DNA from: Oscillospiraceae bacterium
GTDB lineage: Bacteria; Bacillota; Clostridia; Oscillospirales; Oscillospiraceae
NCBI GenBank assembly: GCA_009777775.1
Contig: WRLE01000001.1
Location: 186,001-250,000 of the forward strand
Reading direction: 5' to 3'
Length of the DNA: 64,000 nucleotides
Position 1 is the first letter of the stretch. Each line of letters opens with the position of its first letter. Under the pieces are notes generated by a model that was not told the origin of the DNA, ran no database searches, and saw only the letters and a list, made by a program, of their open reading frames with translations. Below are positions 1 to 64,000 of the stretch, one piece after another. The translations under genes and the position numbers were made by a program.

Positions 1-771
1 ATTTTCGGGGAGCAAATCGAATGCCAAACCAATCAGGTTTCCCGAATGAATCAGAGTGGATTTTACAAGGTTTGATGCGTTTTTTGTTAATTTTCCATTC
101 TCGGGAGGATATCTAACTGCTACTGCATTGTAACGATTGCCTTTCAAATCCTTTTCCAAATCATCGCAGGCATCGACGATATAAATCCATCGTCCTAAAT
201 GATATAAGAGCTCCTCCATGGGGCGGCTTTTTGTCTCAGGTAAGTCTTCGGCTATTGCAGCAGGAAGTATTTGTGCAAAAAAATCAGCAGCAGCGTCAAG
301 GGAAGTTTCGTCATTGGCTTCATATTGTGCCAATGAGGCGAGGGATTGACGCACTGTGATGTCAAACTGTGGAAAATCTCTAGCAGCTTTTTTGTATGCT
401 CTCCTTAATAAAAAAGAAAAGGCTCTATTGGGTATGCTCTTTAAAAATGATTCGTCTGATATGTTATCTTTTAGTTTCCACCAGGTCAAAATAACATTAT
501 ATGCTGCACAGCTGTCAAAAGCAGCGCTTTCAGTGCAGTAGTTTTTTTTCTTTATGGGACTAGCAATGCATCTTTTCTTTGAGATTTTTGGCTCCTGCTC
601 GCTATCCCAAAAAAGCATCGATAAAAACACCAATTCATAATTGAGAATAAACCTGGAAATTAAGCCATACTTTTTCTTTAGACAATGGCACAATCCGCAG
701 TAGCAAGCTTTGAAAAGCTCCAGCTCATTGACTCTTAACTCCCCCTCAAAGGGGCGTATATATCCGAACAT
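1..771 (-). CDS. DUF5685 family protein (3' end outside window)
   Basis: An open frame runs without a stop from the ATG at 771 to the left edge, giving 257 visible residues. It begins MFGYIRPFEGELRVNELE and continues through a Cys-rich stretch (ACYCGLCHCLKKKYG), which I recognise as the start of the DUF5685 family found in Clostridia. The middle is helical with DACDDLEKD and a DETSLDAAADFF segment, reminiscent of all-alpha prenyl-transferase-like folds, but no reaction is established. It starts 10 bases after the cdaR stop, so it is probably the third gene of a cdaA-cdaR unit. Family call fairly confident; function unknown. The C-terminus is outside the window. Confidence 0.75.
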   Translation of the reverse strand, partial: MFGYIRPFEGELRVNELELFKACYCGLCHCLKKKYGLISRFILNYELVFLSMLFWDSEQEPKISKKRCIASPIKKKNYCTESAAFDSCAAYNVILTWWKLKDNISDESFLKSIPNRAFSFLLRRAYKKAARDFPQFDITVRQSLASLAQYEANDETSLDAAADFFAQILPAAIAEDLPETKSRPMEELLYHLGRWIYIVDACDDLEKDLKGNRYNAVAVRYPPENGKLTKNASNLVKSTLIHSGNLIGLAFDLLPEN

Positions 772-781
772 ATATTTACAG

Positions 782-2044
782 TCATTCCCTTACTATATGC
801 ATAGTGATAAAGTAACTGCCCACAGCTCCAATGTCAGCATCAATGCCATCGATGATAATCCTTGCAGAGACTTGCTGTGTTCCAGTACTAAGATCAGTGG
901 GGAGATTCGCAATTACACGAATGTTATCTTGGGTTAGATTTTCTAAATCATCTGCTTTTCCACGTATTCTAACATCAAGGCTTTGAGTCCTGATTTCCAC
1001 GGAGTAACCAGCGGGGACAATGCTACTTTGAATGTTAGTAACGGTAAAATGTTGAATTTCAAGCCCTGTAATCTCCACTTGAACATGGGCTTCTGTTTCT
1101 GAAGAAATGTTGGTGAAATTATTAGGTATGACGATGGCATATGTGAAAGTGTTGAAATAATCAACTCTTGTAAGGTCTATGGTTCCCAGGTTGATGCTGT
1201 TAAAATTGCGTAACTCCTCAGGCCTACCAGCGACAGTGATTGTCGCTGGTGTGATAGTGATGTTGGTATTTTGCGCAGTGGCACCTGCAGAACCTGGAAT
1301 TTGGCTTGTATCGATTGTCAGAGCGATTTCTTTCATCACTCTAATCGGTACAGTCACATGGATACGGCTGTCGCTGATTGTCAGCTGGTTTCTTTGCTGG
1401 GTATCAAGGGCGTTACCTTCATCGTCAATGAGCACTAGAGGGAGGTCGTCGATGTAAGTAATACTAAGGTTTTCCCTCAGGACATTTACTTGTGCTTTGC
1501 TGACTGTAGATACAAGGTCAAAAGGTCCGCTAACAGTTATCGATTGAGGCATAAATTCGATTGGGTCCTGAACAAAACCTTCGGCAGTTCCGCCGGTAAA
1601 AACTACTTCCACAGGAATTGTGACCATTTCGAGGCCATCAACATTGACAAAGATTTGCTCCACGGAACCGATATATTCTATAATACTTAAATCGATATCT
1701 GAGCTGCTTTCAAGTTGAGGAATGATTGCAGCAGGACCAATTGAATTAATATTGGATAAATCAACGACATAGACAAGGGTCTCTCGGCTGAGTTTTGAGG
1801 CATCTATACGTGTACACTCGAATGTAACGGAAACCGACTGGGGACCCAGAGAAGAAAGGAACAACCCTCTATCTTGTAACACTTCTTCATGTCTTGTGAC
1901 AACCCTCACATTGGAAACTATATGGGTTTGCATATCATTCACGCTGATTTCGATATATACCCACAAAGCAATCGCCACCAAAAGGGAAAAGCAAGTATAA
2001 AAAGCTTTACTGGAAAAGAATCGATTGATTCTTTCCCTAATCAT
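782..2044 (-). CDS. cdaR: CdaR, YbbR-domain regulator of the diadenylate cyclase
   Basis: A 420-residue protein with one N-terminal membrane segment (about residues 13-31) followed by a long beta-rich extracytoplasmic part made of YbbR-type repeats, for example VTIPVEVVFTGG and VRVIANLPTDLS. Members of this family bind the membrane cyclase CdaA and tune c-di-AMP synthesis from outside the membrane. Its start codon overlaps the stop of the cyclase gene (ATGA, 2041-2044), so the two are translationally coupled, as in other Firmicutes. The usual downstream partner glmM is absent; a DUF5685 gene follows instead. Confidence 0.9.
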   Translation of the reverse strand: MIRERINRFFSSKAFYTCFSLLVAIALWVYIEISVNDMQTHIVSNVRVVTRHEEVLQDRGLFLSSLGPQSVSVTFECTRIDASKLSRETLVYVVDLSNINSIGPAAIIPQLESSSDIDLSIIEYIGSVEQIFVNVDGLEMVTIPVEVVFTGGTAEGFVQDPIEFMPQSITVSGPFDLVSTVSKAQVNVLRENLSITYIDDLPLVLIDDEGNALDTQQRNQLTISDSRIHVTVPIRVMKEIALTIDTSQIPGSAGATAQNTNITITPATITVAGRPEELRNFNSINLGTIDLTRVDYFNTFTYAIVIPNNFTNISSETEAHVQVEITGLEIQHFTVTNIQSSIVPAGYSVEIRTQSLDVRIRGKADDLENLTQDNIRVIANLPTDLSTGTQQVSARIIIDGIDADIGAVGSYFITMHIVRE

Positions 2045-2895
2045 GACGCATTACCCTCAATGCTTTTACTACGCTTTGGAGAAGGATCATCAACAAGTAG
2101 CTGTTCTCGAAGTAGCTCCTCAAATAAATCATCGGATAGGTTTCGTCTTAACAAGCCATCAATCGCAACGGAAATAGTTCCCAATTCCTCCGATACAATC
2201 ACAGAGATGGCATCTGAACGTTCTGAAATGCCCACGCCAGCTCTATGACGCATACCCAAGTCTCTACCCAAGCTGATGTTGTTGGACAAAGGTAGCATAC
2301 AGCTAGCAGCAAGGATTCGACCATCTCTAATAATAAGAGCACCATCATGGAGGGGAGAATTACGAACAAATATATTTGTTAATAGTTCGGGAGATATATC
2401 AGCATCTATATTAGTACCATTCATTGCATATTCGTTTAATCCTATTTCCCTCTCAATGATAATCAATGCACCGGTTTTATTGGAAGCCATATATTTTACA
2501 GCAGATATTAAGCTTTCCAGTAGATGCTCGGCATTTTCCAGCCTAGATCGTTTTCTTATAAATAAACTAAAACGGCTATTTCCAAGCTGCCCAAATAATC
2601 GACGCAGTTCAGGCTGAAACAAAATGGCAAGCACCAATGCACCCATACCAATAGCTTGTCTGAGCAGAAAGTTGACGGCATTCATTTGCATTATATTGGT
2701 GAGAGCCGATGCAATCAATAAAAAGACAATCCCTTTGATAACGCTGCTGGCAAAGGTTCTTCTCATGAAAGTAAGCATACGGTAAACTATGAATGCAATA
2801 ATAAGAATATCGAAGACATCCATTATATCGAATGTCCTTATCAAAATACCAAAGTAGCTCCGAACGATTCCGAAAAAATCTCTAATCGTGTCCAT
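2041..2895 (-). CDS. cdaA: CdaA, membrane diadenylate cyclase
   Basis: Makes c-di-AMP from two ATP. The N-terminus has three membrane segments within about residues 25-95, followed by the DAC domain. The catalytic signatures are both present: DGA (HDGALII, about residue 184) and RHR (MRHRAG, about residue 216). The open frame extends upstream to 2970, but that adds 25 non-family residues; the ATG at 2895 is preceded by a TTTTGGAGT ribosome site about 10 bases away and gives MDTIRDFF, the normal family start (284 aa). Overlaps cdaR by 4 bases. Confidence 0.93.
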   Translation of the reverse strand: MDTIRDFFGIVRSYFGILIRTFDIMDVFDILIIAFIVYRMLTFMRRTFASSVIKGIVFLLIASALTNIMQMNAVNFLLRQAIGMGALVLAILFQPELRRLFGQLGNSRFSLFIRKRSRLENAEHLLESLISAVKYMASNKTGALIIIEREIGLNEYAMNGTNIDADISPELLTNIFVRNSPLHDGALIIRDGRILAASCMLPLSNNISLGRDLGMRHRAGVGISERSDAISVIVSEELGTISVAIDGLLRRNLSDDLFEELLREQLLVDDPSPKRSKSIEGNAS

Positions 2896-3043
2896 ATGGG
2901 ATTTACTCCAAAATCTATTATTGTTGACTATTATTGTGTGTATTTGTGAAGACTGAATATAACTTATCAATATAGTATATCATACATTGGTACATATGAG
3001 AAGAAATAAGAGCAAATTTCGTCTGAATTTTAAGATTGTATAA

Positions 3044-3529
3044 CTAATTGTTTGCTATTTTATTTAAAAGAACAACAGCATAGGATTTCATTCCTAGACC
3101 TTCTCCTGTGAAGCCCATTTTTTCTTCTGTGGTACCCTTTATACTTATTTGATTCAAGTCAATATTCAATGCTGTGGCAATTGTCTCTCGCATTTGGTCT
3201 ACATATGATGCAATGCGAGGTTTTTCCATTACCATGGTAATATCAGCATTGGATAAAGCATAATTATTTTTTCTTATCAAAGCGTATACATGACTTAAAA
3301 GTGAAATGCTGTCCGCACCCGAAAAGCTCTCGTCGGTATCTGGAAAATGCTTGCCAATGTCACCTAGAGCAAGGGCACCTAATAGAGCATCCATTAATGC
3401 GTGTACTGGAACATCAGCATCAGAATGTCCATCAGGACCAAACTCGCAGGGAATTTCAACGCCACACAGTATGCATTTGCGCCCCAAGACGAATTTGTGG
3501 GCATCATAACCGAAACCGACTCGAAACAT
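3044..3529 (-). CDS. ispF: IspF, 2-C-methyl-D-erythritol 2,4-cyclodiphosphate synthase
   Basis: Fifth step of the MEP isoprenoid pathway: cyclises CDP-ME 2-phosphate, releasing CMP. 161 residues, the usual length. The zinc ligands are visible as D9 and H11 (GYDAHKF) and H43 (ADVPVHALMDALLG), with the GHSDADV loop in front. The C-terminal TTEEKMGFTGEG signature is intact. Lies 56 bases downstream of ispD on the same strand, so the two MEP genes are probably co-transcribed. Confidence 0.96.
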   Translation of the reverse strand: MFRVGFGYDAHKFVLGRKCILCGVEIPCEFGPDGHSDADVPVHALMDALLGALALGDIGKHFPDTDESFSGADSISLLSHVYALIRKNNYALSNADITMVMEKPRIASYVDQMRETIATALNIDLNQISIKGTTEEKMGFTGEGLGMKSYAVVLLNKIANN

Positions 3530-3585
3530 TAAAAGCTCCTCTCAAAAAGTGATGTTTATATAGGCTATGATTTATATTTATTCAA

Positions 3586-4347
3586 TCATCCTTTGTTAGC
3601 ATTCGAAAAAGTTGCAGTTTTATTAAGGATTGCCTCCGCAATCGTAAAATCATCCACAGTTGTGAGCTTTATGTTTTTTCTAGAACCATCAACGATGGAA
3701 ACAATGACACCGAGCTTCTCCACTGCCATGCAATCGTCGGTAATTTCGAGGGATTTGTCCTTGGCGCTGGTAAGAGCAGCTTTGAGTAAATCTGCATTGA
3801 AAACTTGCGGTGTTTGAACTTCAAAGAGCTCGTTTCTATCAATTGTTTCCACGATGCTATTTCTTTGAACTTTCTTTATGGTGGAAGTTACAGGGATTGC
3901 CGGAGCAGCAGCGTGGCGTTTTTTTGCAGATTCTACGACGCTTTCAATGAGAGCAGTTTCGATACAAGGTCTGGCACCATCATGTATTGCCACTAGCTCA
4001 GTATTTGCTGAAATGGCGAGAAGCCCATTGAGGACTGAATCTAGTCTTGTCTCCCCGCCGAAAATAACTTTTGTCACTTTTGTAATTTCGTATTTGTTGC
4101 ATATATCGTTTATCGCATCAACATTCTCGGGACGAGAAACAATTATTATTTCATCTATAAAAGTGGATTTTTCAAAGGGGATTAAGGTATGTGCCAATAC
4201 GGGGATGTCTAGGAGCTCATAAAAAAGTTTATCGATTCCAGCCATTCTAGTGGAGCTTCCAGCAGCGGCGATTATTGCTGTGCATTGAACTTTTTTATAT
4301 GAAACTCTTTTTAAGCTTCTCAATATGGAAGCTGTTGTTTTTTTCAT
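3586..4347 (-). CDS. ispD: IspD, 2-C-methyl-D-erythritol 4-phosphate cytidylyltransferase
   Basis: Third step of the MEP pathway: transfers CMP to methylerythritol phosphate. The nucleotide-binding motif AAAGSSTRM sits near residue 27 and the HDGARP metal-binding motif follows mid-protein. The first 22 residues (MKKTTASILRSLKRVSYKK..) are an extra basic leader compared with most IspD, but the ATG at 4347 has an AAAGAGG ribosome site 6 bases upstream and no later Met precedes the domain, so I keep this start. 253 aa. Followed closely by ispF. Confidence 0.95.
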   Translation of the reverse strand: MKKTTASILRSLKRVSYKKVQCTAIIAAAGSSTRMAGIDKLFYELLDIPVLAHTLIPFEKSTFIDEIIIVSRPENVDAINDICNKYEITKVTKVIFGGETRLDSVLNGLLAISANTELVAIHDGARPCIETALIESVVESAKKRHAAAPAIPVTSTIKKVQRNSIVETIDRNELFEVQTPQVFNADLLKAALTSAKDKSLEITDDCMAVEKLGVIVSIVDGSRKNIKLTTVDDFTIAEAILNKTATFSNANKG

Positions 4348-4378
4348 GACAGAGCCTCTTTCGCAAATTAAAGCAACA

Positions 4379-4426
4379 AAGCAATAAGTAATAAAAAACC
4401 ATACAGCTTTATGTTACTTATTGCTT
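4379..4426 (-). terminator. Hairpin between carD and ispD
   Basis: A perfect 13-bp inverted repeat (AAGCAATAAGTAA / TTACTTATTGCTT) with a 22-base loop lies just after the carD stop. It is long but A/T-rich and followed only by TGTTGCTTT on the minus strand, so it may terminate carD transcripts weakly or protect a 3' end. Confidence 0.45.
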
Positions 4427-4447
4427 ATTGTATGTTGATATTGCGGA

Positions 4448-4927
4448 TTATTGTGTTAGAGCTGCATTGATTTGGGACTCTACTTCTTCATAAGTTAGCT
4501 TTTTAGACAGAACCAATTCGGAAATCAATATTTGCTTTGCAGAGAGGAGCATTTTTCTCTCGCCAGTGGATAAGCCTTTGGCAACTTCGCGGATGACAAG
4601 CCCTTTGACGACTCTAGCGACTTCATGAAGGTCTCCGCTTTTGAGTCTTTGCATGTTTTCACGATAGCGCCTGTTCCAATTGGGCGTCATTTCCGCATCC
4701 AGGAAAGGTATCGCCGCCATTAGAGCATCAGCTTGGTCTGGATTAACGATTGGTCTGACACCGATTTGTTCTGTGCTCTCTGTCGGTATCATCACGACCA
4801 TACCACCTGCTGGCATTTTGAGTATGTAATACTTACGTGTGGCACCGTTCATCTTTCTGTCTTCTATACTGTCAATGACACCCGCTCCGTGCATGGGATG
4901 GGCAATCATGTCGCCAACTGAAAACAT
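4448..4927 (-). CDS. CarD/CdnL-family RNA polymerase-binding regulator
   Basis: 159 residues. The N-terminal half (MFSVGDMIAHPMHGAGVIDSIE, then YYILKMPAGGMVVMIP) is the Tudor-like CarD domain that contacts the RNA polymerase beta subunit; the C-terminal half is helical (NWNRRYRENMQRLKSGD, then a long helix to the end) as in CdnL proteins that stabilise open promoter complexes. A single gene with its own promoter, divergent from the chemoreceptor gene. Which promoters it acts on cannot be told from the sequence. Confidence 0.9.
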   Translation of the reverse strand: MFSVGDMIAHPMHGAGVIDSIEDRKMNGATRKYYILKMPAGGMVVMIPTESTEQIGVRPIVNPDQADALMAAIPFLDAEMTPNWNRRYRENMQRLKSGDLHEVARVVKGLVIREVAKGLSTGERKMLLSAKQILISELVLSKKLTYEEVESQINAALTQ

Positions 4928-4967
4928 ATCGTATCCCCAATCTAATTCAAATTAACTGGCATAAGCC

Positions 4968-4997
4968 ATTATACACCATTATGGTTTGTAATAGCAA
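4968..4997 (-). promoter_or_regulatory. Sigma-A-type promoter of the carD gene
   Basis: On the minus strand TTGCTA is followed after 18 bases by TATAAT, about 40 bases upstream of the carD ATG at 4927. Good -10, moderate -35. Confidence 0.6.
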
Positions 4998-5022
4998 GAA
5001 CTTTCGATTAAATATATTTTTT

Positions 5023-5049
5023 TAAGTTTTTTCTTTTTTATTCCGAAAC
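5023..5049 (+). promoter_or_regulatory. Possible sigma-D (sigma-28) promoter of the chemoreceptor
   Basis: TAAG, 15 bases, then TCCGAAAC ends 37 bases before the chemoreceptor ATG. This resembles the motility sigma factor consensus TAAA-N15-GCCGATAA (CCGA core kept). It matches by eye only; a sigma-A promoter elsewhere in the AT-rich gap is possible. Confidence 0.35.
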
Positions 5050-5086
5050 AATATATGGAATACATGATAATTGGAGGATAATTTAT

Positions 5087-6493
5087 ATGTTAGAGGAATG
5101 GGCGAGGGAAAAATCCAATAGAATTGTTCTGATCATGAACATAATTATCTGCAGCGCATTGACAATTGGCTACTTCATGGACTATCTCAAAGGCAGAAAA
5201 ACGGTTGTTTTTGTTTTAGTATTTCTCATTGCAACGATAATGCAACTATGCATCAACATTGTTGCATATAAAAAGAAAAAGGATTCGGTATCCTTTAAAT
5301 ATGTAGGTGTAGCTGGGTATTTGGTGGTATATTGCTTTGCTATGTTTTCCAGCGACACTTATTTTACTTATACATATGTGTTTCCAATGCTAGTGCTGTA
5401 TATCCTATACTATGATGTTTCATTTATCAAAGTTGCAGGCATATCCGCAGTTGCACTCAACATAGGTAAGATAGCATTTCAATTGCTCCATGGACACTTC
5501 AGCGATACTGACATAACGTCATACACTGTCCAAATGGCTAGTGTTGTAATTTTCGCAGTGGGCGCATATTTTTTAACTAATATGACTATGCTTCTCAGTC
5601 AGAAAAGAATCGACGAGCTGACAGAGACAAACCGGAATGTAACAAATATGGCAGAAAAGGCAAAAGAGTCCAATAAAGCAGAAACAGAACTGGTAAATAG
5701 AATAGCCGAAATAATACGGACATTCGTAGCAGGAACAAAGCAAGTTGCAGATGGAGCTCAGTCTTTAGCATATGGGTCTTCAGAACAATCAGCCTCTGTG
5801 GATGAATTGACCATATCTGTTTCACAAATAAACAGTATGGCAAAGGAAAACCTCGAAGTGGCAACAGCAGCCTTAAACGAAGTGTTGCAAGCGGGAAACT
5901 TGATGACAGCCTGTTCCGATCAAATGGAGCAAATGCTAGCTGCCATGCGCACAATCGATGATAAATCAAAAAGCATTCTTAGAACAACAAAAGTTATTGA
6001 TGATATAGCCTTTCAAACAAATATCCTAGCATTAAATGCTGCTGTTGAAGCTGCGCGTGCAGGTCAACATGGTAAGGGTTTTGGCGTTGTTGCTGATGAA
6101 GTTCGTAGTCTTGCATCAAAATCCGCAGAAGCCGCAAAGGAAACCTCGGATTCATTGACCACCAGTTCTCAGAGCATTGAAGAAGGTAATTTAATTGTTG
6201 AAAAAGTCAGTGCTAGTCTCCATGCCATTGTGGAAATAGCCGAAAAAAATGCACAGCAAATCGCAAAAGTTCAATCCATATCCGCTTCCCAAAGTGAAGC
6301 CATGGAGCGGGTTAATGCTGGTATAGAAAAGGTTTCAGAAGTTATTAAAGAAAATAATGCCACAGCCCAGGCAAGCGCAGCATCAAGTCAGGAAATGAAC
6401 ACGCAAGCCTATTTGCTGGAGCGACTAATAAACGAGTTTCAAGACAACAATATAAGCACAGTCTCTGAGCAAATAATAGTTGGAAAGTACTAG
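5087..6493 (+). CDS. Methyl-accepting chemotaxis protein with a six-helix membrane sensor
   Basis: 468 residues. The first ~185 residues hold about six hydrophobic segments with almost no extracellular loop domain, so the receptor probably senses a membrane-related or intracellular cue rather than a ligand in a large periplasmic-type domain. The C-terminal part is the coiled-coil MCP signalling domain; its highly conserved hairpin tip ([19 protein letters not shown]) lies near residues 308-326. No HAMP domain is obvious. ATG preceded by TTGGAGG. The only plus-strand gene in the first 36 kb, monocistronic, with its own terminator and a possible motility-type promoter; no che or fla genes are adjacent. 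Confidence 0.9.
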
Positions 6494-6520
6494 TATATCA
6501 ATTGTATTAACACAATAACA

Positions 6521-6556
6521 AAAGCAATCGCATTTAATTTAGCGATTGCTTTTTAA
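6521..6556 (+). terminator. Rho-independent terminator after the chemoreceptor gene
   Basis: Stem AAAGCAATCGC / GCGATTGCTTT with a 10-base loop followed by a T-rich tail (TTTTTAATTTTT). Confidence 0.85.
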
Positions 6557-6688
6557 TTTTTATAGAATAGCTAGACATCATACAGAGTGTATAAGAGGCT
6601 AAATCAAAGCACAAACACAACTCGCCAATGCCTTGAATGAGAAAATTTATCAGTACATTAAACAGAGTGTACATCAAAGGCACTAACC

Positions 6689-6720
6689 GTGTCATCTAAG
6701 AGCGACAGCGAAGGATCTTA
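6689..6720 (+). repeat. Copy of a dispersed GTGTCAT..GCGA..GGATCTTA repeat
   Basis: A 32-base stretch beginning GTGTCATCTAAGAGCGAC and ending GCGAAGGATCTTA just before the stop of the IspH-S1 gene. It resembles the widespread intergenic repeat family with the pattern TGTCAT..GAGCGAAGCGAAGAATCT; related stretches occur here at 43331 and 52627. The rest of the 6557-6729 gap shows nothing I can name. Confidence 0.5.
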
Positions 6721-6729
6721 CTCCACTAA

Positions 6730-9411
6730 CTAAGTGGTTTCCTCCGATTCAGCATCTTCCTCAAGCTCAACGGTTTCCGCTTCCTCGGCAGTTTCCACTT
6801 CCTCAACTGTTTCCACTTCCTCGGCGGCTTCCGTTTCATCAGCAGATTCTTCGGCTTCCACAGGCTCAACAACTGTCTCGACTTCGTCGATTTCTTCTAC
6901 TTCAACTGCTTCATCAAGCGCATCAGCGACTTCAGCTTCTTCCACGACAACAGCATCATCGCTAGTTTCAATCGCTTCCACGGTAGAGTCATCGGCTGCT
7001 TCATCAAATTGAGCATCGTCGATATAATCCGATGGTGAATCGGTGTCAAAAACGATTACAGGCGATCTGTCATCATCGTCTTCTACTGTAGCGGAGCGGA
7101 TTTCCACATCTGAGATTGGCAAGGAGCCAGGAGATAAAAGTGCGCGAATACTGAGAGAAATCTTTTTTCTGTCATAATCAATTTCGGTGATTTTTACATC
7201 GACCTGCTGACCATCTGACAATACTTCCGATGGTAAGCCAATTCTATGGTCGGTTATTTGTGAAATATGAATCAGCCCATCAACTCCAGGATAAACCTCT
7301 GCAAAAGCTCCGAAAGGCATCATTTTAACGATTTTTACATTGGCAATATCGCCAACGGAAAAAGCCTCCACAAATTTTGTCCAAGGATTATCTTGCGCCT
7401 TTTTGTATCCAAGGGAAATTTTTCTACTTTCTTTATCAAAGGATAATACATAAACAGAAACTTCGTCTCCAATGGACATTACTTCCGAGGGCTGTTTTAT
7501 GCGAGTCCAACTTAGTTCTGAAATGTGAATCATGCCATCGACTCCGCCGATATCAACAAAGACACCGTAGGAAGTCATGGATTTAACAACACCATCATAT
7601 TGTTTGCCGACTTCGATTTCCTCCCACAAAAGCTCCGCTTTTTCTCTGCGTTCTTCAGCTTGGACTGCTCGAATAGAACCCACAACTCGCCTTCTTGATT
7701 GATTCACTTCGGTGACTATGAGGCGGACATTTGTTCTCACTAGCTCAGTCATGGGAGTAGACTTGGGTAATCCAGTTTGGGAAGCGGGTATAAAGACTCT
7801 GACACCCTTGATATTTACTATGACACCGCCTTTGTTCTCTTCGGAAACGACTCCTTCGACGATTGTCCTTGCATCCTTTGCAGCTTCTATATCAGTCCAG
7901 TTTCTGATGGCATCGAGACGCTTTTTAGATAGCATCACCATGCCTTCCACATCATTTACTCTCATGACAAAAGACTCTATGGTGTCGCCAATATTTACCA
8001 TATCCTCCGCATCGGAGTTTTGATCATCAGTAAACTCACTAATGGGAATATAACCTGATTGTTTTGTACCTAAATCGACAGATACTTCTGTAGATGTTAT
8101 GGATGTGACGACTCCAGTAACTCTTTGTCCAGCTTGGAGGGGTGTAATGATGGATTTTTCCAACATTTCCTCAAATGATTCCTCGTTACCACTGGCATCA
8201 TCGAAGAATGAATCATCGGAATCAGAGGAAGAATCTGCTATAATAGTTTCTTCATCGATAGTTAAATCGACAGCCTCATCTTGCGAAACTGTATCGGTAG
8301 ATTCTAAATCATCTGCTAGACCTTCAGCAAGGGGTACTCCATCAGTATCTTCTGAAGTGGATATATCTTGGGCTTGGGGAGCAACCGAATCATCTCCATC
8401 ATCGCTTTCGTCTACAGTAGGCTCATCGGAAAGCGTTGCTGTATCTTGCATTGACACTTGATCGTCAGTCTCGATTTCCGAATCAACAGAGTCTAAAGCG
8501 ACACTTGTTTCATCTATTGTAGATTGCTCTTCCTGTGTAGCATCGAGATTCCCATCTTCTTGCCTTACATCATCACTCATTATTTGGTTGACCTCCTTAA
8601 TAATCCACGCAGGTGTAGATGCACCCGCAGTAATACATATCGTATCACTTTCGCGGATATCCAAACCATCGAGCTGATTTGCACTTTCGATGAAATAAAC
8701 CCGTTGGCAGAATTTTTCGCTGATATTTGCCAATCTGCGACTGTTTGCGCTGTTAGGGTCTCCAATAACGATGACACAATCCGCTATTTTCGACAACTCC
8801 TCAGCCTCTTGCTGGCGTTTGCTTGTAGCGTTGCATATTGTATCAAATACTTTGCTGTTTGTACACTCTTTTTTTATTATTTCCACAATTGAATGATATT
8901 CTAAGGAATTGCTCGTTGTTTGAAAGACAAAAGAGAGGGCTTTGTTGGCATTATCATTAGTTTCAAGCCACTTCAACAGCTGTGTTCCACTTTCGAACAC
9001 TTCATGCTCATCACACCAGCCGCAAATCGCAATCACTTCTGGATGACTTACTTCTCCGATGATAACTGGGATACGATTGTTTTCTGACTCCCGACGGACA
9101 ATTTCATGAATTTTACTCACATCGGGACAGGTGGCATCTATTATATTCGCTCCAATGGATTCAAGTCTTTCGTAATCTTTTTTTGCGGCTCCATGGGAGC
9201 GTATAATAACTGTGGAACCAGGTTTTATTTCATCAATATTATCTACAGCCATTATCCCTAAGTCTTCAAAATGAGAAATAACATGGGAATTATGAATAAT
9301 GGGACCCAGCGTTACACAATTGTCCCACTTCCCTGCTTCTTTCTCACAAATTGACACAGCTCTGGAAACACCAAAACAAAAGCCAGCTGTCTTTGCGACT
9401 ATCACATTCAT
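6730..9411 (-). CDS. ispH: IspH (HMBPP reductase) fused to ribosomal protein S1
   Basis: 893 residues. Residues 1-283 are IspH, the last MEP-pathway enzyme, an iron-sulfur reductase making IPP and DMAPP; the three cluster cysteines are visible in AGFCFGVSRA, DATCPDVSKI and CNATSKRQQ. A ~140-residue acidic linker follows, then four S1 RNA-binding repeats (about residues 430-770), the third and fourth being the best conserved (GVFVDIGGVDGMIHISELSW and AFAEVYPGVDGLIHISQ). The final ~100 residues are an unusual Glu/Val/Ala/Thr repeat (VEEVETAEEAE type). IspH-S1 fusions are a known clostridial arrangement. Start overlaps the plsC stop by one base, so it is coupled to plsC. Confidence 0.95.
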   Translation of the reverse strand: MNVIVAKTAGFCFGVSRAVSICEKEAGKWDNCVTLGPIIHNSHVISHFEDLGIMAVDNIDEIKPGSTVIIRSHGAAKKDYERLESIGANIIDATCPDVSKIHEIVRRESENNRIPVIIGEVSHPEVIAICGWCDEHEVFESGTQLLKWLETNDNANKALSFVFQTTSNSLEYHSIVEIIKKECTNSKVFDTICNATSKRQQEAEELSKIADCVIVIGDPNSANSRRLANISEKFCQRVYFIESANQLDGLDIRESDTICITAGASTPAWIIKEVNQIMSDDVRQEDGNLDATQEEQSTIDETSVALDSVDSEIETDDQVSMQDTATLSDEPTVDESDDGDDSVAPQAQDISTSEDTDGVPLAEGLADDLESTDTVSQDEAVDLTIDEETIIADSSSDSDDSFFDDASGNEESFEEMLEKSIITPLQAGQRVTGVVTSITSTEVSVDLGTKQSGYIPISEFTDDQNSDAEDMVNIGDTIESFVMRVNDVEGMVMLSKKRLDAIRNWTDIEAAKDARTIVEGVVSEENKGGVIVNIKGVRVFIPASQTGLPKSTPMTELVRTNVRLIVTEVNQSRRRVVGSIRAVQAEERREKAELLWEEIEVGKQYDGVVKSMTSYGVFVDIGGVDGMIHISELSWTRIKQPSEVMSIGDEVSVYVLSFDKESRKISLGYKKAQDNPWTKFVEAFSVGDIANVKIVKMMPFGAFAEVYPGVDGLIHISQITDHRIGLPSEVLSDGQQVDVKITEIDYDRKKISLSIRALLSPGSLPISDVEIRSATVEDDDDRSPVIVFDTDSPSDYIDDAQFDEAADDSTVEAIETSDDAVVVEEAEVADALDEAVEVEEIDEVETVVEPVEAEESADETEAAEEVETVEEVETAEEAETVELEEDAESEETT

Positions 9412-10019
9412 TATCCCATTTTCCTTATTTCGTCAAGAACTTCGATTTTTTCCATTAAGCTTTCAGACAACAAAACATAATCATCGGACTGTCTCTTTTT
9501 TTCGGGTTTTTCTAAAAAATACGGTTCTCCTATGATTATTGTAACTTTACGAAATATTGGCTTCTTTCTCGGTATATGTACTGGTATGATGGGGGCAGCT
9601 GCACGTTCAGCGAGTTTCACAGCTCCTGATTTTGCCGATATGGAGTCGCCTTGGGAAATACGTCTGCCCTCTGGAAATATCAATACCTTCTCATTGCTCT
9701 TTAAATAATTAAGAGTTGCTTTAACAGAGGATGTGTCTAAAACATCTCTATCAACGCTAATCATACCGACTTTTTTTAGTATGGAAGATAAAATTGGTAT
9801 CTTAAACAGCTGAATTTTTGCGATAATATGCAATTGATGATTTATGCCAAAAGCATAGGCAATGAGAAATGGGTCAATATTGCTCGAATGGTTGGCGCAT
9901 ATGAGTGCAGAACCTTCGGGGATGTTTTCTCTACCATATATCCGTAATCGATAAAATATTCTTATGAAAATATATGTTAATCTATAATAAAAACGATATA
10001 GCTTATTTTCGGAGTTCAT
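9411..10019 (-). CDS. plsC: 1-acyl-sn-glycerol-3-phosphate acyltransferase (PlsC family)
   Basis: Adds the second acyl chain to lysophosphatidic acid in phospholipid synthesis. The catalytic NHxxxxD box is NHSSNIDPF (H44, D49) and the substrate-binding FPEGRR motif is at residues 115-120. 202 residues, normal for the family; an N-terminal hydrophobic helix (about 10-25) anchors it to the membrane. Overlaps cmk upstream by 4 bases and ispH downstream by 1 base, so cmk-plsC-ispH form a tight operon, an order common in Clostridia. Confidence 0.94.
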   Translation of the reverse strand: MNSENKLYRFYYRLTYIFIRIFYRLRIYGRENIPEGSALICANHSSNIDPFLIAYAFGINHQLHIIAKIQLFKIPILSSILKKVGMISVDRDVLDTSSVKATLNYLKSNEKVLIFPEGRRISQGDSISAKSGAVKLAERAAAPIIPVHIPRKKPIFRKVTIIIGEPYFLEKPEKKRQSDDYVLLSESLMEKIEVLDEIRKMG

Positions 10020-10693
10020 ATGCCAAACCTCTGGGAGATTATTCTAATTAAAGCGTCAAAGCTTTCTTCTAAATCCATGTCGCTGGTATCAAGATTAATG
10101 GAATCATCAGCAGCTTTTAGTGGTGAAAACTCTCGATTTGTATCATTTTCATCACGAATTACCATATCTCTAAAAACCTCATCAAAGCTTGTATCGACCC
10201 CTCTTTCAGCCAGTTCCACATAGCGCCTTTGAGCCCGCACTTGAGCAGTCGCAGTTAAATAGATTTTTAGACCAGCATTGGGCAGTACCACGGTGCCAAT
10301 ATCTCGACCATCCATTATCACATCATATTTTATTGCCATTTCCCTTTGCATTGACAATAGGAAATCCCGCACCGAAGGCAATGCGGAAACAGCGGAGGCT
10401 GCCATGGAGACTTCTGGGGAGCGGATTTCATCTGTGACATCCTCGCTGTTTAGAAACATCCGTTGGCTACCATTATTATCATAACTTAGCTCAATGTCAA
10501 TATTTTGCAAGTTTTCTTCAACCTTTGATGGAGTGTTTACATCGATGTTATTTCTCAGCATATAAAGGGCAACACAGCGGTAAAGTGCTCCAGTATCCAC
10601 ATAAATATAGTTAAAATGTCCTGCTGCTCTTTTGGCAAGGGTGCTTTTTCCAGCACCGCTGGGACCATCTAAGGCGATGCTTCGTTTCTCCAT
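10016..10693 (-). CDS. cmk: Cytidylate kinase
   Basis: Phosphorylates (d)CMP to the diphosphate. The P-loop GPSGAGKST is at residues 10-18, followed by the DTGALYRCVA motif and the RDIGTVVLPNA segment typical of Cmk. 225 residues. Overlaps plsC by 4 bases and starts 3 bases after the upstream flavoprotein gene. Confidence 0.96.
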   Translation of the reverse strand: MEKRSIALDGPSGAGKSTLAKRAAGHFNYIYVDTGALYRCVALYMLRNNIDVNTPSKVEENLQNIDIELSYDNNGSQRMFLNSEDVTDEIRSPEVSMAASAVSALPSVRDFLLSMQREMAIKYDVIMDGRDIGTVVLPNAGLKIYLTATAQVRAQRRYVELAERGVDTSFDEVFRDMVIRDENDTNREFSPLKAADDSINLDTSDMDLEESFDALIRIISQRFGI

Positions 10694-10696
10694 ATA

Positions 10697-11959
10697 TCAG
10701 TCTTCCCCTTTATGTTTGTTAAGTGAACTTGCTGCTGCGGTTCCTGCTGCATATGCAGTTGACCACGCTATTTGAAGATTATATCCTCCAGTATATGCAT
10801 CCGCATCAATAATTTCACCTGCGAAATATAATCCTTTTATGATTTTCGACTCCATTGTTTTTGGGTTTATTTCCTTTAAGTCAATACCTCCTGAGGTAAT
10901 GACAGCTTCCTCGATAGGTCTTGTACCCTGGATGTCAATTGGAAATGCTTTCAATAATTGGACGAAACTGAGACGCTGTTCCCTTGTGATGGAATTGACT
11001 TTTGTCCTTGGTAGAATCTCGGATTTTTCTATTATTGGTATTATTGATAACCTACTCAACAAATCGCCCAATGCGTTTACAAAATCGCGATTGGCATTTT
11101 TTTGAAAATCCCTGAGCAAGCGTTGGTCGAGGGTTTGCTCAGAGAGAGCAGGCTTAAAGTCAACATAAGCGCGATATGTTACTTCATCAAAATTTCCCAG
11201 ATGAGCACTGGCAGACAAAGCCAAAGGACCTGACATTCCATAATGTGTAAAAAGCAATTCCCCGAAATCCTTGAAAATAAGCTTATTTGAATCATCGTAT
11301 ATGGAAAAACCTATATTTCTAAGTGATAAACCTTGCATCTTCGCACATATATTTTCATCGGCAACAATGGGTACTAAGGAAGCTCTAAGTGGTGTAACAG
11401 TATGCCCAAGGGAGCTGGCAAAGGTATAACCATCTCCGGTGGATCCGGTTGCAGGATACGAAAGACCTCCTGTGGCAAGAATCACAGCTTCACATTGGTA
11501 CTGACCAATTGTTGATGAAACATAATTTATATGTTCTTCGCTGGCAAAAACTCCATTTGCTCTTCCCTTTTTTATTTCTACGCCGCTGTTTTGTGCATTC
11601 GATTTAAGAGCGTCAACTATTTCTGAAGCTTTATCGGATTCGGGGAACACACGTTTCCCCCTCTCTGTCTTTAACTTCACTCCAAGGGATTCAAAGAACT
11701 CGATGCAATCCTTGGGCGTGAATCCATTTATTGCGCTTTGTAGAAAATCACGTCCACTGTTTATATTATCAAGGACTTCGCTTACAGAGCTATCATTGGT
11801 TAAGTTGCATCTGCCTTTTCCAGTTATGTTAAGTTTTCTACCTAGTTTTTCATTACGTTCCAATAGCAAAACGCGTGCGCCCTTCTGAGCTGCGACAGCA
11901 GAAGCAAGCATCCCAGAAGCTCCACCACCTATAACGACGATATCATAGATTTCATTCAC
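10697..11959 (-). CDS. HI0933/BaiN-like FAD-dependent oxidoreductase
   Basis: 420 residues. A dinucleotide-binding fold opens the protein (VVIGGGASGMLAS, residues 8-20), followed by GRKLNITGKGRCNLTN, the signature of the HI0933 (YhiN/BaiN-like) family, and an ATGGLSYPATGSTGDGY second motif. The C-terminal GLYFAGEIIDADAYTGGYNLQIAWSTAYAAG closes the FAD site. Often annotated aminoacetone oxidase family; the true substrate is not known. Directly upstream of cmk in the same operon. Confidence 0.88.
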   Translation of the reverse strand: MNEIYDIVVIGGGASGMLASAVAAQKGARVLLLERNEKLGRKLNITGKGRCNLTNDSSVSEVLDNINSGRDFLQSAINGFTPKDCIEFFESLGVKLKTERGKRVFPESDKASEIVDALKSNAQNSGVEIKKGRANGVFASEEHINYVSSTIGQYQCEAVILATGGLSYPATGSTGDGYTFASSLGHTVTPLRASLVPIVADENICAKMQGLSLRNIGFSIYDDSNKLIFKDFGELLFTHYGMSGPLALSASAHLGNFDEVTYRAYVDFKPALSEQTLDQRLLRDFQKNANRDFVNALGDLLSRLSIIPIIEKSEILPRTKVNSITREQRLSFVQLLKAFPIDIQGTRPIEEAVITSGGIDLKEINPKTMESKIIKGLYFAGEIIDADAYTGGYNLQIAWSTAYAAGTAAASSLNKHKGED

Positions 11960-11976
11960 GCTGCAAACGCTCCCTG

Positions 11977-12693
11977 CTATGAATTGTGCGATTTATCAAG
12001 TAATTCCAACTCATTTTTATCTAAATATCTCCATTTGCCAGTTTTTAATGAACCAAGCATCAATTCACCAACGGAAATTCGTTTTAATGAGCGGACTTGA
12101 AGATCAGACAATGCGCACATTTTTCTAATTTGTCTATTGCGACCTTCTCTGATGGTGATTTGTAAAATTCCGCTGTTTTCGTTTGAGTTTATAGTTTTCA
12201 CTGATATCGCTTGAACAGTTGAGTTATCGATTTCCATGGGTAGTTTCAAAAGTCGCACCGCTCTCTTGATATCCCCTGTAACACTTAGCTCATAGGTTTT
12301 TTCTATCATGTTTGAGGGGTGCATCATGCGGTTGGCAAAGCTACCATCATTTGTTAAAAGGAGCAAGCCAGAGGAGTTTATATCAAGCCTTCCCACGGGA
12401 TATACTCTAACTTCGACATCATCCAATAAGCTTATTACTGTCTTTCTTCCCTTTTCATCATTCATAGTACAGACATAACCCAAAGGTTTATTGAGCATTA
12501 TGTATAATAAGGAAGGTTTTTTTCCCAAAGCTGCTCCATCGATTTCTATTAAATCCTCTTCGGGATTTGCTTGCTGCCCGAGGGTGATTACTACTCCATT
12601 TACTTGAACTCGTCCTTCTGAAATCATTTTATCTGCTGCACGCCTTGATGCCAGTCCATATGATGAGATTATTTTCGATACACGTTCTACCAT
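11977..12693 (-). CDS. rluB: RsuA/RluB-family pseudouridine synthase
   Basis: 238 residues. N-terminal S4 RNA-binding domain (residues 1-60, SSYGLASRRAADKMI), then the pseudouridine synthase core with the catalytic aspartate in GRLDINSSGLLLLTND (D104) and the closing REGRNRQIRKMC motif. Probably modifies 23S rRNA as in B. subtilis RluB; RsuA or RluE/F specificity cannot be excluded by eye. Sits between gerW and the flavoprotein gene. Confidence 0.88.
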   Translation of the reverse strand: MVERVSKIISSYGLASRRAADKMISEGRVQVNGVVITLGQQANPEEDLIEIDGAALGKKPSLLYIMLNKPLGYVCTMNDEKGRKTVISLLDDVEVRVYPVGRLDINSSGLLLLTNDGSFANRMMHPSNMIEKTYELSVTGDIKRAVRLLKLPMEIDNSTVQAISVKTINSNENSGILQITIREGRNRQIRKMCALSDLQVRSLKRISVGELMLGSLKTGKWRYLDKNELELLDKSHNS

Positions 12694-12702
12694 AACTTCT
12701 CG

Positions 12703-13110
12703 CTAGTCGTCATCTTCGTCTTTGTCTTCTTTTCGCTTGTTTACGAAATCGGTTACCTTATCAAAAACCTCTGGTACAGTCTCGATTAATCTGTCTAGAG
12801 TTGTCTCCGCAGGTGGAGCAACATGGAGCAGCTTGATACTATCATCTTTTACCACTAGAAAAGCAACGGGGATAATATTAACTCCAGCTCCAATACCGCC
12901 GCCAAAAGCATCTGAACTGTCTTGCTTTTTAGGAATATCTGATCCTCCTCCTGCAAATCCAAAGGTCAACTTGGAAACCGGTATGAGAGTTACGCCGTCT
13001 TGTGTGACAATTGCTTCTCCGACAATAGTATTGGCATCGACCATTTCTTTGACTTTTTGCATTGTTGTTTCCATTAATTCACTTATTGGGCGCTTATCCA
13101 TATTTTTCAT
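12703..13110 (-). CDS. gerW: GerW/YtfJ-family sporulation protein
   Basis: 135 residues: ELMETTMQKVKEMVDANTIVGEAI, then VTLIPVSKLTFGFAGGGSD and an internal Gly-rich FGGGIGAGVNIIPVAFLVV, which is the YtfJ/GerW spore protein pattern. In Bacillus the protein is made in the forespore and needed for normal germination; its presence implies an endospore former or descendant of one. The C-terminal tail is charged (NKRKEDKDEDDD). Conserved neighbour of DUF2953 and scpB in Clostridia. Confidence 0.9.
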   Translation of the reverse strand: MKNMDKRPISELMETTMQKVKEMVDANTIVGEAIVTQDGVTLIPVSKLTFGFAGGGSDIPKKQDSSDAFGGGIGAGVNIIPVAFLVVKDDSIKLLHVAPPAETTLDRLIETVPEVFDKVTDFVNKRKEDKDEDDD

Positions 13111-13170
13111 CCTTTCTGCGAATTATCATCGCATGGTAATTTAATCGTGTTGTATATAATATAACATTTT

Positions 13171-13782
13171 CTATTCACTTTGGCTTTGCGGAGTCTGGCT
13201 ATTAGACATTTTCGTAATCTTAACAAGGAGAGGGATTATGGCTAGAGTTACATAAATTATTTCCCAAAGTGCTATGGAAATTGCTGCTTCTACATATATC
13301 ATGGGTTTTTGTGCGTTAAAATCAGCACTGGCACGAAGGTCTTTGTTTTTAATACGAAAAAAGCGTTCAAAAATTGGTACAATTGTGTGAAAGACAATAT
13401 TTGAAGCTCCGAAGGCAAAAGCGGTATCAGCTGCGAGGGGGCTTCCTGCGACATAATGAATTATCAATGTCTTAATAAGCAATTTTCGACGAAAACGTCC
13501 TAAGAACCTCTTTGCGTCAGGGAGCAAAGCATAAAAATCGCTTAAGCTGCCAGGTAAAGCTCTGACCGATTCTTTTTTTTCCTTTTTCGCTCTTTTTGAT
13601 TTTTTTTCAGTTTTTATCCTTTTCCTTCTTGGACTTCGCTCCCTTTGTGGATAAACAGAAAAAGTAAGTGGACCCACTTTGAATGCAGCTGTGAAACCAT
13701 CGATGCCATATTCAAAGGAAAGACCAAATCGTAGCAAAGAAATAACAAGTATAATGGAAGTAATTATGATAAATCCAGTCAT
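13171..13782 (-). CDS. DUF2953 family membrane-anchored protein
   Basis: 203 residues with a hydrophobic N-terminal segment (1-20), a very basic stretch (RRKRIKTEKKSKRAKKEKKE, about 53-72) and a C-terminal hydrophobic helix (about 165-190). The layout and its position between scpB and gerW match DUF2953 proteins of Clostridia, often linked to sporulation genes. No catalytic motif seen; function unknown. Confidence 0.7.
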   Translation of the reverse strand: MTGFIIITSIILVISLLRFGLSFEYGIDGFTAAFKVGPLTFSVYPQRERSPRRKRIKTEKKSKRAKKEKKESVRALPGSLSDFYALLPDAKRFLGRFRRKLLIKTLIIHYVAGSPLAADTAFAFGASNIVFHTIVPIFERFFRIKNKDLRASADFNAQKPMIYVEAAISIALWEIIYVTLAIIPLLVKITKMSNSQTPQSQSE

Positions 13783-13794
13783 TTTAACTCCAGA

Positions 13795-14448
13795 TTAATT
13801 GGCTGATTGTTCGTCCAGTAGGTCTGCCATTGGATTTGATTCTATTTGGGCATCATATGCTAACCCATCGGGTTTATCATCCCTTTGTAGAGCAGAAATA
13901 GCATTGCGGATGCTTTCCCTTTCATCGCCAGTACTCTCCACTTCAGGTAGCTGGGGTAAATCATCCAAGGATTCGAGACCAAATGTCCTTAAAAAAGTAA
14001 CAGTAGTACCATAAAGTATGGGGCGACCTGGTACCGCCAGTCTCCCTCTGGATTCTATAAGTTTTCTGTCTTGGAGTAGAGAAACCGTATAGGAGCTGTC
14101 AACTGCTCGAATTTGTTCTATATATGCCCTTGTAACTGGTTGAAAGTAAGCGACAATTGCCAAGACTTCCATGGCTGGTTGGGAAAGGCTGGGAGGTTTT
14201 CTAGTTTCCAGGGTAAGCCTTATATAATCAGCGTATTCAGAAGATGAACAAAGCTGTATTTCATTGTTTAGTTTTACAAGTCTGATGCCTCGTCTCTCGA
14301 AGCTGTACCGATCTCGTAATCTATTTGCTGCAGAATCAATATCAAAATCACTTAAACCTAATACAGCAGCGATTCGAGCAATGGCAACGGGTTCCCCAGA
14401 TGCAAAGAGAATGCTCTCAATAATGCTTTCCAATTCATTAGCTTCCAT
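13795..14448 (-). CDS. scpB: ScpB, SMC-ScpAB condensin subunit
   Basis: 217 residues with two winged-helix domains: ESIIESILFASGEPVAIARIAAVLG at the start and LEVLAIVAYFQPVTRAYIEQIRAVDSS in the middle, the hallmark of ScpB. It pairs with ScpA and SMC to organise and segregate the chromosome. Starts 14 bases after the scpA stop. The acidic C-terminus (from about residue 180) is disordered-looking. Confidence 0.95.
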   Translation of the reverse strand: MEANELESIIESILFASGEPVAIARIAAVLGLSDFDIDSAANRLRDRYSFERRGIRLVKLNNEIQLCSSSEYADYIRLTLETRKPPSLSQPAMEVLAIVAYFQPVTRAYIEQIRAVDSSYTVSLLQDRKLIESRGRLAVPGRPILYGTTVTFLRTFGLESLDDLPQLPEVESTGDERESIRNAISALQRDDKPDGLAYDAQIESNPMADLLDEQSAN

Positions 14449-14462
14449 TTATGCCAACCTCT

Positions 14463-15242
14463 TTAAAAATCGCTCAATGTATTATTACAATCAGCTACTG
14501 TCAAAGAAACATAGACATCTGATTGTTCACCAGTTAAAAATACGCTTCCAACTCTACAAAGCTCCAATATTGCCACAAGGGTAGCGATGAGTTCCGATCT
14601 GTTTCGGCTCTCCTTAAACAATGTCGCCAGGCTGACATGGCTATGTGTTTTCAACCTTTGAAGTACATGGGAGATTTTGTCGGGTATGGCATACTCTTCC
14701 CTTTGGGGATATACATCAGTAGATTCATTGATACTTCGCAAATATGCCCCTTCTCTATTTATCAAATTTACCATGGCAGATAATAGCTCGTTGCCCACAT
14801 GGACATATCCCAGTTGCTTCGGATCTGGCAAATATTCTGGTGGAGAAGCTATGAGCGCAGCACCACGGGTATACATTTCTGATAATGCAAGGGCTGCATC
14901 CTTTATTTGTACATACTCCTCACCCCTTTGCAACCTTTCCAAAGAGGATATCAATTCATCGATTTCCGATATTTCTTCGTCTGAGGAAAGGAGCATCCTG
15001 GTCTTAATGTAAGCCAAATGGGATGCCATAGCCACAAATTCGCTTGCTGTTTCCAAGTCCTTTTCGGTCATGGTGCCTAAATGCTCCAAATATTGCTCCA
15101 ATATGAGAGATATGCTGATGTCTCTAATTTCGATTCTATTTCTACTAAGAAGAGTTAATATTAAGGTGAGAGGACCTTCAAAATCAGACATATCGGACTT
15201 TGATTTTACCACGCCTTCAAGCCTATAAACTGGAACCTCCAT
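14463..15242 (-). CDS. scpA: ScpA, SMC-ScpAB kleisin subunit
   Basis: 259 residues. The N-terminal SDFEGPLTLILTLLSRNRIEI motif is the kleisin segment that binds the SMC neck, and the C-terminal winged helix (VSLATLFKESRNRSELIATLVAILEL) binds the SMC head. Forms the condensin complex with ScpB encoded next door. Upstream of it on the same strand lies the M50 protease gene, 38 bases away. Confidence 0.95.
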   Translation of the reverse strand: MEVPVYRLEGVVKSKSDMSDFEGPLTLILTLLSRNRIEIRDISISLILEQYLEHLGTMTEKDLETASEFVAMASHLAYIKTRMLLSSDEEISEIDELISSLERLQRGEEYVQIKDAALALSEMYTRGAALIASPPEYLPDPKQLGYVHVGNELLSAMVNLINREGAYLRSINESTDVYPQREEYAIPDKISHVLQRLKTHSHVSLATLFKESRNRSELIATLVAILELCRVGSVFLTGEQSDVYVSLTVADCNNTLSDF

Positions 15243-15280
15243 CGGTACAACTCCGTTTTCCCTGTAGATTTATTTACTAG

Positions 15281-15967
15281 CTAATTTAAAACACGAAGCA
15301 CTAAATTAATTGCATAAATTGCAATAGAATAAAATTTCATTAAGACAGCTTCCACCATTGCGCGAAAAGTGACGTCGAATATACTAGAGCGTACAAACAG
15401 TAAGAGAAAGAGAAAACCAAATCTCTCATAACGCATCAAAATAGCATACTTATCTTGAGATAGCAAGGAAAAGACAATTTTCGAGCCATCTAGAGGTGGA
15501 AAAGGAAGTAAATTGAAAACAGCAAGGGAAAGACTGAGAACTGCCGTTCGATCAAGCATTTCCAATATTACATATCGAGTTCTCTCATAATTACCTCCAG
15601 GAGCAAGCAGTCGAACGTATAGCAGACCCATGATGAACATTACAATAGCTGCCAATATAAAGTTCATAACTGGTCCAGCCAGTGCGGTGATTGCCATGTC
15701 CCGTTTTGGCTTTTTGAAGTTTCTCATATTTACTGGGACAGCCTTTGCCCAGCCAAATTTAAAAACAAGCATGAATAGAAAGCCAATGGGATCAATATGT
15801 CGGAGTGGGTTCAAGCTGAGCCTTCCCCTGTCCTTTGCTGTATTGTCTCCCAAACGATATGCAATGAAACCGTGGGCAAGCTCGTGAAGAGTAATACAAA
15901 AAAGAGCAGGAATTATTGATTTCATTGCATCAAAAAAATAGTTTCGAGCAGTTACTAAATTATCCAT
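15281..15967 (-). CDS. Site-2 protease family (M50) membrane metalloprotease
   Basis: 228 residues, mostly membrane-embedded. The zinc motif HExxH is HELAH (residues 28-32), and the third ligand region is NLLPFPPLDGSK. A compact YwhC-type S2P with no PDZ domain. In Clostridia this gene regularly precedes scpA. Substrate unknown. Confidence 0.9.
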   Translation of the reverse strand: MDNLVTARNYFFDAMKSIIPALFCITLHELAHGFIAYRLGDNTAKDRGRLSLNPLRHIDPIGFLFMLVFKFGWAKAVPVNMRNFKKPKRDMAITALAGPVMNFILAAIVMFIMGLLYVRLLAPGGNYERTRYVILEMLDRTAVLSLSLAVFNLLPFPPLDGSKIVFSLLSQDKYAILMRYERFGFLFLLLFVRSSIFDVTFRAMVEAVLMKFYSIAIYAINLVLRVLN

Positions 15968-16014
15968 ATCGCCTTTGTGCCACAGAGTAGCAGGGATTAT
16001 ATAATCAGCAAAGA

Positions 16015-16602
16015 TTACTGATGTGCTATGGCTGTGACCATTTCTAATAGGATTTCTTTGTTTGTTCCTTTTTCTGCTGAAAAAGGGAGAATTTCAATCT
16101 CATCGGGCAAATTAAGTGTTTCTCTTATTTGAAGTAAATTTTTTGAAATTTCGCTTTTTTTCACCTTATCTATTTTATTTGCTAAAACAATGAGGGGACA
16201 GTTTGTTGCCATGAACCAATTTGCCATGGTCACATCATCTGCTGTGGGTTTATGTCGAGAATCGACAATCATGACACCCAGACTAATATGATCTGCTGTG
16301 GAAAAGAAGGACTCCATTAGCACGGCCCATCTGCCCTTCTCAGTCTTAGAAACCTTCGCATATCCATAACCAGGCAAATCAACAAAATAAGCAATATTGT
16401 CGATGCAAAAATAATTGACATGAACAGTCTTGCCTGGGGTATTACTGACCCTGGCAAAGTTTTTTCTATTGAGAAGCTTGTTTATTACCGAAGACTTTCC
16501 CACATTGGATTTTCCCGAGAACACTATTTGCGGCAGCCCGTCAATGATAAACTCGCGCGAGGCTGCCGCGGATTTTATAAATTCTACATTATGAATGTTC
16601 AT
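16015..16602 (-). CDS. engB: EngB/YsxC ribosome-biogenesis GTPase
   Basis: GTPase needed for late 50S assembly. G1 is SGKSNVGKSSVI, G3 is VDLPGYGYAK and G4 is ANKIDKVK. The frame could begin at a TTG at 16617, but the ATG at 16602 (MNIHNVEFIKSA, 195 aa) fits the family start and has a GGTG about 6 bases upstream. Lies downstream of lon, the conserved lon-engB order. Confidence 0.94.
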   Translation of the reverse strand: MNIHNVEFIKSAAASREFIIDGLPQIVFSGKSNVGKSSVINKLLNRKNFARVSNTPGKTVHVNYFCIDNIAYFVDLPGYGYAKVSKTEKGRWAVLMESFFSTADHISLGVMIVDSRHKPTADDVTMANWFMATNCPLIVLANKIDKVKKSEISKNLLQIRETLNLPDEIEILPFSAEKGTNKEILLEMVTAIAHQ

Positions 16603-16661
16603 ATGCAGCACCAACAAAGTAAACTTTATTTTTACCTGATTTTTAAATGTTTACAAGCTCC

Positions 16662-19106
16662 CTACTGGATTATTGATACATTTGCAGAAACAGGTACATC
16701 ATCATCTTCTACGATTTCTGTGTCAATGGGAGATGGAGATTCGTCTTCATTTGCCACAGTAAAATCAAATACAACATCTAGTATACCGTCAACATTATCC
16801 GTTGTGATGAAATTGAGGGCAGCTCTGACAGTTTGGTCGATTTCTTCAAGATCGGGTTCATTTTCAGCAGGAATAATAACAGTATTCACACCAGCTCGCA
16901 TGGCAGCCATTGTTTTTTCCTTCAAGCCACCGATGCGCATGATTCTACCCCTTAGAGTGATTTCGCCGGTCATGGCTATATCACGCCTTACTGGGGTTTT
17001 TGTAAGGGCAGATATGACAGCTATACACATTGTGATTCCAGCAGAAGGACCATCCTTTGGAATTGCACCCTCTGGGAAATGGATATGAATATCGCAGCTT
17101 TTGTAAAAACCAGGGTCTATATCTAGTTTATCAGCTCTGCTCCTAATATATGATACTGCTGCTTGGGCGGATTCTTTCATCACTTCGCCCATATTACCTG
17201 TTAGCTCGAGCTTACCCGTTCCAGGTAGGACATTGACCTCTACTTCAAGTACAGATCCGCCTGTGGATGTCCAAGCAAGACCATTTACAAGACCAACTTC
17301 CGCCCCCAGTGAAAGGGTTTCTGGAATATATTTTCGTATACCCAGAAAACTCTCTAGGTTGTTTATATCGACTACAATGGATTTTAGCTCTTTGCTTGCC
17401 AGTTTTGTGGTGGTTTTTCTACATACTGTGGCTATTTCTCGCTCCAGTATACGAACACCCGATTCCCTTGTATACCCAGAAATCATTGCCAAAAGCGCAT
17501 CGTCTTTGAATTTCAACTGACGACCATTAATTCCATGCTTTTTGCGCTGTTTGGGGATTAAATGCCGCTTGGCGATTTCCAGCTTTTCCATGTCCGTATA
17601 GCTGCTCAGTTCTATGACTTCCATCCTGTCAAGAAGCGGACGAGGAATGGTGGATGTGGTGTTTGCAGTAGTAATGAACATAACTTCCGAAAGATCGAAG
17701 GGAACTTCCATATAATTATCGCGAAAAGTGGCGTTTTGTTCGGGGTCCAAGGCTTCAAGGAGGGCTGAAGCTGGGTCTCCCCTATAGTCTTGACCCAGTT
17801 TGTCGATTTCGTCAAGAAGCATCAGGGGATTACGGCTACCTGCTTGTCTAAGGGCTGCGATGATTCTACCAGGCATGGCTCCTATGTATGTCTTTCTATG
17901 TCCACGAATTTCTGCTTCGTCATGAACACCGCCCAATGCCAAACGAGCAAGCTTGCGGTTTAAAGCCCTTGCTACACTGATGGCAACGGAAGTCTTTCCA
18001 ACTCCAGGGGGACCCACCAAACAAATGATTGCCCCTTTTATATTTGGCGATTGTTGCCTGACAGACAAAAACTCCAAGATTCTCTCTTTTACCTTGTCTA
18101 GACCAAAATGGTCATCATCCAGGATTTTTCGCGCCAGAGCTATGTCGATACGTTCTTTTGTGGTTTTGTTCCAAGGAAGCTCCAAGCAAACATCAAGATA
18201 ATTGCGGATTACAGCGGACTCGGCGGAACCAGAACTTTGTTTTTCCAGCTTATCCACTTCCTTGAGTATTTTCACCTCAGTGTCCTCTTGAAGTTTGAGG
18301 GCAAGGATACGATTTCTGTATTCTTCGGTTTCGCTCATGTCCTCGTTGCGAGCTGCTACACCACCCAATTCAGCTTGAATTATCCGTAGCTGCTCTCTAA
18401 GGACGCGTTCTCTATGATTGCTCTCTAAACGCATTCGCAACTTAGAATCGATTTGCCGCTCGATGGAAAGCACTTCAATTTCCCTTGAAAGAAAGTCGCA
18501 CAGAAGCTCCAAGCGTTTTGTTGGAGAGAGCGTTTCCAATAGCTGCTGTTTCACATTAGGTTTCAGGTATGAGTTTTGAGCAATATAGTCTGCAATTCTC
18601 CCCGGTTCCGTGTATGTATAGAGGCTAGCAACCGTCTCCCTTGATATACCTGTTGCCAGGGAAGCGTAATTGTCGAACAACTCAGCACATTTACGTGATA
18701 AAGCCTCGATTTTTGCGGTATTTTTGCTTATTTCCTTATCCACAATCGGCTCTACAGTGGCAACTAAAAACCGGCCTTCGGGAGTCATGGAGATAAGTCG
18801 AGCGCGCTCCATGCCTTCCACAAGCACTTTCATGCCGCCGTTGGGTATTTTTAACACTTGCTTCACATAGGATATAGTGCCAATATCATACAAATCACGT
18901 TTTGTGGGAGTCTCTTTGTTAATGTCTTTTTGGGTTAATAAAAAAATCTTTTTATCGCCATTAAGTGCTGATTCCAAAGCTCTGGTGGAAATTGTCCTCT
19001 CCACATCGAAATTTAGCAGCATATGGGGAAAAACTGATAGTCCTCGAAGGGCTAAAAGGGGTAAGGTTTCTGTGTTTTTGTTATCATGAACATCGTTTTC
19101 GCTCAT
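16662..19106 (-). CDS. lon: Lon, ATP-dependent protease La
   Basis: 814 residues. N-terminal LON substrate-binding domain (from PLLALRGLSVFPHMLLNF), AAA+ module with Walker A GPPGVGKT (about 365) and Walker B LMLLDEIDKL, and the Ser-Lys protease domain with the catalytic serine in PKDGPSAGITM (about 687) and lysine in GGLKEKTMAA (about 727). A short acidic tail ends the protein. Degrades misfolded and regulatory proteins. No CIRCE or CtsR-like operator was noticed upstream. Confidence 0.97.
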   Translation of the reverse strand: MSENDVHDNKNTETLPLLALRGLSVFPHMLLNFDVERTISTRALESALNGDKKIFLLTQKDINKETPTKRDLYDIGTISYVKQVLKIPNGGMKVLVEGMERARLISMTPEGRFLVATVEPIVDKEISKNTAKIEALSRKCAELFDNYASLATGISRETVASLYTYTEPGRIADYIAQNSYLKPNVKQQLLETLSPTKRLELLCDFLSREIEVLSIERQIDSKLRMRLESNHRERVLREQLRIIQAELGGVAARNEDMSETEEYRNRILALKLQEDTEVKILKEVDKLEKQSSGSAESAVIRNYLDVCLELPWNKTTKERIDIALARKILDDDHFGLDKVKERILEFLSVRQQSPNIKGAIICLVGPPGVGKTSVAISVARALNRKLARLALGGVHDEAEIRGHRKTYIGAMPGRIIAALRQAGSRNPLMLLDEIDKLGQDYRGDPASALLEALDPEQNATFRDNYMEVPFDLSEVMFITTANTTSTIPRPLLDRMEVIELSSYTDMEKLEIAKRHLIPKQRKKHGINGRQLKFKDDALLAMISGYTRESGVRILEREIATVCRKTTTKLASKELKSIVVDINNLESFLGIRKYIPETLSLGAEVGLVNGLAWTSTGGSVLEVEVNVLPGTGKLELTGNMGEVMKESAQAAVSYIRSRADKLDIDPGFYKSCDIHIHFPEGAIPKDGPSAGITMCIAVISALTKTPVRRDIAMTGEITLRGRIMRIGGLKEKTMAAMRAGVNTVIIPAENEPDLEEIDQTVRAALNFITTDNVDGILDVVFDFTVANEDESPSPIDTEIVEDDDVPVSANVSIIQ

Positions 19107-19134
19107 TTAATATCTCCATATTATATAGGAGTGA

Positions 19135-20421
19135 TTAGCTGGCAGTAATCACATCTGGGTCAATTTGAGGTTTGTTCCGCCTTGTCAAAACGGGCGGCTT
19201 CATCTCCAATACACATTCTTCGGTTATGGTAACTTTCTCAATCCTTCTGTCGGAAGGAATTTCGTACATTATTTGAAGCATTGTTTTTTCCATTATGCTT
19301 CGTAAGCCCCTGGCTCCGATTTCCATTTCAATAGCTTTATCTGCAACGGCTTCTAGAGCCCCAGGTGTAAATTCCAATTTAACCTTGTCATATGCCAGCA
19401 ATGTGGTGTATTGGCGGATGAGAGAGTTCTTCGGTTCGGTGAGAATCCTAATCATATCGTCTCGGGAAAGAGTTTCTAGGGATGCGATTATGGGCATACG
19501 ACCCACTAGCTCGGGAATAAGACCAAACTTCAACAAATCATGGGGTTGAATATCTTTTAATAAAAGCCCAACGTTTTTTTCGTGTTTGCTTTTGATTTCA
19601 GCACCGAAGCCGATGCCTTTTTTATCCATCCTATTTTCGATGATTTTATCTATTCCTTCAAAAGCGCCTCCCAATATGAATAGAATGTTGGTGGTATTTA
19701 TGCTTATGAATTCTTGGTGTGGGTGTTTTCGACCACCCTGGGGTGGAACACTTGCCACCGTGCCTTCAAGGATTTTCAAAAGAGCCTGCTGAACACCCTC
19801 GCCGGAAACATCCCGGGTAATGGATGTGTTCTCGCTCTTCCGAGTTATTTTATCGATTTCGTCCACATATATGATTCCACGCTCTGCGTTTGCAACATCA
19901 TAGTCGGCTGCTTGTAATAGCCGAAGCAGGATGTTTTCCACATCGTCTCCCACATAGCCTGCTTCAGTGAGAGTTGTTGCGTCTGCAATGGCAAATGGAA
20001 CTTTCAATGTCCTTGCTAGGGTTTGGGCGAAGAGGGTTTTTCCGCTACCGGTGGGACCTATAAGCAATATATTGCTTTTTTGCAATTCGGTGTCATTGCT
20101 TTCCAAATGCAATAATCGTTTATAATGATTATATACAGCGACCGACAGTGCAATTTTTGCATCAACTTGACCGATGACATAATCATCTAAAATTGCTCGA
20201 ATGTCTGCAGGTTTTGGCAAACGCCCAAAATCAATGCTCATTTCCGAACGCTCATAGACAGGTGGGCGGAAGGGTAACAAATCAGAACCGAGAATTTCAA
20301 GACAAGCCATGACACATTCGTTACATATACACGATGAACCTCGACCTGTTATCATTTGTTCTACTTCGTCTTGAGCTTTGCCACAAAAGCTGCAACGTAT
20401 TTTATTTTCAAATTTTGCCAT
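19135..20421 (-). CDS. clpX: ClpX, unfoldase subunit of ClpXP
   Basis: 428 residues. N-terminal C4 zinc-binding domain (C10, C13, C33, C36), Walker A GPTGSGKT (about 117), Walker [11 protein letters not shown], and the IGF-type loop region ([14 protein letters not shown]) that docks onto ClpP. Recognises, unfolds and feeds tagged substrates to ClpP, encoded just upstream. The 120-base gap to clpP holds two hairpins. Confidence 0.97.
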
Positions 20422-20453
20422 TATAATCCCCTATCCCAATGAGATTGGTGTAG

Positions 20454-20525
20454 TCCCATCGTAAAAGTATTAACTTCCGATGGGATAATGACTGGCTGCT
20501 CAGGCAATAATGTCAGCAGCCAGTC
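20454..20525 (-). promoter_or_regulatory. Two tandem hairpins between clpP and clpX
   Basis: First an 11-bp perfect stem (GACTGGCTGCT / AGCAGCCAGTC, 20490-20525), then an 8-bp stem (TCCCATCG / CGATGGGA, 20454-20485). Neither is followed by a T-run on the minus strand, so they look more like transcript-processing or differential-expression elements than terminators. Confidence 0.5.
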
Positions 20526-20542
20526 TAGCTGTATATTATTTA

Positions 20543-21124
20543 TTAGCGTTTACTGATAACATTATCGATAAGACCGAATTCCACAGCTTCAAGAGGTGTC
20601 ATATAATTATCGCGCTCTGAAGCTTGCCTGATTTCTTCAACGGATTTTCCAGTGTTTTCAGACAGTATCGTGTTGAGTCTTTCTTTGGTTTTCAAGATTT
20701 TTTCAGCATGGATTTGGATGTCCGTGGCTTGTCCACTAAAACCTCCTGAGGGCTGGTGAATCATAATGTCAGCATTGGGAAGCGCTATACGTTTTCCCTT
20801 TGCGCCGGAGGAAAGCAAAAATGCACCCATGCTTGCAGCCAGACCGATACAAATGGTGGAAACGTCGGCTTTGATATATTGCATTGTGTCGTAAATAGCT
20901 AAACCGGAGGTGACAGTTCCGCCTGGGCTATTGATATACATTTGAATATCTTTGTCCGGATCTTGGGACTCCAAATAAAGCAATTGGGCAACCACTATGC
21001 TGGCTGTCGTGTCGTCAATGGCATCTCCTATGAAAACGATGCGATCGTTGAGCAATCTGGAAAAAATATCGTATGACCGCTCGCCGCGGGATGTCTGTTC
21101 TACTACATATGGGATCAGATTCAT
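20543..21124 (-). CDS. clpP: ClpP, ATP-dependent protease proteolytic subunit
   Basis: 193 residues with the full catalytic triad: S98 (GLAASMGAF), H123 (MIHQPSGG) and D172 (SERDNYMTP). The N-terminus [16 protein letters not shown] is the mature-type start with little or no propeptide. Forms tetradecamers driven by ClpX. Between tig and clpX in the standard order. Confidence 0.97.
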
Positions 21125-21243
21125 GTCTATGTCTCCTTAAATAAAAAATGTTGTATTATAATATGAATCACATGGGTACCCAATTATTGAGTACTGCTGC
21201 GAAGCTATTTTAAATAGGGTTACGATTTGTTATTTACCATGTA

Positions 21244-22944
21244 TCAAGTGGCATCTTCGTCCTTTGCCTTTCGGCTTCTACGGCTTGCAGGAGCTTTTTC
21301 GGCGATTTCTTCCACCGCTACATTGTCAGTATCCTTTGTGTCGGCTTTTGCCCTTGATGTCCTAGTTGCAGTTTTAGCTGTGCTAGAGCTAGCTTTCGCA
21401 GTGCTAGCTTTGGTGGTGCTTGCTTTGGCGGTACTTGCTTTTGAACTCGCCTTTGCAGTGCTAGCTTTTTCGCTGGTGGCTTTTGCCTTTGTGCTGCTCG
21501 ATTTTGTGGATTTTTTCTCGCTATCGTCAACCTCGTCTGTGGCTTCGGATTTTTTAACTGTTGCTCTTTTCCTTGTGCTTGTTTTCTTCTCCTGCTCTGG
21601 AGAATCTTCTATTGTCAAAATTTCCGCCTCAGCCTCGTCTTCTAAAACCTCATCGGAAGGCTCGGGAGGGTCTAAAGCTATTGCACTGTCGATGATGATT
21701 TTAGCAGCGCGTTTCATTTTTAGATCATCGGTGAGAGATTCAGAGGAAAGGGTTTCTTTTAGCTTGTCCACTTCCATATTATAGCTTTCTGCTGTTTGCT
21801 CATATTCGCTTTCGATGTCTTCTTCAGTGACTTCGATGCCTTCCAGTTCCACGATTTTGTTGAGAGCAAGCATGGTTTTTACTTGCTTTTCGCTGGAAAC
21901 GCGCAAATTGGCAATCAAATCATCGGCATTTGTGCCAGTCATTTGGAGATAAGTGGCTGGATCCATACCGTAAGAAGCTATTTGCCTGGCGAAATTATTG
22001 GTGGCATTTTCCAATTGTAGCTCAATCATCACTTCGGGGATGTCGGCTTCCATGGACTCAATCAATTGTTCCAACAATGAGTTTTCAAAATCAGCATCCG
22101 ATTGGGACTGTCTTGCGGTGTTGAGCCTTTCTCTAATGCTGGTTTTATATTCCTCCATGGTATCGAATTCGGAAATATCCTTTGCAAACTCATCGTCGAT
22201 GTCGGGTAAAATTTGCTCCCTTAATTCTTTGAGCTTCACTTTGAAAAGGACATCCTTCCCAGCAAGCTCCTCGGAGTAATCTTCAGGGAATACGAGATCT
22301 AAATCACGCTCTTCATCTGGAACCATTCCCAATAGCTTTTCCTCAAAACCAGGTATAAAATTGTTTGAACCCAAAAGCAAGGGGTAGTCCTCCGCTTTTC
22401 CGTTTTCAAAAGCAATCTCATCGATGAAACCTTCAAAATCAATTACCACAGTATCGCCGATAATGGCAGGTCTTTCGACCTTTTCGCTTCTAGCATTTCG
22501 CAACCTGACAGCTTCAATTTCCTCATCGACTTCCCATTCTTCTATTAGGACCGGCTGTTTTACAGCGGATAAGCCTCTGTACTCAGCCAAGGTAACCTCA
22601 GGGTATTCGGCGACATCGATGCTCACATCAAGCCCCCCATCATCCTTAATGTCAACATCAGTGACTTGGGGGTAGCCAACTAGACGTAAATCGGTTTCAC
22701 CCAAAGCAAACTCCAACACATCGGGAACGATGATGTCCAAGGCATCACTATGAAATATGGATTTACCATACATCGCTTCCACTATTTTCCTTGGAGCCTT
22801 GCCCTTGCGAAAACCAGGTATCGAGATGCTGCTTCTCTTTTTTTTGTAGGTATCATTGATTGCTGTGTCAAATTCTTCGTTGCTTACTTCAACAATAAGC
22901 TCAACCATGTTGTTTTCTTTTTTCTCGCTGCTTTTGATTAACAA
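21244..22944 (-). CDS. tig: Trigger factor with a long Lys/Ala/Ser/Thr-rich tail
   Basis: Ribosome-bound chaperone and prolyl isomerase. The N-terminal ribosome-binding domain carries PGFRKGKAP (the GFRxGxxP signature), the FKBP domain follows (VVIDFEGFIDEIAFENG.. region, about 155-240), then the helical chaperone arm to about residue 425. The last ~135 residues are an acidic patch followed by a low-complexity basic stretch of repeated KAST units resembling histone H1 tails, absent from ordinary trigger factors (~430 aa). The start is TTG at 22944 with an excellent GGAGGAG site 7 bases upstream. Confidence 0.95.
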   Translation of the reverse strand: MLIKSSEKKENNMVELIVEVSNEEFDTAINDTYKKKRSSISIPGFRKGKAPRKIVEAMYGKSIFHSDALDIIVPDVLEFALGETDLRLVGYPQVTDVDIKDDGGLDVSIDVAEYPEVTLAEYRGLSAVKQPVLIEEWEVDEEIEAVRLRNARSEKVERPAIIGDTVVIDFEGFIDEIAFENGKAEDYPLLLGSNNFIPGFEEKLLGMVPDEERDLDLVFPEDYSEELAGKDVLFKVKLKELREQILPDIDDEFAKDISEFDTMEEYKTSIRERLNTARQSQSDADFENSLLEQLIESMEADIPEVMIELQLENATNNFARQIASYGMDPATYLQMTGTNADDLIANLRVSSEKQVKTMLALNKIVELEGIEVTEEDIESEYEQTAESYNMEVDKLKETLSSESLTDDLKMKRAAKIIIDSAIALDPPEPSDEVLEDEAEAEILTIEDSPEQEKKTSTRKRATVKKSEATDEVDDSEKKSTKSSSTKAKATSEKASTAKASSKASTAKASTTKASTAKASSSTAKTATRTSRAKADTKDTDNVAVEEIAEKAPASRRSRKAKDEDAT

Positions 22945-23003
22945 TAGTATCTCCTCCAGATAATTAAGCTAGGCATCACCTGATATTTTACCAGAAAAGT
23001 CCG

Positions 23004-23708
23004 CTAATTGCAAATGATATTTATTGGTGTGAAATTCACATAATCCGCCGAGACCATTTGATAGTTTATACCCTCCACCTCACCTTGAATCGCAAACCTG
23101 TGACCTTGGCTATGTATATGTCCATACCAGCATCTTTTTACTCCAAATTCATTCATGATATCAATAAAATCAGAGCATATTATGCTTTGATATCTGGGAG
23201 GATAATGTATAAAACACAACTTTTGCTTTGTGTCGCCCGCAGCTAGCAATGAGGTGCGAAGCCTAGATGCTTCTCTAGCGATGATTTTTGCGTTTTGCTC
23301 CATTTCGTTTACGCTTTGAGGCATCCAACCACGGGTACCGCATATCGCAGTATCATCGTAAAAGAAGGCATTGTTGTGAAGGATATCGATGGTGGTGATT
23401 TCGTTTGCTGCAAAAAAAGACTTCATTTTTGATGCAGTTGTCCACCAATAATCGTGATTTCCTTTGAGTATAATCTTTTTTCCCGGTAGTTTGTCAAGGA
23501 ATATAAAATCAGCGAGACTCTCTTCCAAAGACATTCCCCAAGAAATATCTCCGCAAATTACGCATATGTCATCGGAGTTTAATGCGGAAAAGCCTTCTTG
23601 TATTTTATCGATGTATTTATCCCAACCTCCGCCGAAAACATCCATTGCTTTGTTAGATCCTAGAGATAGATGCAAATCGCCGATTACATAAAGAGCCAAA
23701 GCCACCAT
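23004..23708 (-). CDS. Metallophosphoesterase (calcineurin-like)
   Basis: 234 residues with the family metal motifs in order: IGDLHLS, GDISWGM, GNHDYWW and GHIHSQGH. The protein is of the short cytosolic type often annotated as a serine/threonine phosphatase-like or YkuE-like phosphohydrolase. Substrate not predictable. It starts 3 bases after the thrC stop, so it is probably co-transcribed with thrC. Confidence 0.88.
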   Translation of the reverse strand: MVALALYVIGDLHLSLGSNKAMDVFGGGWDKYIDKIQEGFSALNSDDICVICGDISWGMSLEESLADFIFLDKLPGKKIILKGNHDYWWTTASKMKSFFAANEITTIDILHNNAFFYDDTAICGTRGWMPQSVNEMEQNAKIIAREASRLRTSLLAAGDTKQKLCFIHYPPRYQSIICSDFIDIMNEFGVKRCWYGHIHSQGHRFAIQGEVEGINYQMVSADYVNFTPINIICN

Positions 23709-23711
23709 CCC

Positions 23712-25202
23712 CTAACTTTGCAAAAACTCTCGAACAGCTGCCTGCATATCTGCGACTGCAACGGATTTTTCAAACCTTGGCACAGCATTTCGTATACCAG
23801 ATAAGGGCATAGGCACTGGGCTCTTAGAAAAGTTAAATAATGAATCAATTAAATCGGCGCCATTCCCAATTGTCTCTTGCCCAAGGGCTATCAGAACGCT
23901 TTCGCTGAATTTGTAGGGGCTAGCTGTTGATACTACAACACAAGGCTGCTGTTGATTGTTGCCATCTCTGTATTTTTGTAAAACATTGTATGCCACAGCA
24001 GTATGGGTGTCGATTAAATAGTCCTGCTCTTTGAATGCTTTAGCTATACATTCAAGTGTTTCCTCCTCAGAGCAACGACCTGCTGAAAATATATTTGCCA
24101 AGGCATCTCTCATATCAGAAGACAACTCATATCGACCGTTTTTAGAAAGCTCAGACATTAAACCTGATACAATCTCGCCGTTTTTGCCAGATAATTCAAA
24201 TAATAGCCTTTCCAAGTTGCTGGAAATGAGAATATCCATCGAAGGAGAAACTGTGGTATAAAACTGTCTGTTTCGATCGTATACACCTGTATTAATAAAA
24301 TCAGAAAGGACATCATTTTGGTTAGATGCTAAAATGAGTCTATTAATGGGAAGCCCCATCCTCAGAGCATAATAAGCAGCCAATATATTTCCGAAGTTAC
24401 CGGTGGGAACACAAAAATCGATTTTATCCCCTAGTTGGATTTCTTTGCTATTTAACAAATCGCAGTACGCAGAAACATAATATGCAATTTGCGGGACCAA
24501 ACGTCCCCAATTGATGGAGTTTGCAGAGGAAAGGAAAAAACCTTTCTCCCTTGCCCACTCTTTTAAAAATTCATCAGTGAAAATTTCTTTGACACCATTT
24601 TGTGCATCATCGAAATTTCCTTCAACAGCAACTACATTTACGTTGCTACCTTGTTGGGAGGTCATTTGCAGTTTTTGCACATCGGACACACCGTCTCTGG
24701 GGTAAAAGACCATTACTCTAGTTCCTGGGACATCTCTGAATCCTTCAAGAGCAGCCTTTCCAGTATCTCCCGACGTTGCCACAAGTATGCAAACCTCTTT
24801 ACTTTCGTTTGTCTTTCGTAGTGATGATGTCAGCAGTCTAGGAAGGATTTGAAGAGCCATATCTTTAAATGCGCTGGTGGGACCATGCCATAATTCTAAA
24901 AAAAACGTATCATCGGAGACTTTACGAAGGGGTGCGACCTCTGGAACTGCAAAGCCACCTGAATTGTAAGCCGCATCCGTCTGACTTTCAAGCTCCTCTG
25001 GAGTAAAATCGCCTAAATAAACCCCCAATATGTACGCCGCACGTTGGCTATAGGGTTTTGCTGCCAATAGATTTATCACATCCAGCGTAATTTGTGGAAA
25101 ATGCTCAGGCACATAAAGCCCGCCGTCATCGGACAAGCCCTTGATAATTGCCTCAGAAGAAAGCAGCTTTTCACCGCCACCCCTAGTACTGACATATAAC
25201 AT
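23712..25202 (-). CDS. thrC: Threonine synthase
   Basis: 496 residues, the long class of threonine synthase. The PLP lysine is K113 in TSAFKDMALQ, and the phosphate-binding loop is ATSGDTGKAA. N-terminal YVSTRGGGEKLLSSEAIIKGLSDDGGL is the typical start. Converts O-phosphohomoserine to threonine. No other threonine-pathway genes are adjacent and no T-box was seen in the 200-base leader, which instead holds a GC-rich repeat. Confidence 0.96.
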   Translation of the reverse strand: MLYVSTRGGGEKLLSSEAIIKGLSDDGGLYVPEHFPQITLDVINLLAAKPYSQRAAYILGVYLGDFTPEELESQTDAAYNSGGFAVPEVAPLRKVSDDTFFLELWHGPTSAFKDMALQILPRLLTSSLRKTNESKEVCILVATSGDTGKAALEGFRDVPGTRVMVFYPRDGVSDVQKLQMTSQQGSNVNVVAVEGNFDDAQNGVKEIFTDEFLKEWAREKGFFLSSANSINWGRLVPQIAYYVSAYCDLLNSKEIQLGDKIDFCVPTGNFGNILAAYYALRMGLPINRLILASNQNDVLSDFINTGVYDRNRQFYTTVSPSMDILISSNLERLLFELSGKNGEIVSGLMSELSKNGRYELSSDMRDALANIFSAGRCSEEETLECIAKAFKEQDYLIDTHTAVAYNVLQKYRDGNNQQQPCVVVSTASPYKFSESVLIALGQETIGNGADLIDSLFNFSKSPVPMPLSGIRNAVPRFEKSVAVADMQAAVREFLQS

Positions 25203-25305
25203 ATGCCCACCCCCGTTTTATATTAGATATAAATCAATAGTTCATATAACATCCTAAGTAGTACTCAGCTTCTGTAGAACGCAGCTCATGCAAAGCGTAG
25301 CTCCT

Positions 25306-25347
25306 GCAGGGCGCGGCTTTCGCAGGGCGCGGCATCCCTGACGCGCT
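25306..25347 (+). repeat. REP-like GC-rich palindromic repeat, copy 1 (partial doublet)
   Basis: GGGCGCGGC occurs twice in tandem (25309 and 25325), the second continuing ATCCCTGACGCGC. It matches the core of copies at 26474, 28943 and 30604. It stands out as far more GC-rich than its surroundings in the thrC-yraN gap; the rest of that gap shows only degenerate related sequence. Confidence 0.75.
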
Positions 25348-25407
25348 GTAAGCATCCCCCGCAACCCCTTCAACGCACCAAAACACCTCAACAAAAACCA
25401 GCTAAGC

Positions 25408-25761
25408 CTAAAAAGCGTTTTCAATATGTACAATCTGCGGTGTGGAGTTTTCGTTTTCCATATATACTTCGATAACATCGAATCTTGGCTGTAGCTTGGT
25501 ATGGTGAAATGATAACCAATTATTTGCTGTTGCTTTTATTTTTCGTTGTTTTGTTTTACCCACATATTCCCGTGCGTGGACGAAATTGGCATTTTTCCTA
25601 AGTTTTACTTCCACAAAAACCAAAAAATCGCGGTTTCTCACGATTAGGTCAATTTCTCCAAAGCGAGAGCGCCAACCTGTGGCAACTGTGACATAATCCT
25701 TCCCATTGAGAAACCTAAGGGCTATGGACTCACCAAGCTTACCTCGCTCTACTGTAGTCAT
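25408..25761 (-). CDS. YraN/UPF0102 family putative nuclease
   Basis: 117 residues with the family pattern: GKLGESIALRFL at the start, FGEIDLIVRNRDFLVFVEVKLR in the middle (the D..ExK restriction-endonuclease-like core). Commonly found beside rnhB, as here. A Holliday-junction-resolvase-like fold is known for the family, but the biological role is not settled. Confidence 0.88.
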   Translation of the reverse strand: MTTVERGKLGESIALRFLNGKDYVTVATGWRSRFGEIDLIVRNRDFLVFVEVKLRKNANFVHAREYVGKTKQRKIKATANNWLSFHHTKLQPRFDVIEVYMENENSTPQIVHIENAF

Positions 25762-25797
25762 TGTGTTAAAAACCCCCTTGGGTATATATATATAGTT

Positions 25798-26394
25798 TCA
25801 TAGGATCCTACTTAAAAATGTCTTACGATGTATTTCGCAAGGACCGTGTTCCTGAAGCGCATTTATATGAGCTTTTGTACCATATCCTTTATGTCGTTCA
25901 AAACCATATTCGGGATGGAGTTTTGAGTATTCAATCATCACTCTATCTCTGCTAACCTTAGCAAGAATCGATGCAGCAGCAATGGAAGCCGATAACCCAT
26001 CTCCACCAATGACGCATTTTGAATTATATGTAATTCCTTGATTGCGGTTTCCGTCAATCAAAGCTAAATCAAACTCCATTGAAAGCTTTTCCATTGCGCG
26101 ATTCATGGCTAAATATGTGGCATTTAGTATATTATGCTCATCCACCTCAATGTGATCTGCATAAGCTATGCCATATGCCAATGCTTTTGAAATTATTTCA
26201 TCAAATAGACTTTCCCTGGTCTTTTCTGAGAGTTTTTTTGAATCATCCAGCTTATCAAGTGTTAAACCAAAGGGTAATATGACAGCAGCCGCATAAACAG
26301 GACCAGCCAAAGGACCCCGCCCCGCCTCATCGACACCACAAACAATAGTGTGCCCAGAAGCTCTCGCCTCTCGCTCCAAACACCATAAATCCAT
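25798..26394 (-). CDS. rnhB: Ribonuclease HII
   Basis: 198 residues. Removes ribonucleotides from DNA-RNA hybrids. The acidic active site begins with GVDEAGRGPLAG (D22, E23); the ALIDGNRN and SIAAASILAKVSRDR motifs follow. Usual partner gene of yraN and rbgA. Confidence 0.95.
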   Translation of the reverse strand: MDLWCLEREARASGHTIVCGVDEAGRGPLAGPVYAAAVILPFGLTLDKLDDSKKLSEKTRESLFDEIISKALAYGIAYADHIEVDEHNILNATYLAMNRAMEKLSMEFDLALIDGNRNQGITYNSKCVIGGDGLSASIAAASILAKVSRDRVMIEYSKLHPEYGFERHKGYGTKAHINALQEHGPCEIHRKTFLSRIL

Positions 26395-26473
26395 AAAACC
26401 CCAAGCCTAAGATAAATAATTCAACAATCCAATTTAGCAATACGTTCAAAAAAAGAAAACATACAAGCCACTT

Positions 26474-26501
26474 CGTAGGGCGCGGCTTCCCAGACGCGCC
26501 G
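26474..26501 (+). repeat. REP-like GC-rich palindromic repeat, copy 2
   Basis: 28 bases beginning CGTAGGGCGCGGCTTCCC and ending GACGCGCCG, same orientation as the other copies, in the rnhB-rbgA gap. One or two substitutions in the loop compared with copies 3 and 4. Confidence 0.8.
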
Positions 26502-26573
26502 CATCGCCGATTAGGAAACTATACAAGCCCTGCAGCATATCAAGGATTCCACTCCGCAAACCATGTCCAGCTA

Positions 26574-27467
26574 TTAAACAGACAATACATCAACCACATC
26601 TCGCTGTGTATTTACATATTCCAAAGTGACTCTACCCAGCTTTCCTCCACGAAACTCGTCTAAAAAAATCACAGCCATTCGGTTTATATCATACTCCCCT
26701 CCTGGCAAAAGAAAGCTTCGTTTTTTAGCTGCTTCTTCCAAAAGCTCAAAGCCGTTTTTTTCGGGATTTGCTTCGATTTTATATCGCTCCAGAAGACGCT
26801 CGGGATAAAATTCCACCATACGAACCATAAGATTAGCTGCCAGGGTCTCGGTGTCCATTATTGCATCTCGGATAGCACCTGTGAAGGCAAGGTTTTCTGC
26901 AACGGTTTGATCTTCGAATCTAGGCCATAAAATGCCTGGTGTGTCAAAGAGCTCCAAGCTATTGTCCACATTAATCCATTGCTGTCCCCTGGTAACCCCA
27001 GGTCTATCCGATGTTTGAGTCGCTTTTCGTTTCGCCACTCTGTTTATGAATGATGACTTGCCCACATTGGGAATTCCAACCACCATCACCCTAAGCTGCC
27101 TTCCCTTTTGTCCTTTGGAGATATAGTATGAAATTCGTTCAGCAAGTAATTCTCGAACAGCCTTTGAAAAGTTATTTATACCTTTTCCACTTTTGCTGTC
27201 TGTTTCTATGACAGCATATCCACATGAAATGAAATAATCATACCACTCTTTTGTAGCCTCCGGGTCTGCTTGGTCTACCCTATTTAAGGCAATAATACGA
27301 GGTTTGTTTCCGGTCATGTCGTCCAAATCAGGATTTCGGCTGGAATATGGAATGCGAGCATCAACAATTTCACAAACAGCATCAACGATTTTCATGCTAT
27401 CGACAATCATACGTCTTGCCTTTGTCATGTGACCCGGAAACCACTGTATGTTCATTTTTTCACTCAT
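26574..27467 (-). CDS. rbgA: RbgA/YlqF ribosome-biogenesis GTPase
   Basis: A circularly permuted GTPase for late 50S assembly. G4 comes first (ALNRVDQAD), then G1 (GIPNVGKSSFINR) and G3 (DTPGILWP). IQWFPGHMTKA at the N-terminus is diagnostic. The frame can start at a TTG at 27479, but the ATG at 27467 (MSEKMNIQWF) has TTTTGGTGA placed about 6 bases upstream and is preferred (297 aa). Sits between lepB and rnhB, the classic order. Confidence 0.95.
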   Translation of the reverse strand: MSEKMNIQWFPGHMTKARRMIVDSMKIVDAVCEIVDARIPYSSRNPDLDDMTGNKPRIIALNRVDQADPEATKEWYDYFISCGYAVIETDSKSGKGINNFSKAVRELLAERISYYISKGQKGRQLRVMVVGIPNVGKSSFINRVAKRKATQTSDRPGVTRGQQWINVDNSLELFDTPGILWPRFEDQTVAENLAFTGAIRDAIMDTETLAANLMVRMVEFYPERLLERYKIEANPEKNGFELLEEAAKKRSFLLPGGEYDINRMAVIFLDEFRGGKLGRVTLEYVNTQRDVVDVLSV

Positions 27468-27489
27468 ATTTTTCACCAAAAGGGCAATA

Positions 27490-28251
27490 TTATCTAATTA
27501 AACCCATCCGTCGCCAATCTCTGGGAGTATATTGATCTTGCCCAGGAACGAGTAAAAACACAACCTTACCCAATATATAACGTGTGTCCACCATGCCTAT
27601 TCGAGCATCTCGGCTGTCTGCAGAATTGTTACGATTGTCTCCCATAACGAAGACATGACCAGGAGGTACTGTGACCTCGCCTGTGAAATTCATTCTGCTA
27701 CGAGTTATTTCATTAATATATGAGGATTCGTCCAGCACTTGCCCATCAACAAAAACTTCACCAGTTTCAAAGTTAATATCAACAGTTTGTCCCTCGGTGG
27801 CGATGACTCGCTTCACCAACGGAGTCGTTCCATAATAGTCAGTTGGAGCGCGGAAAATGATGATGTCTCCATTCTTTGGCGTATAAAAGAGACTGAGCAT
27901 TATAACTCTATCATTCCAATGGAGGGTATCAAGCATGGAGTGTCCTTCCACGCCGATTGTCCTGCCGATGAAGACAAAAATGAATATTCCACATAGGATA
28001 GCCGAAACAAAACATTGCATCCAATCGTACAAATCCATGGTAGTCTTGTTTTTATCGCTACCCTGGCCATCTGGATTTGTGTCGATTATACTCATGACAT
28101 CGTCTTCGCTATCGTCATTTTCTAAATCATCATAGTCATCATTTTCGAGTTTAGCAAACTCAGTAGTTTCTACACTTTCCACTGAATCGAAAGACTTAGC
28201 TTCTTCGCTTTCATTTTCTTTTTCGTTTTCATTTGTTTGGCTGTCGTTCAT
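27490..28251 (-). CDS. lepB: Signal peptidase I with an acidic N-terminal extension
   Basis: Cleaves Sec and Tat signal peptides. The catalytic serine is in EGHSMLDTL (about S105) and the lysine in LVKRVIATEG (about K147); VMGDNRNNSADSRD is box E. One membrane segment (about 77-98). The ~70 residues before it are strikingly acidic (ENESEE.., LENDDYDDLENDD), longer than usual. The ATG at 28251 is chosen over an upstream TTG because GGAG lies 12 bases before it and no homology-like sequence precedes it. Confidence 0.93.
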   Translation of the reverse strand: MNDSQTNENEKENESEEAKSFDSVESVETTEFAKLENDDYDDLENDDSEDDVMSIIDTNPDGQGSDKNKTTMDLYDWMQCFVSAILCGIFIFVFIGRTIGVEGHSMLDTLHWNDRVIMLSLFYTPKNGDIIIFRAPTDYYGTTPLVKRVIATEGQTVDINFETGEVFVDGQVLDESSYINEITRSRMNFTGEVTVPPGHVFVMGDNRNNSADSRDARIGMVDTRYILGKVVFLLVPGQDQYTPRDWRRMGLIR

Positions 28252-28344
28252 ATGAATCCAAAGCTCCAAAATATATAATGGTGGATATAATATGCTCCAC
28301 TTGCGTTCTTACTTCTATTTTACAGAGTATAGACAAAAAAAGCA

Positions 28345-28374
28345 ACAAAAAAAGGAGGGTTTCCCTCCCTTTTA
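28345..28374 (-). terminator. Rho-independent terminator after rplS
   Basis: On the minus strand AAAAGGGAGGG, loop AAA, CCCTCC, then seven T, immediately after the rplS stop. Confidence 0.88.
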
Positions 28375-28380
28375 AGTACA

Positions 28381-28731
28381 TTAGTTGTTGCCAAGTCTCT
28401 CTTTGACTTTTGCCTTTTTACCAACTCTATCCCTTAGGTAATAAAGCTTTGCTCTTCTCACTTTGCCTCGCCTTACTGTCTCGACGGAGACAATAGACGG
28501 TGAATGTACAGGGAATACCTTTTCGCATCCTATATTATACGAGATACGTCTAACGGTGATGGTCTGGTTTATACCGCCATGCTTTTTGGCGATAATAGTG
28601 CCTTCAAAAGCCTGGTTTCTCTCCCTGTTACCCTCTTTGATTCGCACTGTGACCCTAACGGTATCGCCAACATTCATAGGTGGCAGTTCAGGTTTCATAT
28701 ATTGTTCGCTGAGCGCTTTTACTAAATCCAT
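28381..28731 (-). CDS. rplS: Ribosomal protein L19
   Basis: 116 residues, the normal L19 length. [27 protein letters not shown] is the family N-terminus and the basic C-terminus ([13 protein letters not shown]) is intact. The open frame continues upstream to 29037, but that part translates a dispersed repeat and low-quality sequence; the ATG at 28731 has a strong AAGGAGG site. The 325 bases between this start and 29057 hold the repeat copy at 28943 and otherwise AT-rich sequence with no gene. Confidence 0.97.
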
Positions 28732-28942
28732 TGCTGCTTTCCTCCTTCCCCATCGACGTTCATGCCACAATGTAAATACATTAAAATGACAGCGGACCGC
28801 CCTACTAAAAAGCAAAATGCAAAATAAACGCAATAAGAAAAATACCACAACCCACAACAAAAAGCAAGCAAAAGTTTTGTGATATTTGATATTTTTATAT
28901 GAGACTGCATTCCCAATCGACGCATCTATCTTCAAAAATATC

Positions 28943-28970
28943 CGTAGGGCGCGGCATCCCTGACGCGCCG
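28943..28970 (+). repeat. REP-like GC-rich palindromic repeat, copy 3
   Basis: Core GGCGCG..CGCGCC inside the frame CGTAGG..GCCTAC, so it can form a hairpin of about 37 bases. Followed by CACAATCCCCCAATAGATGCA, a tail shared in diverged form with copy 4, so the full unit is about 57 bases. Located in the rplS upstream gap. Confidence 0.85.
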
Positions 28971-29056
28971 CAAGCCTACACAATCCCCCAATAGATGCAT
29001 TAAAAACGAAACACTCTACAAAAGGGAATAATATCAATCTCTCTAATGATAAAACC

Positions 29057-30556
29057 TCACTGCACCAATATCCCCAATGCCATCAAAGACAATTCAGCAA
29101 GGATTAGACATTTCCCCACAGCAGCGACATCCGCCTCATATGCTGCTTGTGCAAAGGAATAACGCTCAGCGAGCAACTCATACCTACTAATATCACCAAC
29201 TTTGAAATACGCTTCTGCAACAGAAAGACGCAACTGCAAAGCTTGGTGATTCGCCATAACAGTGACATAATTCTGCTCTGATGAATAAAAGGCGGCATAC
29301 CTGTTGGCAGCGTGTTTTTCCAAACCATCGGCATATTCAGCCCTTTGAGCGACGGCATAATCAAGCTCAGCTTTCCTAAGCTTGTATAAAGAACTGTTCG
29401 AACCCAGAGCCCTTTCCAAGTCGCTGATTAGCTTTTCATAGGTTGCGATTTGTGCATCGTATTCTTTAATAGTCGTATTTCTAGCTAAAAGCCAAGCAGC
29501 AAGTTCATCGAGGGAATGCTCAGGTTTTTCAAGAACAGGTACAGGAGTTGAAAAGTCTATGGAAACATTCTTACTATCAAGCATATTAATTAAACTACGT
29601 TCAAGGAGCGAAGCCTGCGCTTTTGCCGCATCAAGCTGTTCAGAGAGTGCAAAATAAGAAAGCTCCAGCGCATCCACAGCAGCTTGGGTCGTTTCCGGTA
29701 CACGGAGTGCTAGCTTTGCCGATTCAATACGCAGCTCCATTTCCAGAAGTTCCAAACGCGAAGCAAGGAGACTAGCTCCCTCAATAGCCAAAAAAGTATT
29801 AAAATAAACCCTTTGCAGCTCGTATTCCGCTGTCTTAGTGGCTTTATCAATTTTGTCGGCGATGATTGCTCTACGGTCGGCTATTGAGCGCACTTGATTC
29901 GCTAAGGCTATTCGCTGAGCCTCCATGCTTGAAAGCTGCTGCTCATAGTCAGAACGCTGACCAGGAACAGACATGAGCTGGTTGTCGAAATAACCATATT
30001 GTGCCGAAAGGGTCTGCATAGCCCTCCTGTAGGCATCCAGTTGGATACCAATCTCGGCACGTATTTCTGCCAGTTGCTCTGAGTTTTCCTCAGTCTCCTC
30101 TGGAAGGTTGTTGAGCTGTCCTTCCAAGAGCCTTATATGTCGAGCATATTCATCCATTTGCGCTCTCACAGAATCCCTTTGGGCTGTTAAATAGCTACTT
30201 TGCCCAGAGAGCCCGTCGATTGCATCATCATACCTGCGCATCTGCTGCTCCAGCTCATCCAATTGGCTACGGTATTCCCCCTCCTGTGCCTCCAGTAACT
30301 TATCCTCAGTTTCCAATACAGCAATGGACACAGGTGGAGACATGAGTGGAAATAGCTCCTCCAAACCCAACCCACTATCCAGCTCATCATTGTCATTGTC
30401 ATCCTGCTCTAACAAAACATCATTTGCAAGAACCTCTAACTCTACACCAGAAACATCATCAGTCGCATACACAATCAAAGATACTCCAGTAAACACCACC
30501 ACAAGCAACGCATAGCAAATTGTCTTTTTTAAAGCTCTCGAACCATTTTTCACCAT
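29057..30556 (-). CDS. Secreted TolC-like coiled-coil protein of the bacteriocin export unit
   Basis: 499 residues from the ATG at 30556 (GGGGGG site 6 bases upstream); an upstream extension to 30676 only translates the repeat copy 4. Residues 1-30 are a signal peptide ([20 protein letters not shown]). The rest is nearly all helical coiled coil with Glu/Gln/Ala/Leu heptads, and the C-terminal part ([26 protein letters not shown]) resembles the repeat of TolC-family efflux proteins. It lies 126 bases after the HlyD gene start region in the same direction, so it likely works with the ABC exporter. In a monoderm its place in the envelope is unclear. Could also be a plain secreted coiled-coil adaptor. 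Confidence 0.6.
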
Positions 30557-30603
30557 TGAAAACCCCCCATATCCATATGACACAGCACCCCTAAAACACC
30601 CTT

Positions 30604-30631
30604 CGTAGGGCGCGGCATCCCTGACGCGCCG
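30604..30631 (+). repeat. REP-like GC-rich palindromic repeat, copy 4
   Basis: Identical over 28 bases to copy 3, followed by GCCTACGCAATCTCTCAATCGACGCA-like tail that parallels copy 3. Lies between the HlyD-type and TolC-like genes, inside the presumed export operon. Confidence 0.85.
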
Positions 30632-30682
30632 CCAGCCTACGCAATCTCTCAATCGACGCAATGACACCATACACACCGCAAA

Positions 30683-32221
30683 CTACTCATCAAGAAAATT
30701 CAACTTATCCAGCACCCAATAAATAATCTTCAGCGTCTTGGTAACCACCCTAGCCTCTGCGACCATCCCAACCCTAATCTGCTCTTCCACACCATTACGA
30801 CCAACTAAAGTGAAGCCATACAGCTCCCCCTCAACCAGATAATAGCTGTTCCCCGAGCCGTCATATCGAGCATCGGAAGATATCATCGTAATCTGCCCCC
30901 TGATTTCGCCGTATTCGTTATGTGGCAATGCCGGAAAACGATATCGGACTTCTTGCCCAATTTGTATCTCCGCTATATCAGCATTGAGAATCGCAAGGGA
31001 AACCTTCATTGTACCGTCGGCATCGGGGACAATGGTGGCTATCTCCATCCCCGCTTGAATATAATCTCCAGCAGTCAGCTCCGTATAAAGGTTCAGCACT
31101 CCGTCAATGGGAGCATAAACATTGGAGTCAGATATGGACTGCCTAATTTGAACTAAATCTCGATATATCGCATTCAAGCTGTTTTGCAAGCTAAATATAC
31201 CATCCGAGGCAGCGGTCAGAGCATCCAGCTTATGTTTTTCCGCAAGGAGTGCTTCATCATAACCCATATCGGAAAAAGCAGCGATGGTAGCACTGGCAGT
31301 TCGAGACCTGCCATCGAGGTCGCCTATCGCATTCTCTAAGCTCCTGATGTTTTGCTCTATATTCACGATGGTTTCCGCTTCGTATCTGTCACGGTCGATT
31401 AATGCGGATTCCAAATCGAATTTAGCAGCTTCCATTTCCCTAGCGGAGATTGCACCTTCGTAATACAATATCTCGGAGCGTTCATATGATTGTTCCAACT
31501 GTTCGATGACGCTACCGAAACGCTGCATATTCATAGAGTAGTCCAAATATCTGCTATACTGCTCCCCGCTTGACTCGGGAACAAGGCAGCTCCCTTGGGC
31601 AATCGAATCTTTCAAAAGATTCCAGCTCTGGAGATGAGATGCATATCGACCTCTATCAGTACCAGCATTTCCCAATGCAACATTAGCATCTCGTAAAATC
31701 CGTTGGAAATCCATATTAGCGTGCCTTAGTTGCTCCAGAGCCAAGTCTCTGTCGGTTATATATTTTTCATATCTGAAGTAGTATTCAGATTCCCCAAGCA
31801 AATCCAAGTTAAACAAATTGGTTTCCGAAGTAATACTCTCCCTGAGTTTTTCCAAGCAGGCTATATGGGTGCTTAAAGTATCGTATTGCTCACTCAAAGT
31901 CTTTTCCACATTTGCCTGCATCTGAGCATCTATGCGAAAGAGCAATGCTCCACTCTCCACACGGATTCCTTCTTCGAGGAAGGATTCGGCAACCCTGCCG
32001 GTATATGAGTTTCGTATGGTGCTGATGGGTTCGTTGGGCCTGACACTCCCCACCGCGCTGACATAATAATCGATTTCTCCAACAAAAGCCCAGATCAAAG
32101 CAGTAGCAATGAGGGTTATGAGCAAATATATGAACCATGATATTGACCTGTGAGGTCGTTCGGCAAGTACCTCACGGCTGTCGCTCATGTACTTTAGCTC
32201 CAGCGTGTCTTCCCTTCTCAT
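30683..32221 (-). CDS. HlyD-family periplasmic/extracytoplasmic adaptor of bacteriocin exporter
   Basis: 512 residues. One membrane anchor (ISWFIYLLITLIATALIWAFVG, about 28-48), then a biotinyl-lipoyl half (VSAVGSVRPNEPISTIRNSYTGRVAESFLEEG), a ~220-residue coiled-coil hairpin, and the second half (NVYAPIDGVLNLYTELTAGDYIQAGMEIATIVPD) with the barrel domain. This is the HlyD/LcnD adaptor architecture of class II bacteriocin secretion. Its start overlaps the stop of the ABC transporter gene by 4 bases, so the pair is coupled. An internal start at Met12 is possible. Confidence 0.9.
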   Translation of the reverse strand: MRREDTLELKYMSDSREVLAERPHRSISWFIYLLITLIATALIWAFVGEIDYYVSAVGSVRPNEPISTIRNSYTGRVAESFLEEGIRVESGALLFRIDAQMQANVEKTLSEQYDTLSTHIACLEKLRESITSETNLFNLDLLGESEYYFRYEKYITDRDLALEQLRHANMDFQRILRDANVALGNAGTDRGRYASHLQSWNLLKDSIAQGSCLVPESSGEQYSRYLDYSMNMQRFGSVIEQLEQSYERSEILYYEGAISAREMEAAKFDLESALIDRDRYEAETIVNIEQNIRSLENAIGDLDGRSRTASATIAAFSDMGYDEALLAEKHKLDALTAASDGIFSLQNSLNAIYRDLVQIRQSISDSNVYAPIDGVLNLYTELTAGDYIQAGMEIATIVPDADGTMKVSLAILNADIAEIQIGQEVRYRFPALPHNEYGEIRGQITMISSDARYDGSGNSYYLVEGELYGFTLVGRNGVEEQIRVGMVAEARVVTKTLKIIYWVLDKLNFLDE

Positions 32222-34407
32222 ATTACTTGCACCCCCTGGACTTCACTTTGGGATTCGGGGAGCTGCTCCATCCAAAAACGATAATACCGACCTTCGAGAG
32301 CCATAAGCTCGTCGTGAGTCCCGCTTTCAGCGATGGAGCCTTTGTCCATGATATATATCCTATCACAACGCATGATTGTACTCAGACGATGGGCAATGAC
32401 GATGGTTGTAATTCCACTAGTCTGCTCGTCAATCATGCGGCTGATTGCCTTTTCCGTGATACTATCAAGGTTGCTGGTCGCCTCGTCCATAATGAGGATG
32501 TCAGGGTTTTTCAAAAGTGCCCTTGTTATCGCCAAACGCTGCTTCTGTCCTCCTGAGAGATTAGCTCCGTTCTCCTCCAGCATGGTCTCGTAGCGTAGTG
32601 GCATGGCATTGATGAAGTCGTGGGATTGGGTCATGGTAGCCACCCTGACGACATCTTCCATCGTCGGATCGGACAGCCCCAATGTCAAGTTGTCATAAAT
32701 CGTACCGCTAAAGAGGAATATGTCCTGGGAAATATATGCAATCTTTTCCCGCAACCACTCCGTGTTGATGTCTTGAATGTTATATTCGCCTATTTTTATC
32801 TCGCCCTTCTCCCAAGGGTAAAAGTTCAAAAGCAGTTTCACCAAAGTAGTTTTCCCCGAGCCACTTTCACCCACGAAAGCAACCTTTTCCCCTGCCTTTA
32901 TGTCGAGATCGATACCTTCCAAGACAAGCTGCCTGGTGCCGTATCTGAAGTCCAGCTCTTTTATTGATATAGGAGCATGGAGAGACGCAGGTGTAATCTT
33001 CTTGTCTTCACTCTCACCCTTTTCTGGCTCTAAGTCTAGAATCTCGCCCAGCCTGTCCGAGGCGACCATCGCCGTCTGGAGCATGGGTTGGAGGTTTATG
33101 AGGTTCTTCACAGGATTGAGAAAATAGACCAGCAACGCATTGAATGTGAGAAGCTGCCCAATGGTCATATTGCCACGAATAACGGAAACAGCACCCACCC
33201 AGAGAATGGCGATGCCACCCACAGAAGATATGAAGCCAGAGAGCGAGCCAGATATGTTATTGAGTACTCCATTTTTGAAAAGGCTACGCTGGAGCCTGAC
33301 GAACTTCCTCTCTGTTTCTATATTCGCAGAGCGTTCAGAGTTGAAAGCTTTCACCGTTTCTATACCATTGAGAGACTCAATGAGAAAAGAAGTGAGCTGA
33401 GCGTTCTCCTCCATGCTCTTTTTATTAACTTCTCTTAAAGGCTTGTTGAAGGAAAAGACAATGACCCCATACAGGAGTACAACAATAGCCGATACGAAGA
33501 ACATGGAACTATTTTGCATATAGAGTATAGCTCCGCCAAATAAAGCCATCAGCGTATCAATCATGATGGTCAGAGTAGCCCCAGATATAGCCTCCCTAAC
33601 CTTGGTGGCATCCATGAAGCGGGAAATAATTTCACCAACCTTCCGAGTGCCAAAGAAGCCCATGGGCAAGCCCAAGACATGGGAATAGTAACCCAATAGA
33701 AGATTTATGTCTAGCTTCTGGCTCATGTAAAGAAGCATATGTGAGCGGAAAGCACCCAAAAGTATCTGGAAAAGATACAAAGCAATGACCCCGACTGAAA
33801 CCACGGTCAAAGTACGCTCCAGTAAATTGGGTAGTATATCATCCATCATCACTTTGAAATAGAAGGATGCTCCTATCCCCAAAACCGTATATACCAGCGA
33901 AGCGAAAAATATGTTTATAAGCAACGCCCTCTGTGGAACTAAATAACGCAAAAAGCGCGACCAGATGCTTTTCGTCTGATCGCCTTTTTCAAAGGACTGT
34001 GTGGGTGCCATGAGTATGAGAACCCCAGTCCACTCCTGAAAGAACTCTTCTGGTGAAACTTTCCTGATACCCTTGGCAGGGTCAGCTAATATGACTTGCT
34101 TCTTGGTGATTTTATGAATAACCACATAATGGAGCAACGACCCATTCACAATGACATGGGCAACAGCAGGCAGCGGAAAAGGAGTAAAAAAAGCTTCCTG
34201 ATCTCCCCTGACCCCCTTCGCAGAAAAACCAAGACGCTCTGCAGCCTTAATCATACCCAGAGCATTAGTCCCCTGCTTGTCGGTTCCAGCCACCTCACGT
34301 ATACGAGTAATGGGAGTTTTCAACCCATATTGCCTGCAAATAATAGCAAGGCAAGCAGCCCCACAGTCGGTGATGTCATATTGGAGTATGGAAGCATAAC
34401 GCGGCAT
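32218..34407 (-). CDS. Peptidase-domain (C39) ABC transporter for double-glycine peptides
   Basis: 729 residues in the order C39 peptidase (1-140), six-helix membrane domain (about 160-440) and ATPase (about 480-729). The protease triad reads C15 (ITDCGAACLA), H93 (LLHYVVIHK) and D109 (LADPAKG). The ATPase has Walker A VGESGSGKTT, signature LSGGQKQRLA and Walker B ILIMDEATSN. Such transporters cut leaders after Gly-Gly and export the core peptide. Two genes encoding peptides with GG leaders lie 1.4 kb upstream, which fits. ATG preceded by AAGGA. Confidence 0.95.
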   Translation of the reverse strand: MPRYASILQYDITDCGAACLAIICRQYGLKTPITRIREVAGTDKQGTNALGMIKAAERLGFSAKGVRGDQEAFFTPFPLPAVAHVIVNGSLLHYVVIHKITKKQVILADPAKGIRKVSPEEFFQEWTGVLILMAPTQSFEKGDQTKSIWSRFLRYLVPQRALLINIFFASLVYTVLGIGASFYFKVMMDDILPNLLERTLTVVSVGVIALYLFQILLGAFRSHMLLYMSQKLDINLLLGYYSHVLGLPMGFFGTRKVGEIISRFMDATKVREAISGATLTIMIDTLMALFGGAILYMQNSSMFFVSAIVVLLYGVIVFSFNKPLREVNKKSMEENAQLTSFLIESLNGIETVKAFNSERSANIETERKFVRLQRSLFKNGVLNNISGSLSGFISSVGGIAILWVGAVSVIRGNMTIGQLLTFNALLVYFLNPVKNLINLQPMLQTAMVASDRLGEILDLEPEKGESEDKKITPASLHAPISIKELDFRYGTRQLVLEGIDLDIKAGEKVAFVGESGSGKTTLVKLLLNFYPWEKGEIKIGEYNIQDINTEWLREKIAYISQDIFLFSGTIYDNLTLGLSDPTMEDVVRVATMTQSHDFINAMPLRYETMLEENGANLSGGQKQRLAITRALLKNPDILIMDEATSNLDSITEKAISRMIDEQTSGITTIVIAHRLSTIMRCDRIYIMDKGSIAESGTHDELMALEGRYYRFWMEQLPESQSEVQGVQVI

Positions 34408-34514
34408 GGGTGATCAGTCCTTTTGTATATATACAATAGCAAATTGCCTTAATACAGTTGTATTACAATGAATAATGAGTTTTATCTATTTATGTGGAAC
34501 TTAAAAAGTAGAAA

Positions 34515-34542
34515 TTGACAATTACAATTGACAATATATAAT
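34515..34542 (+). promoter_or_regulatory. Promoter-like sequence pointing antisense into 34547-35248
   Basis: TTGACA, 16 bases, TATAAT on the plus strand. Both boxes are perfect, but TTGACAAT recurs in tandem here and no plus-strand gene follows, so it may be chance or drive an antisense RNA. Confidence 0.3.
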
Positions 34543-34546
34543 CATA

Positions 34547-35248
34547 TTATATAAAGTAGTTATTTTGTTTATGGTGTTCTTTAATTAGTCTATCATGTTC
34601 TATATAATCTTGAAGAGTTAATTTGTCGACACCTACAAGCTTATCAGCTTTATATAGTCGAATAAATACTACCTGATCTTGTAATGCATTTTTTGTTTTT
34701 TTTACATCAATCAAATTAACATCCTTGTAATGAACGATATATTTTCCTGTGATAAAAAATTCGTTAGTAAATATACATATAAGATCAAAATAAAAAGCTG
34801 TGAGAATAAGTTGCAAATAGTAAGCAAATATTATGGAAACTACAAGATATTTTGTCAGTTTCGCTTCATCATAATCGCTACATATGATTAGGATTATTAT
34901 AGACATAAACACAATCCCAGCATAAGGTGAATAATGCATTATTTTTGATGTTGTTTTGTATTTTTTTTGTGAATATTTTGATTTCATATAACCATTGTTT
35001 TCTACTTGAAGCTTTGATAGCTTTTTAGTATATCGAGACCAGAAACAATAGCTTAAAAAAACTAGTACTGAATAAAACCCACCAAGTAGCTTAAGTCTCA
35101 CAATCGAGTTTTGAATATAAAAATAAAATAGTAAAAAGATACCAAGATAAATAATAATAAAAAGAAGCATTTTATTAAGCAAACTATCCAATGGTTTGCT
35201 TCTGGTATGAAAATATCTATTTTTGAATAGTTTTTCTGAAAAAACCAT
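34547..35248 (-). CDS. Unrecognised membrane protein in the bacteriocin unit
   Basis: 233 residues. Two membrane helix pairs (about 28-70 and 103-150) separated by a polar loop, then a C-terminal beta-rich soluble part (ITGKYIVHYKDVNLIDVKKTKNALQDQVVFIRLYKADKLV) that resembles a small PH-like domain. A good GGAG site precedes the ATG. Positioned between the small peptide genes and their exporter, so an immunity or accessory role is plausible but not shown by the sequence. Confidence 0.6.
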   Translation of the reverse strand: MVFSEKLFKNRYFHTRSKPLDSLLNKMLLFIIIYLGIFLLFYFYIQNSIVRLKLLGGFYSVLVFLSYCFWSRYTKKLSKLQVENNGYMKSKYSQKKYKTTSKIMHYSPYAGIVFMSIIILIICSDYDEAKLTKYLVVSIIFAYYLQLILTAFYFDLICIFTNEFFITGKYIVHYKDVNLIDVKKTKNALQDQVVFIRLYKADKLVGVDKLTLQDYIEHDRLIKEHHKQNNYFI

Positions 35249-35336
35249 ATAAAATTCTCCTAACTCTCAATGCAGATTTGAAATATATTCAAACCTGCAT
35301 GTAAGAGTTTGTATTTGGCTGAGATGACATTAGCTT

Positions 35337-35660
35337 TCATTCAATAGATGATTTCGATGACATTGATGTCTTATTATCAGCCTTGACAATTCGATATGGT
35401 GGCATAACAAAAGCGGTGATAGCAATGGTAGATAGCATTAATTCCAGCGTAGAATAATTGTTAATATATAACGATACTGGAATCACGAGAGATAGACCAC
35501 CTAGTACAATTCCTACTATACAAAACGTCCTTATCCATTTTCTCCCACCAATCGATTTATTTTGTTTACAATATTGTGCGACTTTGATTGCGCAATAGAC
35601 ATTCTGAATAACATTCAGACTAGCTAATAAAATGTTAATAACATCGATATTTATGCTCAT
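35337..35660 (-). CDS. Small membrane protein, candidate bacteriocin immunity protein
   Basis: 107 residues with two or three hydrophobic helices (about 5-20, 47-67 and 73-92) and a Ser-rich polar C-terminus. Starts only 4 bases after the stop of the double-glycine peptide gene at 35665, the usual place for an immunity gene of class II bacteriocins. No family recognised. Confidence 0.6.
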   Translation of the reverse strand: MSINIDVINILLASLNVIQNVYCAIKVAQYCKQNKSIGGRKWIRTFCIVGIVLGGLSLVIPVSLYINNYSTLELMLSTIAITAFVMPPYRIVKADNKTSMSSKSSIE

Positions 35661-35664
35661 AGTT

Positions 35665-35832
35665 TTAGGTGTAAAAGATTTGAGCGATACTTACTGCGGT
35701 AATCATATAACCAACAGGACCACCTACCATGGTTCCACCGATGGCAAGTAACGCTTGTCCAATTTTACAGCCAAGGCATCCGCCTTCAATGGATAACAAT
35801 TCTAAAGTATTTAGTTCGTTAAACTTTTTCAT
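35665..35832 (-). CDS. Double-glycine-leader bacteriocin peptide, CLGC type
   Basis: 55 residues. Leader MKKFNELNTLELLSIEGG matches the LSxxELxxIxGG consensus, so the exporter's C39 domain should cut after GG at residue 18. The 37-residue core starts CLGC, is hydrophobic and has GGTMVGGPVG with GxxxG spacing, typical of class IIb (two-peptide) bacteriocins that pair in membranes. The frame is open upstream to 35961 but AAGGAG lies 7 bases before this ATG, and the upstream part overlaps the other peptide gene out of frame. Confidence 0.8.
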   Translation of the reverse strand: MKKFNELNTLELLSIEGGCLGCKIGQALLAIGGTMVGGPVGYMITAVSIAQIFYT

Positions 35833-35843
35833 TATAATTCTCC

Positions 35844-36080
35844 TTAATGAAACATTTGTGATATACCCCAAACTGCGAGTCCCACTGTAACAAAAGCTGC
35901 ACCAACTGCCATGAATGGTGTAGAAATAATTGCCGTTGCAGCAACTGCAATTGGAGCCCATGCGGCACTAACGACTCCTGCTGTACCAAGAACAGCATTA
36001 GCACCGCCATTAACAAGCAGAGTATCCTCTTTGTTCAAATCCGTGAAGCCGTAAGGCTTCGTTGCTATTATGGTTGTCAT
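35844..36080 (-). CDS. Double-glycine-leader bacteriocin peptide, hydrophobic core
   Basis: 78 residues. A 26-residue leader ends LNKEDTLLVNGG, fitting a double-glycine cleavage site; the 52-residue core is Ala/Val/Gly-rich with two hydrophobic stretches and ends WGISQMFH. A strong AGGAGG site precedes the ATG and a sigma-A promoter lies upstream. Eleven bases separate it from the second peptide gene. Together they look like a two-peptide bacteriocin; an unmodified circular or quorum-peptide role is less likely. Confidence 0.75.
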   Translation of the reverse strand: MTTIIATKPYGFTDLNKEDTLLVNGGANAVLGTAGVVSAAWAPIAVAATAIISTPFMAVGAAFVTVGLAVWGISQMFH

Positions 36081-36103
36081 GATTGCATTCCTCCTATAAT
36101 TAT

Positions 36104-36132
36104 TTTATATCAAACACTGCTCGCTTTGTCTA
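36104..36132 (-). promoter_or_regulatory. Promoter of the bacteriocin unit
   Basis: Minus strand: TAGACA, 17 bases, TATAAA, about 24 bases before the first peptide gene's ATG. Suggests the two peptides and the genes downstream are transcribed from here. Confidence 0.6.
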
Positions 36133-36172
36133 GTGTGCACCCATAACATTACAAGCTATGTGATATATGTGT

Positions 36173-36646
36173 TTATAATATGTTTGGGCTGATTCCTATA
36201 TAAACATCGACTATCATGTCCTCTACGTCATAAATAGTATTTGCATCTTTGGTTGTTACGTTATAAGCGCATGTAATTGGTTGTAGCTCGTGTTCTTGAA
36301 TATAAGCCATCAACAAGTTACATGTGTCTTGAAGGGTTGATGGATTTCCAATGTGCCTAATAGAAACTGCATTTGTAACGTGTATCTCTGCTTTACATAC
36401 ACAACCCTCTGGAGGTACGAAAGGCTTATCTAGTGGTATTAGAATTTCGATGTCAAGTAGTTGCACTCCATCCTGCTGTTCAATCGAAAATGTTACTGAT
36501 ACTGTAGGACCAGTCTTGATGTACCCACCTTCTTCGATGAACCTGCCAATATGTTCAGTTTCCTGTTGCAATTCTGCTTGTGTTAGTTTCTTGCGAAAAG
36601 ACAACACATTTGTCATTCGAAACTCAAGGTTTTCTTGAATGCTCAC
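36173..36646 (-). CDS. Hypothetical protein, GyrI/effector-binding-like
   Basis: 157 residues. The order of segments (VLSFRKKLTQAELQQETEHIGRFIEE, IKTGPTVSVTFSI, LLDIEILIPLDKPF, IRHIGNPSTLQDTCNLLMAYIQEH, DMIVDVYIGI) resembles SOUL/GyrI-like effector-binding domains and the Bacillus DUF5085 proteins, but I am unsure. No DNA-binding part. Divergent from the recombinase at 36927; transcribed toward, but separated by its own promoter from, the bacteriocin genes. Confidence 0.45.
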   Translation of the reverse strand: MSIQENLEFRMTNVLSFRKKLTQAELQQETEHIGRFIEEGGYIKTGPTVSVTFSIEQQDGVQLLDIEILIPLDKPFVPPEGCVCKAEIHVTNAVSIRHIGNPSTLQDTCNLLMAYIQEHELQPITCAYNVTTKDANTIYDVEDMIVDVYIGISPNIL

Positions 36647-36685
36647 TCTTATTACCCCCGTAAATAAAGATGGTATTAATTCTTT

Positions 36686-36859
36686 ATGTAACAGACTACG
36701 GAAAGTGTTACATAAACGATAAAATACTTGCTATTACAACAGATAGAACGAATCGATTACGATGTATTATTAGTAAGTTGCAAACAAGAAGTTTGGAATA
36801 GACAATTGCGATTACAGTAAAAAATCACCCAATGTAACATTTTCCGTAGTCAGTTACAT
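36686..36859. repeat. 28-bp inverted repeats flanking 118 bp next to a tyrosine recombinase
   Basis: The left arm (36686-36713) and right arm (36832-36859) match in inverted orientation at 26 of 28 positions. Each arm is itself bounded by ATGTAAC and GTTACAT, so each looks like a dyad site for a dimeric protein. The segment lies between two divergent genes, the one on the right being a tyrosine recombinase. It could be an invertible switch, an operator pair or attachment core sites. A TATAAT sits at about 36886, outside the arms. Confidence 0.75.
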
Positions 36860-36926
36860 GGATGTTCTTTGGGCGATATATGAGGTATAATAAGTTCATA
36901 TTAATACTATACTGGAGGACATTACA

Positions 36927-37583
36927 GTGGCAGTGACACAACCTATAAGGAATAACGAAGACATAATCGCACTTACAAATTATTACCTCAATCTAAAACA
37001 GTATCGAAACCATGTGCTAATCGTTTTGTGTATCAATACCGCACTCCGCATTAGTGATATTTTGAGTTTGACTTGGGACGATGTTTATGACTTCAAAAGA
37101 GCTTGTTTTCGTAATAGCATCGATATTTTTGAGGGTAAAACCAAGAAATCTAAAATAATTGCTTTAAATCAGTCGGTCACCGATGCGCTAGAACAACTAG
37201 CTTTAGAGTTCTTGCATAGCGGTAATCCAATCATCATGAACAAGCGGACAGGATTCGCCATCAGCCGTGTTCATGCTTTTCGCATAGTTCGCTCAGCCGG
37301 TGAATTTATAGGGTTACCTTATCATATTTCTCCTCATTCTCTTCGTAAAACCTTGGGGTATCATTCATGGAAAAACAATGTTGGGGAATTGGTGTTATCC
37401 GAATTATTCAACCATAGCTCTACTGCAACAACTCGGAGGTATCTTGGTATAACCCAGGATGATTTAGATGCAGTACTGATGGGGCTTGACTATTCTGATT
37501 CAAATGTTAATAAATCAAAGAATAAAGAAGTAGAAAAAGAAATAACAATTAATCTAAACTGTGTGCTTGTGATGCTATTATGA
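36927..37583 (+). CDS. Tyrosine recombinase/integrase, catalytic domain only
   Basis: 218 residues starting at a GTG with GGAGG 8 bases upstream. It keeps the catalytic set: R41 (TALRISDIL), lysine in KTKKSK (71-75), H137 and R140 (PHSLRKT), H163 (FNHSST) and Y172 (TRRYLG). It has almost no N-terminal core-binding domain, so it belongs with short stand-alone recombinases rather than phage integrases. Neighbouring inverted repeats make a local DNA switch possible. The last ~25 residues after VNKSKNKE are hydrophobic and may be read-through into unrelated sequence. Confidence 0.88.
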   Translation: MAVTQPIRNNEDIIALTNYYLNLKQYRNHVLIVLCINTALRISDILSLTWDDVYDFKRACFRNSIDIFEGKTKKSKIIALNQSVTDALEQLALEFLHSGNPIIMNKRTGFAISRVHAFRIVRSAGEFIGLPYHISPHSLRKTLGYHSWKNNVGELVLSELFNHSSTATTRRYLGITQDDLDAVLMGLDYSDSNVNKSKNKEVEKEITINLNCVLVMLL

Positions 37584-37596
37584 TTGTGATAACCTG

Positions 37597-37618
37597 TGAT
37601 ATTGGAGTCAACTTATCA
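37597..37618 (+). repeat. 22-bp motif TGATA-N12-TATCA, copy 1
   Basis: TGATATTGGAGTCAAC then TTATCA, just after the recombinase stop. Two near-identical copies lie upstream of CPBP genes (40236 and 52505). The ends are inverted repeats. Confidence 0.55.
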
Positions 37619-38021
37619 TGATTGGTTTTTCTTGTCAATACAAATGTGAAAAAAATGTAGAAACAAATCCAAGTTTGTCAATATTACACAAATATAGTCA
37701 TTAATACTAGTAAATAATGCCCAATAAACGCCCTAATTACTATCGGTTTATCGTTGGTATTACAGAGTTTCGCCTGCTTTCGTCATATTGCACAAGTTAA
37801 ATGCTCGTATTATCAAATAATCATAGAAACATAATGATGATGAAATCACTAGGAGTACTCCTATTCATTATTGCAATTAGCAGAAATTCTAAGGCACATA
37901 TAACATGGACGCAACTTATAATAATTGAAAGAGTCATTTAAAATTTCGTAGCGGGTAAAATAATTTTTTGTGAAGATATAGTTATTTGTTCGTGATTGTT
38001 TATACTTGACCTTCTCTCATC
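37619..38021. other. AT-rich stretch with no recognised gene
   Basis: About 400 bases between the recombinase and the toxin-antitoxin terminator. No frame with a ribosome site and plausible protein was found on either strand. Confidence 0.6.
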
Positions 38022-38059
38022 AAAAAAGAACAATGCAGTAAATGTTAACTACATTGTTC
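38022..38059 (-). terminator. Terminator of the YafQ/DinJ operon
   Basis: Minus strand: GAACAATGTAGT, 8-base loop, ACTGCATTGTTC, then TTTTTT, 28 bases after the toxin stop. Confidence 0.8.
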
Positions 38060-38086
38060 AAAACTGAATGTTTATTCAATTAAAAA

Positions 38087-38368
38087 TTACTGATTGAACA
38101 AATCCGCATGAGTTCCAGTGCCTGAAGCTACTAAAACCAATTCGTCTTCAATGATTCTATAAATGAGTAACCAATCTGGTTCAATATGACACTCACGATA
38201 TCCTGTCATATCGCCTCTTAAAGGATGATCACGATAGTTTTCTGGTAATTGTCGATCAACGAGTAGTATATTTAAAACAATAGTTAGTTTCGATATGTCT
38301 TTTCCACGTTTGCTCATCCGTTTCACATCGCGTTTCATTTTGTTTGTATATTTAATTGAGAGCAACAT
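38087..38368 (-). CDS. yafQ: YafQ-family type II toxin (mRNA interferase)
   Basis: 93 residues of the RelE superfamily. KRDVKRMSKRGKDISKL near the start and the histidines in YRDHPLRGDMTGYRECHIEPDWLLIY plus the C-terminal GTHADLF match YafQ, a ribosome-dependent mRNA endonuclease. The antitoxin stop and toxin ATG overlap by one base (38368), the standard antitoxin-first order. Confidence 0.92.
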   Translation of the reverse strand: MLLSIKYTNKMKRDVKRMSKRGKDISKLTIVLNILLVDRQLPENYRDHPLRGDMTGYRECHIEPDWLLIYRIIEDELVLVASGTGTHADLFNQ

Positions 38369-38640
38369 TAATCCTCCAACATGGAACTTACTGCTTCTTC
38401 AGCAGAAGCAAACGGGCCATAAATATTACGGTTCAATCGAATATCATCCATAGCTTCTTGAAGCTCAGTGTTTGGTTTTCTATCACGATAAAGCTTTATT
38501 TCAAAGGGAATACCGTTATGTTCAAGAGCAGCAGAAAGAAATATCCTTACAGCAGTAGAGATATCAAGACCTAACGCAGAAAACAATGATTCAGCTTCTG
38601 TTTTAATGCTTTCATCTATACGAACTTGTATTGTAGCCAT
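38368..38640 (-). CDS. dinJ: RelB/DinJ-family antitoxin
   Basis: 90 residues from the ATG at 38640 (GGAGG 8 bases upstream; the frame extends 5 codons further to a TTG). The N-terminal MATIQVRIDESIKTEAESLF is a ribbon-helix-helix DNA-binding arm, followed by GLDISTAVRIFLSAALEHNGIPFEI, the DinJ signature. Neutralises the downstream YafQ and probably represses its own promoter. Confidence 0.92.
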   Translation of the reverse strand: MATIQVRIDESIKTEAESLFSALGLDISTAVRIFLSAALEHNGIPFEIKLYRDRKPNTELQEAMDDIRLNRNIYGPFASAEEAVSSMLED

Positions 38641-38673
38641 AATCCTGACCTCCAAAAATTATTTTGTATGACC

Positions 38674-38702
38674 ATGGTACCACAATGTATAGCCAATGTC
38701 AA
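38674..38702 (-). promoter_or_regulatory. Promoter and likely operator of the dinJ-yafQ pair
   Basis: Minus strand: TTGACA, 17 bases, TACCAT. The -10 overlaps the palindrome TGGTACCA, a plausible antitoxin binding site. Confidence 0.6.
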
Positions 38703-38792
38703 TCGAATATTATGGTTTGTAATATAAAGTGATGAGTTTAAATTGTTAAACAAAAAGCTGTTAATCATTTTGTTCGATTGCATTGTTTTGCT

Positions 38793-39194
38793 TTAAATTT
38801 TCGGGGCTAAATAAGCTATAGTTAATGTAGCAATGGCAGCACCAGATACTAAGAGTAATATACCCCTGCTACTGACATTACCAGTATATTCTAATACTGA
38901 CACCCATAGATTTGAGATACAATAAACAGCTCCAGATACACCTAAAACGGCACCAGACTTTCCTCGCATAGTAGATTTTGTTCCTGGTGCAATGGTATTA
39001 TTTTTATCGTACTTTGTTAATTTGTTATGCTTTATTAAATAATTGAGAAGAAGAAATATATTAATAATTAAACAAATCATTGAACCATAAAGAATAACCA
39101 CATCTCCTGTGCGTCGATAAATTGTTCTGCATATTGTTGCTATAAATATTAATCTACATATCAATGCTAAATTCTTATCGTTTTGTGTATTCAT
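38793..39194 (-). CDS. Hypothetical membrane protein
   Basis: 133 residues with four hydrophobic segments (about 9-24, 31-53, 81-100 and 108-130) joined by short polar loops. No family recognised. It lies between the toxin-antitoxin pair and the first CPBP gene in an AT-rich region. Real gene likely from length and composition, but without other support. Confidence 0.5.
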   Translation of the reverse strand: MNTQNDKNLALICRLIFIATICRTIYRRTGDVVILYGSMICLIINIFLLLNYLIKHNKLTKYDKNNTIAPGTKSTMRGKSGAVLGVSGAVYCISNLWVSVLEYTGNVSSRGILLLVSGAAIATLTIAYLAPKI

Positions 39195-39337
39195 GTAATA
39201 AATCCATTTCCATGATGTGTCTGAGGTGTGAGGGGCATTTTATATACCCCAATAATAACACATTATATCTAGTATTTTTAGCTTAATTCTATTTTTACTT
39301 TTTCAGTGGTCTAAATCAAAACATTAGCAGTATTAAT

Positions 39338-40183
39338 TCATGATTCAATAAAAACCGGCACAGCTGCTGGTTGCTTTCGTAAGAGGAAACCACCGACAAG
39401 CGTAAAAACGACACCGACGATGATGATATACCATACTACGGTGTCTATGTTATCAACACCAATAAACTGAAGAGAAGCCGCAAAAAAGTTAAATGCCATA
39501 TGACCAACGATGCAGGGCCAGAGCTTCCTATATCGCAAGTACAGCAAGCCTAGTGCTATCCCTGCGATGCTAGCAGATACTATTTGTAAAGGGGCGATAT
39601 GAACTAAACCGAAAAGCAATGCTTGAACCACAACAGCTACACCAGGTTTCATCCATGACATGAGCCTGCTAAACACGAAACCTCGAAAACACATTTCTTC
39701 TACAATTGGTGCAGCAATCACAACAGAAATAAAATATACTAGATGGTTACCATCTAATGCATTACTTGTGTTGTACTGATCAGAAGTGAGTAGGTTAGAC
39801 AGCCCCGTTATACTTAGTAAAGTCGCAATTAAAACATTAATACCCATGAACAACATGAATACGCATAAAGCTAAGTTAAGTGGTTTCATCTTATGAACAT
39901 ATTGTGGAAGCTGCTCTTCTGTTTTTTCCCAATCTTTGCGTACACTTAAATAGTAAATGATTCCTGCAATAATATAAGATACATACAAAATGGTTTCCTG
40001 GAGATATAGTTGCCATATAGATGTTTTGTTATTTATATCAAGAAAAACATCGTATAATAAAACCGCAGCTGCACCTAACATAGCGGGGACAAATTGGCAG
40101 AGATAGTATGCGAATATTGGAGTAATAGAACGCCATACATTGCGAAAAATTGATTGTTTTTCTACCATTTCCATGTTCATCAT
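39338..40183 (-). CDS. CPBP (Abi) intramembrane metalloprotease, copy A
   Basis: 281 residues, about eight membrane segments. The CPBP motifs are complete: EEMCFRG (EExxxR), FGLVHIAPL (FxxxH) and GHMAFN (HxxxN). It ends with VGGFLLRKQPAAVPVF, a C-terminal pattern shared by the paralogues in this island. Two to three in-frame ATGs occur just after AAAGGAG (40183, 40180, 40174), so the exact start is uncertain. Related proteins provide bacteriocin immunity or process membrane proteins. Confidence 0.88.
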   Translation of the reverse strand: MMNMEMVEKQSIFRNVWRSITPIFAYYLCQFVPAMLGAAAVLLYDVFLDINNKTSIWQLYLQETILYVSYIIAGIIYYLSVRKDWEKTEEQLPQYVHKMKPLNLALCVFMLFMGINVLIATLLSITGLSNLLTSDQYNTSNALDGNHLVYFISVVIAAPIVEEMCFRGFVFSRLMSWMKPGVAVVVQALLFGLVHIAPLQIVSASIAGIALGLLYLRYRKLWPCIVGHMAFNFFAASLQFIGVDNIDTVVWYIIIVGVVFTLVGGFLLRKQPAAVPVFIES

Positions 40184-40235
40184 GCTCCTTTCATTTGTAA
40201 CACGAACTTATATTCATGCGCCTTTGATGCACCTT

Positions 40236-40257
40236 TGATATTGGAGTCAATTTATCA
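40236..40257 (+). repeat. 22-bp motif TGATA-N12-TATCA, copy 2
   Basis: Located 53 bases upstream of the copy A start codon. The similarity to the copy at 52505 continues toward the gene (a GGTGCATCAA-like stretch), so it is part of a duplicated 5' region. Confidence 0.55.
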
Positions 40258-40429
40258 GATTTTTTAGAGTTTGTCTACAGCAGTATTTAACTACTCACAT
40301 ATCTTCGTCAACAAATAATATGAACATATTGAAAAATAGAGCATTTCATCAAGAAATATGCATATTTGACAATAATGCTTTTACGATGATAATCTATGCA
40401 AAACTTTTTAAGTGCGGGAGCTGATAGAT

Positions 40430-41389
40430 TTGAGCAAATTGTCTTTGAGCGATTTTACTGATGGAATTATAGCTAGCCATGAAACAAGGTTCAACAAAGA
40501 GGAGAAAACGCAGTTTCTGGAATATGCAAAACAACGTTTTATGGATCTGGGTTACAACGATTCTGATATTTTAATACAGAAAAGTTTCTTCGGTGGACGA
40601 AACCTTATTATAGGATCACCCGATGCAAACATAATAATCACCGCTCATTACGATACACCAGCTCGTAATGGGCGTATTGCTCTGCCTTTTTTCAATATCT
40701 TCGGAATGAAACTGTCTTCTGTCCTGTCTCTTGTATATATGATTCCGCTTTTATATTTTTTACATTTGCCTAGTATCTTTGCTCAAAATTTCAGATTTGG
40801 TGTAGCAATCGAATTCTATATTAGAAACTTGTGGATATTTCTATTTCTAGCAGCTTTGATGCTTTTTAGGAACAAACACAACCACAACGACAATACCAGT
40901 GGTTGCGTTGGCGTGTATGGACTCGCAACGCTCATTTCGGAAAATCCAGAGTTGAAAAGCAAATGCGCTTTTATACTTTTCGACAATGAAGAAAAGGGTT
41001 TGTTTGGCTCAATTGCCTATGCAAGTTGGAGAAAAAGGAATTATCCAGGTAAATCAGACTTTCGTGTATATAACCTCGACTGTATCGGCGTTGGCGATAT
41101 ACTTCTCATTGCAGCAAAACAAAACTCTCCAGCTTGGAAGCTTCTTCCTGAGTTGTCAGAGTTTTTCGAAAGCTCGGGTATTAATACTGTTCACAGAACC
41201 AGCAATGTCTTTGGTTTCATGGGCGACCATGCAAGTTTCGATTGGGGTGTTGTTTTTACTTTTGTTAAAAACGCAAAGCTAACCGGTCTATATATACCGA
41301 ATATTCATACTTCGAAAGACACTGTGCTAAACATCGAACCAATTGAGTATCTATGCGCTACGATATTCACGTTTATCAGCGAGCAATAA
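40430..41389 (+). CDS. M28-family zinc peptidase with membrane segments
   Basis: Metal and catalytic motifs of M28 aminopeptidase-like proteins appear in order: IITAHYDTPA, NDNTSGCVG, ILFDNEEKGLFG, NLDCIGVGD and MGDHASFD. Between the first two motifs is a hydrophobic insert of ~60 residues (about 95-155) that would span the membrane twice. I prefer the TTG at 40430 (MSKLSLSDF, 319 aa), which has GGGAG 9 bases upstream, over the GTG at 40412. The only plus-strand gene among the CPBP copies. Substrate unknown. Confidence 0.82.
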   Translation: MSKLSLSDFTDGIIASHETRFNKEEKTQFLEYAKQRFMDLGYNDSDILIQKSFFGGRNLIIGSPDANIIITAHYDTPARNGRIALPFFNIFGMKLSSVLSLVYMIPLLYFLHLPSIFAQNFRFGVAIEFYIRNLWIFLFLAALMLFRNKHNHNDNTSGCVGVYGLATLISENPELKSKCAFILFDNEEKGLFGSIAYASWRKRNYPGKSDFRVYNLDCIGVGDILLIAAKQNSPAWKLLPELSEFFESSGINTVHRTSNVFGFMGDHASFDWGVVFTFVKNAKLTGLYIPNIHTSKDTVLNIEPIEYLCATIFTFISEQ

Positions 41390-41420
41390 TATAGCTGATA
41401 AAGCTGTACTAAGACAATAA

Positions 41421-41515
41421 GCTAGGCATATTTTGGTTTCATCCACGACATAATACGATTTTGAACAAAACCTCGGAAGCATATTTCTTCCACTATAGGT
41501 GCCAAAGTCATATTG
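41421..41515 (-). pseudogene. CPBP gene remnant: only the EExxxR region survives
   Basis: On the minus strand this stretch translates MTLAPIVEEICFRGFVQNR then IMSWMKPKYA and stops. That is the EExxxR helix of a CPBP protease, closest to copy A (APIVEEMCFRGF). Nothing of the rest of the gene is recognisable on either side. Confidence 0.8.
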
Positions 41516-41543
41516 AACGAAAAGGTTCTTTCTTATTACTTGT

Positions 41544-43037
41544 CTAATCGAATACACCAGTATCTATAATTGCACTGACAAGCTTTTCTATCACAGGAAT
41601 AGACACGCTGTTACCTATCAGCTTCATCCACTTTGACCTTGATTCGGGTAGATGGAAATCATCTGGAAAACCTTGTATCCTACACGCTTCAATTTTGGTG
41701 ATTTTTCTATAGTTACCCTTTAGGTACACCTTTTCGAGAAAACTTCGTTTATACTCTTCTTCGCCAGTTGCTGTTATTGAAACATTGGTAACATAGTCGT
41801 TCGTATCGCTGGCAACGAGAGTTGGAAAAATGCTCGAGCTTGGAAGAAAAATACGACTGACACCATATAAACCTGTGCTTATCTTGCGTTGTTTAAAATC
41901 GTAGCGAGTTTCGGAGCAACTAATTATCCCCTTTTGCTCTAACGATTCAATAGTTTCAGACAACTTTATTCTAGCTGACCTTATATCTCTATCCATAAGT
42001 AATATATCAGGTATAATTATACCTTTTTCGTGCTTTCCAAGGACAATTGTCTCTTCGGGTGTTATATTAGAGGAACAGTCTTGTACTATTTCATATGCAT
42101 AGTTCTCTTTTTTTAGAATCCCCATATTTGTTAAATCTTCGATTTCCTCAACGGTAATCTTTTTGTCAAAGAATTGGAAATGTTCAATGGACAAAGGATT
42201 TCCGTCTAGGGGTCCGAATTCTTTTTTTCGCCTGTTTTTTAGTAAAATTAGGCATATGTGCTTTTGTCGCTCGGTTGTTTCCATTATGTCCCATGAGTGG
42301 ATTGTTGTAGACCCGTTTCTTAAATCGTTGAATAGAAAGTAATCATTATGTCCATTGTTGTTTTTCGACAAGCTTGTATATTTTGATGTTGGGGTTGATA
42401 TATCACCAAACAAATTAGTAGTGGATTCCAAATCGTAGGGTTGCGGCATCTCAACGATTTCATCTTCGATTATGTCTGCTAACCTAATCTTTTCATTAGC
42501 TCCATCTGGTATTTTGAAAGCATCACCATAACGTTTATCAAAAAAGCCGATTATATATATCCTGACCCTACTTTGCGGTACTCCGTAATTATATGAGTTG
42601 AGCAAATAATGAGCAGCATTGTACCCCGCTTCTCTGATGCGCTCCATTATGAAGCGGAGAGAATCCTTGTTTCTAGGGTCTGCTAGTCCTTTTACATTTT
42701 CAAATATAAATGCTTTTGGCTTCGATTGGTTTAACAAATAGAGCGCGTCATTCCACAGTTGCCCACGATCATCATCGAACCCGAGGTTTTTCCCAGCTAT
42801 TGACCAGCTTTGGCATGGTACTCCAGCGGTTATTAAATCGTTTGGCGGCAAAGTTTTCAAAAGAGTTATATCACCGAGGTTTGTACCGATACTATCGGGG
42901 TAATTCAGTTCATATGTGTTTATAGCATCGTTATTTATTTCCGAATACGCTATCGTCCTGCCGCCACATTTATCGATTGCGCTACGAAACCCGCCGATTC
43001 CAGCAAATAAGTCAATTGCGGTAAATCTTTTTGACAT
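41544..43037 (-). CDS. C5 cytosine DNA methyltransferase
   Basis: 497 residues. Motif I is DLFAGIGGFRSA, motif IV carries the catalytic cysteine (GVPCQSWSIAG, C75), motif VI is FENVKGL, motif VIII QSRVRIYIIG, and the end has CRIQGFPDDF and IGNSVSIPV (IX and X). The ~180 residues between VIII and IX are the target recognition domain and may help predict specificity. ATG with TAGGAG upstream. No intact restriction enzyme lies next to it; a short ORF directly upstream may be a remnant. Confidence 0.94.
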   Translation of the reverse strand: MSKRFTAIDLFAGIGGFRSAIDKCGGRTIAYSEINNDAINTYELNYPDSIGTNLGDITLLKTLPPNDLITAGVPCQSWSIAGKNLGFDDDRGQLWNDALYLLNQSKPKAFIFENVKGLADPRNKDSLRFIMERIREAGYNAAHYLLNSYNYGVPQSRVRIYIIGFFDKRYGDAFKIPDGANEKIRLADIIEDEIVEMPQPYDLESTTNLFGDISTPTSKYTSLSKNNNGHNDYFLFNDLRNGSTTIHSWDIMETTERQKHICLILLKNRRKKEFGPLDGNPLSIEHFQFFDKKITVEEIEDLTNMGILKKENYAYEIVQDCSSNITPEETIVLGKHEKGIIIPDILLMDRDIRSARIKLSETIESLEQKGIISCSETRYDFKQRKISTGLYGVSRIFLPSSSIFPTLVASDTNDYVTNVSITATGEEEYKRSFLEKVYLKGNYRKITKIEACRIQGFPDDFHLPESRSKWMKLIGNSVSIPVIEKLVSAIIDTGVFD

Positions 43038-43046
43038 ATATAACTC

Positions 43047-43208
43047 CTATAGTATAAGGGCTACATACAACGGCTTTTGTGCATGGTGTTTTTCTGGAAT
43101 AAATGGATCATCGCTAAGGACTCTTTTCAATATTCTTTCCATCATGCTTTGTATTATATTACTAACTGCTTCTGTTACTGCACTGTTGGCATCAGTATTG
43201 TTATCCAT
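43047..43208 (-). CDS. 53-residue protein coupled to the methyltransferase; possible restriction enzyme remnant
   Basis: A short frame with a GGAGGAG site upstream encodes MDNNTDANSAVTEAVSN followed by an amphipathic helix and SDDPFIPEKHHAQKPLYVA. It stops 9 bases before the methyltransferase ATG and supplies that gene's ribosome site. The C-terminal half recalls the start of TdeIII-type type II restriction endonucleases from memory, so this may be the truncated 5' end of a lost partner nuclease. Alternatively it is a small independent regulator. Length is below that of any restriction enzyme. Confidence 0.5.
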   Translation of the reverse strand: MDNNTDANSAVTEAVSNIIQSMMERILKRVLSDDPFIPEKHHAQKPLYVALIL

Positions 43209-43330
43209 TCTGTTCTAGCTCCTCCTGTTATTCCATTGATTCTAGCACAAAAAGACAATAATTGCTATTATGAAAATTGAAACTGATTTTACGAAATAGC
43301 AAAAATGTTACTAGTCATAGGGCAACAATC

Positions 43331-43425
43331 CAGTGTCATTTAAGAGGACACCTGCGACCGAAGAATCTCAATAATCGGCAGTTTGGTGTAATGAGATTCT
43401 TCGTTGGTGCTCTTAAATGACACTG
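43331..43425. repeat. 95-base hairpin repeat with nested inverted repeats
   Basis: Outer arms CAGTGTCATTTAAGAG / CTCTTAAATGACACTG are a perfect 16-bp inverted repeat; inner arms CGAAGAATCTCA / TGAGATTCTTCG are a perfect 12-bp one. The sequence fits the dispersed TGTCAT..GCGAC.AAGAATCTC repeat family. No open frame inside. The remainder of the 43209-43559 gap shows no gene. Confidence 0.85.
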
Positions 43426-43559
43426 TTGGTGCGTACTATTTATAAGCTAACTAGCAATGCAAAAGATTCTAGCACCCCCGTGACCAGTGACGCTTGTACA
43501 TACATTTATTTATGAGTATTAAAGTGTCACCCTTATCAATACAAATATTATGAAATGCA

Positions 43560-44384
43560 TTAGCTATATATTATTTTAGCTGGTGGTTGATTAATTAAAA
43601 ACACTCCACCAACACCACTTAGGATGACTCCTATAATTAGTATATGGGTTAGTGTCATTTCATAATTACCTATTAAGGGTACAGAACTAACAAGAAAAGC
43701 AGGTAAATTCATTGCAGCATGAGCAATAACACATAGACCAGTGTTACGAAAACGTAAATATAGCGACCCTAAAACGATACCAAGTACGAATGAATATATT
43801 ATTTGAACAAAATGTATATGAATAATACCAAACAACACGGCTTGAATGAGTATTGCAATTTTTGGTTTTGTAATAGATAACAAATAATTTAGCATGAGCC
43901 CACGAAAGCACAATTCTTCTACTATTGGTGCATTAAGGATAGTAGAAACGAAATGGATAAATGCATAGTCAAAACTATATGACTTTATATATTCTTCATA
44001 TTCATAAAGCTCAGTTAATTTAGTTACTCTGATAGTGAAACTAACCAAAAGCATTAAGCCGAACGAAGTAATAGAAACAAGAAATCCTAAAACAATTTTA
44101 TTGTTATTATGTGTGTATAACGGACTTGTTTTTCGTATTTCTTTTATTTTCGATATATAATAAAACACATAAAGAATTATAAATGTTATGTCAGATATAG
44201 TATTAATTACAATTCTGGAATAAACAATAGAAGATGATTTCTCAGAAAAAAAAGCTTCAATTATTTTTTCAAATACTATTCGTATAATGTCTCCGAAAAA
44301 CTGAGATATTATACCGACTATTAAAAATGCAACTAATGGCTTGACTGTTAGCCAAACTTTGCTCCTCACGGTATAATTTGACAT
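43560..44384 (-). CDS. CPBP intramembrane metalloprotease, copy B
   Basis: 274 residues with about eight membrane helices. Motifs: APIVEELCFRGLML (EExxxR), FGIIHIHFVQ (FxxxH) and AHAAMN (HxxxN). More divergent than the other copies and richer in Ile/Lys/Tyr, but with the same C-terminal GVFLINQPPAK pattern. Likely an active protease or immunity protein. Confidence 0.88.
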   Translation of the reverse strand: MSNYTVRSKVWLTVKPLVAFLIVGIISQFFGDIIRIVFEKIIEAFFSEKSSSIVYSRIVINTISDITFIILYVFYYISKIKEIRKTSPLYTHNNNKIVLGFLVSITSFGLMLLVSFTIRVTKLTELYEYEEYIKSYSFDYAFIHFVSTILNAPIVEELCFRGLMLNYLLSITKPKIAILIQAVLFGIIHIHFVQIIYSFVLGIVLGSLYLRFRNTGLCVIAHAAMNLPAFLVSSVPLIGNYEMTLTHILIIGVILSGVGGVFLINQPPAKIIYS

Positions 44385-44513
44385 TTGATAATTCTCTCCA
44401 TTTTAAAAGAAGTGCAATTTAATAACTTCCTGTTTCATATCTGTTTACTCCGATAATACTATATTTAGTGGGAATTACCTTTTTATCAATATGAATATAC
44501 AATACATTTATAC

Positions 44514-44936
44514 TTATTCCACAGCATTTATTGATTTGCTCTTTACTTGATCATAATACATACTAAATTGTTGTGGTGATACAAGCAGTATTTTTTGTTT
44601 ATTGCTTTCTGTCCATACAATTTTGATTTTTTTATTGGAAAGTGATAAATAAGAAAATCCTTTTTCGGTAACACTTATTTCAATAATAGATTCATATGGT
44701 ACAAAATAGCTAAATACTCCAAAGAATTTTATGTAAATTCCACTTTCTTCAAGCTTTGTTATAGAACATAATATTAATATAAATAATGGAGAATAAAATA
44801 AAAATGTTATAACTAATACTATTGTTATGTTAGTTAGTGTTATACCAGTTCTATAAAAACATAAAACCCACGAAAAAAACAAAGGGAGTAGTATTGGTAT
44901 AATATATTTCGGCTCTATACGGTTACGGTAGACCAT
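44514..44936 (-). CDS. Small membrane protein with PH-like C-terminus
   Basis: 140 residues: two hydrophobic helices (about 10-27 and 35-60), then ESGIYIKFFGVFSYFVPYESIIEISVTEKG and KIKIVWTES, the strand pattern of a bacterial PH-like domain. Resembles in layout the membrane protein of the bacteriocin unit at 34547. Function unknown; lies between an intact and a broken CPBP copy. Confidence 0.55.
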   Translation of the reverse strand: MVYRNRIEPKYIIPILLPLFFSWVLCFYRTGITLTNITIVLVITFLFYSPLFILILCSITKLEESGIYIKFFGVFSYFVPYESIIEISVTEKGFSYLSLSNKKIKIVWTESNKQKILLVSPQQFSMYYDQVKSKSINAVE

Positions 44937-44984
44937 AAATCATCACCTTGTTATTAATACTCATCATCGGTGCATCAGTTAATA

Positions 44985-45483
44985 CTAGTGATATACATGG
45001 GATAGTAGTTGAGCTGTATTACTTGTTTCTTCTACAGTTATATCGTCAATAGGTTGAGCAGCTGGTTGCTTGAGTATAATATATGCTCCAATAAAGGAAA
45101 AAGCAGACCCTATGACAAAAATGTGTGTAAGGGTGATTTCGTCTACGACTAATTCAACCAGAGTTAGCAGCCACGAAGCCAGATTTGTATTAAAAACTGC
45201 GTGAGCTAAAATGCAGAGCCATAGTTTTCGGAAACGGACATAAAGCAAACCATACACTATACCGGAAAGAGCGGTATATAAAGCTTGGATTAGGTTCATA
45301 TGAAAAAGTCCAAAGATGATAGCTTGAACTAGAATTGCTACCCATGGCTTTGCCTATGTCATCAAGCGTCCATGTACGACACCGCGTAAACATAATTCCT
45401 CGGTAATTGGTGCGACAATAACAGCTGAGATAATAGCCGTGAATGCACTCCAATTGCTAAAGGTTTCTTTAAGGTGAGCGATT
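44985..45483 (-). pseudogene. CPBP pseudogene: 5'-truncated, nonsense-mutated mosaic
   Basis: Reading the minus strand, homology begins at about 45483 (AHLKETFSNWSAF..), continues through APITEELCLRGVV and RLMT, then hits TAG at the codon that is TGG in copy E (GACGTGGGC versus GACATAGGC, near 45356), and resumes in frame AKPWVAILVQAIIF to the end at 44985. The 5' part is nearly identical to copy E (49468-50322); after about 45300 it follows copy C (FVRFRKLW..AHAVFN..VVDEITLTH..LLSHVYH). The C-terminal 104 codons could still be translated from an internal ATG at 45299. Confidence 0.85.
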
Positions 45484-45484
45484 G

Positions 45485-46036
45485 CTATTTAGTTGCTGTA
45501 ACAGTTTTGCCATTATTTTTAACTTTGGTTGATGGTGACATTTTTATAAGTTTTATGAACACATAAATATCATCTAAAGAGCCACAAAAATTTGCAATGA
45601 ATAAAAGATACACAATGAAAGCCCATTTTATAGATGATGCTATGTGCAAACATATAAAGACTAGGCTTAAAAATATAACAGGGGTCATCGTTATTACCAG
45701 ATATGCGTTACGGTTAAAATAATTGCTACTACTCCAGGTACAATTATATATTCGAGACAGTTTAAATTTAACATTCTTACCTCGAAAGAATTTCATAATA
45801 ATAACATGAAGTAGTTCATGTACAATAATAAGCAAAAAGACTGCAATCATTAGATAAAACGATAAATTTTCCTTCTTATTAGGATTGTAGGTCTCTCTAA
45901 AACGTAGCGTATTGAATGGAAAAGTAATATGATATAAATATATTGCTAAGATAATGATGAGGATCTGTAATAAGTAAATCAAATACCTATGTATCCCCTT
46001 TACCTCATAATTAATAATACCAACTTCATTTTCCAT
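45485..46036 (-). CDS. DUF3267 putative zincin membrane protease
   Basis: 183 residues with four membrane segments. The HExxH zinc motif is HELLH (IIVHELLHVIIMKFF, near residue 72), and an N..GS..D motif (ANFCGSLDDIYVF) near 150 completes the DUF3267 pattern. The stop codon sits directly at the breakpoint with the CPBP pseudogene, so a recombination event may have ended here. Substrate unknown. Confidence 0.75.
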   Translation of the reverse strand: MENEVGIINYEVKGIHRYLIYLLQILIIILAIYLYHITFPFNTLRFRETYNPNKKENLSFYLMIAVFLLIIVHELLHVIIMKFFRGKNVKFKLSRIYNCTWSSSNYFNRNAYLVITMTPVIFLSLVFICLHIASSIKWAFIVYLLFIANFCGSLDDIYVFIKLIKMSPSTKVKNNGKTVTATK

Positions 46037-46183
46037 GTCTACCCCTTCTTAATTATTGGTGATAATTATATTGTTTATCTATGGTGTAGGTGTAACTGCA
46101 CAGCTGTGGTAGATTTAATTGAATGAATCCGCCGACACAACTCCGTATTTGTCTTTGGTGTAATATTATAGGGTCTTTTATTA

Positions 46184-46585
46184 CTACAAACTAAAGAGTT
46201 CCGCAATTTCTGTATACTCACCTTTGATAATGTTTTTCCATTTTTGAGTTTCATTTGGTGGGGATATATCATTTTTAGAGTACACAAGGAGTATTTTCAC
46301 TTCTCGCATATCTTCGTCAACAAACAATATGCATCTATTTCCAGATGCCTTTGGCGACATACGAGTACCATCAACGGCAAAATCAAGCTTAACTAATTTA
46401 TAACAACCGGAGATCGATATGAGATCAGCGCGGTTATATAGCAACATATTATCTATACGTTCACAGACCGCAATGATTGTTCGCTCAGTTGCCAGCCATT
46501 TGTCTTTGTATGTTTTATAAAACTTATTGATATAGTGTCGTTCTGTAAAAGACTCAAATTGAACTCTATAATTGAATTGGTCCAT
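46184..46585 (-). CDS. Putative toxin paired with a Panacea-domain antitoxin
   Basis: 133 residues. The N-terminus overlaps the upstream antitoxin gene by 20 bases. Sequence: FTERHYINKFYKTYKDKWLA, then a mid-region, then DEDMREVKILLVYSKNDISPPNETQKWKNII, which looks like a RelE/HigB-type fold ending in a helix. Panacea antitoxins are known to pair with many unrelated toxins, so linkage is the main argument. Activity and target cannot be told by reading. Confidence 0.6.
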   Translation of the reverse strand: MDQFNYRVQFESFTERHYINKFYKTYKDKWLATERTIIAVCERIDNMLLYNRADLISISGCYKLVKLDFAVDGTRMSPKASGNRCILFVDEDMREVKILLVYSKNDISPPNETQKWKNIIKGEYTEIAELFSL

Positions 46586-47285
46586 ATACGCGCTCTGGCT
46601 CCTCTTGAGTAATAAGGCTGTATGGAATTATTTCACCATCTCTGCAGATTTGCCATGGAAGCTGCTCATGTGTGAAGTTCACAATATCATCAGTAGACTT
46701 TCCACTCCATGCTTTACCAATCTTTTCAATAAGATTAAGCTCATCATTTGTCAATCTACTAGCGGGAGCTTCCTTCTCTATTAGTGAAAACAAGATAGCC
46801 TTTCCCTTTGGTTCGCGAATTATGGTTCCGTCATCTTCCAATTCGTCCAGTGCGCGAAAATATACATCTGCAACTGGTCCGCGTTGTAATTTACGATAAG
46901 TCATGCCAGACATTGGTGAGGAGTTCAGATAATACCATATGAAATCTGCTAAATATACTAGCTTAGCAAGTTTCGTTTTCGTAATTTTTCCATCATCGTC
47001 AGCTCCATGTTTGAGAGCGTTTAGAATCATCTGTTTATACTTTTCGGTGGATTTAATAATATCAGAGAATGCCGATGTACCATCAGCTATGCCTAATATG
47101 TCATCAAAACTAATACGCAGCATAGAAGATAGAGCTTCTGCTTGACGAATGGTGAGGTCTTTTTTACCAGCCTCGATGTTTATATAGGTGGGACGGCTAA
47201 CACCTATTGCATGGGCTACTTGCTCCTGTGTATAGCCACGAGCCAAACGAGCTTGTTCAATATTATTTGAAAAGTTCCTATTCAT
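46566..47285 (-). CDS. HTH plus Panacea (DUF4065/SocA-like) antitoxin
   Basis: 239 residues from the ATG at 47285 (AAGGGA about 8 bases upstream; the frame reaches back to 47327). An Xre-type helix-turn-helix (ARLARGYTQEQVAHAIGVSRPTYINIE) is followed by the Panacea domain: KLAKLVYLADFIWYYLNSSPMSGMTYRKLQRGPVADVY. This fusion is the usual type II antitoxin with a Panacea domain, which both represses the operon and neutralises the toxin encoded downstream. Confidence 0.85.
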   Translation of the reverse strand: MNRNFSNNIEQARLARGYTQEQVAHAIGVSRPTYINIEAGKKDLTIRQAEALSSMLRISFDDILGIADGTSAFSDIIKSTEKYKQMILNALKHGADDDGKITKTKLAKLVYLADFIWYYLNSSPMSGMTYRKLQRGPVADVYFRALDELEDDGTIIREPKGKAILFSLIEKEAPASRLTNDELNLIEKIGKAWSGKSTDDIVNFTHEQLPWQICRDGEIIPYSLITQEEPERVYGPIQL

Positions 47286-47315
47286 GATTATATTCCCTTC
47301 TGATTTGCTAAAACT

Positions 47316-47344
47316 ATTATAGCACACCTACACAAACAAATCAA
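47316..47344 (-). promoter_or_regulatory. Promoter of the Panacea toxin-antitoxin pair
   Basis: Minus strand: TTGATT, 17 bases, TATAAT, about 30 bases before the antitoxin ATG. The spacer carries a GTGTAGGTGTGC repeat-like run that could bind the antitoxin's HTH. Confidence 0.65.
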
Positions 47345-47538
47345 CATCGCATGTTAAAAATATTTACAAATACGAACCTCATGATTGACATGGGTGGCAT
47401 TGGGAGTATTAATTTACGAATAAGCATGTATTACGATGGCGATGAATGAAATGATAAATTTATAATCAATAAGTGATATAATGATATGCCCTTGAAATAA
47501 GGGCATATTTCTATCTGTCATGGGTACATCAGTTCATT

Positions 47539-48426
47539 TTAGTGATATGCATGGGACAGCAATTGATATACATCATTGAGTTCTTCTTCAATAGCTTCAT
47601 CAACTGCTTGAGCGGCTGGTTGCTTTAGTAAAATAAATGCTCCAATAATGAAGAAAATAGACCCAATTATTAAAATGTGTGTGAGTGTGATTTCATCGAC
47701 TACATACGATATCATTTTAATTATCCAATCAGCCAAATACGAATTAAAAACCGCATGGGCTAAAATACAGGGCCATAATTTGCGAAAGCGGACATAAAGC
47801 ATTCCATAAATAATACCAGAAAGTCCAGCGTATAAAGCCTGAATAGGATTCATGTGGATAATACCAAAGATAATGCTCTGGAGCAGAACAGCAGACCTGG
47901 GCTTCATAAATGTCATCAAACGGTTTTGTATAACACCGCGACACAATAGTTCTTCCACTATTGGAGCAACAATTACAGCTCTCACAAACATTTCTAATGT
48001 ACTTCTATTGTGAAAAGCTTCGATAACAGGCAAATATGTTGGATGCTCCGATAAATAAGTCACATGAAGGAAATAACTAGTTAAAAACTTTATACCGCAG
48101 TAAATGATTATAGTGCCAATAGCAAGTATTAAGGGTTTATCTTTATTTATTTGTATAGGCAGCTGCTCTTTCGCTTCTTTCCACATAGGAGTTAGAATAT
48201 ATACGCTGAGTAGTATACAAGCGACAGATGAAATGAGCATACCAATAGTTCCTTGGATAAAAGCATCACTAGATAGTATATCAGTATCAGTAAACGCTCC
48301 AAATAAAGTATTTGTGAGCATATTAATAAACATACCGACAATTTCAGCAAAGTTTTTAATAAAATAGAAAATGATAATTGGAATAATCACATACCAAAAT
48401 TTTCGAGGAATGCTTTGCTTTACCAT
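47539..48426 (-). CDS. CPBP intramembrane metalloprotease, copy C
   Basis: 295 residues, about eight membrane helices. Motifs: APIVEELLCRGVIQ (EExxxR, with Cys before Arg), FGIIHMNPIQ (FxxxH) and AHAVFN (HxxxN). The C-terminus ends in LLSHAYH, a tail also seen in the pseudogene at 44985 and as a fragment near 51513. Start ATG has AAAGGAGC about 8 bases upstream. Divergent spacing to the Panacea operon is 250 bases. Confidence 0.9.
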   Translation of the reverse strand: MVKQSIPRKFWYVIIPIIIFYFIKNFAEIVGMFINMLTNTLFGAFTDTDILSSDAFIQGTIGMLISSVACILLSVYILTPMWKEAKEQLPIQINKDKPLILAIGTIIIYCGIKFLTSYFLHVTYLSEHPTYLPVIEAFHNRSTLEMFVRAVIVAPIVEELLCRGVIQNRLMTFMKPRSAVLLQSIIFGIIHMNPIQALYAGLSGIIYGMLYVRFRKLWPCILAHAVFNSYLADWIIKMISYVVDEITLTHILIIGSIFFIIGAFILLKQPAAQAVDEAIEEELNDVYQLLSHAYH

Positions 48427-48486
48427 ATCGATAATGCTCCTTTCTTTCTAGATGTGTATATGAACAGATATTGATAATAAGCATTC

Positions 48487-49368
48487 TTACTTACCAGATG
48501 AAACGCTAAGTGGCTGGTAGTTGATATGTGTAAATACACGTTTACTTGAATCAAATAAAGGTACCGATGCAGGTTGTTTTAGCAAGAAAAATCCGCCAAT
48601 GACAGTGAGTGCCATCCCGATAACGAGGACAGGTACAGGTGTGATTTTAATTTGCATGATTTGTGCAAACTCATGTGAAAACCCAACAAGATTAAAAGCC
48701 ATATGTCCAATTATACAGGGCCAGAGTTTTTTATATCGCAAATATAATAAGCCAAGTGCGAGACCGGCGATGCTTGCGGCAAGTATATGCAATGGGTCGA
48801 GATGAAGTACACCAAATATAATAGCTTGTATAAACAAAGCTATTCCAGGCTTCAACCATGACATGAGCCTGTTGAATACGAAACCTCTTAAACATAATTC
48901 CTCCATAATGGGTCCAACTAGCACAGAAGCGACAAAATACAGTATCGGGTTGCCATATAACATGGAATTAAAGCTGTACTTATCGGAAGCCAGCTTATCA
49001 GTAAGCCCTGATAAATAAAGAAATGACCAAATGAGAATATTTAACCCTATATATGTGAAAAAAACGCAGATTCCAAGATTTAGGGTTCTCGCCTTGTGCA
49101 CATACCTTGGTTGATGTGCTTCGTAATTTTTCCAATCTTGGCGAACATTTACATAATACATAATATCAGCTAACATGGGAGTTATTGAGAAGATGGTTCC
49201 TCCAATGTACATTTGCCATATTGATGATTTATTGCTTATCTCGTATATTAAATTGTATATAAAAACTATAGAAACTCCAAAAATAATCATTACTAACTGA
49301 CATAATGAATATGCAAATATCGGGGTAAGAGAACACCATAGGTTTCGAGGTAGAGATTGTTTTTGCAT
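48487..49368 (-). CDS. CPBP intramembrane metalloprotease, copy D
   Basis: 293 residues. Motifs: GPIMEELCLRGFVF (EExxxR), FGVLHLDPLH (FxxxH) and GHMAFN (HxxxN). Nearly the same protein as copy G (51587-52468), including the C-terminus (SSKRVFTHINYQPL) and the 3' flanking sequence, so a recent tandem duplication is evident. Unlike copy G it keeps the motif-2 histidine (codon CAT at 48802-48804). Confidence 0.9.
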   Translation of the reverse strand: MQKQSLPRNLWCSLTPIFAYSLCQLVMIIFGVSIVFIYNLIYEISNKSSIWQMYIGGTIFSITPMLADIMYYVNVRQDWKNYEAHQPRYVHKARTLNLGICVFFTYIGLNILIWSFLYLSGLTDKLASDKYSFNSMLYGNPILYFVASVLVGPIMEELCLRGFVFNRLMSWLKPGIALFIQAIIFGVLHLDPLHILAASIAGLALGLLYLRYKKLWPCIIGHMAFNLVGFSHEFAQIMQIKITPVPVLVIGMALTVIGGFFLLKQPASVPLFDSSKRVFTHINYQPLSVSSGK

Positions 49369-49467
49369 TATTTTACTCCTTTCGCTTATACTAGTGGTCT
49401 ATTCTCGAAATACCTGTACAAACCTTGCAACATAGCATTCTTGTTTTGTTAATATTTAGTTTAATGA

Positions 49468-50322
49468 CTACGGCTCTTTTATCGGATCTTTCACATTAAC
49501 ATAAATTGGCACAGCTGCTGGAAGCATCAACAACAAAAATCCACCTAATAAGGTTAATACTATACCGAAGACTAAATAATGAAGGTTTGTAAACTCCTCA
49601 ATGAACCTTGATAAGAAGAGAAGGAAAAAATGCGATGTGCTAAAATTAAACACCATATGAGCGAGGATACAAGGCCATAATTTTCGGAATCTATAATATA
49701 ATATACCCAGAAAAATTCCAGCGAAAAACGCATATGAAGCTTGGATTAGGTTCATATGAATAATTGCAAAGATGATAGCTTGTACTAAAATTGCTACCCA
49801 TGGCTTTGCCCACGTCATCAAGCGTCCTTGTACGACACCGCGTAAACATAATTCCTCGGTAATTGGTGCGATGATAACAGCTGATATAATAGCCTTGAAT
49901 GCACTCCAACTGCTAAAGGTTTCTTTAAGGTGGGCATACGAAGAGTGGTCACGCAATCCAGTCACAGTCATATATTGGTTGGTGAGTAAGTCTATTCCAC
50001 TGAACATGATAATCGTCGTAATAGCTATTAGAATAGCATTATTCTTTAACAGTTTTGTTGGAGCTTGCTCTTTTGTTTCTTTCCACATTGGTATGAAAAC
50101 GAATTTGCATAATAATAGAATTATTATTGACTGTATAACAGTTGGTACGTTTCCGTACAATGTTGTAGAAAAATCGAATGATTCTACATCAGCTGAATTT
50201 ATTGCATTTAATATAATTTGAAAAAGCCCAGCAATCCCATATGCCATATGATTGAGTGTAATTAGCACTATTGGTGGAAAAATAATACCAATGATTTTTT
50301 CATATGTGGTAGTATTATCCAT
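49468..50322 (-). CDS. CPBP intramembrane metalloprotease, copy E
   Basis: 284 residues. Motifs: APITEELCLRGVVQ (EExxxR), FAIIHMNLIQ (FxxxH) and AHMVFN (HxxxN). Its central part is almost identical in DNA to the 5' half of the pseudogene at 44985-45483, marking it as a donor or sister of that copy. C-terminus LLLMLPAAVPIYV fits the island pattern. Confidence 0.9.
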   Translation of the reverse strand: MDNTTTYEKIIGIIFPPIVLITLNHMAYGIAGLFQIILNAINSADVESFDFSTTLYGNVPTVIQSIIILLLCKFVFIPMWKETKEQAPTKLLKNNAILIAITTIIMFSGIDLLTNQYMTVTGLRDHSSYAHLKETFSSWSAFKAIISAVIIAPITEELCLRGVVQGRLMTWAKPWVAILVQAIIFAIIHMNLIQASYAFFAGIFLGILYYRFRKLWPCILAHMVFNFSTSHFFLLFLSRFIEEFTNLHYLVFGIVLTLLGGFLLLMLPAAVPIYVNVKDPIKEP

Positions 50323-50475
50323 ATCTCTCCTCCTCTTCTAAATATACAACTATTTCTTTTACTGAAAGCAAAATGATTGCTTACTCAGGTGCAAATCAGC
50401 TTGTGTTGCACTGTCATCACGCGATTAAATCTATCATGATGCAAATTCAAAGTCAATGTGCAATTGTAAATATTT

Positions 50476-50511
50476 GTGGTAAACAATCAATAATTGTAGA
50501 TTGTTTACCAC
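50476..50511. promoter_or_regulatory. Perfect 13-bp hairpin after CPBP copy F
   Basis: GTGGTAAACAATC / GATTGTTTACCAC with a 10-base loop, 9 bases beyond the copy F stop. No T-run on either side, so it is a weak terminator candidate or a protein site. Confidence 0.45.
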
Positions 50512-50519
50512 TTGCTGAT

Positions 50520-51401
50520 TTATTTTTCTGTAATGCATTCTGTGTCCTCGTCATCTTGTAGGTCATGTGGGATTTGAACTGGGGTTGCTTTGGGTTGCTT
50601 AATTAATAGGTAGCTGCTGATTATGGTCAGTCCTATAAATAGTAATAGAATTACCATTGAGCCTGTTGGGGAAATACTTTCTTGAATGTCATTAGGTATT
50701 ATTCGCATTACTACAGCTAAAAAGTTGGCTGCTATATGCGCTAGAATACAAAACCAAAGCTTTCGAAAGCGATAATATAACAAACCTATGGCAAATCCGA
50801 GTAGAAATGCGTATATCCCTTGGACTAGGTTCAGGTGAATAATACCGAAGACAGCTGCTTGATATATTATCGCAATCCAAGGCTTCGTCCAGGACAAGAG
50901 CCTGTTGAAGATGATACCACGAAAACATAATTCTTCAACGATGGGAGCAACAATGACAGTTACTATAAAAAGTTCAATGATTGTCATCTTGCCGATTAAT
51001 TCTCTGAAAGCATCATATGATGAATGCTCATTTAATCTAAGCATTGTCATTGCTATATTAAGTAGCAGACTAATACTGAAAAATGAAACAAAGATAAGAG
51101 TAGCAGTTATAATAGGCTTGTTTTCGCCAATTTCAAATAGAGTGCTACTTGCTGCTTCTTTCCATTTTGGAGTGAATCGATAAATTGCTAAAACAAGTTG
51201 TATAATAGCAGATATTGTTATATATACCAAATCAAATACAATTGCACTCCTAAAGCTTGTACTCGCACCCGCTTCAATAATTGATATATGTATAAATTTT
51301 GCCAAGCTTACAACAAAAATCGCAACAATCTGGTATAAAAAATAACCGAGCATAGGAGTAATTGTTTTCCATATACTTTTAAATATCGATTCTTTTTTCA
51401 T
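50520..51401 (-). CDS. CPBP intramembrane metalloprotease, copy F
   Basis: 293 residues. Motifs: APIVEELCFRGIIF (EExxxR), FGIIHLNLVQ (FxxxH) and AHIAAN (HxxxN). C-terminus SSYLLIKQPKATPVQIPH keeps the KQPxAxP pattern of its neighbours. Most different from D and G, so the array mixes old and recent duplicates. AGGTTCG upstream of the ATG is a modest ribosome site. Confidence 0.89.
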   Translation of the reverse strand: MKKESIFKSIWKTITPMLGYFLYQIVAIFVVSLAKFIHISIIEAGASTSFRSAIVFDLVYITISAIIQLVLAIYRFTPKWKEAASSTLFEIGENKPIITATLIFVSFFSISLLLNIAMTMLRLNEHSSYDAFRELIGKMTIIELFIVTVIVAPIVEELCFRGIIFNRLLSWTKPWIAIIYQAAVFGIIHLNLVQGIYAFLLGFAIGLLYYRFRKLWFCILAHIAANFLAVVMRIIPNDIQESISPTGSMVILLLFIGLTIISSYLLIKQPKATPVQIPHDLQDDEDTECITEK

Positions 51402-51424
51402 TTAAAAACGAACCTCCATTAGTA

Positions 51425-51552
51425 TAATTCCTCCATTATGGATCCTACTAACACAGAAGTAATAATAATGGAATTTAGACAAAGTGCAAAATTCTTGTGA
51501 CTCGTCTGGTGTGCATCAGTTCATTTAATGATATGCATGGGACAGTAGTTGA
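51425..51552 (-). pseudogene. Two short CPBP remnants upstream of copy F
   Basis: 51425-51459 repeats, with changes, the stretch around the EExxxR motif of copy G (AATTCCTCCATAATGG type). 51513-51552 repeats the 3' end of copy C (47527-47566). At 51552 the sequence switches to the 3' flank shared by copies D and G. These are leftovers of deleted or recombined copies. Confidence 0.65.
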
Positions 51553-51586
51553 TGTGTATATGAATAGATAATGATAATAAGTATAC

Positions 51587-52468
51587 TTACTTACCAGATG
51601 AAACGCTAAGTGGCTGGTAGTTGATATGTGTAAATACACGTTTACTTGAATCAAATAAAGGTACTGATGCAGGTTGTTTTAGCAAGAAAAATCCGCCAAT
51701 GACAGTAAGTGCCATCCCAATAGTGAGGATAGGTACAGGTGTGATTCTAATTTGCATGATTTGTGCAAACTCATGTGAAAATCCAACAAGATTAAATGCC
51801 ATATGTCCAATTATACAGGGCCAGAGTTTTCTATATCGCAAATACAATAAGCCTAGTGCAAGACCAGCGATGATTGCGGCAAGTATATGTAATGGGTCGA
51901 GAAAAAGTAAACCAAATATAATAGCTTGTACAAACAAAGCTATTCCAGGCTTTAACCATGACATAAGCCTGTTGAAAACGAAACCCCTTAAGCATAATTC
52001 CTCCATAATGGGTCCTACTAGCACAGAAGCGACAAAATATACTATAGGGTTACCATATAACATGGAATTAAAGCTGTACTTTTCAGAAGCTAATTTCATA
52101 GTAAGTCCTGATATGTTGAGAAAAGACCAAAGTAACATATTTATCCCAATATACGTAAAAAAAACGCAAATAGTTAGAGTTGCTGCTTTAATTTTGTGCA
52201 CATACCTTGGTTGCTGCGCTTCATAATTTATCCAATCTTGGCGTACACTCATATAATATATGATATCAGCTAAAAGAAGAGTCACGCTGAATATGGTTCC
52301 CCCGATATATGATTGCCATATTGATGATTTATTGCTAGTTTCGTAAAAAAAATCGTATAAAAACACAACAGCAACACTGAATACAATCAGTATAATATGA
52401 CAGAAAAAGTACGCAAATATCGGGGTAAGAGAATGCCATATCTTCCGAGGTAGAGATTGTTTTTGCAT
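51587..52468 (-). CDS. CPBP family protein, copy G, lacking the motif-2 histidine
   Basis: 293 residues from the ATG at 52468 (AAAGG 9 bases upstream; the frame extends to 52504, but this start aligns with copy D). Motif 1 is intact (GPIMEELCLRGFVF) and motif 3 is intact (GHMAFN), but motif 2 reads FGLLFLDPLH: the codon at 51902-51904 is TTT (Phe) where copy D has CAT (His). Since that His is thought to bind metal or act in catalysis in CPBP proteases, this copy may be a non-proteolytic variant. Otherwise almost the same as copy D. Confidence 0.88.
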   Translation of the reverse strand: MQKQSLPRKIWHSLTPIFAYFFCHIILIVFSVAVVFLYDFFYETSNKSSIWQSYIGGTIFSVTLLLADIIYYMSVRQDWINYEAQQPRYVHKIKAATLTICVFFTYIGINMLLWSFLNISGLTMKLASEKYSFNSMLYGNPIVYFVASVLVGPIMEELCLRGFVFNRLMSWLKPGIALFVQAIIFGLLFLDPLHILAAIIAGLALGLLYLRYRKLWPCIIGHMAFNLVGFSHEFAQIMQIRITPVPILTIGMALTVIGGFFLLKQPASVPLFDSSKRVFTHINYQPLSVSSGK

Positions 52469-52504
52469 TTCATTAAACCTTTCCATATGCCATTGATGCA
52501 CCAT

Positions 52505-52526
52505 TGATATTGGAGTTAATCTATCA
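52505..52526 (+). repeat. 22-bp motif TGATA-N12-TATCA, copy 3
   Basis: Sits 36 bases upstream of the copy G start codon, at a similar place as the copy before CPBP copy A. Confidence 0.55.
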
Positions 52527-52626
52527 TGATATTATTACCTTGTCAACAAATGCTTGTAATAATTTGTAGAATATAATCTATTGTTGTAGATTATTACCAC
52601 GTTTTGTTGATTGATAAGATTGCCAC

Positions 52627-52720
52627 GTCGCAATGCTGCTCGCTATGACACGGGAGTGAGGTCGCAATGCTGCTCGCAATGACACGGGAGTGAGGTCGCA
52701 ATGCTGCTCGCAATGACACT
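52627..52720 (+). repeat. Three tandem 34-base repeats (GTCGCAATGCTGCTCGC type)
   Basis: Units start at 52627, 52661 and 52695; units 1 and 2 differ by one base, unit 3 is cut short. The opposite strand reads TGTCATTGCGAGCAGCA.., a widespread dispersed repeat. No spacers, so not CRISPR. The rest of the 52527-52784 gap holds no gene. Confidence 0.85.
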
Positions 52721-52784
52721 AGATTGTTACCCCATGACCATTAACCTTCTGTATAATCTATGTAAAATATAATTAGTCAGGTAC

Positions 52785-52813
52785 TTGACAAAGTGCCTTT
52801 TTCTTGTTATTGT
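52785..52813 (+). promoter_or_regulatory. Promoter of the HipS-like/HipT-like pair
   Basis: TTGACA, 17 bases, TATTGT, 53 bases before the first ATG. The -35 lies in a short GGTACTT..AAGTGCC hairpin followed by Ts, so a terminator for upstream transcripts may overlap it. Confidence 0.6.
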
Positions 52814-52865
52814 ATGAAAAAAAGCGCAGGATACAAATGAAACTGCGCATTAAACGGAGGTATAT

Positions 52866-53276
52866 ATGCCTGATAAATATTATTTGATGTCTAAAGATAC
52901 TGGGAGTGGTCCCCATCTTATTGGACAACTGAGCCGTTTGGGAAAAGGCGAATACGAGTTTAAGTACCTTATAAATGCAACTGCCTTCCCCCATTGGTTT
53001 ATGCAAATACCCAGACTGCCTGACATCACTAAGACATATAGAAGCCAGGAGGTTCTGTATTATATCTTATATAGAGTCGTCCCAGAGTCAGATGAATGGG
53101 CGGCTGAAGTGCTTATGAATGAATATGGTCTAAAAAACTATGATGAATGGACAATTCTGGAACTGCTCATTAACCAACATTTAATTGATAAGATGGATGG
53201 CCAACCCCTGAGTGATTCACAGCAACTCTTTTATTTTTACAGCGAAATTCCCAGCAATGCGCATACATACAACTAG
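52866..53276 (+). CDS. HipS-like protein (HipA N-terminal subdomain)
   Basis: 136 residues. HLIGQLSRLGKGEYEFKYL and the following FMQIPRLPD segment match the N-terminal subdomain of HipA kinases (the G.L.....YxFxY and lPl pattern), and the rest (DEWAAEVLMNEYGLKNYDEWTILELL) corresponds to the helix after it. In HipBST systems this subdomain is a separate protein, HipS, that acts as antitoxin for the kinase HipT. GGAGG precedes the ATG. The HipA-like C-part is encoded 44 bases downstream. No HipB-type HTH gene is present. Confidence 0.65.
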   Translation: MPDKYYLMSKDTGSGPHLIGQLSRLGKGEYEFKYLINATAFPHWFMQIPRLPDITKTYRSQEVLYYILYRVVPESDEWAAEVLMNEYGLKNYDEWTILELLINQHLIDKMDGQPLSDSQQLFYFYSEIPSNAHTYN

Positions 53277-53320
53277 CTTACTAAAATACTTTATATAAAC
53301 ATAAATAGGAGATGTCAATA

Positions 53321-54166
53321 ATGAATTGGTGGGACGATGAAGACTGGATAGACCCGGACGAATGGACCGCTACTGTCGTCGAGGTAGTGGGAACGACATA
53401 CAGCATGTTTTGGGTCACAAATAAAAAAACCAAGGAAAGAGGACTTTTTAAGCCAGAAAGCAATTGGCGAAGGTCCGCTTTCAACGAATATGCTGCATCA
53501 AAAATTGGCAACTGTTTAGGTGTACCTTGTGCTAGGCTACTGGTGGGTAATGTTTTTGGCGGCGGTGGCTGCATCAGCATGGATGTTCGTCAAGGCTATA
53601 GCGAGCGCATATTATCTGGAGAGAGCCTTGGCAGAGTGGGTAGCTTGCTCAACTATGAAAAGTCAAAAGATGGAAAGCCTGTTTATGATATGCCCAGAGA
53701 AATGTCCTTTGAAGGACTACTCCCCTTTTTACCAAAAGAAGCCGAGCTTGGCATGGTTAAAATGATGTTTTTCGATTCCATAATCAGAAATGCTGGTAGA
53801 CATGGAAGCAACTTCTCCTTTGCCATTGACGACAATAGGGCTATAACCGCCTTTTTACCCCTTTATGACCAAGGCAACGCAGTTTTGGAAGATACCTCAT
53901 CCTCAGACTACGGCGGTAGAGGTGGCAGAGGTGGCAGAGGTGGCTGGGGCAGGCGTCGCGGCTCTGCATTTCCTTATTATGGACATGGCGGAATGCACAG
54001 ACCTTTTCCCTTAGAGGAACTAAACAAATGTATCAAGCGAGACTATCCCGATTTGGTTAGGGAGCTTGTTGCAAAAACGAGAACTGAAGAATTTAGAACA
54101 ATCACCACTCGCCTAGACTGTTATGAATTGATGATGGACAGAGTAAACGAGTTTATTAATCAATAA
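53321..54166 (+). CDS. HipA/HipT-like kinase fold with degraded catalytic loop and RGG insert
   Basis: 281 residues from the ATG at 53321 (ATAGGAG 9 bases upstream). The ATP lysine region is ERGLFKPESN (K44) with the helix EYAASKIGNCLGVPCARL; the catalytic loop reads IIRNAGRHGSNFSF (157-164) where HipA has NTDRHxxNF, so the catalytic aspartate is Gly159; the metal-binding DxG-like motif is LPLYDQGNA (D183). Residues 198-213 are a Gly/Arg run (GGRGGRGGRGGWGRRRG) like an RGG box. Possibly a pseudokinase or RNA-binding variant. Works with the HipS-like protein in front. Confidence 0.7.
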   Translation: MNWWDDEDWIDPDEWTATVVEVVGTTYSMFWVTNKKTKERGLFKPESNWRRSAFNEYAASKIGNCLGVPCARLLVGNVFGGGGCISMDVRQGYSERILSGESLGRVGSLLNYEKSKDGKPVYDMPREMSFEGLLPFLPKEAELGMVKMMFFDSIIRNAGRHGSNFSFAIDDNRAITAFLPLYDQGNAVLEDTSSSDYGGRGGRGGRGGWGRRRGSAFPYYGHGGMHRPFPLEELNKCIKRDYPDLVRELVAKTRTEEFRTITTRLDCYELMMDRVNEFINQ

Positions 54167-54283
54167 TGTAAAAAAAATGTATCCAATGTCGTTTTTGTGC
54201 TCGATCTGTGGTATACTTATAGTTGCGAATAACTGACTATATGCAGACTATATACCAACTATATGTTATGCGGAGGATAGAAC

Positions 54284-55165
54284 TTGAGAGCCATTAGTAG
54301 AGCCATCGAAAGATTTTGTGCAAAGCGTCCGCGCTTTGGCATAAGAAATTTTATGCGGTATGTCATTTTTTTAACCGCTTTTACTTACCTTTTGTTCATG
54401 TTGGACATAGGTAATAGATTTTCCCATTACCTGCTTTTTAACCCTGAAGCAATCTTAAAACGTGGTCAAATTTGGCGGCTGGTAACATGGATTTTTATAC
54501 CAGAAACTTGGAATTTGCTGTACTTAGCCTTGTTTTTGTATTTCTATTATTTTGTTGGAAATGCACTTGAAAGCGAATGGGGTACAGCAAAACTTTCATT
54601 TTATTACATGTTGGGAATTATATTAAACATAATTTTCGGCTTTTTGTGCTGGATTGCTCTTGGTGTTCCTGTGGGTATCACTCCAGGTTATTTGAATATG
54701 TCTTTGTTTTTTGCCTTTGCTGTTCTCTTTCCTGATTATGAATTACTGGTTTTTTTCGTCATACCTGTTAAAGTCAAGTGGCTAGCACTCATAAATGCTT
54801 TTTATTTCCTATACGGTATATATTTTAGAATTTATCTAAAACAATATGCTCTTGCATTGCTCCCAGTTGTTGCTATACTAAATTTTTTCATTATTTGCGG
54901 AAACGACTTGCAAAACCGTGTGCGCCCAGTGAAAGCAAGGGCTCAGTCTGCTACTTCGAGAGATGCTATCAATTTCAGGCGAGCTACAAGACAAAATCAA
55001 ACACAAAATGAATCTGATGATGGAACAGGGTATCGACACAAATGCACTGTATGCAACAAAACCGATGCCGAGCATCCCACATTAGAGTTTCGTTATTGTT
55101 CACGCTGCGAAGGCTATCATTGCTACTGTATCGATCATATTAATAGGCACGAGCATATACGATGA
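54284..55165 (+). CDS. Rhomboid-fold membrane protein without the serine motif, zinc-ribbon tail
   Basis: 293 residues starting at a TTG with GGAGG 7 bases upstream. Six hydrophobic segments (about 27-205) and the Trp-Arg loop (KRGQIWRLVTWIF) match the rhomboid fold. The GxSG catalytic motif is absent: the corresponding stretch is VGITPGYLNMSLFF. The soluble end has CTVCNKTDAEHP..YCSRCEGYHCYC.DH, enough Cys/His for one or two zinc sites. Likely a pseudoprotease that binds clients rather than cutting them. Leads into the propeller gene. Confidence 0.7.
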   Translation: MRAISRAIERFCAKRPRFGIRNFMRYVIFLTAFTYLLFMLDIGNRFSHYLLFNPEAILKRGQIWRLVTWIFIPETWNLLYLALFLYFYYFVGNALESEWGTAKLSFYYMLGIILNIIFGFLCWIALGVPVGITPGYLNMSLFFAFAVLFPDYELLVFFVIPVKVKWLALINAFYFLYGIYFRIYLKQYALALLPVVAILNFFIICGNDLQNRVRPVKARAQSATSRDAINFRRATRQNQTQNESDDGTGYRHKCTVCNKTDAEHPTLEFRYCSRCEGYHCYCIDHINRHEHIR

Positions 55166-55183
55166 GAATGTAAGAACAGCAAA

Positions 55184-57010
55184 GTGGGTTTAGGTATGGG
55201 AAGAAAGAGCGGTATTGGGCAATTTCTTATTGTTGTTTTAATGTTTACCATATTAGTTGGGGTTTTGCTCCACACTAAAGTCACTAACTTTCCATCCCAG
55301 GCAATTGGTAACCAATCCGATGAAAATAATAAAAGTGAGCTATTTCCTGGAGATGGGATATATGCTCCATTTACTTTAAACCCTCGTTATAAAATGCGCA
55401 TTGCTTCAAACTCCAATAGTTCATTAAACGATGATTCTGAAATTAATGGAATCATTGACGATGCTTCTGCCTGGCTGCCCATTTTTGAACCATTTTCGGT
55501 GGAGGAAACCAGTCCCGATTTACTGATTTCCTCCACCGGTATTATGTCTCTAGGACAGCAAGTTAGCGAGTATCTCTTTGAATACCCCATAGATTTTGCT
55601 TATGGATTTGATTATGGGAGTATAGATGGTATCACCACATTTCGAGGAAACAATTTCCGTGACAGTGCTGCATTTGGTTTTGCCGAGATATACAATGGAA
55701 AATTCGGTGGCAGCTGGTTTCGGACAACAAGTAATTACCTATCCCAGGATGAGACCTATTGGTCGGGACATGGTTGGACCGGACAACCATTGATTGTAAA
55801 TTGGTCCCTAGAAACTAGAAGCGCGATGAATATGTACGACTGGGCAAAAGAGCAAGAGTCTCTTGTGGAGGTTGTTTATCCTGCCATGGATGGATACGTC
55901 TATTTCACAGAACTAGAAACTGGGAAACAGACCCGCGAGAATTTATACCTGGGATATACTTTCAAAGGCTCAGGAGCAATCGACCCCAGAGGATATCCCC
56001 TTCTCTATGTGGGAGCAGGCTTTGAAGGTGCGAGTGGTGCTCCTGGAATTTTCATCATTAGTTTAGTTGATGGAACAATTTTGCATTCCTTTGGCAATGG
56101 TGATGGCTTTGCCCCCCGTGCTTGGTATGCAGCTGATGCCGCTCCCCTTATTGACAGTGAAACAGATACGCTCATATATCCCAGCGAAAACGGGATTATA
56201 TATTTCATTAAACTAAATAGCGAATTTGATACTCAGAGCGGTTCATTATCCATAAACCCCGATCCACCGGTAAAATGGCGATATAATGGCAAACGTTCCC
56301 ATGTGGATGGTAAGTTTTGGTTGGGTATGGAAGCAAGCCCAGTCATATGGCGAGGTTATCTTTTCATAGCAGATAATGGCGGACACCTCCTATGTCTTGA
56401 CATTAACAAGCTCGAATTAGTATGGGTGCGAGACATCCTCGACGATACCAATTGCTCTCCTGTTTTAGCGCTTGAAGATGGTCAACCATTTATATATATT
56501 AGCACCTCATTCCACAGTGATTGGCGAGCTTCCGCTGATTCCTCCGCAGTGGTACCCATATGGAAAATCGATGCACGAACTGGAGAAACCGTCTGGCAAG
56601 TAGATTATACATGCAGAACCATGACCGAAGTATCTGGTGGTGTCCAAGGCACGATAGCCACGGGTAAATATAATTTAGATAATTTAGTCTTTGTACCCAT
56701 GGCAAGAACCCCAAACAGTTATGGAGGCATTTTGGCTGCCATTGATAAATATACTGGTCAGATTGTCTGGGAATACAGCACTTCATATTATAGCTGGAGT
56801 TCACCTGTTTGCTTTTATGACCAAAACAACAAAGGGTATATAATTTATTGTACAGCAAATGGGTATATGTATATGCTAGATGGTGAAAGCGGAGAGCTTT
56901 TGGATACCTTCTTTTTAGGTGGTCTAACAGAGGCTTCTCCAGCGATATATAATAACACCATCGTAATAGGCACTAGAGACATGAGAATTTGGGGCATAAC
57001 TCTCATATAA
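55184..57010 (+). CDS. PQQ-like beta-propeller protein, membrane-anchored
   Basis: 608 residues. An N-terminal hydrophobic anchor (about 12-30, GQFLIVVLMFTILVGVLL) is followed by a ~130-residue linker and a PQQ-binding-like eight-blade propeller; typical blade pieces are DARTGETVWQVDYTC, DKYTGQIVWEYSTS, DINKLELVWVRDIL and DGESGELLDTF. Probably an outside-facing scaffold or sensor. The GTG at 55184 is used here; an ATG at 55196 is an alternative with a weak AGG site. Follows the rhomboid-like gene by 18 bases, so they are likely co-expressed. Confidence 0.8.
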   Translation: MGLGMGRKSGIGQFLIVVLMFTILVGVLLHTKVTNFPSQAIGNQSDENNKSELFPGDGIYAPFTLNPRYKMRIASNSNSSLNDDSEINGIIDDASAWLPIFEPFSVEETSPDLLISSTGIMSLGQQVSEYLFEYPIDFAYGFDYGSIDGITTFRGNNFRDSAAFGFAEIYNGKFGGSWFRTTSNYLSQDETYWSGHGWTGQPLIVNWSLETRSAMNMYDWAKEQESLVEVVYPAMDGYVYFTELETGKQTRENLYLGYTFKGSGAIDPRGYPLLYVGAGFEGASGAPGIFIISLVDGTILHSFGNGDGFAPRAWYAADAAPLIDSETDTLIYPSENGIIYFIKLNSEFDTQSGSLSINPDPPVKWRYNGKRSHVDGKFWLGMEASPVIWRGYLFIADNGGHLLCLDINKLELVWVRDILDDTNCSPVLALEDGQPFIYISTSFHSDWRASADSSAVVPIWKIDARTGETVWQVDYTCRTMTEVSGGVQGTIATGKYNLDNLVFVPMARTPNSYGGILAAIDKYTGQIVWEYSTSYYSWSSPVCFYDQNNKGYIIYCTANGYMYMLDGESGELLDTFFLGGLTEASPAIYNNTIVIGTRDMRIWGITLI

Positions 57011-57019
57011 ATAAAAGTA

Positions 57020-57062
57020 AAAAAACTAGCCAAACCTTAATATGGCATGGCTAGTTATTTTA
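57020..57062 (+). terminator. Terminator after the propeller gene (possibly bidirectional)
   Basis: AACTAGCCA / TGGCTAGTT stem with a 15-base loop, A-run before and TATTTTA after; it may also stop the rpsU transcript coming from the other side. Confidence 0.75.
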
Positions 57063-57107
57063 TCATGCTTTAGCAAAATTGCTAGTGCGATGGCTGTAAA
57101 CTGATCA

Positions 57108-57293
57108 TCAGTTGTATCTTTTGTTTTTGTTTTTGCGAGCTGCTTCGGACTTCTTTCGACGCTTCACGCTGGGACTTTGATAATACTCTTTCTTTCTCAA
57201 ATCCGAGAGTACGCCTGACTTGGCACAATTCCGCTTGAATCTTTTCAAAGCGCTGTCCAGAGACTCGTTATCTTTTACATGGACTTCTGACAT
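57108..57293 (-). CDS. rpsU: Ribosomal protein S21
   Basis: 61 residues, normal S21 length: [45 protein letters not shown], then a very basic tail. Strong GGAGGGAGG site before the ATG. Single gene between a terminator and the DUF1836 gene. Confidence 0.95.
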
Positions 57294-57473
57294 TTACTTC
57301 CCTCCCTCCGATTCGCGCCGCAACTGCAATAAAGTGGCTGTTGCACGAGATATTATAGGGCTACTATCCATTATTGTCAACATTAATTCGGTAATTTTTT
57401 CTAATTAAATGGTTTTTATGCTTTTGAAACTGGATATAATGAATATTTCATTGTATAGCCTTTAGTATCATCT

Positions 57474-58409
57474 TTAATCTCGCCTAAAGTACAATGGTCT
57501 TTGAGGTTGGGTCTGGGTTTCATCTCCATCTTGCTTTTCAGCTTCGTCTTCTTTTTCCGAAGCTATTACTGGCATTGATTCTTCCTTTTCGCTTTCGTCC
57601 TCATCTTTTGAATCATCGACCTGCTCGTTTTCTTCATTTTGAGCCAAATCCCACTCCCTAAGCGCTTGTGCTATTGTTTTTCTGTTTTCGTCTGCTGCAG
57701 TGGCTTGCGAGTCTTCTTGAACCGCTTTTTCCTTGCTTGGCTCTGAAATGACATTGCATAATGTTACATCAGAAATATTAATTGCACTCGATGACTCTAA
57801 GATAAGGTCGGACTCACTAATGCTGTCTGGATTCTCAAGCTCGTTAATAACTTGCTCCATCATGGTTTCCGTACGTCGTTTCACATCGGTACATACACAA
57901 GCATAAATCATTACAGCTAAAGCTTTGCGGATTCTGAAACGCCCATATAAATCATCATGGTCGAAATCAGCAATAACAGTTTCCACGACAGCTTCTACGC
58001 CGCTTTGGGATAAATCATCTGCTTGTCCCAATCTCTGTAACGCTTGACTGAGATAATCGTAAAGCTTGCTTTCCTTAATGATAGCTTTCTTGCCATCATC
58101 GCTGCCATTAACATATGACATCAATAATGCGATATGCTCTAGCTTGATACAATCCTTTAAGGCATTTATTATGAGTATCCTTGCAACATGGACATCCTCG
58201 TATTTTTTTCCTTTTGGATGTGCCACCCAGCCCCGTTTTACCCAGTTTTGGATAGTTGACCCTTCTAATCCGGTCACAGCGCAAACCTGAGATAAGCTCA
58301 ATCCGCCGGTCGCTTCTAAAAGCATGGCTATTTTAGCAAAGCTTCTTTCGCCATAGGTAGATTGCGATGACATCGACTCGGGCAGTGGCTTTACTTGATT
58401 GTCTACCAT
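57474..58409 (-). CDS. DUF1836 family putative regulator
   Basis: 311 residues from the ATG at 58409 (AAGGAG 10 bases upstream; the frame reaches 58448). The first half has GGLSLSQVCAVTGLEGSTIQNWVKRGWVAHPKGKKY.. with a helix-turn-helix look, then LIINALKDCIKLEHIALLMSYVNG, the DUF1836 pattern. The second half is a long acidic, disordered tail (EEDS, SEKEDEAEKQDGDE). DUF1836 proteins are thought to be transcriptional regulators; target not visible. Confidence 0.8.
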   Translation of the reverse strand: MVDNQVKPLPESMSSQSTYGERSFAKIAMLLEATGGLSLSQVCAVTGLEGSTIQNWVKRGWVAHPKGKKYEDVHVARILIINALKDCIKLEHIALLMSYVNGSDDGKKAIIKESKLYDYLSQALQRLGQADDLSQSGVEAVVETVIADFDHDDLYGRFRIRKALAVMIYACVCTDVKRRTETMMEQVINELENPDSISESDLILESSSAINISDVTLCNVISEPSKEKAVQEDSQATAADENRKTIAQALREWDLAQNEENEQVDDSKDEDESEKEESMPVIASEKEDEAEKQDGDETQTQPQRPLYFRRD

Positions 58410-58663
58410 AGAAATCAAACTCCTTTTGGTATTTGGATTTAAAAGCACTGCTGTATAGTATTAGTCATTATATCATGGGTTCGTGTGACCCTCAATATAT
58501 TCATCGACATTTTTAGCAAATGCTTTAGCGATTTCGCAATATTTGTCAAGATTTAAATGAATTTTTCATCATTTCGATAAATCGCCTTAATCCAGTTGTC
58601 TTTTTAATTATGCATATACTATCTTATTTACCTATAATAATCAATATAATAATCAAGATAGAA

Positions 58664-58694
58664 ATAAAAAGGGCAGAAATTCTGCCCCTTTTAT
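58664..58694 (-). terminator. Terminator of the rplJ-rplL operon
   Basis: Minus strand: AAAAGGGGCAGAA, loop, TTCTGCCCTTTTT, 16 bases after the rplL stop. Confidence 0.85.
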
Positions 58695-58709
58695 CGTTTT
58701 AGTCGATTT

Positions 58710-59090
58710 TTATTGAATTTCAACTGTTGCGCCAGCACCAACAAGCTTTTCTTTGAGCTCGTTTGCCTCGTCTTGGCTGATGTCTTCTTTAATCTTAACT
58801 GGTACTGATTCAACCAATGCTTTTGCTTCGGCAAGTCCTAGTCCGGTGATTGCACGAACTTCCTTGATGACTTTTACTTTTTCTTCGCCGAAACTGGTCA
58901 TCATAAGGTCGAATTCGGTTTTTTCTTCAGCGGCGGCGGTAGCAGCACCAGCACCAGCTGCTGGAGCAGCTGCCATTGCAGCAGCAGATACGCCAAATAC
59001 TTCCTCGAGAGCTTTTACCAATTCGGATAGCTCGATTACTGTTAAAGATTGAATTTCGTCGATTAATGTGGTAAGTTTTTCGCTAGCCAT
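58710..59090 (-). CDS. rplL: Ribosomal protein L7/L12
   Basis: 126 residues. N-terminal dimerisation part ([28 protein letters not shown]), an Ala-rich hinge ([16 protein letters not shown]), and the C-terminal factor-binding domain ([33 protein letters not shown]). Recruits translation factors. 39 bases after rplJ. Confidence 0.97.
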
Positions 59091-59129
59091 ATGTAATTAT
59101 ACCTCCATAATTATATTTGTAATAGTTAA

Positions 59130-59942
59130 TTATTCCTCAGAACTGTCTTCAGCATTATCTTCGTTTTCGGTGTCATCATCAGATGTATCTGATTCTTCAG
59201 TAGTCTCTTCCGCTGTGTCATCCGCATTAGCTTCAGCTGCTACATTATCTTCTGCAGTGGCTTCTACTTCTGCTTGTTCAGTCGTTTCCTGAGCGTCTTC
59301 TTCAGCCTCTGCTTCTGAAGCAACTTCCTCAGTAGCTTCCGCAGTTGCTTCTGCAGTAGCTTCCTCAGCAGTCTCCTCAGTAGCTTCCGCAGTCGTTTCA
59401 TCTTCATTCACAGCTGTGGCCTCATCAGGCTGGGAGTTGCTATCTTCGTTGTTGTCTTTTTCAGCAGCAGCACCGACAACCATGGCGAGACTGGCGATGG
59501 GAGCCAACATTGTTCCGAGCAATTGCGCTTGCAAGGTCTTTAATGGTGGAATCAGAGCCATTGTAAGCACTTCCTCTATGGATAGTACCTTTCCATCCAT
59601 AAATCCGCCTTTGATTTCAAAATAACCTTGAAATTTATCAGCAAACTCTTTCACAACCCTGGCAGGAGCTATTGGGTCATCATTGCTGATAGCGAGTGAT
59701 GTGGTGCCATTGAGTATAGGGTCAAGCTCCTCTAGACCGACTTTATTAATGGCAAATCGCATCAAAGTGTTTTTAATAACGGTATACTGCACATTTGCTT
59801 CCCGCATTTTTACACGCATTTCTGTGTCATCATTGACATTTATACCAGAATAGTCGACAAATACGCCAGCAAGGCTGGAAAGCTTTTCGACAAGCTCTTC
59901 AACGACAGACATTTTTTCATTGAGAACCTTTTCATTTGGCAT
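59130..59942 (-). CDS. rplJ: Ribosomal protein L10 with a ~105-residue acidic tail
   Basis: 270 residues from the ATG at 59942 (GAGGAGG upstream; a GTG at 59954 is in frame). Residues 1-165 are ordinary L10: VVEELVEKLSSLAGVFVDYSGIN, VIKNTLMRFA, the L7/L12-binding helices near the end. From about residue 166 the protein continues as a Glu/Ala/Thr/Asp low-complexity tail (AEATEETAEEATAEATAE-like), absent from usual L10 (~170 aa). First gene of the rplJ-rplL operon, under an L10 leader. Confidence 0.95.
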   Translation of the reverse strand: MPNEKVLNEKMSVVEELVEKLSSLAGVFVDYSGINVNDDTEMRVKMREANVQYTVIKNTLMRFAINKVGLEELDPILNGTTSLAISNDDPIAPARVVKEFADKFQGYFEIKGGFMDGKVLSIEEVLTMALIPPLKTLQAQLLGTMLAPIASLAMVVGAAAEKDNNEDSNSQPDEATAVNEDETTAEATEETAEEATAEATAEATEEVASEAEAEEDAQETTEQAEVEATAEDNVAAEANADDTAEETTEESDTSDDDTENEDNAEDSSEE

Positions 59943-59959
59943 AATATCTTTCACCTCCT

Positions 59960-60080
59960 CATGCTATTTTTCAAGGGATAAAAAAATCCCCTGCGCTCAA
60001 AGCGCAAGGAAATAGCAAGCAAAGCCTATGCTATCCTCGGCAGGATTTACGGACTAGCCACCTGCTGTCTTTGGAACGCT
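59960..60080 (-). ncRNA. Ribosomal protein L10 leader
   Basis: On the minus strand, between the promoter and rplJ: GACAGCAGGT..TAAATCCTGCCGAGGAT is the conserved L10-binding core (kink-turn and bulge), followed by CCTTGCGCT / AGCGCAGGGG and a run of seven T (59981-60009), an intrinsic attenuator. L10(L12)4 binding here represses the operon in other Firmicutes. Confidence 0.85.
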
Positions 60081-60085
60081 GATAG

Positions 60086-60114
60086 ACATTATCAAATAAA
60101 TATTAATTTGTCAA
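60086..60114 (-). promoter_or_regulatory. Promoter of the L10 leader and rplJ-rplL
   Basis: Minus strand: TTGACA, 17 bases, TAATGT; a start site near 60079 gives a leader of about 140 bases. Confidence 0.75.
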
Positions 60115-60121
60115 TAGATAA

Positions 60122-60150
60122 TTGAAATTTCTGTTGATAGAAGCTATATA
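60122..60150 (+). promoter_or_regulatory. Promoter of the glycosylase-acetyltransferase pair
   Basis: TTGAAA, 17 bases, TATATA, with TATAAT overlapping two bases later. Back-to-back with the rplJ promoter. Confidence 0.55.
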
Positions 60151-60209
60151 ATCGTGTTAAAGTGTAGGGCATATAATAATATTTATGATGATTGTATGGT
60201 GATATACCG

Positions 60210-60791
60210 ATGACTAACTGGGAAGAGCTGGAATCTGCTTGTGAAACTTGTAAAAATTGCTCGCTTTGGGAGACAAGGAGCAAGCTTGTATTCGGTGTGG
60301 GCAAGTTGTCTGCAGAGGTGCTTTTTATTGGTGAGGGACCAGGAGAAAACGAGGATTTGGAAGGTGAACCTTTTGTTGGGAGGGCTGGTAAGCTACTTGA
60401 TGATATGCTTCGTATTATAAATCTTGACAGAGAGAAAAACACTTATATTGCAAATATAGTTAAATGCCGACCTCCTAAAAATCGTGACCCATTACCTGAA
60501 GAAAGGGAAGCATGTAAACCTTGGCTGTCTGCTCAAATTTCCTTAATTATGCCCAAAATAGTTGTTTGTTTAGGTAGAATTGCAGCGATTGAAATGATAG
60601 ATCAGAGCTTTAAAGTAACTCAAGACCACGGGAAATGGTACGATATTGATGGTGTCAAATATATGGGTTTATTCCATCCAGCCGCTTTGCTTCGTGACCC
60701 AAATCGTAGACCTGAAACCTTTCTAGACTTAAAAGAGCTGGAGAGAGTGATTAAAGAAATATGTAACGATACATATGGAGGAGATAAATGA
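60210..60791 (+). CDS. Family 4 uracil-DNA glycosylase (iron-sulfur)
   Basis: 193 residues from the ATG at 60210 (GGTGA 7 bases upstream; the frame can start at 60192). Cluster cysteines: C14 and C17 near the N-terminus (CETCKNCSLW), and two more in VKCRPPKNRDPLPEEREACKPW. The active-site motif is GEGPGENEDLEGEPFVG and the C-terminal motif is GLFHPAALLRDP. Removes uracil from DNA. Coupled to the next gene by a 4-base overlap. Confidence 0.93.
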   Translation: MTNWEELESACETCKNCSLWETRSKLVFGVGKLSAEVLFIGEGPGENEDLEGEPFVGRAGKLLDDMLRIINLDREKNTYIANIVKCRPPKNRDPLPEEREACKPWLSAQISLIMPKIVVCLGRIAAIEMIDQSFKVTQDHGKWYDIDGVKYMGLFHPAALLRDPNRRPETFLDLKELERVIKEICNDTYGGDK

Positions 60792-61693
60792 GTAATACCA
60801 CGCGTTTTGCCACAAATGAAGACATAGATGATCTTCGGCATATCTGGAAAACCGTTTTCGCAGATTCCGATGAACTGATAAATGCTTTTTTAGATATTTA
60901 TTTCAGCTCCCATTCGACGATTATTACGCAAATGGATAATATTACAGCAGCAGCTGGATATATTATTCCTGTGGGCGAGTTAGCGTCTAGAGATATTAAA
61001 ATCCCCTGTGCAATGATTTATTCTATGGCTGTGCTACCTGAATTTCGGGGAAAAGGTTTAGGAAACGCAGTTGTGAATGAGCTTATTTCTTCAGGGCACG
61101 CTGCTGGCTTTCCCGCAGTGGTGCTATGTCCCACAAGTGATGATTTATTTTCGTACTATAGCAGCAGAACTCCCTTGACGGATTTTTTTTATGTTGGCGA
61201 AAAGCTCTATACGAAAACATTTGGAGAAGAAGATGATTCAGTTTTAGAACAAATAACATCAATCGAATATTTGAAACTGAGAGAAAAGGCTCTGAGCGCT
61301 GTCCCCCATATTGCTTTTGATGATAATTCCTTGAAATATCAAAGTTATATATTAAGCCAATATGGAGGCGGCTATTATATGGTAGATACATCGGGCGAAA
61401 TTTCATGTATTCTAGTGGAAAGGCAAAGTGAAGATACAGTTTGGATAAAGGAATTATATGGTGAAAATATCAAAGAACAATCAATAGTTAATGCAGTGGC
61501 GAAACTGTATCCAGCTTCATCATATCTCATTAGAACAGTAGCAAAAAAAACAGGAACAGAAAATGACCTGCGAAGGTTTGGTATGCTTGCCTTTGACAGT
61601 AGCACCATAGCAATTACGGAATCGATGGATTCCCTTTTATTTAAACTGGAGTCTTCGCCAATTTACCCTTTATATGGCTTAGCCTTTGATTGA
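60788..61693 (+). CDS. GNAT-family N-acetyltransferase
   Basis: 301 residues. The acetyl-CoA site is in YSMAVLPEFRGKGLGNAVVNELISSG (the R/QxxGxG/A loop). The N-terminal half is the GNAT fold; the C-terminal ~150 residues have a second, weakly similar alpha/beta region as in Eis-like two-domain acetyltransferases. Substrate unknown. ATG overlaps the glycosylase stop. Confidence 0.85.
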   Translation: MSNTTRFATNEDIDDLRHIWKTVFADSDELINAFLDIYFSSHSTIITQMDNITAAAGYIIPVGELASRDIKIPCAMIYSMAVLPEFRGKGLGNAVVNELISSGHAAGFPAVVLCPTSDDLFSYYSSRTPLTDFFYVGEKLYTKTFGEEDDSVLEQITSIEYLKLREKALSAVPHIAFDDNSLKYQSYILSQYGGGYYMVDTSGEISCILVERQSEDTVWIKELYGENIKEQSIVNAVAKLYPASSYLIRTVAKKTGTENDLRRFGMLAFDSSTIAITESMDSLLFKLESSPIYPLYGLAFD

Positions 61694-61962
61694 TAAAAAC
61701 GAATTGTTTAAGTAACTTCAAGCATCACTACTTCCCTACTCCCTTCCTAAAACTATAAGTAAGCATATACGACTTTGAACAAAATTAATATTTTCTGCAA
61801 TCTCTAGATTTTATTTTATCAAACAAAAAAACTTCAAAAATGTTAAAAACTTAATATTTTTGAAATATTTAAATGTATATTACTTAACAACTAATTGTTA
61901 TTATCATATTGCAGGGTCGCTAAAATTCTTTTTTTTCATTTTATTATCCTCATAATCTGTTT
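61694..61962. other. AT-rich gap before a strong terminator
   Basis: 270 bases with no plausible frame. It ends in a strong plus-strand terminator, so it is either a long 3' UTR of the acetyltransferase transcript or contains a small RNA. Confidence 0.4.
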
Positions 61963-62000
61963 GGTAAATGGGAGTCGCAAGACTCCCATTTACCTTTTTT
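61963..62000 (+). terminator. Strong rho-independent terminator
   Basis: Perfect 14-bp stem GGTAAATGGGAGTC / GACTCCCATTTACC with a GCAA tetraloop, then six T. Confidence 0.93.
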
Positions 62001-62081
62001 ATTTTGCATATTTCATGTTTTACATATATAATTGTTAGACGAAAAGATATACCCCAAGTATTTAGCAAAGGAAGTTATTAG

Positions 62082-64000
62082 ATGACAAGGATTGAATTTG
62101 AAAAGGAATTTATTAACCTACGCACAGAGGCAATAGCTTGTGATTTTCTACATTTAAACGAAGTTCAAAGAAATGCCGCACTGACAACACAAGGTGCTCT
62201 TCTCCTACTTGCAGGAGCTGGTAGTGGCAAAACAACAGTGCTAATAAATCGAATAGCTAATATTTTGAAATACGGCAGCGCATCGGATAGTGACTTTGTA
62301 CCATCTCATATAAATGACGATGACCTCGCATTTTTGAAAAATTATATACAAGAAAGAAAAAATAGTGTAAAAAGCTCAACCGATGATTCATATAATACTG
62401 ATTTATATATCGCTTCTGATGAAATAATGCAAAGAGTGATTGACTTATGTTCGATAGATCCCACTCCTCCCTGGCGTATCATTGCTATTACTTTCACAAA
62501 TAAAGCTGCAAGGGAATTAAAGGAACGTCTTGAGAGAATGCTAGGTTCCCAATCGGAAGATATATGGGCTATGACTTTTCATTCTGCTTGCTCTAGAATT
62601 CTTCGATCTCATATCGATTATTTAGGTTATAGTCGAGATTTTACAATTTATGATACAGCCGACACAATATCATTAATGAAGCGTATACAAAAAGACCTTG
62701 ATATAGACGACCGTATAATGCATCATAGAACAATTCTTAATTACATCAGCCAAAGTAAAGACCAAATGCTAATGGCGGATGATTTTTATTATGAAATTGA
62801 AAAATCAGGAGATATACGCCAGAAGCTAGTTGCTAGGGCATATTTGGAATATGAAAATAGAATGAAAGCTTCCAATGCACTGGATTTTGATGATTTAATA
62901 CTTTTGACAGTGCGTTTGCTGCAGGAAAATACTGAAGTATTGCATCTATATCAAAATCGTTTCAAATATGTTTTAATTGATGAATACCAAGATACGAATT
63001 ATTTGCAATATTTACTGGCATCAGCACTAGCAGGTGGACATGGTAATATATGTGTTGTTGGCGACGATGACCAAAGCATATATAAATTTCGTGGTGCCAC
63101 TATTGAAAACATACTTAGTTTCGAAAACAATTTCAAAAATGCAAAAACAATCCGACTGGAGCAAAATTACCGCTCAACAGCGAATATACTAAAAGCTGCG
63201 GGCGATGTCATACGCAACAATAAAGGACGTAAAGGTAAGGAGCTTTGGACAAATAACGAAGCTGGAACACTGCCTGAACTTCATATAGTATCTGATGAAA
63301 GAGCTGAGGCTTCCTTGGTGGCAGATATGATTATTGAAAGCGTTGCCCAAGGGCAAGCTTGGCAAGATCATGCTATTTTATATCGCATGAATGCCCAGTC
63401 TAATCAATTTGAGACAGCTTTTAAAAGGGCAGGTATCCCCTATCGGGTTATTGGTGGAACAGGTTTTTATGAAAGAGCAGAAATAAAAGATATGCTCGCC
63501 TATTTATGTGTAATAAACAACCCGAATGATGATATACGACTTTTGAGGATTATAAATAAGCCCCCACGTGGAATCGGTAACACAACAATAGCCCGCTTGA
63601 CGGAGCTTGCGGCAGATATGGGAACAACATTATTTGAAACGATATATCATTCTGCTCGAAACGAAGAGTTGAAATCAGCTGCTGGACGCTTACATATTTT
63701 TGCTGATATGATTATCCAGTTGCAAGAAGCCGCTAGAAACACGCCTCTGGATGAACTATATGACCTGCTTCTGAACTTAAGTGGTTATGCGAAAATGCTC
63801 AGTGATAAGGATACAATAGAAAATGCCACCCGATTGGAAAATGTGCGGGAGCTCAAGACGAATATTTTAAGTTTTATGAGGGAATACGATAATGAAGGCA
63901 CACTATTCGACTTCCTTAGCGAAACCGCCCTTTACACAGATCAGGACCAAGATGATAATGAAATAGACAGAGTAAATATTATGACCATGCATAGTGCAAA
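62082..64000 (+). CDS. pcrA: PcrA/UvrD-family ATP-dependent DNA helicase (3' end outside window)
   Basis: At least 639 residues, running off the right edge. Superfamily 1A motifs in order: Q-motif region LNEVQRNAAL, Walker A LAGAGSGKTTVL, Ia ITFTNKAARELKER, II LIDEYQDTN, III VVGDDDQSIYKFRGA, IV RLEQNYRST, V-type VNIMTMHSA at the edge. AAAGGAAG precedes the ATG. An insert of ~60 residues (about 67-125) between Walker A and motif Ia is longer and more polar than in B. subtilis PcrA. Repairs and restarts DNA replication; displaces RecA in relatives. Confidence 0.93.
   Translation, partial: MTRIEFEKEFINLRTEAIACDFLHLNEVQRNAALTTQGALLLLAGAGSGKTTVLINRIANILKYGSASDSDFVPSHINDDDLAFLKNYIQERKNSVKSSTDDSYNTDLYIASDEIMQRVIDLCSIDPTPPWRIIAITFTNKAARELKERLERMLGSQSEDIWAMTFHSACSRILRSHIDYLGYSRDFTIYDTADTISLMKRIQKDLDIDDRIMHHRTILNYISQSKDQMLMADDFYYEIEKSGDIRQKLVARAYLEYENRMKASNALDFDDLILLTVRLLQENTEVLHLYQNRFKYVLIDEYQDTNYLQYLLASALAGGHGNICVVGDDDQSIYKFRGATIENILSFENNFKNAKTIRLEQNYRSTANILKAAGDVIRNNKGRKGKELWTNNEAGTLPELHIVSDERAEASLVADMIIESVAQGQAWQDHAILYRMNAQSNQFETAFKRAGIPYRVIGGTGFYERAEIKDMLAYLCVINNPNDDIRLLRIINKPPRGIGNTTIARLTELAADMGTTLFETIYHSARNEELKSAAGRLHIFADMIIQLQEAARNTPLDELYDLLLNLSGYAKMLSDKDTIENATRLENVRELKTNILSFMREYDNEGTLFDFLSETALYTDQDQDDNEIDRVNIMTMHSA

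Follow-up and report, generated by a model that had tools for sequence, protein, structure and literature searches.

In a 64,000-nucleotide stretch of an Oscillospiraceae contig, hereafter the window, we found seven open reading frames for CPBP (Abi) proteins, A to G, between 39.3 and 52.5 kb and all on the minus strand. They form an array that comes from one founder, and its copies have evidently exchanged sequence. The array lies on a genomic island together with a C39 bacteriocin operon and a likely DNA-inversion switch (Table 1). All seven proteins, as well as the remnants P1 and P2, pass the Pfam gathering score of PF02517 (22.4 bits). The whole genome holds 13 PF02517 matches, all above this cut-off: the seven intact genes, an array copy carrying a TAG, a short remnant within the array and four outside it. 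By simple hydropathy each array protein has five to seven hydrophobic segments, as a multi-pass membrane protein would. A search of the PDB sequences with the array profile gave no match at E <= 0.01.

Table 1. Features of the island, with positions in the window.
Feature	Position	Strand	Basis
Genomic island, 25.2 kb	29057-54283	.	between rplS (28381-29037) and rhomboid gene (54284-55165)
HlyD-like adaptor	30683-32221	-	position and look of the sequence; homologues beside exporter homologues in L152 and L153
C39 peptidase ABC exporter	32218-34407	-	PF03412 137 bits, PF00664, PF00005
233-aa operon protein, three hydrophobic segments	34547-35248	-	no Pfam/NCBIfam family; hydropathy
107-aa protein, two hydrophobic segments, candidate dedicated immunity protein	35337-35660	-	position, hydropathy
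GG-leader peptide 2 (LLSIEGG), bacteriocin	35665-35844	-	PF10439 (Bacteriocin_IIc) 29.6 bits, cut-off 27.1
GG-leader peptide 1 (LLVNGG), putative bacteriocin component	35844-36080	-	sequence; no Pfam match over cut-off
First gene on the bacteriocin side of the switch	36173-36646	-	homologue precedes G015 exporter homologue, 6.1e-29 in L153
Putative invertible switch	36686-36859	.	28-nt inverted repeats 36686-36713 and 36832-36859, 118 nt between
Tyrosine recombinase, candidate switch invertase	36927-37583	+	PF00589 77.6 bits
Orphan array promoter-like element	37597-37618	-	copy of 22-nt element
CPBP A, 281 aa	39338-40183	-	PF02517 83.4 bits; motifs
Array promoter-like element upstream of A	40236-40257	-	TGATADRTTNACTCCAATATCA, 0 mismatches
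P2, CPBP motif-region remnant	41344-41523	-	tblastn best A, 77% over 26 aa; PF02517 26 bits
CPBP B, 274 aa, most divergent	43560-44384	-	PF02517 match; first branch in array clade
P1, truncated chimeric CPBP pseudogene	44985-45480	-	E-like 5' part, C-like 3' part, in-frame TAG
CPBP C, 295 aa	47539-48426	-	PF02517 86.1 bits
CPBP D, 293 aa	48487-49368	-	PF02517 match; motifs; 83% aa identity with G
CPBP E, 284 aa	49468-50322	-	PF02517 match; motifs
CPBP F, 293 aa	50520-51401	-	PF02517 match; motifs
R3, D/G-type motif remnant abutting F start codon	51402-51459	-	84% to G over 58 nt; 89% to D over 36 nt
R4, leftover C-type 3' tail downstream of G	about 51511-51559	-	89% to C tail; 84% to P1 tail
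CPBP G, 293 aa	51587-52468 (frame opens at 52504)	-	Phe instead of FxxxH His
Array promoter-like element upstream of G	52505-52526	-	copy of 22-nt element

A previous sequence-only reading of this DNA had reported seven CPBP genes and at least two remnants on the minus strand. We recovered the same genes, and the remnants number at least four. It had also stated that the EExxxR, FxxxH and HxxxN/D motifs are seen directly; EExxxR and HxxxN are indeed present in all seven proteins, but FxxxH only in six, G being the sole protein without this His among the 25 aligned. Since a Phe replaces it, G is probably not an active protease. The neighbours, described as nothing but toxin-antitoxin, methyltransferase and protease genes, proved to be more varied. 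Next to RelB/YafQ, a SocA/Panacea HTH protein and a C5 methyltransferase with matches to the type II methyltransferase models of PADLOC, we observed a bacterial-PH-domain protein, a small membrane protein, a tyrosine recombinase and a HipA-like gene.

In the alignment and tree that had been suggested as a check, the seven proteins form a single clade (SH-aLRT 98), and the family therefore comes from one founder; that they are scattered members of unrelated CPBP subfamilies is thereby ruled out. This was a quick tree, without bootstrap, of 57 of the 123 collected proteins, namely the seven of the array and the best 50 of the 116 others; before that, rows longer than 420 aa and duplicate rows were removed, as were six extracts from the window's own contig. 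An assembly collapse was also ruled out, as 20 of the 21 pairs share at most 65% DNA identity and D-G 86%. Between array members, identity is 13-69% in the N-terminal half and 42-93% in the core, and over the proteins it goes down to 27%. In the pair D-G, mismatches occupy 95 of 387 sites to the left of a breakpoint versus 30 of 492 to its right, a contrast reached in 0 of 2000 shuffles, and third positions behave alike (53/129 versus 19/164; again 0/2000). The pseudogene P1, compared in 60-nt windows, is 85-95% identical to E and then 62-80% identical to C, with the changeover near 45300. Some copies have evidently lost parts, and sequence has passed between copies; in the catalytic C-terminal half it has evidently been homogenised (D-G) or swapped (P1), and divergence is greater in the N-terminal half. 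The single clade, the D-G breakpoint, the chimeric P1 and the deletion scars thus support the earlier proposal that the array was amplified and diversified through duplication and recombination.

We measured dN of 0.10 and dS of 0.39 for D-G; for the other pairs, dN is 0.35-0.86 and dS, where computable, 1.20-3.03. In each of the 16 pairs with a computable dS, dN is lower than dS, and pairwise dN/dS of the array members gave no sign of positive selection. Together with the intact frames and the low identities, this suggests long retention under constraint.

The 22-nt promoter-like element found upstream of A and G is expected 0.02 times in the window at up to three mismatches. With up to two mismatches, it has three sites in its own genome and none in 18 genus genomes; a three-mismatch match inside the methyltransferase coding sequence was excluded from the count. 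When searched for at the bacteriocin operon, the element was not found. Judging from these sites, promoters of its own, located outside this operon, seem to serve the array, and the orphan element may be left over from an array copy since lost.

The island is present in this genome and absent from all 14 genus relatives examined. In these 14 relatives, which have ylqF and the rhomboid gene on one contig (four further relatives were left out of the count), rplS and the rhomboid gene adjoin each other, 43-2716 nt apart; in two of them (G003 and G005) the orientation of this pair with respect to lepB is reversed. The window holds no tRNA that could have served as target, and no mobility gene was seen apart from one recombinase, which is tied to the switch. 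Matches of D were absent from 72,556 plasmid records and a viral contig collection contained one weak relative; a phage or plasmid origin of the CPBP genes was rejected on these grounds. An excerpt of PMC7593597 places one CPBP gene inside a recombination hot spot.

That so many copies in one place are out of the ordinary had been proposed, and the comparison with the order agrees with more than chance. In 395 genomes of the order, the number of PF02517 matches in the other genomes goes from 0 to at least 12 among the best 12 candidates per genome; a separate genome count used the best eight candidates per genome at E <= 1e-10. Only one of them, G612, reaches the copy number found here, and its 13 copies are scattered, so it was rejected as a similar array. 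The cluster check covered the 11 other genomes, out of the 395, with at least six PF02517 matches, and in none of them do three copies lie within 13 kb.

The operon on the same island has GG-leader peptides, a C39 ABC exporter and an adaptor, as a class II bacteriocin operon should. Its 107-aa membrane protein has no Pfam or NCBIfam match and is a candidate for the dedicated immunity protein. A gap of 3.26 kb separates the end of A from the point where peptide 1 begins (36080), in agreement with the distance of about 3.3 kb given before for a two-peptide bacteriocin with C39 exporter.

Between this operon and the tyrosine recombinase lies a pair of inverted repeats, absent from the sequence-only reading, whose arms are 93% complementary. 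Inverted repeats also accompany all five genus homologues of the recombinase with at least 50% identity, evaluated with ten shuffles per stretch that preserved base content only, and an ATGTAAC-N13-TGTTACAT dyad is conserved beside genus recombinase homologues. The repeats are missing upstream of four homologues at 45-47% identity; two more end short upstream. One weak repeat was found downstream of the recombinase in L165. Models of tyrosine-type DNA invertases stayed below cut-off against the recombinase, which has distant relatives (< 60%) in 163 phage records. Within the segment, the best sigma-70-like promoter site was matched by 202 of 300 shuffles, and none rose above chance in five relatives either. 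Taken together, the repeats and the recombinase likely constitute a DNA-inversion switch. The titles and abstract starts returned by a literature search reported no phase-variable or invertible bacteriocin locus.

Sharing an island with a GG-peptide/C39 operon speaks for a role of the array in bacteriocin immunity, but beyond this shared island we found no tie; the immunity reading is thus supported in part, and the bacteriocin link previously drawn was not shown. Homologues of HlyD or of the C39 domain are absent from 136 CPBP loci, of which 79 are at least 9 kb and 40 less than 4 kb long; six are from the own genome, and some overlap, having been retrieved twice. Conversely, the genus has two close homologues of the exporter, in G010 and G015, and the stretches fetched around them contain no CPBP gene. 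Four single-copy CPBP genes of the genus, together with L125 and L126, stand in gene contexts that we judged by eye to be ordinary. SkkI/PlnI-type genes would be expected within or beside the operon; here the recombinase and a toxin-antitoxin pair separate the nearest CPBP gene from it, and in the loci above the association is not conserved. The operon also has membrane proteins of its own as candidates for immunity and lacks the array element, and the absence of a sign of positive selection and the lost catalytic residue of G count against immunity as well. Precedents in the literature, as excerpted here, speak in favour: SkkI, PlnI and PlnL are self-immunity proteins proposed to degrade their bacteriocins (PMC8538875), and in the pneumococcal blp locus CAAX genes are counted as putative immunity genes (PMC4860687). 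SilX, which is a CAAX protease encoded at a bacteriocin locus, was reported not to confer immunity (PMC9298176), which counts against such a role. That the proteases of the array give immunity to such peptide toxins is plausible but unproven.

We tentatively propose, giving it somewhat less than an even chance, that the array grew in place, through tandem and block duplication, and was kept because it protects against peptide bacteriocins. Each copy would encounter a hydrophobic peptide within the bilayer, either as a membrane protease or as a membrane-embedded binding protein, and the variable N-terminal half would set the specificity. G, without its catalytic His, would act by binding, or would be a decaying copy. 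The targets would most likely be several incoming bacteriocins, perhaps also the island's own two peptides. With promoters that seem to be its own and to lie outside a putatively invertible operon, the array could protect cells in which the operon is off. A broader proposal, which we consider quite unlikely, would make the island a self-contained peptide-warfare module: the toxin would be flipped by inversion, and immunity would be uncoupled from it in a constitutive, recombining CPBP array whose members combine exchangeable N-terminal halves for specificity with a common catalytic half; this array would shield switched-off siblings and evolve against rivals' bacteriocins.

It is rather unlikely that the array is mostly non-adaptive, that is, a housekeeping-type CPBP gene duplicated in a repeat-rich, low-GC island and subject to birth and death without a specific new role. 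The ordinary contexts of the single-copy relatives, the four or more remnants beside an inactive-looking G and the occurrence of the array in one genome only, among those examined, are consistent with such a history, but seven long intact frames, the excess of dS over dN in all computable pairs and the depth of divergence argue against it. An alternative that we hold to be unlikely is that, as processing or signalling proteases like SilX, SagE and MroQ, the copies trim exported peptides, release them or regulate membrane sensors, their number reflecting several substrates. Deletion of SilX abolished bacteriocin activity, the mature signal peptide rescued it and no sensitivity was gained (excerpt of PMC9298176); in addition, the MroQ model matches D and G, and other models of processing CPBP proteins match D, G and B, in each case below the cut-off. 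However, a C39 peptidase is already available for the GG peptides, the 20 window proteins scanned with Pfam include an HTH/Panacea protein but no histidine kinase, and G is without its catalytic His. The methyltransferase, RelB/YafQ and SocA/Panacea genes nearby would suit an anti-phage set, in the sense of the old name Abi (abortive infection), within a defence island; yet neither A nor D, the two CPBP proteins scanned, matched PADLOC, and with the near-absence of relatives in the plasmid and viral collections this makes such a function very improbable.

CPBP proteins recur at bacteriocin loci, and whether their role is immunity, processing or another is often left open. A seven-member, recombining set of single origin offers a natural series for asking whether single copies match single peptides and whether the N-terminal half sets the specificity. 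Should the operon truly invert between on and off, one may ask how a clone spares its switched-off cells.

Known systems, compared here by description and from excerpts of the cited papers, resemble parts of this island. Like invertons, the switch has inverted repeats around a short intergenic segment adjoining a recombinase gene, and one largely Clostridia inverton group is linked to tyrosine recombinases (PMC11892184); invertons are often near cell-surface genes according to the abstract of that paper, the main text of which lacks the word "bacteriocin", whereas the switch lies beside a bacteriocin operon. SilX of the Streptococcus anginosus Sil/Angicin locus is likewise a CPBP protease beside a bacteriocin locus, but it is reported to be needed for bacteriocin activity, probably through signal-peptide processing, and not to be an immunity protein (PMC9298176). 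SkkI, PlnI and PlnL share the Abi/CPBP superfamily by name (PMC8538875); each protects against its cognate bacteriocin, whereas no cognate pairing was seen here. The pneumococcal blpG, blpY and pncP are also several strain-variable, putative CPBP immunity genes beside bacteriocin genes (PMC4860687), but they are of three kinds and activated by the locus' own regulator, while here there are seven paralogues of one origin and no regulatory link was seen. Tandem CPBP clusters at bacteriocin loci are already known from plnTUVW of Lactobacillus plantarum (secretion operon plnGHTUVW/plnGHSTUVW), four CPBP (Abi) genes in tandem whose role is stated as unknown (PMC4467070) and which, as here, accompany a GG-processing ABC exporter; those genes lie inside the exporter operon, whereas the seven described here stand apart from the exporter, with remnants and signs of gene conversion, in an island.

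The sequence-only reading had described seven CPBP genes on a single strand, and the sequence bears this out: genes A to G are all on the minus strand, at the positions claimed, and their seven products can be aligned over the full length (7/7). The EExxxR and HxxxN motifs that it reported are present in all seven proteins but FxxxH is missing in G, where the histidine is replaced by phenylalanine; each of the other 24 proteins in an alignment of 25 retains this histidine. Apart from this motif error, the initial observation is good. Remnants number at least four, where at least two had been claimed, and there is in addition one orphan copy of the array promoter-like element. Of the 13 matches to PF02517 (CPBP) in the genome, four lie outside the array; the others are its seven intact genes, a copy interrupted by a TAG codon and a short remnant.

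Positions of the features discussed, in window coordinates
Feature	Position	Remark
Island	29057-54283	25.2 kb
Putative membrane protein, bacteriocin operon	34547-35248	no assigned family
Putative membrane protein, bacteriocin operon	35337-35660	no assigned family
First gene on bacteriocin side of switch	36173-36646	
Inverted-repeat segment	36686-36859	
Tyrosine recombinase	36927-37583	candidate partner of the inverted repeats
22-nt element	40236-40257; 52505-52526; 37597-37618	upstream of A; upstream of G; orphan
Array A-G	39338-52468	
P1	44985-45480	array remnant/pseudogene
HTH-SocA/Panacea gene and partner	46184-47327	
R3	51402-51459	array remnant, before F
Direct repeats	52627-52719	upstream of G
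HipA-like gene and small partner	52866-54166	right end of island

Across 18 congeneric genomes, we found 0 to 4 PF02517 matches per genome. At the family level, 105 of 300 genomes, including that of the window, possess a match to the array profile at E <= 1e-10, and the others have at most three each among their best 8 candidates at this threshold. The order-level survey covered 395 genomes, requested at 90% completeness, of which 384 contain PF02517. The highest counts are those of the window's genome and of one relative, G612 (at least 12 each among the best 12 candidates per genome; 13 each in a full count), followed by 10, 8 and 7. A cluster check of the 11 other order genomes having at least six matches revealed no three CPBP copies within 13 kb, the closest pairs being 3.9 kb apart; among the genomes checked for clusters, a comparable array was seen in the window's genome only.

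A quickly built tree with 57 proteins places A to G together on one side of a branch (SH-aLRT 98), and the nearest sequence outside the array is that of a lone CPBP gene on an Oscillospiraceae MAG contig (SH-aLRT 94). Within the array, B splits off first, A, D and G are grouped together (99) and so are C and E (84). Alignment nucleotide 414 divides the D-G comparison into a left part with 95 mismatches in 387 sites and a right part with 30 in 492 (53/129 and 19/164 for third positions), a contrast matched by none of 2000 shuffles in either case; this pattern fits gene conversion or exchange across the catalytic half. Along pseudogene P1, window identity is 85-95% to E over the first part, after which the match is to C, at 62-80%. 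Moreover, a lost C-type gene has left its 3' tail after G, and a fragment of a lost D/G-type gene abuts the start of F on its upstream side, which suggests the probable duplication of a D-C block followed by trimming. The region preceding the start codon of F (R3), ribosome-binding site included, appears to be derived from the EE-motif codons of the deleted D/G-type copy. The single clade, the D-G breakpoint, the P1 chimera and these scars thus support and strengthen the earlier proposal of diversification by duplication and recombination.

The array is included in an island that separates rplS from a rhomboid gene. These two genes are adjacent in all 14 relatives fetched, 43 to 2716 nt apart (at most 530 nt in 13 of them); the entire bacteriocin-plus-array region is an insertion absent from these 14 relatives. 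Twelve of the 14 share with the window's flanks the order lepB, rplS, rhomboid, and in G003 and G005 the rplS-rhomboid pair is turned relative to lepB; four further relatives, in which the genes lay on separate contigs or no ylqF was found, were left out of the comparison. Judging from its composition, the island itself is a mosaic, because GC reaches about 46% in the exporter portion and is 30-39% through most of the remainder; outside, it is 39-45% at 1-29 kb, 39-42% at 53-60 kb and 34-37% at 60-64 kb. No tRNA gene was found within the 64-kb window. Within the array, an HTH plus SocA/Panacea protein and an overlapping 133-aa partner lacking a family match are a possible toxin-antitoxin pair. 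The HipA-like gene, which has a small partner, matches Pfam below the cut-off and better matches a candidate defence model, PDC-M03A (PADLOC). The direct repeats upstream of G (25 nt, 96%) have a GTCATTGCGAGCAGCATTGCGA-type unit.

The bacteriocin operon encodes a C39 ABC exporter together with two GG-leader peptides, of which one scores above the cut-off of Bacteriocin_IIc. From position and hydropathy, its two putative membrane proteins seem better placed as dedicated immunity proteins. Exporter homologues exist in the genus in G010 (72% identical) and G015 (71%), surrounded by genes resembling, by eye, radical-SAM peptide maturation genes (L152, L153), so exporters of this type may handle more than one class of peptide. 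The array profile detected no CPBP gene near these two exporters (20 kb each plus a further 10-kb G015 contig). Conversely, 136 loci surrounding CPBP genes (40 of them <4 kb) contained no match to the C39 domain or HlyD query at E <= 0.01, although the C39 query did recover those of L152-L156, including exporters with only about 30% identity. Single-copy CPBP genes of the genus lie, by eye, among alanine dehydrogenase-, ispE-, pheT- or tsf/rpsB-like genes. The 22-nt promoter-like element has only three sites in the whole genome; it is absent from the 18 relatives searched with up to two mismatches allowed, and the bacteriocin operon lacks it even when three are allowed. Therefore, the island that array and bacteriocin have in common is the only tie found between them.

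A putative invertible DNA switch, together with its recombinase, lies immediately upstream of the bacteriocin operon. The inverted repeats, 28 nt long and 118 nt apart, lie between the first gene and the recombinase, which faces the operon; the activity of this switch is one that we infer. Among 11 recombinase homologues in the genus, inverted repeats are present just upstream in the five with at least 50% identity (L158-L161, L167) and were not found in four at 45-47% (L163, L164, L166, L168), the stretches of L162 and L165 being cut off upstream. The dyad ATGTAAC-N13-TGTTACAT occurs at 12 sites, distributed over 7 of the 19 genomes; 10 of these sites are <1 kb from such a recombinase, and a control with the reversed pattern gave one match across the 19 genomes. 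In G013 (L166; L177, recombinase 8999-9562, turned orientation) and G015 (L164; L175, recombinase 4729-5319), it is the recombinase gene that is bracketed by inverted dyad sites, near solute-binding-protein-like genes, possibly a self-inverting switch. By eye, the recombinase neighbours in relatives are large secreted-looking proteins, kinase-like clusters or solute-binding-protein-like genes. Since no promoter above chance was detected inside the segment and a sigma-A-like TAGACA-N17-TATAAA is visible just upstream of peptide 1, the switch may govern the first gene only.

dN is lower than dS in all 16 computable pairs (of 21, dS being saturated in five) and positive selection was not seen among these pairs; the copies look maintained, and an array resulting mainly from non-adaptive birth and death is somewhat unlikely. 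A role in peptide processing or signalling appears unlikely, and phage defence very improbable. By analogy with SkkI, PlnI and PlnL, for which CPBP protection from bacteriocins is described (as cited in PMC8538875), and with the blp locus, a second precedent (PMC4860687), we tentatively consider protection from peptide bacteriocins to be the likeliest role. The main warning against immunity comes from SilX: this CAAX protease is encoded at a bacteriocin locus and is reported not to be an immunity protein (PMC9298176). The closest anatomical parallel that we found is plnTUVW, whose role is called unknown by its authors (PMC4467070) and which groups four CPBP genes at a bacteriocin locus.
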